IMG/VR virus record: IMGVR_UViG_3300033148_007025
Location: 1 to 38,635 of that record
Direction: 5' to 3' (one strand)
DNA: 38,635 bases
From: a virus
Below are positions 1 through 38,635 of the stretch, in pieces; within the stretch, counting starts at the first letter, position 1, and each line of letters opens with the position of its first letter. A model generated the notes under the pieces. The model was not told the origin of the DNA, searched no databases, and worked only from the letters and a program-made list of their open reading frames with translations. Made by a program: the position numbers and the translations under genes.

Positions 1-114
1 AACAGTAACTTCAGAGATAATTCATATCTATCAGGATGATGACAGTATTGACAAGTATGAACGAAGGGAATTGGTAATAGAAAACGATTTTATTGATAGC
101 GATGAGTTTGCCAG
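1..114. repeat. Terminal direct repeat, left copy (circular overlap)
   Basis: Identical to 38522-38635 over 114 bases. It lies inside a tail gene and the reading frame continues across, so it is most likely an assembly overlap of a circular or circularly permuted genome. Confidence 0.95.
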
Positions 115-400
115 ATATTTGGCCACGGCGATTGTAACCAAATACAAAGATCCTTTAAAGAGAGTCAGAGTTTTAGTCAGGGGTATTCCCCAAATTCAGT
201 TGAAAGACAAGGTGAGTTGTTATGATCCCGACACCGCCACCTATTCAGATTATCGGGTAACTAAAATTCAGGGGGTGCTTTCACCGGGCGAAATGATCCA
301 ATGGTTGACATTAAGGGAAATTAGTAGCTATGAAGCCGACTCTTGGGCGCTTGTCGGCACGGCTACAGTTGATAATGATAATGAGTTTGTAGGAATTTAA
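1..400 (+). CDS. Tail tip/baseplate hub-like protein, C-terminal part
   Basis: This is the 3' part of a tail gene that starts at 37338 near the right end. The reading frame (codons from base 2) is the same as the frame leaving the window at 38635, and bases 1-114 repeat 38522-38635, so the two pieces join into one protein of about 527 residues. An in-frame ATG at 71 is internal, not a start. The C-terminal part is a mixed beta region rich in charged residues, ending at TAA 398-400. The fibre gene at 402 follows after one base. Position after the tape measure and a small tail protein suggests the tail-tip hub; this is inference from gene order and not from a diagnostic motif. Confidence 0.75.
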   Translation, partial: TVTSEIIHIYQDDDSIDKYERRELVIENDFIDSDEFARYLATAIVTKYKDPLKRVRVLVRGIPQIQLKDKVSCYDPDTATYSDYRVTKIQGVLSPGEMIQWLTLREISSYEADSWALVGTATVDNDNEFVGI

Positions 401-401
401 C

Positions 402-1100
402 ATGGGAAACTTTACCAGAGAAATCGTTAGAAAAGATACTAAACAAAGAATAGTCGGAGACAAGGCCTATATCGGTGATCAAGAAATCATCGGTAAATTA
501 TCGGTTTATGACGATAACGAAAATTTGGTTTTCTTTGTTGATCCCGATACTGGCCTAGTTAAATACTATGACACAAGTGGTAACTTGATTTTTGTCTTTG
601 ACACCTCGACGGGCCAAGTTATTTACTATAACACGGCTGGAAGCGAGATATATAAGTTTGATCCCACCACTGGCGATCTAACAATCAACGGAGATAAGGT
701 CAATACTAATGCCGAGATTTTTTCCCACGTTTCGGTAGAACACTTTTGGACTGGATCGGGAACATATATTGATCGAACTGGAGCGTTCTTTGCTCTTAAT
801 GGTGATAATTTTAATAACCAAGAGGTTTATTTTGAAGGAGTGATGGCGGTTGAACAAGCAGGCAGAACGGCGTACCAAAGAATTTATAATGTGACTGATG
901 GAGCAGTTTTGACCGGCTCTGAAATTACCAGCACGACAGTGGGTATTTCAAGTCCTGAAAGAGTCAGGAGTGGAAACCTCGCCGGCAATTTGCCAAGTGG
1001 AGAAAAAGTTTATAAACTACAAATTAAACAGAGTCCGGCTGGAAATGGCGGTGACAACGCCCATTTTTATGCCGCTCGCTTAGTCCATGTCCAAGAATAA
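402..1100 (+). CDS. Tail fibre-like protein with three 20-residue repeats
   Basis: A 232-residue protein directly after the tail-tip gene. Residues 35-94 form three 20-residue repeats (35-54, 55-74, 75-94) with the pattern [VY]Y[DN]..., a hydrophobic strand, then FD.[ST]TG and another strand. Such aromatic/Asp-Gly strand-turn repeats are typical of elongated beta fibres or host-binding shafts. The rest (about 105-232) looks like a globular beta domain that could be the tip. The gene lies in the tail-tip/fibre block, so a role in adsorption is likely. The exact fold and receptor are unknown. It overlaps the next ORF by 14 bases. Confidence 0.7.
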   Translation: MGNFTREIVRKDTKQRIVGDKAYIGDQEIIGKLSVYDDNENLVFFVDPDTGLVKYYDTSGNLIFVFDTSTGQVIYYNTAGSEIYKFDPTTGDLTINGDKVNTNAEIFSHVSVEHFWTGSGTYIDRTGAFFALNGDNFNNQEVYFEGVMAVEQAGRTAYQRIYNVTDGAVLTGSEITSTTVGISSPERVRSGNLAGNLPSGEKVYKLQIKQSPAGNGGDNAHFYAARLVHVQE

Positions 1101-1290
1101 ACTTATCATTGGTAGATATTTCGATTTAGAAGTTGATTTAGACAATCAAGAGTTAATAATCCTTGGAAGAGGAGATAGTTCGTTATATATTAGAGTGCCG
1201 ATTTCTTATATGGGTGGTTTTGCTAAAGTGAAAACCAAAGCGGAACGCCCGGAATTGGTTGACATTATAAAACGGAAGGTGATAAAGTAA
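1087..1290 (+). CDS. Hypothetical 67-residue protein in tail module
   Basis: A 67-residue ORF that overlaps the end of the fibre gene by 14 bases and precedes the cysteine-rich gene at 1295. It has a beta-rich N-terminus (alternating hydrophobic residues, several Asp/Gly turns) and a basic C-terminus. No family was recognised and no signal peptide or membrane segment is visible. Tight coupling suggests co-translation with the fibre gene, so it could be a fibre-associated or assembly protein, but that is a guess from position. Confidence 0.55.
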   Translation: MSKNKLIIGRYFDLEVDLDNQELIILGRGDSSLYIRVPISYMGGFAKVKTKAERPELVDIIKRKVIK

Positions 1291-1294
1291 TTTA

Positions 1295-1972
1295 ATGCCA
1301 ATTTCTATTAAAAACAATCCCAGAGTTTCACAAGACCAGCTCTCAAAAATGATAAAAGGGGGCAAAAAAATTGATGCTATCTACTCGTTTTTTCCAATTG
1401 ATAAGCATGACTGTGAATGCCGTGGGGAAGTTAATCATGTCAAAACTCTTCTTTCGGGAATGAATGAAAAGCAACGCCATGATTACAAAAGAAAAATTGG
1501 CCATATTGTTTGCCCAAAATCAAAAAAAGCAGGTTTTAAACGCTATCAAATTGTTTGTGCTAACTGCGGTGAAACTGTTGCTTTTGTCTCTGCTAAAGAT
1601 GCCCTCTTGACAGAGTGGTGTGATTTACATTACTATAATTATGCCAAGAGAATAACTCTTTTAAGAAAAGTAAAAGAGCCGGATATTTATCAACGAGGAC
1701 CTAAAAAGGGCGAGCAAAAACTTGATAAAAACAAGAGGCCGGTTTTTAAAATAAAAGAGGAGAGAATACCAACTGGTCGGTGGTTTGGGTGCGCAACAGT
1801 TAACCTTTCACCCATCGACCAAAAGCTCGGTTTTGAATGTTTTTGCGGAAACGACACTAGAGATTTTAGAAGTTCGGCTACCCTTCCTCCCAATGAAATT
1901 CACGCCCGGTTAAGAAAGCGTGAATTTGGCAAGGCCTATTCAGGGTATCTTGTCAGGGAGGTTAGGAAATAA
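1295..1972 (+). CDS. Cysteine-rich, probably zinc-binding hypothetical protein
   Basis: A 225-residue basic protein with many cysteines: CEC at about residue 40, a CANCG knuckle near residue 90, and a CFCG pair near residue 190. Paired CxC and CxxC motifs suggest one or more structural zinc sites. No enzyme family was recognised. It sits between fibre-type genes (402 and 1972), yet its sequence looks more like a cytoplasmic nucleic-acid- or protein-binding protein than a virion component. Its stop shares one base with the start at 1972. The SD (AAGGTG at 1275-1280) is further upstream than usual. Confidence 0.6.
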   Translation: MPISIKNNPRVSQDQLSKMIKGGKKIDAIYSFFPIDKHDCECRGEVNHVKTLLSGMNEKQRHDYKRKIGHIVCPKSKKAGFKRYQIVCANCGETVAFVSAKDALLTEWCDLHYYNYAKRITLLRKVKEPDIYQRGPKKGEQKLDKNKRPVFKIKEERIPTGRWFGCATVNLSPIDQKLGFECFCGNDTRDFRSSATLPPNEIHARLRKREFGKAYSGYLVREVRK

Positions 1973-2601
1973 TGGGATTTACAACCGCTTACACTTCAGT
2001 AACTTGGACAACAGGTGATACTCTCACCGAGGCGAAGCTTGATAATATGGTCGCCAATGACCAAGCTTACGACTCCCATGCCACTCAAGGTTTAGAACTT
2101 GACGAGATGTCTAAACCCTCTACTCCCACGAACGCCGTCAGACTTTATGCGAAAGATGATAGTGGGACATCGAAATTTTATGTTCTTCAAGATGACGGAA
2201 CAGAAATAGAAGTTGGGGCTGGAGCTTCTTGGACTGCTTGGGCGACTTGGTCACCAAGCTATTCGGCCAGTGGGAGTATGACTTTCACTAGCGTTACCAC
2301 CCATATTGCTAGATATTGCCAGATAGAAAAGATTGTTTACTTCCAAATTCGTGCCATAGGGACAACGGGCGGGACGGCTTCTAACTCACTATTCTTTAGT
2401 TTGCCATCAACTCCCGCTATTACCACAGATTATAGTTGGGGTGGAGGTTGTATTGCTTGGGATACGGGTGGAAACATTCAGCCGGGCTGGTGGTGCTGGG
2501 ATTATGCAACCTCAAAAGCAGAAGTTCATGTAGGTGCCACTAACTGGAGTTTGGGAGCAAACACTGGCTTTATTGTTCAGGGATTTTATGAGGTGAGCTA
2601 G
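1972..2601 (+). CDS. Tail fibre / receptor-binding-like protein
   Basis: A 209-residue Ser/Thr/Gly/Trp-rich beta protein. The N-terminus (TWTTGDTLTEAKLDNM pattern, residues about 10-25) resembles the start of many phage tail-tip and fibre proteins, where a conserved short helix anchors the protein and variable beta domains follow. Residues 80-209 form a globular beta region with many aromatic residues, as in carbohydrate-binding tips. SD AGGGAGGT lies about ten bases before ATG. It is the last fibre-type gene before the lysis cassette, a usual position for a receptor-binding protein. Function is inferred from composition and position. Confidence 0.65.
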   Translation: MGFTTAYTSVTWTTGDTLTEAKLDNMVANDQAYDSHATQGLELDEMSKPSTPTNAVRLYAKDDSGTSKFYVLQDDGTEIEVGAGASWTAWATWSPSYSASGSMTFTSVTTHIARYCQIEKIVYFQIRAIGTTGGTASNSLFFSLPSTPAITTDYSWGGGCIAWDTGGNIQPGWWCWDYATSKAEVHVGATNWSLGANTGFIVQGFYEVS

Positions 2602-2602
2602 A

Positions 2603-2797
2603 ATGGAGAACCACTATTGGGAACTAATCCAGCAAAACGCCAACCATATTGCTACTATCAATGATGAACTTGGCCAGATTGTTGAAAGGTTGGCCAAGCT
2701 CGAAACTCAACTTCAACTTGGGGTGGGGATTTTAGTTGCTTTGGCGGCTAAAGCCTTGTGGGATATTTTTAATTCCTATAAAAACAATCGCAAATGA
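2603..2797 (+). CDS. XhlA-like holin/lysis-associated membrane protein
   Basis: A 64-residue protein with the layout of the XhlA (haemolysin XhlA) family: a soluble N-terminal coiled-coil helix with heptads of Leu/Ile (about residues 10-38), then one membrane segment (about residues 39-55, GVGILVALAAKALWDIF) and a short basic C-terminal tail. XhlA-type proteins sit in the cytoplasmic membrane and act with holin and endolysin in host lysis. It lies two genes upstream of the amidase, which fits. The GAGGTGA SD at 2589-2595 supports ATG 2603. The stop overlaps the next start (ATGA at 2794). Confidence 0.75.
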   Translation: MENHYWELIQQNANHIATINDELGQIVERLAKLETQLQLGVGILVALAAKALWDIFNSYKNNRK

Positions 2798-2892
2798 AGG
2801 GCGAAAAAGCATCAGTCATGGTTTCCAAGAAGGAGCTTGAAAAAATGAAAAAGCTCCGGAAAAAAAATGGCAAGAACCGATCTAACAATTAA
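2794..2892 (+). CDS. Small basic ORF coupled to endolysin gene
   Basis: A 32-residue, strongly basic, lysine-rich ORF. Its ATG overlaps the preceding TGA (ATGA) and its end overlaps the amidase start by 26 bases. Translational coupling is the main support; there is no recognisable family. It could be a true micro-protein or simply a translated leader that delivers ribosomes to the amidase start at 2867, which itself has a poor SD. Confidence 0.4.
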   Translation: MKGEKASVMVSKKELEKMKKLRKKNGKNRSNN

Positions 2893-3778
2893 CGATTTGG
2901 ACGATAAGTTTATTGATTATCGTGAACAAATCTGGGGGGATAGTTTTGGCTGGATGTGGGAAAGAAGGGCTGACCAAATCAAGTATTTGGTAATTCATCA
3001 TTCTGTCACCGCTCATGAAGCCAGTCCAGATGACATTGCTAAATTACACAAAAACAGGGGTTGGGGCGGGATTGGTTATCACTTTGTAGTTACTAAAGAT
3101 GGTAAGGCTTGGTATGTTGGTGACGTTTCGACAGCTAGGGCCAATGTTGCCGACATGAATGAGAAAGTAATTGGGATTTGCCTTGTTGGTGATTTTACTA
3201 AGCATTTGCCTAGTGACGAACAAATCGTTTCGGCCCACAAATTATGTAAATTTTTTATTGAACAGCCCCAATGGCCCTTGCTGAATGACTGGAAAGAAAA
3301 CGTTGTTGGTCATAAGGAATTGAGTAAAACGGCCTGCCCGGGAACTTCGTGGGATAAGTCACAAGAGTCTGATATGTGGTGGAGAATTAAATCTGGTACG
3401 CCATACACTCCGCCAGTAGAGGAAAATGTTGAAGAAGCCGGAAACGAAGAAGCAATTGATACTTATCAGGAGTTGTTTGAGGATATTAACGCCAAATTAA
3501 AATTGCCAGCGGGGAATAAAGATGTTGCGGTAATAAGAAAAAGGTGTGTTGAATTAGTGACCACCGCCCAAAACTACAAGGCCTTAAAAGAAAAACACGA
3601 AAAATTTGTGAAAGACGTTGCGGAAGGACTAGGGATAGCTGAAGCCTCTGAAGAAGCCGTTAGAACGGCTCTAAAAGCCTCAGCAACGTTAAATAATGCT
3701 GATTTAGGCGCTTGGCAACATATTTTTAAAGGCTTGTTGAAACTATTTAAATGGTTTCTTCATAGAAGAAGGGGGTGA
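2867..3778 (+). CDS. Endolysin: N-acetylmuramoyl-L-alanine amidase (Amidase_2/PGRP fold)
   Basis: This 303-residue enzyme should cleave the bond between N-acetylmuramic acid and L-alanine in peptidoglycan. The Amidase_2/PGRP core spans about residues 35-180. Zinc ligands expected for the family are visible: His in VIHHSV (about 43-48), His in GHKELS and Cys in ACPG (about 148-160), with GYHFVV between. There is no signal peptide, so export needs a holin. After a Glu-rich linker (about 185-205) the C-terminus has helices and ends in a basic amphipathic Trp/Phe/Lys segment with HRRRG, which may bind membranes or cell-wall polymers. It is flanked by membrane proteins (XhlA-like upstream, holin-like downstream), forming the lysis cassette. 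Confidence 0.93.
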   Translation: MARTDLTINDLDDKFIDYREQIWGDSFGWMWERRADQIKYLVIHHSVTAHEASPDDIAKLHKNRGWGGIGYHFVVTKDGKAWYVGDVSTARANVADMNEKVIGICLVGDFTKHLPSDEQIVSAHKLCKFFIEQPQWPLLNDWKENVVGHKELSKTACPGTSWDKSQESDMWWRIKSGTPYTPPVEENVEEAGNEEAIDTYQELFEDINAKLKLPAGNKDVAVIRKRCVELVTTAQNYKALKEKHEKFVKDVAEGLGIAEASEEAVRTALKASATLNNADLGAWQHIFKGLLKLFKWFLHRRRG

Positions 3779-3783
3779 TGATG

Positions 3784-3981
3784 ATGAAGAAAATATATGA
3801 ATTGTGGGAAAATTTGCCAGACTTTGTTAAGGTAGCCGCTTGGATCGGTTTTTCTGCTTCGGTGACAGCAGTTGGTTCTTATTTACTAGAGAGGCCGGAG
3901 TTTTTCCAATATTATGGATTGGTGAACTTTGTTCTCTACGCAATCAAGGAAATTGACAAAAAATATCGGAGGAAAAAATAA
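3784..3981 (+). CDS. Holin-like small membrane protein
   Basis: A 65-residue protein directly after the amidase. Two hydrophobic stretches are visible (about residues 12-35 and 41-56), with a basic C-terminal tail, as in small phage holins. Four possible starts (3775 GTG; 3778, 3781, 3784 ATG) stand in a row. ATG 3784 has the usual eight-base gap to the GGGGG SD at 3771-3775, so it is chosen; dual starts are a known way of making holin/antiholin pairs. The call rests on size, topology and position. Confidence 0.6.
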   Translation: MKKIYELWENLPDFVKVAAWIGFSASVTAVGSYLLERPEFFQYYGLVNFVLYAIKEIDKKYRRKK

Positions 3982-4065
3982 GTGTTTGATTTTCTCTTGG
4001 TTAGCCTGTGTAGTTTTTTACTCGGCCTCTGGATGGGGCTTTTAATTGATGGAGATTTTAAATGA
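3982..4065 (+). CDS. 27-residue single-span membrane peptide (GTG start)
   Basis: A micro-ORF beginning with GTG and preceded by a perfect GGAGG SD (3968-3972, nine-base spacing). It encodes a 27-residue, almost wholly hydrophobic peptide with one membrane span rich in Leu, Phe and Ser and an acidic end. Its TGA overlaps the next ATG (ATGA at 4062), so it is coupled on both sides. Its place beside the holin-like gene suggests a lysis modulator, such as an antiholin; that is inference. Confidence 0.6.
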   Translation: MFDFLLVSLCSFLLGLWMGLLIDGDFK

Positions 4066-4295
4066 AAGAACGAGAACCGGGGCAAATTCCTCATCAGGAG
4101 TTTCATATTGAAGAAATTAACGAACAGAGGGTTTTAAAAGAAGAACTCTTTGAAATTCTGTTTGGTTATCCGCTTCGGCTAAGTGAACAAATCGTAGAGA
4201 AAAACTTGTTTAACGACAAACTCAATCAGGAGATAAGAGAGTTCCACCAACGGAGAATAGATTTTATTGATGAAATTTTAGAAAGGAAAGAGTGA
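4062..4295 (+). CDS. Hypothetical helical acidic protein, 77 residues
   Basis: A 77-residue, highly charged protein that is probably all helix, with many Glu, Arg and Gln. No membrane segment, cysteine motif or known family is visible. It is coupled to the membrane micro-ORF upstream (ATGA) and overlaps the phosphoesterase start downstream (GTGA at 4292). It may assist either the lysis genes or the phosphoesterase, but nothing in the sequence decides this. Confidence 0.6.
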   Translation: MKEREPGQIPHQEFHIEEINEQRVLKEELFEILFGYPLRLSEQIVEKNLFNDKLNQEIREFHQRRIDFIDEILERKE

Positions 4296-5323
4296 ATAAA
4301 GAAAGAGAAGATAGAACCCATTGGATACCAGAAGACTGGCTGGACTCAATGGGTCTTAATGAAGAAGATATTGGGGACTCCAGAAGCAACTGGAAGCATT
4401 TTACCCCAGAGTTTGTTGGCACAAAAACCCAAACCTTAAACCTCAACGCCCTTTACTCTGAGATGGGGGCGGCCCAAAGGAGATTTACAGAAGCAAGGAT
4501 AAGCCAACCCGAAGGGCTGGTTAGACTAGACACGGAATACCCTGTGTCTATTTTTTTTATCGGGGATGTTCATTTTGGCTCAATCTATACTGACCACCGC
4601 CGGTTTCTAAAGGAAATCCAACAAATTGCTGATACTCCCAACGCTTATATTGCCTTTATGAGCAACTTAATTGACAATGCTATCCCCTCTCAATATCCCT
4701 CTAATATGTTAGCTAATTCCATTCCGCCCGACAAACAGGTGGTGGCGATGAGAAGAATTGTTCAGGAGTTGGACGAACAGGGCAAGGTTTTGGCGGCGGT
4801 TACTTCTGACTGCCATGAGGGTTGGACTTGGAAGCACGCTGGTCAAGATATCAACGCTTTGATCTTCGGCTTTGAGGGGAGGAGCTTTCCAGTTTTAGAA
4901 AACGGGGGAAGATTGGTAGTCAGAATGGGAAGGGCTAAATATACCATTGGCCTTTACCACAAAATCGGGCCATTCCGATCTAACTTTAACTACACTCATG
5001 GGTTAAAGCAAATGAACCGGCTTAAACAAAACATGGAGTGTGATGTGGTAGCCGGAGCGCATTACCATTGTGGTTCAACCGAGGAAGTCTTTGAAGGGAC
5101 GGGCAAACATTTAAGGTTAAATGTTTATGTCCAATCGGGAACTTATAAAGGAATTGGCCAAATTCACGACCAATGGGTACAGGCAAAATATGGCTCAACC
5201 GGCCAGCCCTCGGCCCAACAGGTGGAGCTATGGCCTAACAAGCGAAAACTATGTGGTCATACTGAGTTTGAGACGGGCTTGCTTGCTCATGAGGCATACC
5301 TAATTAGAGAGATGGTAAAATAA
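4292..5323 (+). CDS. Calcineurin-like metallophosphoesterase
   Basis: A 343-residue protein with the metallophosphoesterase motifs in order: GDVHFGS (about residues 91-97), a NLIDN block (about 124-128), SDCHEGW (about 172-178) in place of the usual GN(H/D), a His in the 220s, and GAHYHCG (about 255-261). This family binds two metal ions and hydrolyses phosphomono- or diesters, including nucleotides and nucleic acids. The Asn of the GNH motif is replaced by Asp, and the second motif has Asn where Asp is usual in GD..D, so activity could differ. The start is GTG 4292, overlapping the previous stop. It is the last gene before the noncoding control region. Confidence 0.8.
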   Translation: MNKEREDRTHWIPEDWLDSMGLNEEDIGDSRSNWKHFTPEFVGTKTQTLNLNALYSEMGAAQRRFTEARISQPEGLVRLDTEYPVSIFFIGDVHFGSIYTDHRRFLKEIQQIADTPNAYIAFMSNLIDNAIPSQYPSNMLANSIPPDKQVVAMRRIVQELDEQGKVLAAVTSDCHEGWTWKHAGQDINALIFGFEGRSFPVLENGGRLVVRMGRAKYTIGLYHKIGPFRSNFNYTHGLKQMNRLKQNMECDVVAGAHYHCGSTEEVFEGTGKHLRLNVYVQSGTYKGIGQIHDQWVQAKYGSTGQPSAQQVELWPNKRKLCGHTEFETGLLAHEAYLIREMVK

Positions 5324-5327
5324 GTTG

Positions 5328-5455
5328 TTGACAATTTGAGTGAGGCGGTGGGCAGACAAAGACTTGATTTTGCAACAAAATCAGTGTCGAACCTAGTGTG
5401 TTTTAGCTTAGGGCACTAGGAGTAAGCCCGTTGCACGCCTCTCTCAAGCTGTTGA
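5328..5455 (+). ncRNA. Structured element 1: long closing stem with two inner hairpins
   Basis: Directly after the phosphoesterase stop. A closing stem pairs 5336-5347 with 5436-5447 (11 of 12 pairs), continued inward by GGGC 5350-5353 with GCCC 5426-5429 and outward by weaker pairs to 5328/5455. Inside are two perfect hairpins: 5366-5372 with 5376-5382 (GATTTTG/CAAAATC, 3-base loop) and 5392-5398 with 5414-5420 (CCTAGTG/CACTAGG). The layout is a three-way junction. No long ORF crosses it. It may act as RNA or as a DNA hairpin near the origin; no own promoter is clear. No known RNA family was recognised. Confidence 0.6.
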
Positions 5456-5550
5456 CAATTTGGGGGAGATAGTTGAGACCTTTATGGTCCATGCACTAAA
5501 CACCGGCAACGGTTAGAAAGTGGAGACAACTATTTCCTCTAAGTTGCCAA
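5452..5550 (+). ncRNA. Structured element 2: 24-position stem with two inner hairpins
   Basis: A second element right after element 1, starting with the same GTTGACAATTTG sequence (5324-region copy at 5327-5338, this copy at 5451-5462). Bases 5456-5475 pair with 5527-5546 in 20 continuous pairs, four of them G-U, and beyond one A-C mismatch three more pairs reach 5452/5550. The use of G-U pairs means pairing is better in RNA than in DNA. Inside are GACC/GGTC (5477-5480 with 5486-5489) and CACT/AGTG (5494-5497 with 5519-5522) enclosing ACCG-GCAA-CGGT, a GNRA tetraloop. Again a three-way junction. Its outer stem competes with element 1 for bases 5452-5455. Confidence 0.65.
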
Positions 5551-5602
5551 AATAAAACCGCCCCAGTAAGAAGCAAACCAGAGCGGATTGTTTGATTATA
5601 AC

Positions 5603-5697
5603 ATTTCCACAAAAGAACGAGAATTTCCACAAGTTATTCACAATTTTGTCCACAAAATTGATATAGTTTGTTTCTAAATCACGCCAACTTATCCACA
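5603..5697 (+). other. DnaA-box cluster, candidate replication origin
   Basis: Five sites in the same orientation match or nearly match the DnaA box TTATNCACA: ATTTCCACA at 5603 and 5623, TTATTCACA at 5634, TTGTCCACA at 5646 and the perfect TTATCCACA at 5689. The surrounding DNA is AT-rich and lies in the only large gene-free region (5324-5935), between structured elements and strong promoters. This fits an origin used by host DnaA, in line with the absence of a phage replicase. Established knowledge covers the box; origin function is inference. Confidence 0.65.
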
Positions 5698-5773
5698 GGA
5701 AACCGCTGTTTTTAGGTAGGGTTATACCTAACTCCCTCTACTACTACTATTCTTTAACAATAAGAGATACGGA

Positions 5774-5813
5774 ATATCCCCCCCCTTCGGGGGGGTTGTT
5801 AAGGGGGGGGATA
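5774..5813 (+). terminator. C8/G7/G8 alternative hairpin, possible terminator
   Basis: A run of eight C (5778-5785) and a TTCG-type loop are followed by seven G (5789-5795) and then, after TTGTTAA, by eight G (5803-5810). The C run can pair with the first G run (tight UUCG-like hairpin) or, with flanking TAT/ATA, with the second. It lies before the early promoters and may end transcription arriving from the left. The U tract is short (TTGTT), so termination is uncertain. Confidence 0.45.
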
Positions 5814-5842
5814 ATTAAAAAAAACGGCGAAAAAATTGGGAC

Positions 5843-5871
5843 TTGACAAGAGATTGAAAATAGTTTAAATT
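5843..5871 (+). promoter_or_regulatory. Sigma70-type promoter P1 of the early region
   Basis: TTGACA at 5843-5848, a 17-base spacer and TAAATT at 5866-5871 (4 of 6 to TATAAT). The -35 lies inside the palindrome CTTGACAAG (5842-5850), shared with other promoters in this genome. It points to the early genes from 5936. Confidence 0.55.
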
Positions 5872-5892
5872 ATGGTAAAGAAAGATAAAAAC

Positions 5893-5921
5893 TTGACAAG
5901 ACTTGACAAATGTATTATAAT
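5893..5921 (+). promoter_or_regulatory. Consensus sigma70 promoter P2 of the early region
   Basis: A perfect -35 TTGACA (5893-5898), an ideal 17-base spacer and a perfect -10 TATAAT (5916-5921). The palindrome CTTGACAAG covers the -35 (5892-5900), followed at once by a second near copy (5902-5910). Transcription would begin near 5928, only about eight bases before the first start codon at 5936, giving an almost leaderless mRNA. This is the strongest promoter seen in the window. Confidence 0.85.
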
Positions 5922-5935
5922 AAGCTTAATTGATT

Positions 5936-6172
5936 ATGAAACCTGAAATTGTAATTGCGATAACCATCTTCTTAGCGGTTTCACTCGAATGGATTTTAAT
6001 TGCCATTGAGCGATACCGGGAAAAAAAGTATCACCGGGAATATATGAGAGATTGGCGCAAGAAACGCCGGATTAGGGAACTTCGACAACTCCGCCAAGAG
6101 CTTAAAAAATTTCGTGGTAAAACAATTAGGGTGAATGATTGGAGAGGGGGTGTTTATGAAATCAAAAGATAA
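5936..6172 (+). CDS. Small membrane protein, first early gene
   Basis: A 78-residue protein with one N-terminal membrane segment (about residues 5-25) followed by an extremely basic helical tail rich in Arg, Lys and Tyr, which should lie in the cytoplasm. No family was recognised. It is the first gene after the consensus promoter; no SD precedes ATG 5936, in agreement with a nearly leaderless transcript. An early, membrane-anchored basic protein could act in host takeover or superinfection control, but this is only inference. It overlaps the next gene by 17 bases. Confidence 0.65.
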   Translation: MKPEIVIAITIFLAVSLEWILIAIERYREKKYHREYMRDWRKKRRIRELRQLRQELKKFRGKTIRVNDWRGGVYEIKR

Positions 6173-6380
6173 GAAAAAACTTTATTGTGTTACGGCTAAT
6201 GTTAAGGGTTGGTTTTTCATCAAAGCCAAGAGTAAAAAAGATGCTGAAGCAAGGTTTTATTGTATGATCACCAACGAGAAGTATCCTTCTCATAAAGACA
6301 AAAGAAGTCTTGGCCTTAAACATTTTACAATCGAAAAAGTAAATAAGAAACCTGTGATTATTGATGAAATCCCATTTTAG
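6156..6380 (+). CDS. Hypothetical basic early protein
   Basis: A 74-residue, lysine-rich protein with predicted beta strands (YCVTANVKGWFFIKAKS pattern near the N-terminus) and a helix containing DAEARFY, reminiscent of small one-domain alpha/beta folds. ATG 6156 is preferred because the strong SD GGAGAGGGGG (6141-6150) precedes it; an upstream ATG at 6135 has none. No known family was recognised. It lies between the small membrane protein and the annealing protein in the early operon. Confidence 0.6.
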   Translation: MKSKDKKKLYCVTANVKGWFFIKAKSKKDAEARFYCMITNEKYPSHKDKRSLGLKHFTIEKVNKKPVIIDEIPF

Positions 6381-6398
6381 AGGGGAGGTGAATAAAAT

Positions 6399-7091
6399 AT
6401 GCCAGCGGCTAAAAATTTAACAGCGAAAAACATTACCAAAGAGGCAATGGTTAAAAAATCGGAAACAATTGCCCACTCTCCGGTAGTTCTCCCGGCGGCT
6501 TCACCTGAGGAGGCTAAAAAGGCGTGGGCTTCTTATGAAGCTCTAAAGCAGGCCGTCCTTGATGAAAAAAATGACGTTCAGGTCATTCAAGGCAAAAACT
6601 TTCTCAAGAAATCTTATTGGCGAAAGATTGCCACTTTTTTCAATTTGTCGGTTGAGGTAGTTGAGGAACGCCGGGAAGATATTGGCAAAAACGTTGTCTT
6701 TCATTTTGTTTGTAAGGCGATTGCGCCCAACGGCCGGTTTGCGATTGGTTCTGGCTCGGCTGATATTTTTGAGAAGGGATATCGGAACAGCTATCACAAT
6801 GTTAGGGCTACCGCCGAAACTAGGGCTTTTAACCGGGCCGTTTCAAACTTGGTGGGCGGCGGCGAGGTTTCCGCTGAGGAAGTAGAGCAGGTTTCAGAAC
6901 CCAATGCCAGCTCCAGCGATAAGGCTTATGCGTCTGAACCTCAAAAAAGAATGATCTTTGCTTTGAGCAAGGGCAAGGGAATTGCCCCTGAAAAGGCAAA
7001 AGAGGACGCTAAAAAGAAGTTTGGACTCAAGTCATTTAAAGATTTGACGAGAGCGCAAGCAAGAGAGCTTATTGAGGTTTTACAGTCTTGA
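6399..7091 (+). CDS. Probable single-strand DNA annealing protein (Rad52/ERF-like)
   Basis: A 230-residue protein. The core (about residues 58-165) has the pattern GKNFLKKSYWRKIATFF, a beta meander containing CKAIAPNGR, and ATAETRAFNRAVSNLVG followed by GEVSAEEV. This pattern recurs in phage and archaeal-virus recombination proteins that are placed near the Rad52/ERF annealing group. The C-terminus (about 178-230), beginning ASEPQKRMIFALSK, resembles the small helical domain often attached to such proteins. It would coat and anneal single-stranded DNA during replication or repair. It is the only clear DNA-metabolism protein besides HNH. The SD GGGGAGGTG before ATG 6399 is strong. The family assignment is from memory of patterns. 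Confidence 0.65.
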   Translation: MPAAKNLTAKNITKEAMVKKSETIAHSPVVLPAASPEEAKKAWASYEALKQAVLDEKNDVQVIQGKNFLKKSYWRKIATFFNLSVEVVEERREDIGKNVVFHFVCKAIAPNGRFAIGSGSADIFEKGYRNSYHNVRATAETRAFNRAVSNLVGGGEVSAEEVEQVSEPNASSSDKAYASEPQKRMIFALSKGKGIAPEKAKEDAKKKFGLKSFKDLTRAQARELIEVLQS

Positions 7092-7093
7092 GG

Positions 7094-7128
7094 TCTGCGT
7101 CCGGCCCGAGGCAGGCGGGCCGGGCAGA
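7094..7128 (+). repeat. GC-rich inverted repeat (REP-like hairpin)
   Basis: TCTGC-GT-CCGGCCCG (7094-7108) pairs with CGGGCCGG-GCAGA (7116-7128) around a 7-base loop, with only a 2-base bulge. Its base composition is very GC-rich, unlike the AT-rich genes on both sides. It begins just after the stop of the annealing gene, and its right arm overlaps the AGAGG SD of the gene at 7139. It looks like an inserted palindromic repeat and may also limit translation downstream. Confidence 0.7.
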
Positions 7129-7138
7129 GGTCTTAAAA

Positions 7139-7327
7139 ATGAAAGTGATTAAATGTGAGAATTGCCATAAAAAACTATCACCGGGGGTTGTTAGCTTTAG
7201 TTTAAGGCGTTTTGGGAGATATTTATGTATGAAGTGTCAACAAAAAGAAAGATTGCTTGATATGCCGCCTAAGATAGCCAAATTTATCAATGAAGAAGTG
7301 AGGAAGAAATATGGGCGACTATCATAA
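7139..7327 (+). CDS. Small zinc-ribbon protein
   Basis: A 62-residue protein with CENCHKKL at residues 5-12 and CMKCQ near residue 30, a four-cysteine treble-clef or zinc-ribbon arrangement, followed by a basic helix. Such small phage zinc proteins usually bind DNA, RNA or a protein partner; no specific family was recognised. ATG 7139 is chosen with SD AGAGG at 7126-7130, which sits in the right arm of a GC-rich hairpin. The gene overlaps the next by 17 bases. Confidence 0.65.
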   Translation: MKVIKCENCHKKLSPGVVSFSLRRFGRYLCMKCQQKERLLDMPPKIAKFINEEVRKKYGRLS

Positions 7328-7592
7328 ACGACCAACTCAAGAACAGCGCATTTTAAACCTTTTAAGAGAAAGGGGAAGCCGGGGCGCTTATGTTTATGAG
7401 TTTATGACTCCTCGGCCAAATGGACTCGGGATTGCTCAATATAATGCCCGTATCTATGGGTTAAGAGAAAAGGGATATGTAATTGAAAACAAAAAACCGG
7501 GCCATTTTGTTTTGGTTAAAGATGTTGAGTTTGATGAAAATGGGCAGGGAAAATTGGGACTTGACAAGGTTTTTAAAAAAGAATTAAGATAA
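7311..7592 (+). CDS. Winged helix-turn-helix DNA-binding protein
   Basis: A 93-residue protein resembling the small phage helix-turn-helix proteins: QRILNLLRERG (helix 1), a turn, then IAQYNARIYGLREKGYVIEN (recognition helix and wing, about residues 42-61). This pattern is found in phage HTH_39-type proteins, often encoded beside recombination genes. It may be a transcription regulator of the early operon. Its 3' end contains a copy of the CTTGACAAG promoter element (7560-7568), so the coding sequence overlaps a likely promoter. Confidence 0.7.
   Translation: MGDYHKRPTQEQRILNLLRERGSRGAYVYEFMTPRPNGLGIAQYNARIYGLREKGYVIENKKPGHFVLVKDVEFDENGQGKLGLDKVFKKELR
7561..7590 (+). promoter_or_regulatory. 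Internal promoter with CTTGACAAG -35 element
   Basis: TTGACA at 7561-7566, an 18-base spacer and TAAGAT at 7585-7590 (4 of 6). The 19 bases 7550-7568 are identical to 5832-5850 at the early promoter. It lies within the 3' end of the HTH gene and would transcribe the excisionase-like gene at 7599 and onward. Confidence 0.45.
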
Positions 7593-7598
7593 AGACAA

Positions 7599-7769
7599 AT
7601 GAAGATATATAAAGCAAAAGAAGTAGCCAAAATACTTGGACTAACCAGAGAAAAAGTCCAAGAGCTTTGCCGAAATGGCGATTTGAAAGCTTTTAGAACC
7701 AGCTCCAAAGAAAAAGCTCACTGGCGAATTACCGAGGCGGCTTTAATGGAGTTTATGTCGAATAAGTAA
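7599..7769 (+). CDS. Excisionase-family (HTH_17/MerR-like) DNA-binding protein
   Basis: A 56-residue protein with the standard pattern of excisionase-type domains: YKAKEVAKILGLTREKVQELCRNGDLKA at the start, then a wing with W and a helix ending MEFMSNK. Such domains bind DNA and act as recombination directionality factors or small regulators. No integrase gene is visible here, so a regulatory role is as likely as excision. The gene is preceded by an internal promoter and is followed after one base by the RlpA-like gene. Confidence 0.75.
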   Translation: MKIYKAKEVAKILGLTREKVQELCRNGDLKAFRTSSKEKAHWRITEAALMEFMSNK

Positions 7770-7770
7770 A

Positions 7771-8313
7771 ATGAAAAAATGGACTGCCCTAAAAAAATTC
7801 AGGCTTGGCGACATCTTCAATCATCAACTTACGATGGACTTGGTAGCTCTTATCGGTTTAAGTATTTTGCTTTCTCTTTTGGTTATGTTGGGATTTTTAA
7901 TGGGAGCAAGTTATGAAAAAAATCAAAACAGACAAATGCTCTCGCCAATTCCGGAATGTCCTTTGCCAACCCCAAGTCCGGCGAAACTTCGCCAAACACA
8001 TCGTAGTGGCGAGGCGTCCTTCTATGATGAAACGTATTGTGAGCGATTCAACCCTAACTGTATTACTGCAAGTGGTGATCGTTTTGATGAAAATGCTTTT
8101 ACTTGTGCTTGTGTTAATGATTACCCGCTTGGCACGCTTCTCGTGGTTAGCCATCAAAAGAAGTCTATCGTGGTTGAATGTAACGATCGTGGGTCGTTTA
8201 AGGAAAAGTATGGTCGAATGCTCGATTTATCGAAGGCGGCTTTTGAGGCGTTGGCGCCGATTTCTAAAGGTGTTATCGAAGTCAAGGTCGCTCCCGTTAC
8301 CGTAAAGGAATAA
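7771..8313 (+). CDS. RlpA-like double-psi beta-barrel protein, membrane-anchored
   Basis: A 180-residue protein with a short cytoplasmic N-terminus, one membrane span (about residues 24-48), a Pro/Ser/Thr linker and an extracytoplasmic RlpA-like domain (about 70-175). The family pattern is visible: SGEASFYDE, TASGDRFDE, YPLGTLLVVS, CNDRGSF and GRMLDLSKAAFEAL. RlpA proteins are double-psi beta-barrel enzymes or binders that act on peptidoglycan strands lacking stem peptides. Four cysteines could form disulphides outside the membrane. It lies in the early region, away from the lysis cassette, so it may remodel the cell wall or alter host division rather than lyse the cell. That role is inference. 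Confidence 0.8.
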   Translation: MKKWTALKKFRLGDIFNHQLTMDLVALIGLSILLSLLVMLGFLMGASYEKNQNRQMLSPIPECPLPTPSPAKLRQTHRSGEASFYDETYCERFNPNCITASGDRFDENAFTCACVNDYPLGTLLVVSHQKKSIVVECNDRGSFKEKYGRMLDLSKAAFEALAPISKGVIEVKVAPVTVKE

Positions 8314-8314
8314 T

Positions 8315-8488
8315 ATGAAGTTGGAAAAGATAATAGAAAAGGCTGAAAAATATAAGTACGAAGCTTGTCGTGATAAGTTCATGAGGAAACACTTTGGATT
8401 TGGTAATTATGATGTGATAACCCCCTTGATGTTAATCAAGGCCATTAAGAAAGTGGTTGATTTAAGTTTAGGGAGAAAAAATGTATAA
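8315..8488 (+). CDS. Hypothetical 57-residue protein
   Basis: A 57-residue basic helical ORF, coupled to the following dehydrogenase gene (its stop TAA 8486-8488 overlaps the start at 8481). It is mostly charged helix with a conserved-looking aromatic patch (HFGFGNYDV) in the middle. No family was recognised. Confidence 0.5.
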   Translation: MKLEKIIEKAEKYKYEACRDKFMRKHFGFGNYDVITPLMLIKAIKKVVDLSLGRKNV

Positions 8489-9335
8489 AATTGGTATCGT
8501 TGGTTATGGTTATGTTGGTAAAGGAATGCACCGGTTATTCGGTGATTGGGTGCAGGCTATTTATGATCCTTATATAAATTTTTCGGCCAGTTCTCATAGT
8601 TTTGAATTTGACAATATGAGAATAGGGAAGGGATTAAATGACAAGGTGGCTTTTGAAGCTTGCGATTTAACCATTGTTTGTGTTCCCACTAACACCGCCA
8701 AAGATGGCTGGTCTTGTGATGCTTCGATTGTTGAGGAGTCGGTCAAGTGGTTGACTGAGGTTGACCCCAAGCTTTTGATTTTAGTTAAGTCCGCAGTCGT
8801 GCCTTCAAAGATAGAGGCAATCCAAAAAAAATACAAGGCAAGGATTGTCATTTCCCCGGAGTATCTTGGGGAGGGCAATTATTTTGTGCCCTTTTGGAAG
8901 TATCCAGATCCGAAGGAAGTTAAGATGCACTCGTTTCAGATATTTGGCGGTGAGAAAAGGGACACTTCAAAATGTGTTGACATTTTCGTTAAAAAGATGG
9001 GGCCTCACGTTAAATTTTACCAAACCGATTTAAAAACCGCCGCCCTTTGTAAATATATGGAGAACTCTTGGGGGGCGATGAAGGTTACTTTTGCCAACGA
9101 GTGGTATGACATCGCCAAGGCTCACGGCGTTGATTATAACGAGTTAAGGGAACTTTGGACGGCTGATAGCCGGGTGGAAAAGATGCATACGGCGGTATTT
9201 CCAAAATCAAGGGGGTATGGCGGCAAATGTTTCCCCAAGGACGTCCGGGCGATTATTGATGATACCGAGAAAAAAGGATATGAGGCGGAAATAATGAGGG
9301 CAGTTGATAGGGTTAATAGAAAATTTAAACGATAG
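8481..9335 (+). CDS. UDP-glucose/GDP-mannose dehydrogenase-like protein, short form
   Basis: A 284-residue protein of the nucleotide-sugar 6-dehydrogenase family. The N-terminal Rossmann domain has GIVGYGYVGKG (residues 4-14) for NAD binding, CVPTNT (about 72-77) and SPEYLGEG (about 124-131). The central helical domain has KYMENSW and ends in GYGGKCFPKD (about 244-253), the family motif with the catalytic Cys. Full enzymes are about 400-450 residues with a C-terminal UDP-sugar-binding domain, which is missing here; the protein stops soon after the catalytic Cys. It may make a uronic acid precursor for the glycan genes at 12236-20944, or bind nucleotide sugars without full activity. Confidence 0.85.
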   Translation: MYKIGIVGYGYVGKGMHRLFGDWVQAIYDPYINFSASSHSFEFDNMRIGKGLNDKVAFEACDLTIVCVPTNTAKDGWSCDASIVEESVKWLTEVDPKLLILVKSAVVPSKIEAIQKKYKARIVISPEYLGEGNYFVPFWKYPDPKEVKMHSFQIFGGEKRDTSKCVDIFVKKMGPHVKFYQTDLKTAALCKYMENSWGAMKVTFANEWYDIAKAHGVDYNELRELWTADSRVEKMHTAVFPKSRGYGGKCFPKDVRAIIDDTEKKGYEAEIMRAVDRVNRKFKR

Positions 9336-9344
9336 AATGATACG

Positions 9345-9515
9345 ATGAAATACGTTATCTCATCAACTAAATTTACCAGCAAGAAGAAGGTCATTAAGCA
9401 ATTGGAAGAATGGTATGAGGACGAAACCCTTGATGATGGGGCGATGGTTTACGAGGTGAAGAGATCATATCGGCCGGTGGTGGTTAGAAAGATAAAATTG
9501 GAAGAAGTTAAATGA
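9345..9515 (+). CDS. Hypothetical 56-residue protein
   Basis: A 56-residue ORF with a beta-alpha-beta-like layout: a short strand, a charged helix (KKKVIKQLEEWYED), then two strands rich in Val and Arg. It is not recognised. It is coupled to the next gene through ATGA at 9512, supporting real translation, but it has no clear SD. Confidence 0.5.
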   Translation: MKYVISSTKFTSKKKVIKQLEEWYEDETLDDGAMVYEVKRSYRPVVVRKIKLEEVK

Positions 9516-9784
9516 AAATACCCAGAACCATTAAAGAAGATTGGAAAATTCACTTTGGCTGGACAATCGCCTTCACCATGCTCTTTGCCTTTGGGATGCT
9601 TCTTTGGTCACATCAGACAATAAAACGCCTTAGAATTGAGCTGAGGGACTCACAGCAAACATTAAAGGAGTGTCAGCATACCAACGACATCTGGCGGAGT
9701 CAGGTAAAGAGTGGAAGCGTCAAGATTTACAAGGAAACTGAAGATGGTAAAGAAATTATTGAAAGGTGGGAGATGGAAAAATGA
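9512..9784 (+). CDS. Membrane protein with coiled-coil tail (i-spanin-like layout)
   Basis: A 90-residue protein with one membrane segment (about residues 16-32) followed by a charged coiled-coil helix (about 35-60) and a short mixed tail. The N-in, C-out topology with a coiled coil resembles inner-membrane spanins, yet it lies far from the lysis cassette and no partner lipoprotein is visible. A membrane-anchored early protein is the safest description. It overlaps the preceding and following ORFs by ATGA junctions. Confidence 0.6.
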   Translation: MKIPRTIKEDWKIHFGWTIAFTMLFAFGMLLWSHQTIKRLRIELRDSQQTLKECQHTNDIWRSQVKSGSVKIYKETEDGKEIIERWEMEK

Positions 9785-10233
9785 ACCTAGAAGACCAAGT
9801 AATTAGTCTAAAACTAGCCAAGAAGCTAAAGAAGCTCGGAGTAAAGCAGGAGAGTTTATTTTATTGGTGCATTATTGATAATGGGGTTAATGGGGAACAA
9901 GACATTGTTCCTTTAACCGAAAAAGAAATGGATTATTATGACGACGTTCTTGGTAGCGTTGAATATACCGAAATTGCTTCCGCCTTTACTGTTGCTGAGT
10001 TGGGGGAGATGTTGCCTGAAGAGATTATTGTCACCAACAGATTTGATGATAAAGATATTTACTTTCTTGAATTTTGTAAATTTGAAGATAGATGGGATGT
10101 TTCCTATAAAAACGATATACTTAAAAAAGTAACTCAATGTTATGTAAATGGAAGAACCGAAGCCAACGCCAGAGCCCAAATGCTTGTTTGGTTAGTAGAA
10201 AATGGTTATTTAAAGTTAAAGGAGGAAAAATGA
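9781..10233 (+). CDS. Hypothetical acidic protein, 150 residues
   Basis: An acidic 150-residue protein, with an N-terminal helix rich in Lys/Leu and a mixed alpha/beta body; the C-terminus (YVNGRTEANARAQMLVWLVENG) resembles the end of small phage proteins of unknown function found beside early genes. ATG 9781 is preferred over an upstream GTG at 9766 because it makes an ATGA overlap and has a GGGAG SD nearby. No enzyme motif is visible. Confidence 0.6.
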   Translation: MNLEDQVISLKLAKKLKKLGVKQESLFYWCIIDNGVNGEQDIVPLTEKEMDYYDDVLGSVEYTEIASAFTVAELGEMLPEEIIVTNRFDDKDIYFLEFCKFEDRWDVSYKNDILKKVTQCYVNGRTEANARAQMLVWLVENGYLKLKEEK

Positions 10234-10328
10234 ACCTATTCAACTATCTCATCACCACCATTTTAAAAATCCTCAACCAGACAATTTTAAAGGGCAAGAT
10301 TTGGAAGAAAGGATTAGAGCCTAAATGA
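10230..10328 (+). CDS. 32-residue amphipathic peptide
   Basis: A micro-ORF with a perfect GGAGG SD (10221-10225) and ATGA links at both ends. The peptide is hydrophobic in its first half (Leu, Ile, Phe, with Asn and Thr) and basic in its second half, so it may form an amphipathic or membrane-surface helix. No family was recognised. The strong SD supports real translation. Confidence 0.5.
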   Translation: MNLFNYLITTILKILNQTILKGKIWKKGLEPK

Positions 10329-10489
10329 AAGAAATACTAAGAAACGACCATTGTGATGAATGTAAGAAACAAGGCAAGCGGTTGGATATGATTGGGCCTT
10401 CGGTGAGTGCGACTGTTGTTTATTGTAAAGAGGGCATGGCCTTCCATGATGAATGTGAGAAGTTTGAGCCAAAGAGGAGAAGAAAATGA
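10325..10489 (+). CDS. Small cysteine-rich zinc-ribbon-like protein
   Basis: A 54-residue protein with CDEC near residues 10-13, a single Cys near 34 and a Cys near 44 with a nearby His, consistent with one zinc site. It ends in a very basic KRRRK tail suggestive of nucleic-acid binding. It is coupled on both sides by ATGA. It belongs to a run of very small early genes of unknown function. Confidence 0.55.
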   Translation: MKEILRNDHCDECKKQGKRLDMIGPSVSATVVYCKEGMAFHDECEKFEPKRRRK

Positions 10490-10692
10490 CTAAACAACAT
10501 ATCAAAAACAAGATTGCCTACCTTGAACGAATGCTAAGAAATAAACCAGAAGAACAATATTATATGGGTAATAGTGATTGTGCTGAAAGTGCGGTTGAGC
10601 AAGGAAATAGATACAACGAGCAACTGGCAGAAGAAATTGAGAAGGAAATAGCTTTACTAAAAATAGAGTTAAAGAGTCGATTTGATGACTAA
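10486..10692 (+). CDS. Hypothetical coiled-coil protein, 68 residues
   Basis: A 68-residue charged helical protein with two helical segments separated by a Gly/Asn/Ser turn with a Cys. The helices carry Leu/Ile heptads (IAYLERML; IEKEIALLKIELKSRF), so it may dimerise as a coiled coil. No family was recognised. Coupled to its neighbours. Confidence 0.55.
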   Translation: MTKQHIKNKIAYLERMLRNKPEEQYYMGNSDCAESAVEQGNRYNEQLAEEIEKEIALLKIELKSRFDD

Positions 10693-10864
10693 ACCAATGA
10701 AAGGGAAGAAAGAGAAGAAATTTACCATAAAGGAAGTTGAGAAAGCGATGATGGTAGTTTTACCAGCCTTTCCTAAGCGTAAGCTGTTACATAAAATTGA
10801 CTTTGTGAGTCGTGTTTGGCAATTGACCAAAGCAAGATTAGAGGAAGAATTAAATGATCAATAA
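10685..10864 (+). CDS. Hypothetical basic protein, 59 residues
   Basis: A 59-residue lysine-rich protein; TIKEVEKAM at the N-terminus and an amphipathic C-terminal helix are visible. It overlaps the end of the preceding gene by eight bases. ATG 10685 is chosen because the upstream TTG would add only one residue. No family was recognised. Confidence 0.5.
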   Translation: MTKPMKGKKEKKFTIKEVEKAMMVVLPAFPKRKLLHKIDFVSRVWQLTKARLEEELNDQ

Positions 10865-10925
10865 CGAACCAAGGGGGGGGCGAGCCGAGGAATTTGATGA
10901 AAAGTTCTATTCAACAAGAAAATAG
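10854..10925 (+). CDS. Possible 23-residue ORF
   Basis: A tiny ORF overlapping the previous gene by 11 bases through an ATG in its last codons. It has no independent SD. The peptide is hydrophilic and unremarkable. It may be chance; it is listed because the stretch 10865-10938 otherwise holds only a G8 run and a 25-base repeat. Confidence 0.2.
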   Translation: MINNEPRGGRAEEFDEKFYSTRK

Positions 10926-10943
10926 ATAAGCTATTAAAATGAA
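10919..10943 (+). repeat. 25-base direct repeat, copy 1
   Basis: Matches 11221-11245 with two differences. In both copies the unit ends in the start region of a gene (ATG 10939 and ATG 11241). In frame it would encode KKID[KN]LLK then stop. In copy 2 this is the real end of the gene at 10939; here it is an orphan tail with no start. Confidence 0.6.
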
Positions 10944-11244
10944 GAAACTTGGTATAATCAAACGATTTGGAGTGTGTGTTTATTGTGGGCAGACGCATAG
11001 GCCACGGGGAATGATTGAGCCGCTTTATGAGGGATATTTTGGAAGAATTGTAATTGTTAAAGATGATGGCGACTCAAGAAAGGTATGGGTTAGGCTTTTA
11101 AGGCCTCTCCTTGCGCCAGATGGAAAAATCCAAATGTGCAGGGAATTTGTAATTTGCAGAAAACACATAGAGTTTTCTTTGTTAGTAATAATTAAAATGA
11201 AAATTAAGGAGTTAATGAAAAAAATAGATAACCTACTAAAATGA
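10939..11244 (+). CDS. Cysteine-containing hypothetical protein
   Basis: A 101-residue protein. CVYCGQTHRP (residues 13-22), a later CRE and CRKH (near residues 70-80) could form one zinc site. The middle is beta-rich with a basic surface; the C-terminus is a Lys/Ile/Leu helix. A nucleic-acid-binding role is possible, but no family was recognised. It is flanked by the two copies of a 25-base repeat, so it may have been duplicated or exchanged as a unit. Confidence 0.55.
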   Translation: MKKLGIIKRFGVCVYCGQTHRPRGMIEPLYEGYFGRIVIVKDDGDSRKVWVRLLRPLLAPDGKIQMCREFVICRKHIEFSLLVIIKMKIKELMKKIDNLLK

Positions 11245-11245
11245 A
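11221..11245 (+). repeat. 25-base direct repeat, copy 2
   Basis: Second copy of the repeat at 10919-10943. It covers the last codons of the preceding gene and the start of the next. Confidence 0.6.
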
Positions 11246-11402
11246 AGAACGAAGCCTAGAACAAGCCTTCCAGCCAGTTGATATGACTGACAAGGATAAG
11301 AAGAAAACCGTTGGACAAATTATTTTAGAAACGGGCCATGGTTTTTATGACCCGCATGGAAAGAGATATGAGGAACATCGAAAACCGAAGAAGGGTGCTT
11401 GA
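11241..11402 (+). CDS. Hypothetical 53-residue protein
   Basis: A 53-residue charged ORF coupled to the previous gene by ATGA. The C-terminal half (GFYDPHGKRYEEHRKP) is Tyr/His/Arg-rich. It overlaps the HNH gene by 35 bases in another frame. No family was recognised. Confidence 0.45.
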   Translation: MKERSLEQAFQPVDMTDKDKKKTVGQIILETGHGFYDPHGKRYEEHRKPKKGA

Positions 11403-11622
11403 GATTTACGGGAATGAGTGTGCCAACAAGGGCGACCCAAGGATCAAGCATACCTTCAAACGAAGGTTGACCTTTCATCATATTGTCTTTCAAAGCGAGG
11501 GTGGCACAGATGAGAAGTCAAACTTAATCCCGCTTTGCCGGAAGTGCCATGATTTTGTTCATGAACTAGCAGAGGGCCGGGAATATTACCTTGATAGTAG
11601 TGGCAAGAAGCGGAGGAGGTGA
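11368..11622 (+). CDS. HNH endonuclease
   Basis: An 84-residue protein with the HNH signature: HHIVFQSEGG at about residues 36-45 (catalytic His), the central Asn in KSNLIPLC, and CRKCHDFVH at about 57-65, with Cys residues for a structural zinc. It begins with a basic helix (NRRRVLEIYGNEC). HNH enzymes nick or cut DNA; free-standing small ones in phages may assist packaging or act as homing enzymes. It is far from the terminase genes, so the role is open. ATG 11368 with a purine-rich SD is preferred to an upstream ATG at 11347. Confidence 0.85.
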   Translation: MRNIENRRRVLEIYGNECANKGDPRIKHTFKRRLTFHHIVFQSEGGTDEKSNLIPLCRKCHDFVHELAEGREYYLDSSGKKRRR

Positions 11623-11628
11623 TAAAAT

Positions 11629-11907
11629 ATGATGGAAGTAAGCTATGGGGGTGACTCAGACAGTCTAATGGTGGCCGATGGCAGTAATAGTTATAGCTTT
11701 AGCTACGACTACTGGCATAATTGTCCAGAAATAGTGAAGGAGTATCATTACTGGGGTTATCCGACACACACAGCCCTTACTCAATACGAAGACAAATACA
11801 AGAAGGCCTTTAATATTGCCAAACTATTGCTGAAGGAGAAGCTACTTGTTTCAAGGAGGTTGGGGGACTTTATTAAATTAGTAGATAAAATAGCAAAGGA
11901 GCTTTAG
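11629..11907 (+). CDS. Hypothetical acidic protein, 92 residues
   Basis: A 92-residue protein with an aromatic-rich N-terminal half (many Tyr, Ser and Trp, with a FSYDYWHNC stretch) and a basic helical C-terminal half rich in Lys and Leu. A very strong SD (GGAGGAGGTGA at 11612-11622) precedes ATG 11629, suggesting abundant translation. No family was recognised. Confidence 0.6.
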   Translation: MMEVSYGGDSDSLMVADGSNSYSFSYDYWHNCPEIVKEYHYWGYPTHTALTQYEDKYKKAFNIAKLLLKEKLLVSRRLGDFIKLVDKIAKEL

Positions 11908-11941
11908 GGGATTTTATGCGCGTGTTAGGGGGTGATAGAAC

Positions 11942-12112
11942 ATGAAGATATTAGGAATTTACAGCATTATTGTTTTAATTATTACTTTGCTAATGTGTCT
12001 TGAAGATATGCTGTTGGGAATTGATGTGGCTGAAAATCTTTGGGGGATAGCGCTCTTTGTGCCGGTGTTGTTTTATGTCATTAAAACCCTTCAAGATCAA
12101 TCGAAAAACTGA
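11942..12112 (+). CDS. Small two-span membrane protein
   Basis: A 56-residue protein with two hydrophobic segments (about residues 3-22 and 33-49) separated by an acidic loop, and a short polar C-terminus. The SD AGGGGGTGA (11928-11936) supports ATG 11942. The topology would suit a second holin or an inner-membrane host-modifying protein. It lies just before the zinc-ribbon and glycan genes, so it may support glycan export, which is speculation. Confidence 0.6.
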   Translation: MKILGIYSIIVLIITLLMCLEDMLLGIDVAENLWGIALFVPVLFYVIKTLQDQSKN

Positions 12113-12239
12113 GTGGTATCGCTGTGGGGGGTGCGGGAGAATTATTAAAATTAGCGAAGAACATAGTAATGTTGGCTTTGAGGTGAGGGGAGATTTTGAA
12201 AGTTATTGGTGTGAAAAATGTCGGGAGAAACAAAAATGA
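12075..12239 (+). CDS. Small zinc-ribbon protein
   Basis: A 54-residue protein with two CxxC knuckles: CGGCG (about residues 17-21) and CEKC (about 47-50), spaced as in zinc ribbons. Flanking residues are basic. It probably binds nucleic acid or a protein. It overlaps the membrane protein upstream by 38 bases and the deacetylase gene downstream by ATGA (12236). Confidence 0.6.
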   Translation: MSLKPFKINRKTEWYRCGGCGRIIKISEEHSNVGFEVRGDFESYWCEKCREKQK

Positions 12240-12841
12240 AAGTAATTACATCTTGGGACGATGGGGCTAGAGAAGATGAAAAGCTGGTAGAGCTTTTATT
12301 AGCATACGAGCTTCCGGCCATTTTCTTTATCCCAATTGTTAGTTGGGGCTTTCATAACACTCATATTTATAATGGATTTGAGTTTGGCGGCCACACCTAT
12401 TCACACCCAGCTGATTTGAAAGAGTGTGATGATGAGAGGCTTAATACTGAAATTGATCTTGCCAAAAAGAGGCTAGAAGAAAAAGTTGGAAAAAAAACAG
12501 AGTGGTTTTGCTATCCCAGAGGAAGGTACGATCACCGGGTAATGAATGCAGTAAGAAGGGCTGGTTTCAAAAAAGCCAGAACTACCAAAATTGGTTTTCA
12601 TGATAAACTTGATTATGAGGTTGTTAGCCCCTTACAGCTTAGGGGATATCATTGTTTTAGCAGGACAGAATATCGTGGCTTAAGTTGGGACACGGCTATT
12701 TTAGAAATGTTGGCGGTGGCTAAAAAGAGCCATGCGGTTGAGTTTCATATTTGGGGGCACTCGTGGGAAATAGAAAAATACAACGAGTGGCAAAAACTTG
12801 AAAACCTTTTTAAGCAATTAAAGGAGAAAAAATGGGCTTAA
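12236..12841 (+). CDS. Polysaccharide deacetylase (NodB-like)
   Basis: A 201-residue protein with the NodB homology motifs: TSWDDG (residues 5-10; Asp as catalytic base and metal ligand), GGHTYSHP (about 51-58; HxxxH metal site) and FCYPRGRYD (about 91-99). Enzymes of this carbohydrate esterase family 4 remove acetyl groups from N-acetylated sugars in polysaccharides. No signal peptide is visible, so it probably acts in the cytoplasm on a glycan precursor. ATG 12236 is chosen with SD CGGGAGA at 12222-12228 over ATG 12218. It heads the glycan cassette and overlaps the next gene by ten bases. Confidence 0.88.
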   Translation: MKVITSWDDGAREDEKLVELLLAYELPAIFFIPIVSWGFHNTHIYNGFEFGGHTYSHPADLKECDDERLNTEIDLAKKRLEEKVGKKTEWFCYPRGRYDHRVMNAVRRAGFKKARTTKIGFHDKLDYEVVSPLQLRGYHCFSRTEYRGLSWDTAILEMLAVAKKSHAVEFHIWGHSWEIEKYNEWQKLENLFKQLKEKKWA

Positions 12842-13725
12842 CGAGTAAAAACTATTTTAAGCCAAGATTTAAGCTACATATTGCCAACAGCTCAAAGCAG
12901 GCGATTGGGGGTGGTTGGTCATTTATTGCTAACCTTAAAAAGGGGTTAGCTGACAGAGTTGTCTTGACTGACTGGCCATCGGCTGATATCATCTTGATCC
13001 CAAGCGCCTCAATGATTAGCCGGGACGATTTCAATAACTACAAGACAACTGGGGCGAAGGTAGTCTTGCGGATTGACAATGCCCTGAGGAATAGCCGGAA
13101 CAGAAACTCAGGCATGACGAGAATGAAAGAATTTGCCGAGGGGGCTAACGCCTTGGTTTATCAGTCTGAGTGGGCTAGAGGCTATTTAAGGGGTTTTCTC
13201 GGTAAAGATGGTAGGGTAGTACATAATGGTGTTGATCTCAATGTATTCACGGCCTCAGGGCCTCACAAGAGCTTTCAGGGTAACCCAGTCTATCTTTATT
13301 CAAGGTTTAGCCGGGATGAAAGCAAGAGCTGGATTAGGGTTTGGTTTCGTTATCAATATCTCCAAAGGGAACAGCCGGAAGCCAAGCTGGCAATTGTTGG
13401 CCAATTTTCCGAGGAGCTTCGTAATGGCAACTTTGACTTCTTTAATGGTGAAAAATTTGAGTATTACGGAATTGCCCATGATCCTGGGGAAATGGCCCAA
13501 ATTTACCGGGGTTGTAAATACTTATTTGCCTCTTACCACATGGACTGCTTTAGTAATACCTATATTGAGGCGTTATGTTGTGGGTTGAAGTTGTTTGAGC
13601 CTGATATGACCGGCGGAACGCCGGAGATTTTAGCCAAATGGAAAGAGAAGGGCCGGAGTTATTTTGATTGTCGCCGAATGGCTGACGATTATTATAATTA
13701 CTTCAGGGAGGTGATAGAAACATGA
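12832..13725 (+). CDS. Glycosyltransferase, GT-B fold (GT4-like)
   Basis: A 297-residue protein. The N-terminal half binds acceptor and has GGGWSF near residue 24, typical of the glycine-rich start of GT-B enzymes, and VVHNGVDLNVF (about residues 128-138), the hinge region. The C-terminal half has the donor site: YLFASYHMDCFSNTYIEALCCGLKLFEPDMTGGTPEIL (second part about 250-262; Glu-x7-Glu type motif). It would transfer a sugar from a nucleotide-sugar to a growing glycan. It is slightly short for the family. It overlaps the deacetylase and is followed by a micro membrane protein. Confidence 0.85.
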   Translation: MGLTSKNYFKPRFKLHIANSSKQAIGGGWSFIANLKKGLADRVVLTDWPSADIILIPSASMISRDDFNNYKTTGAKVVLRIDNALRNSRNRNSGMTRMKEFAEGANALVYQSEWARGYLRGFLGKDGRVVHNGVDLNVFTASGPHKSFQGNPVYLYSRFSRDESKSWIRVWFRYQYLQREQPEAKLAIVGQFSEELRNGNFDFFNGEKFEYYGIAHDPGEMAQIYRGCKYLFASYHMDCFSNTYIEALCCGLKLFEPDMTGGTPEILAKWKEKGRSYFDCRRMADDYYNYFREVIET

Positions 13726-13850
13726 CCAAGAAAAAACAACTACCATTTTTGGAGTGGGTGGTTTACATAGCGGCCAACTTGGCTACGCTTGGCTTTGCTT
13801 GGGCGCTTAAGGTAATTATTAAGAAGGCAATGATGGAGGCTAATGAATGA
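13722..13850 (+). CDS. 42-residue single-span membrane protein
   Basis: A micro-ORF inside the glycan cassette: basic N-terminus, one membrane span (about residues 11-33) and a short basic C-terminus. The SD GGGAGGTGA (13706-13714) is strong, and ATGA overlaps are present at both ends. It may anchor the glycan enzymes at the membrane, or act as an unrelated small membrane effector; no family was recognised. Confidence 0.6.
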   Translation: MTKKKQLPFLEWVVYIAANLATLGFAWALKVIIKKAMMEANE

Positions 13851-14410
13851 GTTTTTTCAGAACCCAACTTGAAGATTGGTTGAAAACGATTGATGTTAAA
13901 GCTAACCGGGTTTTGGATATCGGTGGCGGGGCTAATCCAGTAAAAGGAAGGACTAGGAGTTGGAAAGTCAAGGAATACATGATACTTGATAATGAGGCCG
14001 AAAGAATGAGAGTAAAGCCTGATCTAACTGGCGATATGAATAAACACACCGCCTATCATAATGTTTGGCCAGCATGGGATGTAATTTTTATGCTAGAAGT
14101 TATGGAATATATCTACATGCCATACATTGCCTTGGTGAACGTTTTTCTTATGTTGGCCCCAAATGGCATTGCCTATATTTCCTTTCCTTTTGTTTACCCG
14201 TGGCATGAACCCAAGGAGATTGATTATTTAAGATATACCAGTCAAGGAGTAAAAAAACTCTTAGAAGTGGCTGGTTTTTCAAAGTGGAATATAAAACCAA
14301 GAATAGATAAGTCTGGCTTACTTGAGCAGTTTTATCATGCTGATGGTATGCACCCGGCAAAGAGAGAAAGACATGATGTTACCGGTTGGCTAGTGGAGGC
14401 TAAAAAATGA
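13847..14410 (+). CDS. SAM-dependent methyltransferase (class I)
   Basis: A 187-residue protein with the SAM motif VLDIGGGANPV (about residues 21-31), an acidic residue after the second strand (LDNE), and a later strand-loop (FMLEVMEYI) followed by YISFPFVYPWHEP and LEVAGF, the common layout of small class I methyltransferases. In a glycan cassette the likely substrate is a sugar hydroxyl or a glycan end. It is coupled to the sulfotransferase through ATGA (14407). Substrate is inference. Confidence 0.8.
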   Translation: MSFFRTQLEDWLKTIDVKANRVLDIGGGANPVKGRTRSWKVKEYMILDNEAERMRVKPDLTGDMNKHTAYHNVWPAWDVIFMLEVMEYIYMPYIALVNVFLMLAPNGIAYISFPFVYPWHEPKEIDYLRYTSQGVKKLLEVAGFSKWNIKPRIDKSGLLEQFYHADGMHPAKRERHDVTGWLVEAKK

Positions 14411-15078
14411 AATTTGTTACCCTTTCAAGCCATCGTTCAGGTAGCAGTCTTTTCCAGAGATTGCTAAACAGTCACCCTGACATTTTAGCAAGACAGGAGG
14501 ATTTAAGAGATCAAGATAGGCACAGCCGTCAGGTAATGTTAGAGAGGCTTGATGGTATTTATGCTAATGATGGGAAACATAAAGCGGTTGGTTTTAAGCT
14601 TCAGTATAGCCACGTTAGGCCGTGGATTTTAGATTACATAAAAAGAAAAGATATTAAAGCAATTCATCTTATCAGGAAAAGTATGCTTGATACTGTTTTT
14701 TGGTATCGTGGCAATTATACCGGTAAGACAATTGGTGGTTTTGGCTCGCCACTTTTAGTTCCGGAGGGTTCAGAAATAGTGGCTAATATTGATAACGTGA
14801 TTGCTTCTTTAAGGTGGATTAGAAAAGAGATTAAGAAATACGAAAAGATAACCGACTTTAGGGTTTATTACGAAAGCTTCACCGCCGGCGGGATAAATGT
14901 TTCAAGGTTTGCTAACAATGATTTGAGGAAGAAATTGCTTAACTTTTTATCTGTTGAAGATAGAGAGTTGACTACCGACCAGAAAAAGGCCCAAAGGAAA
15001 CCATTAAAAGAGTTGGTGGTTAATTACGAAAAGATGCTGTCTGAAATTAAAAGAAGGGGGGTTAAAATTTATTTATGA
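14407..15078 (+). CDS. Sulfotransferase-like protein
   Basis: A 223-residue protein with the 5'-phosphosulfate-binding loop SHRSGSSL at residues 8-15, right after the first strand, and HLIRKSMLDTVFW (about 86-98) in the place of the 3'-phosphate-binding motif. Such enzymes transfer sulfate from PAPS to hydroxyl or amino groups of sugars and other molecules. A basic C-terminal region follows. It sits between two methyltransferases in the glycan cassette, so sulfation of a sugar is the likely reaction. Coupled by ATGA to both neighbours. Confidence 0.8.
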   Translation: MKFVTLSSHRSGSSLFQRLLNSHPDILARQEDLRDQDRHSRQVMLERLDGIYANDGKHKAVGFKLQYSHVRPWILDYIKRKDIKAIHLIRKSMLDTVFWYRGNYTGKTIGGFGSPLLVPEGSEIVANIDNVIASLRWIRKEIKKYEKITDFRVYYESFTAGGINVSRFANNDLRKKLLNFLSVEDRELTTDQKKAQRKPLKELVVNYEKMLSEIKRRGVKIYL

Positions 15079-15536
15079 AATGCGGCAAGTTAAAAATTGA
15101 CTTGGGTTGCGGGCCTAATAAGCACGAGGATTATATCGGCCTTGATATTCATGACTACTCACACCTTTACCCGGAAGGGGAGTTTATCCAATGGGATTTG
15201 GAGAAGGGGGCGTTGCCATTTTGTACTAATTCAGTCAAGTCTATTTGGTGTACCTCGGTTTTGGAGCATATCCATAACTTTATCCCCTTAATGAATGAGT
15301 GCTGGCGGGTTTTAAGACCGGACGGGGATATGTATATTTTAGTACCAAAGGCTGGCGGTGAGGGGAGCTTTAAAGACCCTACCCATTGCCGCTTTTTTTT
15401 GAATAAAACTTTTGATTATTTTACTAAGAGTGTTAGGCAGGAGAACTATGGTATTAAACCGTGGGAGCTTGTTACTAATAGGATGTGGAAGGGCGGACAA
15501 GGAACGATTGAAGTAGTAATGAAACCAGTAAAATGA
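15075..15536 (+). CDS. SAM-dependent methyltransferase (Methyltransf_11-like)
   Basis: A 153-residue protein with IDLGCGPNK (about residues 8-16), GLDIH (about 22-26), a short link and SIWCTSVLEHI (motif after strand 4), then LMNECWRVLRPDGDMYILVP, the usual end of class I methyltransferases of the Methyltransf_11 type. The protein is compact, at the short end for the family. The substrate is probably a sugar or lipid-linked glycan, by context. ATGA links on both sides. Confidence 0.82.
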   Translation: MKCGKLKIDLGCGPNKHEDYIGLDIHDYSHLYPEGEFIQWDLEKGALPFCTNSVKSIWCTSVLEHIHNFIPLMNECWRVLRPDGDMYILVPKAGGEGSFKDPTHCRFFLNKTFDYFTKSVRQENYGIKPWELVTNRMWKGGQGTIEVVMKPVK

Positions 15537-16375
15537 AGATCAGCGTAATCACAACCATAACTAACCCAGAAAAAAGACAGGATAAATGGATTGAAGCATT
15601 AAATTGTTATCGTGATTTGGCTGATGAGGTTGTAATGGTTGATGGGAGTGAAGCTGAACATTATCCAATTTATTTGGATGAGATAAGTAAAGAGACCGTG
15701 AAATTTGTTTATCTTAGATGGCCCTATGAGTGGAATTGGGTTGAATTACCAAGACACCTGAACGCCGGTTTGGATAAATGTACCGGCGATTGGGTGATTA
15801 GGCTAGACATTGACCAATTCATTCACGAAGATGATTTTGAGGTCGCCAGAGCCGCTTTAAGGCGCTGCCCTGATGATTGTGATGTCGTTACCTTTCAAAA
15901 GATGTCAATGACTTATGGTAAGAAGTATTACCAAAAAGGCGGTCAACCGATTGCCTTTAAAAGAAAGAATTATATTAAGTTTGGGCTGAACCTTGATAAA
16001 AAAACGGATTTGTGTTTCCCAGTAAGAGTAACAGAACATCGGGAAATAGATGGATACAAATTACCTATCGGCCATCAGTTAAAAGAATTTAAGGGCGGGG
16101 TTAAGTATTTGAATTACGATTACTTTTTTAAAACTAAAGACTTTACCAAGAAAGAGTTTTTTAGATTTAGCCGTGCTTACCATCGATACTTTAAAAAGTG
16201 GACATTTGGTCGGACCGAAAGAAAAGCCTTTGATGTATTTTTAAAGATGATGAAGGGCCGCCACGACCGATCCCCATACACTTATGAGTTAAAAGACCAC
16301 CCAAAGCATATTCGGGAAGCAGTTAGGAATTTAACAAAAGACCAGTTTGGATTAAATGCTTGGGGGCTTTTATGA
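15533..16375 (+). CDS. Glycosyltransferase, GT-A fold (GT2-like)
   Basis: A 280-residue protein starting MKISVITTITNP, the typical first strand of GT-A enzymes, with VVMVDGSEAEHY (about residues 34-45) and a DxD-type motif in RLDIDQF (about 90-96) that would bind the metal and nucleotide-sugar. The C-terminal part is basic and aromatic (YFFKTKDF...FFRFSRAYHRYF), perhaps binding membrane or acceptor. It likely transfers a sugar in the glycan pathway. The ORF overlaps its neighbour by ATGA at 16372. Confidence 0.8.
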   Translation: MKISVITTITNPEKRQDKWIEALNCYRDLADEVVMVDGSEAEHYPIYLDEISKETVKFVYLRWPYEWNWVELPRHLNAGLDKCTGDWVIRLDIDQFIHEDDFEVARAALRRCPDDCDVVTFQKMSMTYGKKYYQKGGQPIAFKRKNYIKFGLNLDKKTDLCFPVRVTEHREIDGYKLPIGHQLKEFKGGVKYLNYDYFFKTKDFTKKEFFRFSRAYHRYFKKWTFGRTERKAFDVFLKMMKGRHDRSPYTYELKDHPKHIREAVRNLTKDQFGLNAWGLL

Positions 16376-17391
16376 AAATATATAATCTTTTTAAGAAAAA
16401 GGGGAAGCATTGTTTTCTTTATCCATTACCGGATAAAAGATTGGCTTTAAAGATTTTTAATGCCTATCCGCTTAATAACTGGGAAAACCTGTCCGGCTTC
16501 CGGTGGGGTGATCCGCCTGCAGGTGATAACCCTGATATGAGTGTTCCTTTAATTGACGCCACTAAAATTCAAAATATCGCTTGGATGCATGGTTTAGCAC
16601 CGCGGGTTTATGGGATTGTTAAGGTGAGGATTGGCAACCAGAAGTATTGGGCGCAAGAGGTAGAGTTGGTTGAAGGTGAATTTGCCGAGAATAAACACGA
16701 GGTGTTTTACGCTACCTATAAAAAGGTTAAAGATTTGGGGTTGGTTTATGGATTTGAAAGTGAAAAAGACGATGTTTCGGCTAAGGATGTTATTGGTGGA
16801 AAATTAGTTGACTTTAACACTTTTCATTTTACTAAAGACCATCTTGGGAAAGTCAAGAAGGCCTATATTGAAAAAGCTCGCTATGGCAAAATTTATTATC
16901 ATAATGTGCCGGAATGGGGATTAGTTAACTCACCGAGGAAAAACAAAGATAGAGTTAAATATATGAAACTCGATGAAATTGACTTTAAGGGAAAATCCGT
17001 TTTGGATTTGGGGTGTGCTGGCGGCTACTTCTGCCGGTATGTAAAAGATAGAGGGGCGGGTTATGTGCGGGGGGTGGATTTTGAAGATCCAGTTTTTGCC
17101 GCCTTCTTGGTTTCTAATGAGTTAATGTATTGGGATATTGATTTTTACAACAAAGACATTTGTAATTACCAGCCGACAATGAAATTTGACATTGTTTTCT
17201 TTTTATCAATGAATTATCACATTGGCATTCCTAGTTGGTTGGCTGGGGTGACGAAAAAGATTTGTATTTTTGAAGATAACTCAAAAGAGAGGAACGCAAA
17301 GAAAACATTGACAAAAATGTTTAAAGAAGTTAAATTAGTGGGTAAGGCAAGGGATCACGGCATGAAACCGATCTACCATTGCCGGCACTAG
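16372..17391 (+). CDS. Two-domain protein: kinase-like N-terminus, methyltransferase C-terminus
   Basis: A 339-residue fusion. Residues about 190-339 form a class I methyltransferase with SVLDLGCAGGYF (about 207-218), GVDFEDP (about 232-238) and DIVFFLSMNYH (about 278-288). The N-terminal 185 residues recall a small kinase/phosphotransferase fold: a strand with LALKIF, a helix region with NIAWMHGLAP, a hinge with WAQEVELVEGE and a late VDFNTFHF, similar to the DFG position. The kinase link is tentative. ATG 16372 overlaps the previous stop; an upstream TTG was not used. Confidence 0.7.
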   Translation: MKIYNLFKKKGKHCFLYPLPDKRLALKIFNAYPLNNWENLSGFRWGDPPAGDNPDMSVPLIDATKIQNIAWMHGLAPRVYGIVKVRIGNQKYWAQEVELVEGEFAENKHEVFYATYKKVKDLGLVYGFESEKDDVSAKDVIGGKLVDFNTFHFTKDHLGKVKKAYIEKARYGKIYYHNVPEWGLVNSPRKNKDRVKYMKLDEIDFKGKSVLDLGCAGGYFCRYVKDRGAGYVRGVDFEDPVFAAFLVSNELMYWDIDFYNKDICNYQPTMKFDIVFFLSMNYHIGIPSWLAGVTKKICIFEDNSKERNAKKTLTKMFKEVKLVGKARDHGMKPIYHCRH

Positions 17392-17400
17392 GCTACCCAA

Positions 17401-18969
17401 ATGAAAATCTTAATTCTAACCGATAAAAACGGTTCTGCCATTGATATTCTCAGCCAGCATATTAAGCGGCATAACCCCCACCTTGATATTAGTATTCAAT
17501 CTTTTCACCCCAAACGCCCTGATATTGATCAGCTTGAAAAAGCTCCAAAGCTTTGGGACGAGGCGGATTTGGTTCATGTTGCTTATTGGAAGTCTGGTGA
17601 GAAGTTTAAAGAGCTTTACCCCGATAAGTTTAAAAGCAAAAGAAAAATTCTCTGTCACTATAATCCCTATGATGTTGATAAGAAGAACTGGCTTAAGGAC
17701 TATAAAAAGGTAGTGGTTGGCAATGAAACAATCCAAGCCAAAATCCCTTACGCCAAGCTAATCCCTTATTGTATTGACCTTGAGTATTGGGAGTATAACC
17801 CAAAATATACTGAAGGAAAGGTGGTCAATATGGTGGTGGCAAGGATTGAAAGCAAAAAGGGAGTTGTGCCGGTGGCGAAAGTTTGTAAAGAGCTGGGTTA
17901 TGGGTTTGTTTTGGTTGGCCGGATTTCAAAGATGGATTATTTTCGGCAAATTATGGAGGCCAACCCAGACACTATCTTTAAAGAAAACATTGGCGTTGAC
18001 GAGCTTAAAGAAACTTATTACCAATCAGCGATCCACGTTTGTAATTCGGTTGATAATTTCGAAAGCGGTACATTGCCAATTCTGGAAGCGATGGCCTGCG
18101 GCGTACCGGTGTTAACCAGAGTCGTGGGCCACGTTCCGGAATTGTTCAATGGTGACAATATGATGGTTAGGGAAGAAGAGCCGGAAAATGAAGAAGAGCT
18201 TAAGGCTAAACTTCAGGAGCTAATGGAAAATAGGCCGTTGAGAGAAAAGCTACGGGATCGGGCTTGGCAGACAGTTAAGAATAGGCCAGCCTGGAAATAC
18301 GCAAGGCAATTTTCCTCGCTCTATTATGATATTAGAAGTAAAAAACCGTTGGTATCAATAATTACCCCGACATTTGACAAGCCTGACGTTTTAATAAAAA
18401 ACCTTGCCAAGTCAGCCACTCAGGATTACCCAAATTATGAGATCGTTGTTGTTGACTCTGGCAACTTGAGTAGTAAGCCAGTTGTTGACGCATTTAGAAA
18501 GAGGATTGATGTGCCGATAAAATACATTAGATTTGAAAACAAGGGCGAATATACTTTGGCCAAGGCGAGGAATTTGGCGGCGGTTGAGGCACAGGGTAAA
18601 TACTTGGTTTTTGATGATGAGCGAATGGGAATGGAGCCCAATGCGGTTTCTGTTTTTGTGGCCGCCATGGAGGATAAAGAAAAAACTTGGCTGTTTGGGA
18701 TTAAAGATGATTTTGAAAAAGGTTTTGTTGAAAATTTTAGTTGTGTTAAAAGGGAGGAATTTATGTTGTATGGTATGTTTAACGAGAGGATTGATGCTTA
18801 TGGCGGTATGACCCAAGAGGTTAGGACGAGGTTTGAAAAGAATGGTTTTGTTTTTGAAATGATTAACGAGGCAAGAGCCTATCGTGTTGCTGGTTCAAAA
18901 AACAAATGGAAAAAGCGCAAGGAAATAATTAGGAGTAAATACAATATATGGAAGATGTACTATGGCTAA
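17401..18969 (+). CDS. Bifunctional glycosyltransferase: GT4-like plus GT2-like domains
   Basis: A 522-residue fusion. Residues 1-300 form a GT-B enzyme with NMVVARIESKKGVVPVAKV (donor-domain start, about 141-159) and EAMACGVPVL (about 229-238), the GT4 donor motif. Residues 315-522 form a GT-A domain with PLVSIITPTFDKP (about 315-327), VVVDSG and VFDDERM (about 403-409) as the DxD-like site. Two sugar transfers in one chain may build a disaccharide repeat in sequence. The gene is separated from the upstream ORF by only nine bases and overlaps a micro-ORF at its end. Confidence 0.82.
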   Translation: MKILILTDKNGSAIDILSQHIKRHNPHLDISIQSFHPKRPDIDQLEKAPKLWDEADLVHVAYWKSGEKFKELYPDKFKSKRKILCHYNPYDVDKKNWLKDYKKVVVGNETIQAKIPYAKLIPYCIDLEYWEYNPKYTEGKVVNMVVARIESKKGVVPVAKVCKELGYGFVLVGRISKMDYFRQIMEANPDTIFKENIGVDELKETYYQSAIHVCNSVDNFESGTLPILEAMACGVPVLTRVVGHVPELFNGDNMMVREEEPENEEELKAKLQELMENRPLREKLRDRAWQTVKNRPAWKYARQFSSLYYDIRSKKPLVSIITPTFDKPDVLIKNLAKSATQDYPNYEIVVVDSGNLSSKPVVDAFRKRIDVPIKYIRFENKGEYTLAKARNLAAVEAQGKYLVFDDERMGMEPNAVSVFVAAMEDKEKTWLFGIKDDFEKGFVENFSCVKREEFMLYGMFNERIDAYGGMTQEVRTRFEKNGFVFEMINEARAYRVAGSKNKWKKRKEIIRSKYNIWKMYYG

Positions 18970-19066
18970 GAAAAAGTGTAAATGTCTAAGGATAGTAAGT
19001 CGATCTGCTCATCGCAGATTGCACGCCGTAAAGCGAGGCGTTGATGGGAGGTGGTGCCAGCCATGA
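18962..19066 (+). CDS. 34-residue basic cysteine-containing peptide
   Basis: A micro-ORF overlapping the end of the bifunctional GT gene. It encodes a highly basic peptide with CKC near the N-terminus and one Cys near the end, so it might bind zinc or RNA. Its TGA overlaps the ATG at 19063. It could instead act only to carry ribosomes to the next start. Confidence 0.35.
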   Translation: MAKKKCKCLRIVSRSAHRRLHAVKRGVDGRWCQP

Positions 19067-19104
19067 GAAAGTTTAAGGTCATTACTTATCCGTGGCATAC
19101 TTGA
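19063..19104 (+). pseudogene. Out-of-frame N-terminus of the next glycosyltransferase
   Basis: ATG 19063 has an excellent SD (GGGAGGTGG, 19046-19054) and encodes 13 residues ending KVITYPWHT before TGA 19102. That sequence looks like the first strand of a GT-B enzyme, and the main ORF continues in the -1 frame from about 19077 on. Either a one-base indel has split the gene, or there is a sequencing error, or ribosomes shift here. No standard slippery heptamer is present. Confidence 0.55.
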
Positions 19105-20084
19105 CTCCACACCAATTTAATTTGGCCAAATTGCCTTTTATTGGCGAATACCACTTTTTAATTAATCCTTATCGCTATTGGAGCTACGACGCAAGACCAT
19201 TTCCAAAAAACGCCAAAATGGTTACTCATTATGAGCCGGGCTATTATGATTTTGCCATTCTCCACATAGACCAGCAGGCGATCTGGGATCCGGAGCTTTC
19301 TCAAAAGCATGATTGGGCTAGGTTGGGCAAGGGCAGGCTTTATTACGAAGTCAATCAAACCATTAGGGATATTCCCAAGATTGTAATTAATCACATGACT
19401 CCATTTCACGATTACTTAGAAACGGATCAAATTATTGACATTGTAAAAAGATTAACCAAAGGCAATTATATGGTTGTTAATTCTTATGAAGCGGCTAAAC
19501 AATGGGGGTGGGGTAAAACGATTACCCATGGTCTTGATCCAAACGATTGGTGGGATTTACCCAAAGAACCAAGGTGTATAACAGTAATGAGCCGGGGGGG
19601 CATGGATCGGGCCTATCGGCGGATTTTTGTTGAGAATGTAGCGAGAAGGCTTAAGGAGATGGGCGTGCCGTTTTATTGGGTTTTGTATGATAAGAAATGT
19701 GACAGCTTTGATGATTATCGGGAGTTTTTGGGCGGAAGCTTGGTTTTTTTCTTCGGTGGTTGGCAGTCACCAAGGCCGAGGTCAAGAACTGAAGCAATGC
19801 TGTCTGGGTGTTGTGTAGTTACCACGCCGTACCAAGACGCTGATACTTTTATTGAGGACGGTAAAAATGGTTTTCTTACCAGCCGGTTTAAAATCAAAGA
19901 CCCTAGAGTGATGGACAATCCTGATCGAACAGCTGAACTTATCAGGATGCTGGTTTTGGAAAAACCCGATCTGGCTATTAAAGTTGGACAAGCGGGTAAA
20001 AAAACTGCCAAAAAACTGTTTAACTTTAAAGTTTTTGCTAAACAATGGGAGGATTATTTAAAAGAGGTGGGGATATGGAAATGA
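19092..20084 (+). CDS. Glycosyltransferase, GT-B fold, N-terminus disrupted
   Basis: A 330-codon ORF opening at GTG 19092 without its own SD. PKNAKMVTHYEPGYYDFAILHIDQQ (two parts, about residues 38-62) and a donor domain with RSRTEAMLSGCCVVTTPYQDADTFIEDG (from about 228) are typical of GT-B glycosyltransferases. The natural N-terminus is probably encoded out of frame at 19063, so the enzyme may be inactive unless the shift is a sequencing error. It ends in an ATGA overlap with the next transferase. Substrate unknown. Confidence 0.75.
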   Translation: MAYLTPHQFNLAKLPFIGEYHFLINPYRYWSYDARPFPKNAKMVTHYEPGYYDFAILHIDQQAIWDPELSQKHDWARLGKGRLYYEVNQTIRDIPKIVINHMTPFHDYLETDQIIDIVKRLTKGNYMVVNSYEAAKQWGWGKTITHGLDPNDWWDLPKEPRCITVMSRGGMDRAYRRIFVENVARRLKEMGVPFYWVLYDKKCDSFDDYREFLGGSLVFFFGGWQSPRPRSRTEAMLSGCCVVTTPYQDADTFIEDGKNGFLTSRFKIKDPRVMDNPDRTAELIRMLVLEKPDLAIKVGQAGKKTAKKLFNFKVFAKQWEDYLKEVGIWK

Positions 20085-20944
20085 AAATAGGCTGGGTTAC
20101 CATGGAAAAAGTAAGCAACCGCCGGTTAAACTCGGTCGGAACTTCCCGGATTAGAGCAAGGTGGTTGATAAATTATTGGCCAGAGGCTGAGGAATGGCAG
20201 ATTGGCGGGAAGTATGATGTGCTGATTTTTCAAAAGGCGTGGTTTGAAATGCTGGTGGAGCAGTTTAAGGGGATTAAGATTTTTGATATTGCTGATCCGG
20301 AATGGCTAGATACTCCCAAGCCGTTTTTCAAGATTATGTCAGCTTGCGACGCGGTGACTGCTTCAACAAAAGCCCTTGCCGATTATGTGAGTAAGTTTTT
20401 GTCTATTCCCGTTGTTCATGTTCCAGATCGAGTTGACTTGGCTGAGCACGAGCAATACAAGGACAAGCGGTATAGCAAGGGCGAAGCTAAAAACTGTGTT
20501 TGGTTTGGCTACTCCCATAACTTCCACTACGTTGAAAAAACCCTTAAGCACTTAATGAAACTTAACTTACAATTAACCGTGATTGCTAATAAGTCAATGA
20601 CAACTGTTGGTGACTATGCCAGTTTGAGGATTAAGAATGTTGGTTACAATTACCGGACGGTTCATGATGAGATAATCAAGCACGACATTTGCTTGCTTCC
20701 CTCTCCAACAGATCAGGATTTTAAAGGAAGGTTTAAATCAAACAACAAAGACCTAACGGCAATGGCCTTAGGAATGCCGATTGCCAGATTACCGGAGGAT
20801 TTACGCCGCTTGATGAACCCGGTGGCCAGAGAAAAGGAAGGAAGAGCCGGTCGCAAAGAAGTTGAGGAAAAGTGGGATGTGCGATTAAGTGTCAAGCAGT
20901 ATCAGGAATTGATTAATGATATTAAAAGTAGAAAGAAAAAATAA
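20081..20944 (+). CDS. Glycosyltransferase, GT-B fold, last gene of glycan cassette
   Basis: A 287-residue protein: KIGWVTMEKV first strand, IFDIADPEWLDTPKPFF (about residues 66-82), a donor-domain start with KNCVWFGYSHNFHYVEKTLK (about 137-156), and FKSNNKDLTAMALGMPIA (about 217-234) at the position of the GT4 EAMA-type motif. ATG 20081 with SD AGAGGTGGGG (20064-20072) and the ATGA overlap is preferred to ATG 20045. It would act as a sugar transferase; specificity unknown. The gene-free leader before the terminase genes follows. Confidence 0.75.
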   Translation: MKIGWVTMEKVSNRRLNSVGTSRIRARWLINYWPEAEEWQIGGKYDVLIFQKAWFEMLVEQFKGIKIFDIADPEWLDTPKPFFKIMSACDAVTASTKALADYVSKFLSIPVVHVPDRVDLAEHEQYKDKRYSKGEAKNCVWFGYSHNFHYVEKTLKHLMKLNLQLTVIANKSMTTVGDYASLRIKNVGYNYRTVHDEIIKHDICLLPSPTDQDFKGRFKSNNKDLTAMALGMPIARLPEDLRRLMNPVAREKEGRAGRKEVEEKWDVRLSVKQYQELINDIKSRKKK

Positions 20945-20970
20945 TCTTTGTTATATTGTATTAAAGATCA

Positions 20971-21054
20971 GGAGCAGATCGTTTTACTTTATATCGAAAC
21001 GGGAGAAAAAGAAAAACCCCGTCTTAAAGAGAGGTAAACTGCTCCGGCGGGGCT
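20971..21054 (+). ncRNA. Structured leader upstream of terminase genes
   Basis: The gap 20945-21145 has no ORF. GGAGCAG 20971-20977 pairs with CTGCTCC 21039-21045, and after a 5-base bulge TTTACTTT 20983-20990 pairs with GAGGTAAA 21031-21038 (two G-U). An inner ACGGG/CCCGT pair (20999-21003 with 21018-21022) is possible; alternatively CCCCG 21017-21021 can pair with CGGGG 21048-21052. It may be a regulatory leader or part of a packaging-site region. No promoter was certain here. Confidence 0.5.
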
Positions 21055-21145
21055 GGTAACCAACTATATTATAGCAAATAAACGCAAGTTTTGCGGAAAT
21101 TAGGTAGAGTAGGGGAGTGGTGGGGGGAGAGTGGGGGAGTATAAA

Positions 21146-21568
21146 ATGAAGTATTCAAAGCAAATCACTAAGGAAATTTGCCAGTACATAGAGGAGGGCA
21201 ATACTCTAAAAGACTCGGCTATTCTTGCTGGGATTAGTCCTAAAACACTTCATGAGTGGAAAAAAACGAAGCGTGACTTTCGTAACTCAGTTAAGCTTGC
21301 TCTTCGTACCTATAAGTCAAATCTGATTAAATTGCTTCACACTTCTGTAGTCAACAAGCAGGACGCTAGGACTACTTTGGAGATTTTAGCAAGACGCTTC
21401 CCCGATGAATGGAAGGAAAGAACTGAGCATGAGTTTACAGTCAAACCAGCTGAGCATTTACAGGGGGTTATTAAGAGGATAGAAAAACGATGGATAAACC
21501 AAGAGGCTTCTACCAAGACCTTGCCGCCGGCTTCTTCCTCGACGAAGAAGGCCAAGAATACCGGTTAA
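21146..21568 (+). CDS. terS: Terminase small subunit
   Basis: A 140-residue protein with an N-terminal helix-turn-helix (KEICQYIEEGNTLKDSAILAGISPKTLHEWKK, first half about residues 9-26, recognition helix following), then helices rich in Lys/Leu and an acidic-to-basic tail. This is the layout of phage small terminases that recognise the packaging site and activate the large subunit. ATG 21146 has the GGGGG SD at 21133-21137 with eight-base spacing. It overlaps the large terminase gene by 79 bases, a common arrangement in which translation is coupled. Confidence 0.82.
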   Translation: MKYSKQITKEICQYIEEGNTLKDSAILAGISPKTLHEWKKTKRDFRNSVKLALRTYKSNLIKLLHTSVVNKQDARTTLEILARRFPDEWKERTEHEFTVKPAEHLQGVIKRIEKRWINQEASTKTLPPASSSTKKAKNTG

Positions 21569-22893
21569 CCGACGGCCAAGCTGACATCTTCAAATTGATT
21601 TACGAGCCGGAGTATGACCGGGTGGCAATTAAGGCCTCAACTCAATATGGTAAATCAGACGTGGCCTCAATGGCCTTAATCAGCGCCGCTATTCAAAGAA
21701 AAGAAAAAGTGTTGATTGTATCCCCATCCCAAAAGCAATCAGGGATTATCATGGGCTACATCATTACCCATTTGTTTGATGATGAGTACATTAGGCAAAT
21801 GATTGAGTGGTATGGCAGTTTGGAAAGGTTAAAACAGGAGAGGAGCAAGAGGAGAATTACCTTAAGGGACATTGACAGCGAGTTTTTTATCCTAACCGCC
21901 AACGCTAGGACAGTTTCAGAAGAAGCTAAGAGTCTAATGGGCTATGGGGCAACGATTGTCTGTGTTGACGAGAGTGCTTTAATTCCTGATCCCATGTTCT
22001 CAAAGGTATTAAGAATGGTTGGGAGCAAGACTAGAACAAGAAGGCGTAAGCTAATCCAGTTAGGCAATCCATTTCCTAGCGCTCACTTTCAAAGGGCGTT
22101 CAAAAGCTCAAGATACCAAACGCTGACGGTTGATTATAAACAGGCGATTGCGGAAGGCAGGTTAGATCCGGAGTTTGTCCAAGAAGCTAAAGAGGAAATG
22201 TCCGCTTATGATTTTGGGGTTTTTTATGAGTGCCAATTTCCGGCTGAGGGCGCAGTTAATGCCTTAATCCCTTCTGATTGGGTTGATCTGGCGGTTAACC
22301 AAACCGGTATTCCTCTTGGTGATAGAAAGGCGGGAATAGACGTGGCCCGGTTTGGCGATGATAAAACGGTTTATTGTTTTCGGGAAGGTGGTCAAGTAAG
22401 GAGATTGGAGTCAGTTGGAAAGCGGGACACAATGGAAGTGGTTGGCTGGGCAAGAGTTTTTATTGACAGGGACGAGCCGGAGATGACAGCGATTGACACT
22501 ATCGGGTTGGGGGCGGGCGTGTTTGATCGGCTATCAGAGGAGGGTTATGATGTAAGCGACGTTAATGTTGGGGCTAAACCAATGCCGACTGACAAACTCG
22601 ACGAGGAGGAAGTTAAAAGGAAGTTCTACAATTTGAAAGCTCAGATGCTTTGGCAGTTAAGGGAGTGGTTTAAACCAAAAGGTGGTCATAGTAGTATTTC
22701 AATTCCTAATGATCCCGAGCTAATTAAGCAGTTAAAAGAAATCCGTTATAACTACACTAGCAGTAAGCAAATAAAAATAGAAAGCAAAGAAGATATGAAA
22801 AAACGGATTGGCCAATCCCCAGACAAGGCAGACGCCTTAATGCTGGCGTTTTGTGACTTGACAGAGGGGGGTGTGGAAATGTACATTATTTAG
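21490..22893 (+). CDS. terL: Terminase large subunit
   Basis: A 467-residue packaging motor. ATPase domain: adenine-binding/Q-type region near residues 20-35, a divergent Walker A ASTQYGKSD (about 48-56), Walker B VCVDES (about 157-162). Nuclease domain (RNase H fold) from about 275: GIDVARFGDD (about 280-289), an acidic residue in TAIDTIGLG (about 335) and DKADALMLAF (about 444-453). It would cut concatemeric DNA and pump it into the prohead using ATP. The length is in the usual range. The start lies inside terS. Confidence 0.93.
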   Translation: MDKPRGFYQDLAAGFFLDEEGQEYRLTDGQADIFKLIYEPEYDRVAIKASTQYGKSDVASMALISAAIQRKEKVLIVSPSQKQSGIIMGYIITHLFDDEYIRQMIEWYGSLERLKQERSKRRITLRDIDSEFFILTANARTVSEEAKSLMGYGATIVCVDESALIPDPMFSKVLRMVGSKTRTRRRKLIQLGNPFPSAHFQRAFKSSRYQTLTVDYKQAIAEGRLDPEFVQEAKEEMSAYDFGVFYECQFPAEGAVNALIPSDWVDLAVNQTGIPLGDRKAGIDVARFGDDKTVYCFREGGQVRRLESVGKRDTMEVVGWARVFIDRDEPEMTAIDTIGLGAGVFDRLSEEGYDVSDVNVGAKPMPTDKLDEEEVKRKFYNLKAQMLWQLREWFKPKGGHSSISIPNDPELIKQLKEIRYNYTSSKQIKIESKEDMKKRIGQSPDKADALMLAFCDLTEGGVEMYII

Positions 22894-22908
22894 TAGAGAC
22901 CTCAAGCC

Positions 22909-25383
22909 ATGGCAGATAATAAATCTTACGATATGGTGGGGCCGGTCTTTGAGTTTGCGCAACCACCGGAGAAAAAGTCCACCGAATATCTAACCGCAGA
23001 CAAGGGATGGGTTTATTCGGCAATAACTCTTATTGCCAGAGAAACCTCACAAGTTAATCTTCGTCTTTACAAAAAGAAAAGAGTTTATAATCGCCGCAAA
23101 AGAGCCTATGATATTGAAGTTGAAGAAGTTACTGAGCATGAGGCTCTGTCTGTTCTTTACCATTGTAACGACTTCATGACCATGGGCCAGTTGATTGAGA
23201 TTACCCAAACATATTTAGATTTAGCTGGTGAAGCTCCGTGGGCAATTTTAAGAGTTAATGGTCAACCCTCAGAGCTTTGGCCTTTAAGGCCGGATTGGCT
23301 TGATGTCAAGCCGTCCAAGACGAAATACATTGACCACTATGTTTACCACCCCGGTGGCGGATTTAAGAAGGTAGTTATCCCACCCGAAGATTTAATTATG
23401 TTTAAGTATTTTAATCCGGTAAGGGCCTACCGAGGTAAGGGGGCGGTTCAGGCTTCTTCAATGGCAATTGATATTGATGACTTTTCAAACGAATATAACC
23501 GAACATTCTTTTTCAATGCCGCCCTTCCTTCAATCTTTTTCACTACCGATAAGAGAATTGGCAAAAACGAAATTGAGCGTTTAATGCATATGTGGCGTTC
23601 AAAATTTGAAGGTCGGAAAAACGCCCACAAGGTGGCCTTTCTTGGCAAGGGGCTAACCCCTCATGAGATTGGTGGCAAGCACCGGGAGCTTGATTTCATT
23701 GAAAGTAAAAAATACATCCGGGATGAGATTTTAGCCGCCTTTCATGTTTCTAAAGCCAACCTTGGTGTTGTTGAGGATGTTAACCGGGCCAACCAAGAAG
23801 CTTCTGACGCTCGTTTTAAAGCCAAAGTCATTAAACCAAGGCTTATCTCTCTTTGTTATTACCTTAATGAGTTTTATTTGCGAAATTGGCCCAAGGAAGA
23901 TTTGTTTTTTAATTTTGACGATCCAGTTCCCAAAGATGTTGAGCTTAACCTAAAGATTTATGAGAACGGATTAAAGTATGGTTGGTTGACGATCAACGAG
24001 GTTAGGGAGAAAGAAAATTATCCCCCGGTTGAGGGCGGCAATCAAGTTTATTTGCCGTTTAATCTTCAGCCAGTTGGCTCAGTAATGGAGGGTATAAGGG
24101 GGTTGTTTGGTAAGAAGAAGGATAAACAATCAGGGGTAATTACTTTGAAAGCGAAAAGGAAATCTGCTCAAGACAAGATTAAAGAAAAAATGGTTATGCC
24201 GATACCGCCAAGACGCCTTCGGGAATTAAGAAAAGAGAAAACTAAAAAGAAGATTTATCACGACTTGGTTAAGTTGGTGGTCAATGTGATGAAACTGTCA
24301 GAGGAGCAGGCCGCTAAAACAAAGTCAACTTCAAAGATTAAGAAATATCTTGCTGATAATTCCACGAGGGAAGCCTATTGGAAGGCCATGGTGGCTAAGA
24401 CTGACGCCCAAGAGCAAAAGATGAGGCAGGTGATGACTGGCTTATGGGAGGAGCAAAGGAACGAAATTTACCGCCGGATTGAAAATGCCGCCCGGCCTAA
24501 ATCATTAAAGAAGTTTGCTAAAAGGGATATCCCCAAAATGCTTTATGTTTTAAGCGAAGAAAACCGGCGTTGGTTTGGAGTGATGGCAATGCTGATTAAA
24601 GACATTGTGGTTGAAAAAGGACAAGAAACATTTGATTTGCTTGGAATGCCGAGAGATCTTGATTTGACCACGGCTCGAGCCGCTTCGTTCCTTCGGGAAA
24701 AGGGAGTTAAGTTTATCGGTTCGGTCAATGAAACCACCCGGGAGAGGCTAAGGAACTCGTTGGCTGAGGGAGTGGAAAAGAACGAGGGTATTCCGGAGAT
24801 GAAAAAACGGGTGGAGCAAATTTACGCCTCGGTTGTCAAAAACAAAGGTGAACAGGTGGCCAGAACAGAAGTAATCAGGGCTACCAACTTTGCGGTTAAT
24901 GAGGCTTATCGGCAGTCAGAAATTGTGACTGCTAAAGAATGGCTAACGGCTTATGATGAGCGGGTTTGCCCATTTTGTAATGAGATGAATGGCAAGGTGG
25001 TTGATGTGAGTAGTAATTACTTTAAACAGGGAGATAAAATGGTGGTTGACGGCCAACAGCTTGAGTTTGGGTATGAGAATGTCGCTCACCCGCCGCTACA
25101 TCCCGGTTGCCGGTGTACCTTAGTCCCGGTAATAGGTAAGCGTTCGGCTCAGAGTATTGCGAAGGAAAAGATTAAAGACACCATTGATGAGTTATCTAAA
25201 AAATTTGAAGATAAAGAAGCAGAGCTAAAAGATATTAAAGAAAGTTTAAAAAAGGAGCGGATAAAAAACAAGAAGAAAGCTCTTAAAGAAGCTAAAAAGG
25301 AATTGGAAAAGGAGCAGAAAGAAGCCCTTAAAGATTTGAAAAAAGCGAGGGCAAAGGCTAGGGAGCTTCTTTACAATGAGTAA
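22909..25383 (+). CDS. Portal protein fused to a MuF-like minor head protein
   Basis: An 824-residue fusion. Residues about 1-400 match HK97/SPP1-type portals: VYSAITLIARETSQVNLRLYKK near the start, PPEDLIMFKYFNP (about 152-164) and a stem/crown region with NFDDPVP. Residues about 610-735 form a MuF-like domain: ARTEVIRATNFAVNEAY, YDERVCPFCNEMNG (about 682-695) and HPPLHPGCRCTL (about 727-738), where Cys and His look metal-binding. A lysine/glutamate-rich coiled coil (about 745-824) closes the protein. MuF proteins are normally separate and packaged inside the head. The fusion fixes them at a 12:1 vertex stoichiometry, if the protein is not cleaved. Confidence 0.88.
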   Translation: MADNKSYDMVGPVFEFAQPPEKKSTEYLTADKGWVYSAITLIARETSQVNLRLYKKKRVYNRRKRAYDIEVEEVTEHEALSVLYHCNDFMTMGQLIEITQTYLDLAGEAPWAILRVNGQPSELWPLRPDWLDVKPSKTKYIDHYVYHPGGGFKKVVIPPEDLIMFKYFNPVRAYRGKGAVQASSMAIDIDDFSNEYNRTFFFNAALPSIFFTTDKRIGKNEIERLMHMWRSKFEGRKNAHKVAFLGKGLTPHEIGGKHRELDFIESKKYIRDEILAAFHVSKANLGVVEDVNRANQEASDARFKAKVIKPRLISLCYYLNEFYLRNWPKEDLFFNFDDPVPKDVELNLKIYENGLKYGWLTINEVREKENYPPVEGGNQVYLPFNLQPVGSVMEGIRGLFGKKKDKQSGVITLKAKRKSAQDKIKEKMVMPIPPRRLRELRKEKTKKKIYHDLVKLVVNVMKLSEEQAAKTKSTSKIKKYLADNSTREAYWKAMVAKTDAQEQKMRQVMTGLWEEQRNEIYRRIENAARPKSLKKFAKRDIPKMLYVLSEENRRWFGVMAMLIKDIVVEKGQETFDLLGMPRDLDLTTARAASFLREKGVKFIGSVNETTRERLRNSLAEGVEKNEGIPEMKKRVEQIYASVVKNKGEQVARTEVIRATNFAVNEAYRQSEIVTAKEWLTAYDERVCPFCNEMNGKVVDVSSNYFKQGDKMVVDGQQLEFGYENVAHPPLHPGCRCTLVPVIGKRSAQSIAKEKIKDTIDELSKKFEDKEAELKDIKESLKKERIKNKKKALKEAKKELEKEQKEALKDLKKARAKARELLYNE

Positions 25384-26269
25384 AAATGCCGCAGATGTTA
25401 AAAAAGAGCTTGATAAATTCCTTGGTGATGATGAGCGGTTTTTAGATATTGTTTACGGCCTTAAAAAGCTAATTGGCGAGGCTAAAGCAACGGCTGATAA
25501 ACAAGATCGGCTCGCTAAAATCATTAAAGAGGCTAGTGAGTCTAGTGGGACAAAACTATCAAAACTGATTAAGCTGATTGATGGGTTGAAAGTTGAAATT
25601 CCGGACTTTGAGGTTAAATTCCCCCGCCAGTTAAAAACAATAATTGCCAACCCACCCAAATATCCAAAAGAGATTAAGATCAAGAACTTCCCCAAGTACC
25701 CCAAAGAAGTCAGGGTTAAGAAACCAAAGTGGTACAAGAGGCTTGATTTGAAGCCATTGGCCACGGTTATTGAAGGGCTTGTTAAAAAGACTTTTAATGT
25801 TTATGTTACCAATCAAGACCCCAAAGATCCGATTTCCGTCAGGTTAAGCAACGGCCGTTGGTTTTACAATGCGATTGCCGAGGTAATTGCCGGTGGCAGT
25901 TCCGGTGAAGTTAAGCTTTTAAATGCCGCCGCCAGCATTATTAATCCAGCCACTGAAGATAAGCAAGACGACATTATCACCAAACTCACTACTCCTACGG
26001 GGATAGAGGGTTCTCCGGTTACCGTAGGGACGACAGCGGTTGAGCTAACTTTTACCGGCACGACTAGGGTTATCTCAATCAAGGCTGACTCTGGCAATAC
26101 CGGCAAGATTTGGTTTGGTCCGGCTTCGGTTGACAATTCCGGGAACAATGCTTATGGAGAATTGACCGCTGATAGTGCGGTTGAAATAGAACTCAATGAC
26201 GTTTCGGCGGCTCTTTATGTTGTTTCTGATACTGCCTCGCAGAAAGTTTACAAGGCGGCTCTAACATGA
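25376..26269 (+). CDS. Virion-associated protein: coiled coil plus beta domain
   Basis: A 297-residue protein. The N-terminal 65 residues are a charged helix; residues about 80-130 contain tandem PKYPKE...PKYPKE-type and KKPKWYK segments; the C-terminus (about 165-297) is a Ser/Thr/Gly beta domain with PATEDKQDDI and AVELTFTGTTRVISIKAD patterns common in phage decoration and fibre proteins. Placed between portal and protease, it is probably attached to the head. It overlaps the portal gene by eight bases and the next by ATGA. The function is inferred. Confidence 0.6.
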   Translation: MSKNAADVKKELDKFLGDDERFLDIVYGLKKLIGEAKATADKQDRLAKIIKEASESSGTKLSKLIKLIDGLKVEIPDFEVKFPRQLKTIIANPPKYPKEIKIKNFPKYPKEVRVKKPKWYKRLDLKPLATVIEGLVKKTFNVYVTNQDPKDPISVRLSNGRWFYNAIAEVIAGGSSGEVKLLNAAASIINPATEDKQDDIITKLTTPTGIEGSPVTVGTTAVELTFTGTTRVISIKADSGNTGKIWFGPASVDNSGNNAYGELTADSAVEIELNDVSAALYVVSDTASQKVYKAALT

Positions 26270-27228
26270 CAAAACTAAGATACACATCACCGGGAGTGGG
26301 GTTTTTAGACACCCGCTACCTTAAGCTAGACCAGTCCACGCCCCAGACAATAACTGACGGGATTCCTAAATTAGATGCCAGTTACAGCGATTTTACTCTT
26401 GCTGAGGAAATTGTTAATAAAGACTATGTTGATAATGTCGCTTCGGCCTTTGGGATCAGATTTTATACAACCGATAGCGTGGACGGGGGGACGGGATATT
26501 ATGAGGGGACATTGTCAATTCCGGGATTTGCTGACCACACAATTGTGGTTTCAGACCTGACAAATGATGAGCTGATTGCTACTTGGATTACTGAGTCTGG
26601 GGCATCGCTGGATAAGGCCATAAGAGGCTTACATGAAGGAGTATTATTCTGCGAAAAAACATCAGGAACAAAGGATTTAAGAATCTATTTCAAACTATAC
26701 GAGAGGGAGTCGGGGGGGACAGAAAACTTAATCGGGACTTCCATGTATAGCAGAGAGATTGACACATTGGACGCCTATATAGCCAGCCTTCTGCTTGGCG
26801 AAGATTATGATTTAGCTTCTGGTTCGAGGTTGGTGCTTAAACTTTACGCTGGTGTTTCTGGTTCGGGGAATGCCCCGGAAATTACGATCCATTGCGGAAC
26901 TGATTATTTGTCCTATGTTCAAGCCCCGACTAATTTGGAGATTTTGGAAGATATATTTGTTAATCGGGCTGGCGACACAATGACTGGCAGTCTTGGTATT
27001 GGCGGGCATTTAAAGATAGCAGAATTATCAGCTAATCCTTCCGATCCAGATGAAGGTAATTTTGTCCTCTGGATGTCAGATGGTACAGAGCTTGGGGATG
27101 ATGGCGATGTGATGTGGATGGCCCAAGCGGGGGGTGTGGTAAAATATGGGACACTGGTAGATTTTAGCTCTGGAGTGGCAGACGGGATGCCGATGGGATT
27201 ATTATTAACATTAACTTACGCGCATTAG
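26266..27228 (+). CDS. Fibre-like virion protein
   Basis: A 320-residue protein. The N-terminus has RYLKLDQSTPQTITDGIP (residues 18-35) and the C-terminal part has FVNRAGDTMTGSLGI (about 233-247); both are signature phrases of phage fibre shafts and attachment proteins. Between them is a beta domain with DLRIYFKLYERE. It could be a head fibre or a tail-side fibre; its location among head genes favours the head. No enzyme motif was found. Confidence 0.6.
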   Translation: MTKLRYTSPGVGFLDTRYLKLDQSTPQTITDGIPKLDASYSDFTLAEEIVNKDYVDNVASAFGIRFYTTDSVDGGTGYYEGTLSIPGFADHTIVVSDLTNDELIATWITESGASLDKAIRGLHEGVLFCEKTSGTKDLRIYFKLYERESGGTENLIGTSMYSREIDTLDAYIASLLLGEDYDLASGSRLVLKLYAGVSGSGNAPEITIHCGTDYLSYVQAPTNLEILEDIFVNRAGDTMTGSLGIGGHLKIAELSANPSDPDEGNFVLWMSDGTELGDDGDVMWMAQAGGVVKYGTLVDFSSGVADGMPMGLLLTLTYAH

Positions 27229-27243
27229 AAAGGTGGTGAAAAC

Positions 27244-27831
27244 ATGGCAGATACAATTAAGATAACCGAAGGAGTAGGAACAACGATCGCTACTGATGAT
27301 GTTGGTGGCGAACATTATCAGAAAGTTAAAATTGCCGATGGTACGGCTGATAGTTCAACGGCACTAGAGGTTGCTACTGAAGATTCAGCGGCTAAAACTA
27401 CCGGCCTTCAGGGAATGGGCAAGTATGATAGCACCAAGCCCACAGCGGTTGGAGACGGCGACGCAGTAACAATCTTAACAGATCAGTATGGTAGGTTATT
27501 AAGAGGAGTAGAGCCTCAAAGATTTCAGGCAACTATTACCTCATCAGATGCTACCTCACCAACTCAAGTAAAGGCAAAGACAGCCTCTAACAAAATGTAT
27601 ATTCTTTCTTTAATAGTTTCTACCGATACGGCAATGAATATTCAGTTTCAAGATGATGCGGGAACACCAAATGTCTTGATAGAGCAAATGTACTTTGCGG
27701 CTAATGGTGGGGCGGTTATAAATTTTCCACCTGAAGCGCCTTTAGTGGTAGATACCAATCAGGATTTAGATGTTGTTGCTAGTGCCGCAGGAAATATTTC
27801 TGTGACAGTGACGGGCTATCTTGCCCCGTAG
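27244..27831 (+). CDS. Probable virion structural/decoration protein
   Basis: A 195-residue beta-rich protein low in charged residues, with TIATDDVGGEHYQKVKI near residues 14-30, a motif found in many phage structural proteins near the head genes, and a C-terminal immunoglobulin-like set of strands (TAMNIQFQDDAGTP, VVASAAGNISVTVTGYL). SD GAAAGGTGGTGA just upstream supports high expression. It is probably a decoration or minor head protein. Confidence 0.65.
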   Translation: MADTIKITEGVGTTIATDDVGGEHYQKVKIADGTADSSTALEVATEDSAAKTTGLQGMGKYDSTKPTAVGDGDAVTILTDQYGRLLRGVEPQRFQATITSSDATSPTQVKAKTASNKMYILSLIVSTDTAMNIQFQDDAGTPNVLIEQMYFAANGGAVINFPPEAPLVVDTNQDLDVVASAAGNISVTVTGYLAP

Positions 27832-27840
27832 AAAGGAAAC

Positions 27841-28878
27841 ATGGCTTGGTATGACAAAGATTGGTCAAATCGTAAAAAAATAACCATTGACAATACAAAG
27901 GTTAGTGGCTCTGGTAGCCATTCTAATTTTCCTGTTCTAGTGCTTCTTGCTTCTGACACGGAACTTGCCAACACTGCTCAAGATGATGGAGACGACATCT
28001 TATTTACTTCGTCTGACGGAGAAACTAAACTAGATCACGAGCTGGTTTCCTTTAATGGGGCTACGGGAGCTTTAATTGCTTGGGTGAGAATACCCAGTCT
28101 TTCTACTTCAGCCGATACGGATATATATATGTATTATGGTAACGCCGGAGCTTCCAGCCAAGAAAATGCCGCTTCGGTTTGGACAACTGGCGGAAAATAT
28201 GTTGCTGTTTATCATCTTGAGAACGACGCAAACGACTCTACCGGCAACCATAATGGGACAAATAATGGTGGCGATTTTGTTACGGGAAAAGTTGGAACTG
28301 GAATACAATTCATAAAGGATAATTCTGATAGAATTTCTATTTCTAGCCACGCCGACTTTGATTTTGGTGTTGATGATCCCTTTGCTTGGGTTTTTTGGGC
28401 TAAATACCCAACTGGAGCTTCGTCATGGGAAAGAGTTTTTACTCGTCAATCAAGTGGTTATACAATCTGTTCTGCATGGTCTGGTGACGGGTTTAAATTT
28501 ATGTTTAACGAGGAGGCGAATAGTATTCTTACTGGAGATGTTTGCGATGACACTTGGCGCTATTTTGCTTGGGTTTTCAATAAAACTGATGACAAAATGC
28601 ACCTTGTCATTAACAATTCAGAATATGGCTCTGGGGTTAGTATTAGCGGTAAGACCCAGAGCGGTGGCGATATTGGATTGGGTGCGGCTCCAAGCGGGGG
28701 TAACCCGTCTAACGCCTACATGGATGAGGTTCGCATTGTCCAAAACATTGAGGATTTAAACTGGTTCATTACCGAATACAACAACCAGAATAGCCCGTCA
28801 ACATTTTATACGCTGGGAAGTGAAGAAAACAAACCAGTTACAGGACAATTCATGTCGCTTAACACAAAGTATTGGTAA
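27841..28878 (+). CDS. DUF2341 plus LamG-like lectin domain protein
   Basis: A 345-residue protein. The N-terminus (about residues 1-105) matches DUF2341: WYDKDWSNRKKITIDN, NFPVLVLL, DILFTSSDGETKLDHE, WVRIPSLS and YMYYGN. Residues about 120-330 look like a concanavalin-A/LamG jelly roll (YHLENDANDSTGNHNGT, RISISSHADFDF, WVFNKTDDKMHLVINN, AYMDEVRIVQ). Such domains bind glycans on host surfaces. Its presence among head genes suggests a sugar-binding decoration on the capsid, or a fibre. SD AGAAAGGAAAC is close to the ATG. Confidence 0.78.
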   Translation: MAWYDKDWSNRKKITIDNTKVSGSGSHSNFPVLVLLASDTELANTAQDDGDDILFTSSDGETKLDHELVSFNGATGALIAWVRIPSLSTSADTDIYMYYGNAGASSQENAASVWTTGGKYVAVYHLENDANDSTGNHNGTNNGGDFVTGKVGTGIQFIKDNSDRISISSHADFDFGVDDPFAWVFWAKYPTGASSWERVFTRQSSGYTICSAWSGDGFKFMFNEEANSILTGDVCDDTWRYFAWVFNKTDDKMHLVINNSEYGSGVSISGKTQSGGDIGLGAAPSGGNPSNAYMDEVRIVQNIEDLNWFITEYNNQNSPSTFYTLGSEENKPVTGQFMSLNTKYW

Positions 28879-28882
28879 AATT

Positions 28883-29032
28883 ATGGAAAAACCAAAGAAA
28901 GTAGAATTAACCAAAGCGGAGCTTAAATTGATAAGCCAAGTCTTGTTCAACAGCCGGTGGAGTGGGCAGGAGTGGCAACAGACGATCACGCCGTTGATAA
29001 ACAAAATCGCGAAGATAATAGATAATCGGTAA
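28883..29032 (+). CDS. Hypothetical 49-residue protein
   Basis: A 49-residue basic helical ORF that begins four bases after the DUF2341 gene. The sequence has a Lys/Val/Glu first part and a Trp/Gln/Ile helix. No family was recognised. It may be a small assembly factor. Confidence 0.45.
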   Translation: MEKPKKVELTKAELKLISQVLFNSRWSGQEWQQTITPLINKIAKIIDNR

Positions 29033-29033
29033 A

Positions 29034-29207
29034 ATGAGAGATTTAACCTGTCCAATTTGTGGCTACAAGTTTGGGAAGAATGTAGTCATTCGCTACGGTG
29101 AGTTTAAATGCCCGAAGTGTAAATATATTGCCGTTTTTGATTATGAGCGTCAGGACTTGACAAGGGGTGCTAGAATTGCTAATGTTAATAATGTAACAAC
29201 TAAATAA
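29034..29207 (+). CDS. Com-like zinc-finger protein
   Basis: A 57-residue protein with LTCPICGYKFG (residues 4-14) and FKCPKCKYIAVF (about 23-34), a four-cysteine layout similar to the phage Mu Com translational regulator and its relatives. Com binds mRNA and opens the mom start. No mom-like gene is next to it, so another RNA target, for example the protease leader hairpin at 29305-29350, would be conceivable. That target is a guess. The 3' end carries the CTTGACAAG promoter element. Confidence 0.55.
   Translation: MRDLTCPICGYKFGKNVVIRYGEFKCPKCKYIAVFDYERQDLTRGARIANVNNVTTK
29157..29185 (+). promoter_or_regulatory. Putative promoter with CTTGACAAG element
   Basis: TTGACA 29157-29162 within the palindrome CTTGACAAG (29156-29164), 17-base spacer and TAATGT at 29180-29185 (weak -10). 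It lies in the 3' end of the Com-like gene. The next hairpin with a T run is at 29244-29296, so a short RNA or a leader of the capsid operon could start here. Confidence 0.35.
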
Positions 29208-29243
29208 GAGCGCCTTGAGCGCCATAAAGAGGCTCAAATAGAA

Positions 29244-29296
29244 GCCCATTGTTCGTTGGTTAGATGAAGTCTAACTGGCGGATGATGGGTTTTTTT
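29244..29296 (+). terminator. Intrinsic (Rho-independent) terminator
   Basis: GCCCAT...GGTTAGA pairs with TCTAACT...ATGGG around a short loop: left arm 29244-29264, right arm 29269-29289, then seven T (29290-29296). The two end stems (CCCAT/ATGGG, GGTTAGA/TCTAACT) are perfect or nearly so with a small internal loop between them. A 6-base TTGAGC/GCTCAA hairpin stands just before (29215-29237). It separates the decoration genes from the protease-capsid operon, and probably terminates only part of the transcripts. Confidence 0.8.
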
Positions 29297-29304
29297 GTTG
29301 CTTG

Positions 29305-29350
29305 CGATGAGGGGAGGAAGGGTAGCCGAATTTCCATCCTTCTCTCATCG
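29305..29350 (+). promoter_or_regulatory. Hairpin at the ribosome-binding site of the protease gene
   Basis: CGATGAGGGGAGGA (29305-29318) pairs with 29337-29350 in 14 continuous pairs, two G-U; three more pairs follow after one mismatch. The right arm ends in the first G of the SD GGAGG (29350-29354) of the protease gene at 29361. The fold would hinder or time ribosome binding, a known way to set the amount of capsid genes' products. Confidence 0.6.
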
Positions 29351-29360
29351 GAGGCAATAA

Positions 29361-30635
29361 ATGCCAGAAGTTACCGAAAACTATATCCGTATTCCAAATC
29401 CAAAACACAAAGAAACTGGATGTAAAAAAATTCGGACAATAACTGTTTCAGCCTCTAAGGGGATCAAGGCCCTTTATTGTATTGAACACAAAAAAATTAA
29501 AACCTATCTCTTTGATAGGAAGAAATGGAATTTAAGCGAAGCGAAAAAATGGGTTAAGGAACATTCGAAAGGAATAAATATGAGTGATAAACTTCATGTT
29601 AAAGCTGAAATCAAGAAACGAGAAAAGAAGATTGTTGCTGTGGCCTCAGAGGAAGTTGAGGATAGAGAAGGCGAGGTGCTTTCAATCGATGGGTGGGATT
29701 TAAAAAACTTTAAGAAAAACCCGATACTTCTTTGGTATCACAATCTCCGGCCTGAAAGATCTCTCCCTATTGGTAAAGCCAAGAATATTAAAATTCAGAA
29801 AGTCGGTCAAAGGAAGAAATTAACCTTCGAACCAGTATTTGAAACTATCACCGAATTTGGCCGGACAATTAAAAAGTTTGTTGAAGATGGATTGCTTAAT
29901 TCGTTTAGTGTTGGTTTTCAGCCAATTGAGAAAGAGGGTAATAAATATCTCAGCCAAGAGCTTTTAGAAATTTCATTAGTACCAGTGGCGGCTCTTCCGT
30001 CAGCTCAAATTATTGAAAGGATGAAGATTGATAAAAATGTTGCCAAGGCGCTCACAGGTGATAAGAAAGCCATTAAAGCAATACTTAAAGACGGTGATAA
30101 AGAGATTGATGGCGGCAAACTTCACGAGCCAAGTAAAGAAAAGGAGATTGTGTACGCCACCAGAGAGGATATTAAAGCCCTTGATGAAAAGATAGAGAAG
30201 TTGTTTAAGGTAGTTAAAAGCACCAGACGAGCCACCCAAAAAGTAGTTAGCGGCAAATATAACAAAATGAGCCGGAATGAAATTTTATCTTTAGCGCTCA
30301 AGGCAACTGCCAAGGCAGTTGATGAGGCTTTAAAAAGAGTGAGGGAAAACAAGGCTAAATGGACAAGGGAGTTTATCAATAATTTACCCGATGCCGCTTT
30401 TGCCTATATTGAGCCGGGTGGAGAAAAAGACGAAAGTGGCAAGACTAAGCCCCGGTCGTTAAGGCATTTTCCCCACCACGGAACGAATGTTCGGTCTGGT
30501 TCTGAAAACAACACGGTGGACAAACCTCATTTGAGAAACGCTTTGGCCCGTGCGCCCCAGAGTCCATTTGGGCCTAAGGCATTGCCGCATTTAAAGAAAC
30601 ACGCTAGAGCATTAAATATAGGAGATAACGATTAG
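29361..30635 (+). CDS. Prohead protease with extra N- and C-terminal domains
   Basis: A 424-residue protein. Residues 1-75: a small domain (YIRIPNP, KIRTITVSASKGIKALYC, YLFDRKKWNLSEAKKWVKEH) seen in front of proteases in some phages. Residues about 78-215: an HK97-type U35 protease, with VASEEVEDREGEVL, LLWYHN (His about 127), LLNSFSVGF (Ser in the 180s) and ELLEISLVPVAALPSA. Residues about 305-424: a C-terminal domain with LPDAAFAYIEPGGEKDE and PHLRNALARAPQ. The protease trims scaffold parts of the capsid protein during maturation. It precedes the major capsid gene, as usual. SD GGAGG lies at the edge of a hairpin. Confidence 0.85.
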   Translation: MPEVTENYIRIPNPKHKETGCKKIRTITVSASKGIKALYCIEHKKIKTYLFDRKKWNLSEAKKWVKEHSKGINMSDKLHVKAEIKKREKKIVAVASEEVEDREGEVLSIDGWDLKNFKKNPILLWYHNLRPERSLPIGKAKNIKIQKVGQRKKLTFEPVFETITEFGRTIKKFVEDGLLNSFSVGFQPIEKEGNKYLSQELLEISLVPVAALPSAQIIERMKIDKNVAKALTGDKKAIKAILKDGDKEIDGGKLHEPSKEKEIVYATREDIKALDEKIEKLFKVVKSTRRATQKVVSGKYNKMSRNEILSLALKATAKAVDEALKRVRENKAKWTREFINNLPDAAFAYIEPGGEKDESGKTKPRSLRHFPHHGTNVRSGSENNTVDKPHLRNALARAPQSPFGPKALPHLKKHARALNIGDND

Positions 30636-30654
30636 AAAGGGGGTGAAAAACAAC

Positions 30655-31932
30655 ATGAAAAAGAAAGATGAAGTAAAAGAACTCTTAGAAAAAGTGGATG
30701 GCTTAGCTGAAGAAATCAAAGCCCTCAAAGAGGACGGCGATGGAGATGATAGTGGCGAGGATGTCAAGGTGGCGGCAGACTTGTCTGAAGCTATTAAAAA
30801 CCTTGGCGACAGAGTGGTTGATACCATTGAAGAAACTATCGCCAGCAGGCTTCCCACAGACAAAGAGGATAAGTTGAAAAAAGATTTGTTTTCTACCGAA
30901 CGAGGTTTGCCGGGAGTTGAGCTTCCAAAGCTTGAATTGGTCGGTAAATGGCAGAAAGCATATCGGACTGGAACAAAAGAGGAACGAAAAGAAGCTGGCG
31001 ATAACATAATCGTGTCGTTCCTTAAGTCATGGGTGATGGAAGACCGTGATCCTGAAGCGGCTAAAGTTTTTAAGGCGCTTAACGAGGGGACTTCAGCAGA
31101 TGGTGGGTACTTAGTACCAGCTCCATTGGCGGCTGAAGTTTGGCGAGTCCTTCCGGATTACGCCGTCATGCGACGAATTGCTCGAACCATCCCAATGACT
31201 TCTCAAACCTTGAAGGTAAATAGTTTGTCGGCACGGCCGTATGCGTACTGGGTATCCGAGTATGCTAAAAAGACTACTACCTCAGCAGAGTTTGATCAAA
31301 AGACTCTTACTTGTAACAAGTTAGTTTGTTTGCTTCCTGTTACCCACGAACTTTTGGCTGATGCTAATATCAACCTTGCTCAATTTGTCGTTGAATTGTT
31401 TGCCGAAGCAATTGCGACTGAAGAAGACAAGGCGTTCTTTACCGGCAGTGGTACTGGGCGGCCAAAGGGTATTACTCAGGAAACCTTAACTAGCTTCTCC
31501 GCTGGAGCAAGTTTGAACTTCGATGACATCATTAAGTTGATTTACAGTGTTCCCCAATCAGTGCGTCGATCAAGGAACTGTGCTTTTGTCGGAAACCAAA
31601 CTGCGATGGAGTTGCTACGCAAGGTTAAGGACGGCAACAACAACTACATCTGGAGGGATCAGGGGATGTTCAGGGGTGAAGTCCAGCGTGGTCCGGGAGC
31701 GCCTGACGCCATTGTGTATGGCTACGGCATCCACGAGCAGAACGATCTTGGTAGGGAAATTTATTTCGGTGACTGGAAATACTACTTAATCGGCGATAGG
31801 CAACAGATTACTGTTTCCAAGACCGATGAAGGTGGTGACGCTTGGCGCCGAGATGCTACCGAGTTCAAGGCAGTTGAACGAGTAGATGGTCGGGTCGTGA
31901 TGACCGCACCGTTTGCTAAGCTGACCTACTAA
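30655..31932 (+). CDS. Major capsid protein (HK97 fold)
   Basis: A 425-residue protein. The first ~105 residues are a charged coiled coil, the scaffold-like delta domain removed by the protease. From about residue 130 the HK97 core follows: GTSADGGYLVPAPLAAEV, RRIARTIPMTSQTLKV, LLPVTHELLADANINLAQFV, FTGSGTGRPKGI (about 262-273), ending in RRDATEFKAVERVDGRVVMTAPFAKL. ATG 30655 has the SD AGAAAGGGGGTGA (30634-30646); the upstream GTG at 30643 is inside that SD. The protein forms the capsid shell. Confidence 0.95.
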   Translation: MKKKDEVKELLEKVDGLAEEIKALKEDGDGDDSGEDVKVAADLSEAIKNLGDRVVDTIEETIASRLPTDKEDKLKKDLFSTERGLPGVELPKLELVGKWQKAYRTGTKEERKEAGDNIIVSFLKSWVMEDRDPEAAKVFKALNEGTSADGGYLVPAPLAAEVWRVLPDYAVMRRIARTIPMTSQTLKVNSLSARPYAYWVSEYAKKTTTSAEFDQKTLTCNKLVCLLPVTHELLADANINLAQFVVELFAEAIATEEDKAFFTGSGTGRPKGITQETLTSFSAGASLNFDDIIKLIYSVPQSVRRSRNCAFVGNQTAMELLRKVKDGNNNYIWRDQGMFRGEVQRGPGAPDAIVYGYGIHEQNDLGREIYFGDWKYYLIGDRQQITVSKTDEGGDAWRRDATEFKAVERVDGRVVMTAPFAKLTY

Positions 31933-31954
31933 AGCTGAAACGATAGGCTTTAGT

Positions 31955-32012
31955 CCGAGGGTTCTCCCCTCGGCGGGGATCATGCATTAGGGCAGTCATG
32001 GTTCCCGCCGAG
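31955..32012 (+). promoter_or_regulatory. Two mutually exclusive hairpins after the capsid gene
   Basis: CCGAGGG 31955-31961 pairs with CCCTCGG 31967-31973. Bases 31969-31977 (CTCGGCGGG) can instead pair with 32004-32012 (CCCGCCGAG) in nine perfect pairs, enclosing ATG 31998. The two folds share 31969-31973 and cannot coexist. No T run follows, so this is more likely a translation or mRNA-stability switch than a terminator. Confidence 0.55.
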
Positions 32013-32189
32013 ATGAGAAAAGTAAAAATTATCAAAACGGGCGAGGTTAAATTGGTTAGCAATAACCAAGCCCATGATTTGATTGAGGCCGGGGTTGCCA
32101 AGCTCTACACCGGGGTTGCTCCTAAGCGACGGTATAAAACCCGAGTGATGCAACCCAGGAGTAAGAAGCGTGGCTACCGGATTAAATAA
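31998..32189 (+). CDS. Hypothetical head-associated protein, 63 residues
   Basis: A 63-residue basic protein just after the major capsid gene. The body, KVKIIKTGEVKLVSNNQAHDLIEAGVAKLY, resembles short proteins found between capsid and connector genes in siphophages, with a small beta/alpha motif; the C-terminus is Arg/Lys-rich. ATG 31998 lies in the loop of a hairpin; the in-frame ATG 32013 (58 residues) is an equally good start. The stop shares a base with the next ATG. Confidence 0.6.
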   Translation: MVPAEMRKVKIIKTGEVKLVSNNQAHDLIEAGVAKLYTGVAPKRRYKTRVMQPRSKKRGYRIK

Positions 32190-32845
32190 TGAGTTTAGCA
32201 AGCTACGCACTAACAACCGTCGCAAGGTTCAAAACATACGCTGATATCAGCACCGCTAGTGATGATACTCTTTTGGAAGATTTGGTTAATGCGGTGTCCG
32301 ATTGGGTTGAGAATTACTGCGGTCGCCGGTTTAAGCAAACAGCCCATTCTCAAAAAGAGATTGACTCTGACGGTTCAAAGTATTTGTTTTGTCCTGAATA
32401 CCCGGTTAGTTCGACCGCTTCTTTCACTCTTGAGATAAGAACTTCGGCTGAAAACGAGGACGAATGGGAGAGCATTGACAGCGAAGATTATTTTGTTGAC
32501 TACGATAACGGGATTATCACCATTGCCGCTGGTAACTGGCTTAAGGGGAAGAAAAAATATCGGGTTACCTATACCGCCGGTTACAATTTTGACAGTTCAA
32601 AAGAAACAGACAACTTAACTGATGTTGGGGCTGGGGATTTAGAGGTGGCGGTTTGGAAGTTGCTTAAATCAATTTATGACGAAAGGCGAGAGGACGCTAG
32701 GGTAACCAGAGAAAGACTTGGTGATTATGATGTTACTTTTGCCAGAATTGCCTTTGAGGACGATCCGACCATTGGTTCTGTTTTAAACCGTTATCGCAAG
32801 ATTGAAGGTATGTTATCACCGGGTTTAGGCCCAGACTTGTACTAA
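32189..32845 (+). CDS. Head-tail connector protein (gp6-like)
   Basis: A 218-residue protein. The N-terminus ARFKTYADISTASDDTLLEDLVNAVSDWVENYCGRRF (first part about residues 13-31) is typical of the HK97 gp6/phage QLRG-type adaptors, helices that bind under the portal; the long beta insertion follows, and a second helical part (DLEVAVWKLLKSIYDERRED) closes it. It would form the ring joining portal to head closure. It follows the capsid gene in the usual order. Confidence 0.8.
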   Translation: MSLASYALTTVARFKTYADISTASDDTLLEDLVNAVSDWVENYCGRRFKQTAHSQKEIDSDGSKYLFCPEYPVSSTASFTLEIRTSAENEDEWESIDSEDYFVDYDNGIITIAAGNWLKGKKKYRVTYTAGYNFDSSKETDNLTDVGAGDLEVAVWKLLKSIYDERREDARVTRERLGDYDVTFARIAFEDDPTIGSVLNRYRKIEGMLSPGLGPDLY

Positions 32846-32849
32846 TGTT

Positions 32850-33164
32850 ATGGCAATACATCGTTTCTTTACCAAGAACATTATCGTTAGAAGAGATCGC
32901 AGTCTTGGCGGCAACAAAATTGGGATACAGGCTACGGCGACGGTTAACGGGTGGTATGAGGATTTAAGCCCGGAAGCGAGGGCGCAACTGGGAGTTGTTG
33001 AGCAGAGGGCATGGCGTTTTTGGTTCGACATTGAGGAGGATATTAAAGAAGGCGATGAGCTGGCCGATGAAAATGATAATCGGTTTTATGTCCGGGAGGT
33101 AACTAAAAAAGAAATAGGCATTAACCAGCATTTAGAAGTTTTAGCGGTGGAACACAATGTTTAG
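32850..33164 (+). CDS. Head closure/head-tail adaptor protein (gp7/SPP1 gp16-like)
   Basis: A 104-residue beta-barrel-like protein (IIVRRDRSLGGNKIG..ATATVNGWYEDL..WRFWFDIEEDIKEGDELADENDNRFYVREV) with the layout of phage head-closure adaptors: two beta sheets with a GDxL-type turn (EGDELADE). It would stop the DNA leaking before the tail docks. It overlaps the next gene by eight bases. The call rests on gene order and general pattern. Confidence 0.72.
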   Translation: MAIHRFFTKNIIVRRDRSLGGNKIGIQATATVNGWYEDLSPEARAQLGVVEQRAWRFWFDIEEDIKEGDELADENDNRFYVREVTKKEIGINQHLEVLAVEHNV

Positions 33165-33510
33165 TTTAAGTATTAAATCCAATGTTGAAAAAATCGCGAG
33201 GGCTTTTAGAGAGATAAAGCTTGGGACTGAAATTTCGAGGATTATTGAGAAACTTGGTTTTGCGACTGAAAGGGCGGCAAAGAAAGTTACACCAGTTGAT
33301 ACTGGCAGACTAAGATCATCAATAGGAACGATCATTAAGCCCTTTGAGGCAACGGTAGCGCCCCATACGCACTATGCGGGCTGGGTACATGAGGGAACGA
33401 GGCGAATGACCGGCAGACCGTTTCTAAAGTGGGGTTGGGAGTCTGCCAGCAAAACAGTCAAAGTTGAAGGCGAAATTGAAAAATATATTAAAGAAAGGTT
33501 AAAGGTATGA
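33157..33510 (+). CDS. HK97 gp10-like tail completion protein
   Basis: A 117-residue protein with the hallmark of the HK97 gp10 family: ATERAAKKVTPVDTGRLRSSI (about residues 43-63), HYAGWVHEGTRRMTGRPFL (about 71-89), then a C-terminal helix. These proteins join the connector to the tail. It lies in the expected position between head closure and tail terminator genes. Confidence 0.9.
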   Translation: MFSLSIKSNVEKIARAFREIKLGTEISRIIEKLGFATERAAKKVTPVDTGRLRSSIGTIIKPFEATVAPHTHYAGWVHEGTRRMTGRPFLKWGWESASKTVKVEGEIEKYIKERLKV

Positions 33511-33956
33511 GCTGGCAAACAGTCAGGCCGCAAGTAAAAACATTGCTTGAAAATTCTGGGCTGTTTCAGGAAGTATCTGGAACACCCAAGATTAAGTTTA
33601 GCGGGTATCCGGCCGCTTATGTTGTCCAGTCAGATAATGAGGCTGATTATAGTACGACAACAGAGAACGCAAGGGTTTATGCCTTCATTGCTAGGATTTT
33701 TTACACAACCAAGGGGGTTGGCGTGTCAACAGCTCTTGAAAGACTTGAGCAAACCGTTGACGAAATTCTTGACGATATTGATCAAGACTCACTTAAAACT
33801 GCCTCGGGTGGCAGGGTGATTGGCACAAGTATGCCATCAGGATATACATGGCTTAATACTTTTGCCGCTCCATCATTGTTTGGGGAGGTTGAGGGGGAGA
33901 ACATGGTGATGGCAGAAATTAAAATTAGGGTTAAAGTTATCCGTGATATTACATAG
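33507..33956 (+). CDS. Tail terminator-like protein
   Basis: A 149-residue protein with a helix (WQTVRPQVKTLLENSGLFQEV), beta strands (AAYVVQSDNEAD, RVYAFIARIFYTT), a central helix (ALERLEQTVDEILDDIDQD) and C-terminal strands (MVMAEIKIRVKVIR), matching the alpha/beta fold of tail terminators (lambda gpU/HK97 gp11-type position). It would cap the tail tube at the head end. Overlaps the gp10-like gene by ATGA. Confidence 0.72.
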   Translation: MSWQTVRPQVKTLLENSGLFQEVSGTPKIKFSGYPAAYVVQSDNEADYSTTTENARVYAFIARIFYTTKGVGVSTALERLEQTVDEILDDIDQDSLKTASGGRVIGTSMPSGYTWLNTFAAPSLFGEVEGENMVMAEIKIRVKVIRDIT

Positions 33957-33971
33957 AGAGGGGGTGAAAAC

Positions 33972-34952
33972 ATGAGTAAATTTATTGGTAGGTTAGTTGA
34001 AGTCGGAGTTGGGCTTGAAAGCTCACGAGGGGTGGCTGTTGTCCCAGCAATGTGGATACCCAAAACCGATTTTAGCTTTGATGACAAAGTTGATCGAGTT
34101 CGTTCTGTGGCTGGATTGGGCAAACTAGCTGACAGTGAAGAAGCGTTTGTGGTAACTAAATATGGCGCCGGGGACATGACCATGTATCTAAGAAGCCAAA
34201 CGATTGGGTATTTCCTTTATTCAATGTTTGGTTCTTTGAGTACATCCGGGCCAACGGACAATGCTTATACTCACGCCTTTTCCATTTCAGAAGATAACCA
34301 GCACGAGAGTTTAACGCTGTATGTGAAAGACAAAAACAACACCGAGGCTTATAAGTTGGCGGTGGTTGACTCACTTGAGTTTTTGGCTTCCCTTGATGAA
34401 CCAGTAACGGTTAATGTTTCCTTTCTTTCAAGAAAGGGAAATGTGTGGGCAAGCCAAACACCAAGCTATACTGACGAGTATATGTTTACCAAGAAGCACG
34501 TTAAAGTTAAGGTGGCGGCTGATATTGCCAGTTTGGGAGCGGCCTCAGCCTTATCACTTAAAAGTGCAAGACTGACGATTTCTCAAAACCCGGTTAGGCA
34601 AGATGTTTTGGGAACGGCAGAGCCGGAAGATATTTTAAACCAACAGCTTTCAGTTGAAGGCGAATTGGTTTTGGATTATGAAAGTTCTACTTGGAAGGAT
34701 TACTTTACTGGCGGAACCGACAGGGCAATGGAAGTTAAGTTTGTGAACGAGGACGAAACGGTTGGCGGTGGCTCAACCAATCCCTCACTAACAATCCAAA
34801 TGCCAAAGGTTGATTTCAACGCTTGGGATCCGGGCTATCCGCTTGACGAGTTGGCCATTCAAACCATATCCTTTAAGGGGAGTTATGACTTGGCAAATTC
34901 ACAAAACATTATTAGCACTTGTGATTTGGTCAATGCTAAAACTTCCTATTAA
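33972..34952 (+). CDS. Major tail tube protein
   Basis: A 326-residue protein with a beta-rich composition; KFIGRLVEVGVGLESSRGVAV at the start, SLTLYVKDKNNTEAYKLAVVDSLEF in the middle and strand-rich C-terminus are consistent with a tail tube subunit. It is preceded by the extended SD GAGAGGGGGTGA, so is highly translated, and followed by the tail chaperones. There is no sheath gene next to it, so the tail should be non-contractile. Confidence 0.82.
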   Translation: MSKFIGRLVEVGVGLESSRGVAVVPAMWIPKTDFSFDDKVDRVRSVAGLGKLADSEEAFVVTKYGAGDMTMYLRSQTIGYFLYSMFGSLSTSGPTDNAYTHAFSISEDNQHESLTLYVKDKNNTEAYKLAVVDSLEFLASLDEPVTVNVSFLSRKGNVWASQTPSYTDEYMFTKKHVKVKVAADIASLGAASALSLKSARLTISQNPVRQDVLGTAEPEDILNQQLSVEGELVLDYESSTWKDYFTGGTDRAMEVKFVNEDETVGGGSTNPSLTIQMPKVDFNAWDPGYPLDELAIQTISFKGSYDLANSQNIISTCDLVNAKTSY

Positions 34953-34967
34953 GAAAGGGGGTGAACC

Positions 34968-35282
34968 ATGGGTAAGTTTAAAATTGTCAAGCGATTAGGT
35001 CTTGATTTCCTTGGAAGCGAATGGAAGGAGTGTTTTTTATCCTTTACCGCCGTTACTTTTGCGGAAACTGAGTTATTGGCAAGGGCTGGGGTGAATAAAA
35101 AAGAAACAGCCCTCAGCAAGGCTGCCATGAAGCTATTAGAAGACCATTTTGTTTCTGGTGAAGCAATTGGTGAAGATGGTAAAAAAAGACCTGTTAGCAA
35201 AGAAGAGCTTGCAGATTTTCCACCCGATGTTATTGTTAAGGCTCTTCAATTACTTGCTGGTGAAACAGGCCCAAACGCCTAA
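34968..35282 (+). CDS. Tail assembly chaperone, short product (G-like)
   Basis: A 104-residue protein with a basic beta N-terminus and a helical body (EVLLARAGVN..., SKEELADFPPDVIVKALQLL), the size and place of the lambda G analogue between tail tube and tape measure. A slippery heptamer C CCA AAC lies at 35270-35276, just before the stop TAA 35280. A share of ribosomes should slip -1 and make the longer product. The SD AGAAAGGGGGTGA is extended. It assists assembly of the tape measure and tube and is absent from the virion. Confidence 0.85.
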   Translation: MGKFKIVKRLGLDFLGSEWKECFLSFTAVTFAETELLARAGVNKKETALSKAAMKLLEDHFVSGEAIGEDGKKRPVSKEELADFPPDVIVKALQLLAGETGPNA

Positions 35283-35536
35283 AGGCTCTTAGGGAAATTA
35301 TTGAAATAGCTGAGTACGGGCTTCCCAAGGAGCCGACAAAAGATCAAGAATGGGCTATTCATAAAATCAGGGAATATAATTACCGCAAGCTGTTTGGCTT
35401 GTCTAAAAGGGAAATGGTAGAAGAACCGCTTGACGATGTGATTGTTAATGAGGCAATCCATGGTTTTTTTGCTGACAAAGAAAGACGGATAGCAGAAAGA
35501 GAAAGAAAAAAGGCAGAACATGGCTATAGACGTTAA
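34968..35536 (+). CDS. Tail assembly chaperone, -1 frameshift product (GT-like)
   Basis: After slipping at CCCAAAC (35270-35276) translation continues in the -1 frame, open until TAA 35534-35536, adding about 86 residues (beginning RLKALREIIEIAEYGLPKEP) for a total near 189. The extension has no good start codon of its own, and its sequence is a normal helical domain with a basic end, so it must come from fusion. A hairpin of 13 positions starts seven bases after the heptamer. The product would bind the tape measure, as GT does in lambda. It ends 17 bases into the tape measure gene. Confidence 0.85.
35270..35334 (+). promoter_or_regulatory. Programmed -1 frameshift signal: heptamer plus stem-loop
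   Basis: C CCA AAC (35270-35276) fits X XXY YYZ in the reading frame. Seven bases on, 35284-35296 (GGCTCTTAGGGAA) pair with 35322-35334 in 12 of 13 positions (one A-A mismatch, one G-U). Stop of the zero frame is within the spacer. Confidence 0.88.
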
Positions 35537-36989
35537 ATTAATTATTTCGGCTGTTGACCGAGCTTCTGGAACCCTCAAAAAAGTGGGCGGGAGCTTAAGT
35601 GCTTTTAACAAACAGTCAAAAAACATTACTGCTCGCTTTAAGGATATCGGTAAAAATGCCGCCATTGCCACTGCTGGGATAGCAACTATTGGCGCTGGGG
35701 CGTATAAGCTGGCTTCTGATGCGGCTAAATTTGAGTCCATTCAAGATGCCTTTAGGGGAATGACCAAGGGCATGATTAAAGATCAAGATGCCTTTTTAAA
35801 AAAGGTTAAAGAGGCCTCAGCCGATACATTATCTTCACTTGATATTATGCGAGGCGGAACTAGAGCGCTTGCGTTAATTGGGAAGCAGAGTTTTACCAAT
35901 TTTGGTGATGACTTTGCCAAGATGGCAATGCTTTCTAAAAAGGCGGCTAGAGCTACCGGTCAAGACGTCAACTTTATGTTTGACTCATTGATTTTAGGTG
36001 TGTCCCGTTCTTCAAAACTAATTTTAGACAACTTGGGAATTACCCTTGATATGGCTGAGGCTCAAAGTAAATATAAGGATGAAATTATGGCCACAACTGG
36101 TGCAACTGAAACGTCAGCCGAAAAATCATCATTGCTAAGGGTGGCCATGGAGGAGTTGGATAAAACTTATAAGGATGTTGAAGTGACGGCTGGCGGGTTG
36201 GCAGGTGCTCAGCAAAAAATGCGGGCAACCCTTGATGATTTAAAAATTGAAGTGGGCAAAGAGCTTCTTCCTGTTTTTAACGATTTAGTTAGAATGTTAA
36301 TTCCACTGTTGAAAGAACACGTCCCCAAATTATCAAGAGCAATTTCTGAATTAATCAAGAAGTTTAGCGGCCTGCCGAAGCCAGTAAAAGTGATTATTTT
36401 GGGATTAGCAACTCTTTTGCCGCTAGTTACTGCTTTGGGAGCAATTGCAATTCCTGTCGGTGCGGCCATCTCTGCTTTGGGAACAATCATTGGGTTGCTT
36501 GCTTCACCGATTGGAATTGTTATTGCCGCCACTGCCGCTTTTATTGCCTCGATTAAAAGAATGATTGACAATCTAAGGCGATTTAAAGAGGAAGTAAAAA
36601 GAGTTATTGACAGCATTAAAAATATCATTAGTAGTTTTAGACCAAGGATTAAGATAGGTATTGAATTGCCGGACATTGCTGGTGCTTGGGAGAGTCTTAA
36701 ACAGAGGGCGCACGATATTGGAGTTCCTGGCTTTCAAACTGGTGGTATTGTTCCCGGTTCACCAGCCCAAGCAAGATTGGCAGTGGTTCATGGTGGTGAG
36801 AGGGTTATTCCCCATGGTGGCGGCGGTGGGGTTGGCGGTGACGGGATAACGATTAATATCAACGCCGGGACTTTAATTTCAACCAGAACTGAAGTGAGAG
36901 AATTTGCTAAAATGATGTATGACGAACTGGCTAATTTAGCCAGAGCGCAAAGAAAGACAGTTGACGAGCTGATCAACTGGCAACCATAA
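35520..36989 (+). CDS. Tape measure protein
   Basis: A 489-residue protein. The N-terminus has LIISAVDRASGTLKKVGGSLSAFNKQ (helical, tape-measure typical), a Ala/Gly hydrophobic segment about residues 40-65, a central TMP-type region (LILGVSRSSKLILDNLGITLDMAEAQSKY), and a long hydrophobic stretch about residues 285-345 that could insert in the host membrane. The Gly-rich end (GGIVPGSPAQARLAVVHGGERV) is also common. Length of the protein sets tail length; at about 0.15 nm per residue it would be near 70 nm. The position after the chaperones agrees. Confidence 0.92.
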   Translation: MAIDVKLIISAVDRASGTLKKVGGSLSAFNKQSKNITARFKDIGKNAAIATAGIATIGAGAYKLASDAAKFESIQDAFRGMTKGMIKDQDAFLKKVKEASADTLSSLDIMRGGTRALALIGKQSFTNFGDDFAKMAMLSKKAARATGQDVNFMFDSLILGVSRSSKLILDNLGITLDMAEAQSKYKDEIMATTGATETSAEKSSLLRVAMEELDKTYKDVEVTAGGLAGAQQKMRATLDDLKIEVGKELLPVFNDLVRMLIPLLKEHVPKLSRAISELIKKFSGLPKPVKVIILGLATLLPLVTALGAIAIPVGAAISALGTIIGLLASPIGIVIAATAAFIASIKRMIDNLRRFKEEVKRVIDSIKNIISSFRPRIKIGIELPDIAGAWESLKQRAHDIGVPGFQTGGIVPGSPAQARLAVVHGGERVIPHGGGGGVGGDGITININAGTLISTRTEVREFAKMMYDELANLARAQRKTVDELINWQP

Positions 36990-36990
36990 C

Positions 36991-37338
36991 ATGGCCTATA
37001 CACTGGGTGATATAACCTTACCAAGACCAGCGTCAATGCAAAGAATACCGATTGAAACCTCGGTTAAGCATACTACGCTCGACGGCACGCTTAAAAAAGA
37101 CATTAGCGGTCGGAAGTGGCGATATGTCCTTTATTTCCAATACCTTACCCAAGCCCAAGTGTCAAGTATCCTCAGCGAGTATGACAAGAAGGAAGCGGTT
37201 GATTTTGCTGTTTCTGATGGAAGTTTAACTATCGCTTCTACTTCCGTTCATGTTGAAGTTCAAAGCAGGGGGTATGAAGTACCCGGCTCTGATTATCGGG
37301 AAAACTTTGTGCTTGTGCTTGAGGAGGTGAATGGGTAG
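36991..37338 (+). CDS. Small tail protein (Dit-like position)
   Basis: A 115-residue beta-rich protein between the tape measure and tail hub, where distal tail proteins are normally encoded. It is short for a classical Dit, so it may represent only the core N-terminal domain. ITLPRPASMQRIPIETSVKHTTLDGT and RKWRYVLYFQYLTQAQVSSIL indicate a beta-sandwich with one helix. The GGAGGTG SD of the next gene is within its end. Assignment is by position. Confidence 0.65.
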   Translation: MAYTLGDITLPRPASMQRIPIETSVKHTTLDGTLKKDISGRKWRYVLYFQYLTQAQVSSILSEYDKKEAVDFAVSDGSLTIASTSVHVEVQSRGYEVPGSDYRENFVLVLEEVNG

Positions 37339-38635
37339 TGCTTGGCTCTGGTGTTTCATCTTTGTCTATTTGGACTGCTTTTGATACCATCACTACTGCT
37401 GTTTCACGGGTTCTTAAATGGGTTTTAAAAATTTCTTGGCTAAGAAACAAAGATGAGAGTTTAACATTTGCCACAGTTGGTACTTCGGTGGTTGACGGCA
37501 CTGACATTATTCAAGGGCAAGCAACTGATTTAACCAAGCCCGATTATTTTGCTTACGATGACGAGTCTGATTATGCCATGAGGCTGGAATATGAAAGGAT
37601 TATTGAGGAGCCGTTGGGCGGTTTAGCTTTGGCTCAGGCTGATGTTGTTCTTGATAATGCCAATATGCGCTTTACGCCCGGCTATAGCCAAACAATCGGG
37701 ACGGCTATTGAACCAAATCGACCAATGCAAATGTTTCTTGGTTTTGAAGTTCAAGGCCAAGATAAAACCATTCCGGTTTTTAAGGGATTAACTTGGCGAC
37801 CGCAAGAAGATAAGAACAATCGGACAGTAACTATTCACGCCTTTGATTACATTCAGTTCATGAACACTTATCAACTTGAAAAGGCAATTTACACCGATCA
37901 GCGTTCTGATCAAATTATTGAAGATGTTTTGACAACCGTTGGTTACACTTCGAGCCAATATGTTTTAGATGAGGGGCTAAACACAATTGGTTTTGCTTGG
38001 TTTGATAAGGGTGAAACGGCTGGGGAGAGGATAAGAAAGATTTGTGAAGCCGAGGACGCTCATTTTTACCAAGATGAAAATGGGGTTTTGCGTTTTGAAA
38101 ACCGACGGCACTATACTCAAGCACCTCACGGAACAACCCAATGGACGATCAATAAAGACGATATTCTTCAATGGGAAGAAGATAAAAATGTTGATATTGT
38201 CAACCGCTGTACAGTAATTGCCAAGCCAAGGGCAGTTCAGGATACCACTGAAATTTGGAAGGACGGCATTGTTGAAGAGCTTGAAAGGGGAGAGCAACTA
38301 ATAATTTGGGCAAAATGGGAAGATCCAGTAACCTCTATTACCGATCCGGCGGCCACTACTGATTATGTGGCCAACACGGCCTCTGATGGTTCTGGAACTG
38401 ATACTACTTCCGACATAACGGTTTCGGTAGATAAGTTTACCAAAACTGCCAAGCTAACAATCCAAAACAATGCTGGCATGAAAATCTATCTTACTAAGCT
38501 AAGATTAAGGGGTACTCCGGCAACAGTAACTTCAGAGATAATTCATATCTATCAGGATGATGACAGTATTGACAAGTATGAACGAAGGGAATTGGTAATA
38601 GAAAACGATTTTATTGATAGCGATGAGTTTGCCAG
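37338..38635 (+). CDS. Tail tip/baseplate hub-like protein, N-terminal part
   Basis: Starts at GTG 37338, overlapping the previous stop (TAGTG), with SD GGAGGTG at 37323-37329. The frame is open to the end of the window and continues at base 115 on the left side, giving about 527 residues. N-terminal helix/strands are followed by domains with Dxx/beta-turn layout (VFKGLTWRPQEDKNNRTVTIHAFDYIQFM; AGERIRKICEAEDAHFYQDENGVLRFENRRHY), a pattern like phage tail hub (gp27-/Tal-type) proteins. It lies after the tape measure and the small tail protein. It may contact the host surface or a cell-wall enzyme. Confidence 0.78.
   Translation, partial: MLGSGVSSLSIWTAFDTITTAVSRVLKWVLKISWLRNKDESLTFATVGTSVVDGTDIIQGQATDLTKPDYFAYDDESDYAMRLEYERIIEEPLGGLALAQADVVLDNANMRFTPGYSQTIGTAIEPNRPMQMFLGFEVQGQDKTIPVFKGLTWRPQEDKNNRTVTIHAFDYIQFMNTYQLEKAIYTDQRSDQIIEDVLTTVGYTSSQYVLDEGLNTIGFAWFDKGETAGERIRKICEAEDAHFYQDENGVLRFENRRHYTQAPHGTTQWTINKDDILQWEEDKNVDIVNRCTVIAKPRAVQDTTEIWKDGIVEELERGEQLIIWAKWEDPVTSITDPAATTDYVANTASDGSGTDTTSDITVSVDKFTKTAKLTIQNNAGMKIYLTKLRLRGTPATVTSEIIHIYQDDDSIDKYERRELVIENDFIDSDEFA
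38522..38635. repeat. Terminal direct repeat, right copy (circular overlap)
   Basis: Right copy of the 114-base repeat of 1-114. Removing one copy gives a unit of 38,521 bases. Confidence 0.95.

Follow-up and report, generated by a model that had tools for sequence, protein, structure and literature searches.

Two adjoining branched RNA structures directly past a phage stop codon, a candidate element for message protection or processing

In the viral genome recorded as IMGVR_UViG_3300033148_007025 in IMG/VR (positions 1 to 38,635, the whole stretch that was analyzed and that we call the window), the + strand at 5324-5550 folds into two adjoining branched rods, E1 (5324-5459) and E2 (about 5456-5546), immediately behind a phosphoesterase gene. 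They probably represent a previously undescribed intercistronic or 3'-UTR structured RNA, which would act as a barrier to exonucleases or as a processing site. This reading is based on the stability and strand of the fold, on the position of the rods in the transcription unit, and on a likely relative of E1 in a second viral contig.

Results and Discussion

Locus and architecture of the two rods

The ends of the record are identical (window 1-114 = 38522-38635), and this 114-nt terminal direct repeat indicates a complete genome of ~38.5 kb that is circular or circularly permuted. The major genes lie on the + strand and include terminase, portal, head, tail, amidase, and phosphoesterase genes, together with many sugar and methyl transferases. 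A big block of sugar-nucleotide, glycosyltransferase, deacetylase, and methyltransferase genes at 8481-20944 likely serves surface modification. Among genome contigs, neither the phosphoesterase nor the UDP-glucose dehydrogenase had a relative, and the protein at 6399-7091 had none among viral contigs. A perfect 13-bp inverted repeat of G/C runs (TATCCCCCCCCTT..AAGGGGGGGGATA, 5775-5813) lies between the DnaA boxes and the early promoters. The features of the locus are collected in Table 1.

Table 1. Features of the E1/E2 locus in the window
Feature	Coordinates	Strand	Remarks
Phosphoesterase (DNA repair exonuclease-like, phrog_7339)	4292..5323	+	Stop codon 5321-5323 abuts E1
Direct repeat, copy 1 (E1 5' arm)	5322..5344	+	Directly 3' of stop codon 5321-5323
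E1	5324..5459	+	Rod; closing stem of 10+6+6 pairs; RNA fold z -7.0; pair probabilities near 1; likely relative in L002
E1 5' core, GCGGTGGGCAGAC	5345..5357	+	Common to L002 (GGCGGTGGG, A, AC)
E1 inner hairpin 1	5361..5388	+	7-pair stem 5366-5372/5376-5382
E1 inner hairpin 2	5392..5420	+	7-pair stem 5392-5398/5414-5420
E1 3' core, GTAAGCCCGTTGCACGCCTC	5422..5441	+	Common to L002 (GTAGCCCGATTGCCCGCCTC)
Direct repeat, copy 2 (E1 3' arm and E2 5' arm)	5446..5468	+	
E2	5456..5546	+	A stem of up to 20 continuous pairs encloses two inner hairpins, of which one has a GCAA tetraloop; z -4.75; no relative found
DnaA-box-like cluster, 2 perfect (5634, 5689) and 3 near	5603..5697	+	Possible origin; context
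Sigma-70-type promoter of the next operon, perfect TTGACA-17-TATAAT	5893..5921	+	Context

A first-pass annotation of this DNA had described two tandem structured elements with a shared start sequence, and both parts of that description hold. The shared start is a 23-nt repeat, AAGTTGTTGACAATTTGAGTGAG at 5322 and AAGCTGTTGACAATTTGGGGGAG at 5446, with 87% identity and a spacing of 124, and the outer stem of E1 begins with the first nucleotide after the stop codon. The sequence also contains the 20 continuous pairs reported for E2 (5456-5475 with 5527-5546, four of them G-U), its GNRA-loop hairpin (GCAA at 5506-5509), and the two perfect 7-pair hairpins reported for E1. The closing stem of E1, which had been given as 11/12 pairs, is longer (Table 1), with 1x1 A.C and T.T mismatches. 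Further parts of E1 are a GU/GUUGCA internal loop, GGGC/GCCC and AC/GU pairs, and the two inner hairpins. No open reading frame of at least 60 amino acids covers the element, in agreement with the lack of coding potential noted earlier.

The outer stems had also been thought to compete for 5452-5455 and thus to form alternative folds. An overlap does exist, though at 5456-5459, and the support for alternative folds is mild, since the stems share these 4 nt only. The competition is mild, and the preferred fold retains both rods, with E1 extending to 5459 and E2 starting at 5460.

Folded as RNA, 5320-5560 of the + strand reached -94.2 kcal/mol (z -7.4), and none of 200 shuffled sequences folded as well; the - strand gave a z of -3.5. 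With DNA parameters, the z-scores were -4.9 (+) and -3.3 (-). The single rods reached -61 (E1) and -39 kcal/mol (E2), and the pair probabilities of most helices were 0.9-1.0 even when the element was folded in 450-800 nt of context. G-U pairs account for 11 of the 81 pairs, whereas A.C occurs once in the 1x1 mismatches. By energy, RNA is favoured over DNA, and the + strand over the - strand. Genome-wide, 5451-5550 ranks second by fold among 100-nt segments, after the region 29201-29400 before the head gene. The RNA role that had been proposed from the G-U pairs is supported by the + strand fold, by the number of these pairs, and by the compensatory changes in the likely relative described below.

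A likely relative of E1

A covariance model of E1 alone was searched over 266 kb of relatives. It matched contig L002 at 9885-9997 (+); the score was 19.6 bits and E ~0.08 for this search space, which is borderline on score alone. The same contig holds the one close relative of the phosphoesterase found in viral contigs (63%). On the 5' side, both copies carry GGCGGTGGG together with A and AC, and on the 3' side GTA(A)GCCCG(A)TTGC[A/C]CGCCTC. They also have in common an AC/GU pair at the junction and, at the same place, a 1x1 mismatch whose 3' base is C. Beyond this core, 19 of the 19 pairs of the outer helix are kept in L002, with five two-sided and three one-sided changes, a count that omits two unpaired T of E1 and leans towards pairing because the match came from a structure model. 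When the partners were slid as a control, 42-50% were paired. The inner hairpins differ between the copies. Judging from these two sequences, E1 and the L002 copy are very probably homologous.

The L002 copy sits in a 126-nt intergenic gap, 3 nt 3' of the stop codon of a small ORF (9882-9884), with its stem starting at 9888. It ends ~14 nt 5' of the ribosome site of the next gene, i.e. within an operon. Both copies start 0-3 nt past a stop codon, and the genes beside the L002 copy are unlike those beside E1.

Searches elsewhere returned no further members. Rfam 15, searched with the window and L002, gave no match at the gathering score and, with E relaxed to 10, nothing above chance level, consistent with the earlier remark that no known family could be recognised. 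No match was found by blastn against phages and plasmids, and a literature search for comparable phage RNAs produced nothing matching. Among the capsid-gene relatives, the E1 and E2 models hit nothing besides L002; 29 such relatives, many of them fragments, gave no match. The element falls outside the coverage of L003, whose sequence matches much of the genome at 95-98% identity. The model search yielded no relative of E2, and an E2 match in G006 lies in an open frame and was set aside as chance.

Several sequence patterns were tried and rejected. The DNA pattern TTGACAATTTGNGNGAG had 43 matches in viral contigs, which we judged to be chance: the best of them (L028, L033, L034, and L046; 31 nt, 87%) overlap long open frames, and the others lack either a correctly spaced second copy or a similar fold. 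A paired-repeat pattern matched twice, both times without the fold. The core pattern GCGGTGGG..CCCG.TTGC.CGC occurred in 23 stretches besides L002, mostly G+C-rich and without the E1 helix; a loosened form of it, picked post hoc, matched five times in 145 Mb of random sequence.

Protection or processing of the message 3' end

We propose that E1 and E2 are transcribed in sense at the tail of an mRNA that ends with the phosphoesterase gene. The transcript would fold into two very stable branched rods directly past the stop codon, and these would define where the message ends and shield that 3' end, as a barrier to 3'-5' exonucleases, as a site of double-strand cleavage, or as both. In the window and in L002 alike, a stop codon leads straight into a stable structure on the sense strand. 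The sequence after E2 is GCCAAAATAAAACC, and no intrinsic terminator was matched on the + strand at 5324-5890. Since no + strand terminator was matched between E2 and the next promoter, the rods most likely both set and protect the 3' end themselves. Directly upstream of E1, no sigma-70 promoter scored at least 9/12. We consider this explanation as a whole to be tentative, somewhat short of an even chance.

The following points weigh against it. Simple hairpins would suffice for protection, and the branched rods and the conserved core (GGCGGUGGG ... GCCCG(A)UUGC) suggest a more specific role. The gene ahead of the L002 copy is also another one, which means that the element is not bound to the message that it would protect.

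Several known systems resemble E1 and E2 in part. REP elements (malE-malF) and the hairpins of the puf operon likewise place stable RNA structure directly past a stop codon, either inside an operon or where it ends. Each of those is one simple hairpin, whereas E1 and E2 form a pair of large branched rods whose core is conserved in sequence, and protection by them would be an analogy. RNase III sites of the T7 type share the long, near-continuous helices between genes, but E1 and E2 have an inner multibranch junction and the conserved core, and their cleavage is putative.

Alternative explanations

The main alternative is that E1, with or without E2, is a trans-acting phage non-coding RNA, excised from the mRNA or transcribed from a promoter that escaped recognition. 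It might serve, for instance, as a decoy for a protein of the host or of a defence system. A conserved core, variable inner hairpins, and unrelated neighbouring genes in the window and L002 resemble the behaviour of an independent RNA gene, and the fold is very defined. Against this stand the lack of an upstream promoter of at least 9/12 and of a terminator behind, and the absence from the 29 capsid-gene relatives and from Rfam; we regard a trans-acting RNA as possible but doubtful. We regard as rather unlikely the fuller version of this idea, in which E1 is a new phage RNA family whose closing helix and core are conserved and whose inner hairpins can be exchanged, and which is cut out of late mRNA to act in trans on a host or defence component.

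An origin hairpin had been suggested from the DnaA boxes downstream, and a transcript or DNA hairpin beside them might control or prime replication, like ColE1-type RNA II or single-strand initiation hairpins. The boxes begin 57 nt 3' of E2 on the same strand, and no replication gene was recognised among the searched proteins of the circular genome. However, E1's sole relative, L002, has no perfect DnaA box (TTATNCACA) in its 15.8-kb record, which is a fragment and one negative case for E1 only; E1 as such is thus probably not part of an origin. The fold is also better as RNA than as DNA, and we consider an origin element improbable. GC skew is monotone and uninformative on the origin.

Strong terminators lie directly 5' of structural genes in the lineage (window 29241-29298; L052 2150-2176), so some antitermination is likely there. 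E1 and E2 could then be an RNA of the put or EAR type, with which a modified RNA polymerase reads through later terminators. HK022 put, EAR, and other antiterminator RNAs are also phage or operon RNAs with several stem-loops, but the position of E1 and E2 relative to promoter and terminators is unfitting. A long distance separates them from those terminators, a strong new promoter (5893) intervenes, and they have no Rfam match. The put RNAs of HK022 are two simple stem-loops near a promoter. An antiterminator is therefore quite improbable.

Three other identities were rejected. Integron attC sites are imperfect palindromes directly past a stop codon as well, but E1 and E2 have two inner hairpins and favour the + strand via G-U pairs, GTTGACA breaks the terminal GTTRRRY / RYYYAAC (C at the third R), and no integrase family appears among the protein matches. 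A G+C-rich stem with a T run after it, as in an intrinsic terminator, is lacking, and a promoter inside the GTTGACA repeats would have no -10 box at the right distance. Finally, a chance or decayed DNA inverted repeat without RNA function, which might be argued from the lack of close relatives covering the element and the single occurrence of E2, is highly improbable. The shuffling result speaks against it, as do the G-U pairs, the defined ensemble, and, in L002, the compensatory changes.

Structured stop codons and terminators in the lineage

The capsid gene had 31 matching loci. A segment of 110 nt at the stop of the capsid gene had a mean z of -2.8 across 17 relatives together with the window; 135 other stops from these loci gave -0.18 (p = 2.6e-7, which is optimistic because several loci are near-duplicates). 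Structure directly past stop codons appears to be a regular tool of the lineage, in favour of the protection or processing reading, and E1/E2 is the largest stop-codon-trailing structure in the window. Strong hairpins are found right at the capsid-gene stop in the window (31930-32014) and in L056, L063, L064, L066, L073, L076, and L079, with no conservation of sequence.

The strongest fold of the genome (z -7.9 to -11) is at 29158-29361 and is unchanged in L003. It comprises a promoter-like TTGACA-17-TAATGT, a ~100-nt leader, and a 25-bp hairpin with U7 (29241-29298), and the ribosome site belonging to the head gene at 29361 is contained in a second long hairpin (29295-29359). This arrangement suggests promoter-proximal termination with antitermination. 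Downstream of a promoter-like motif, TTGACAA-TAGGTTATAATG with 7-nt spacing (two copies; L052 2101-2180, L002 7025-7157), come a short leader and then a terminator; what lies beyond is a structural gene, the portal gene in L052, or else non-coding sequence. L002 further carries intergenic arrays of GGCNAGGC-like pentamer repeats at ~6270-6340 and ~6910-6980.

If the rods do protect or process the message end, a little-known phage lineage would carry an undescribed family of structured RNA, and strong RNA structure past stop codons, most of all that of the capsid gene, would be a general means of message tuning.
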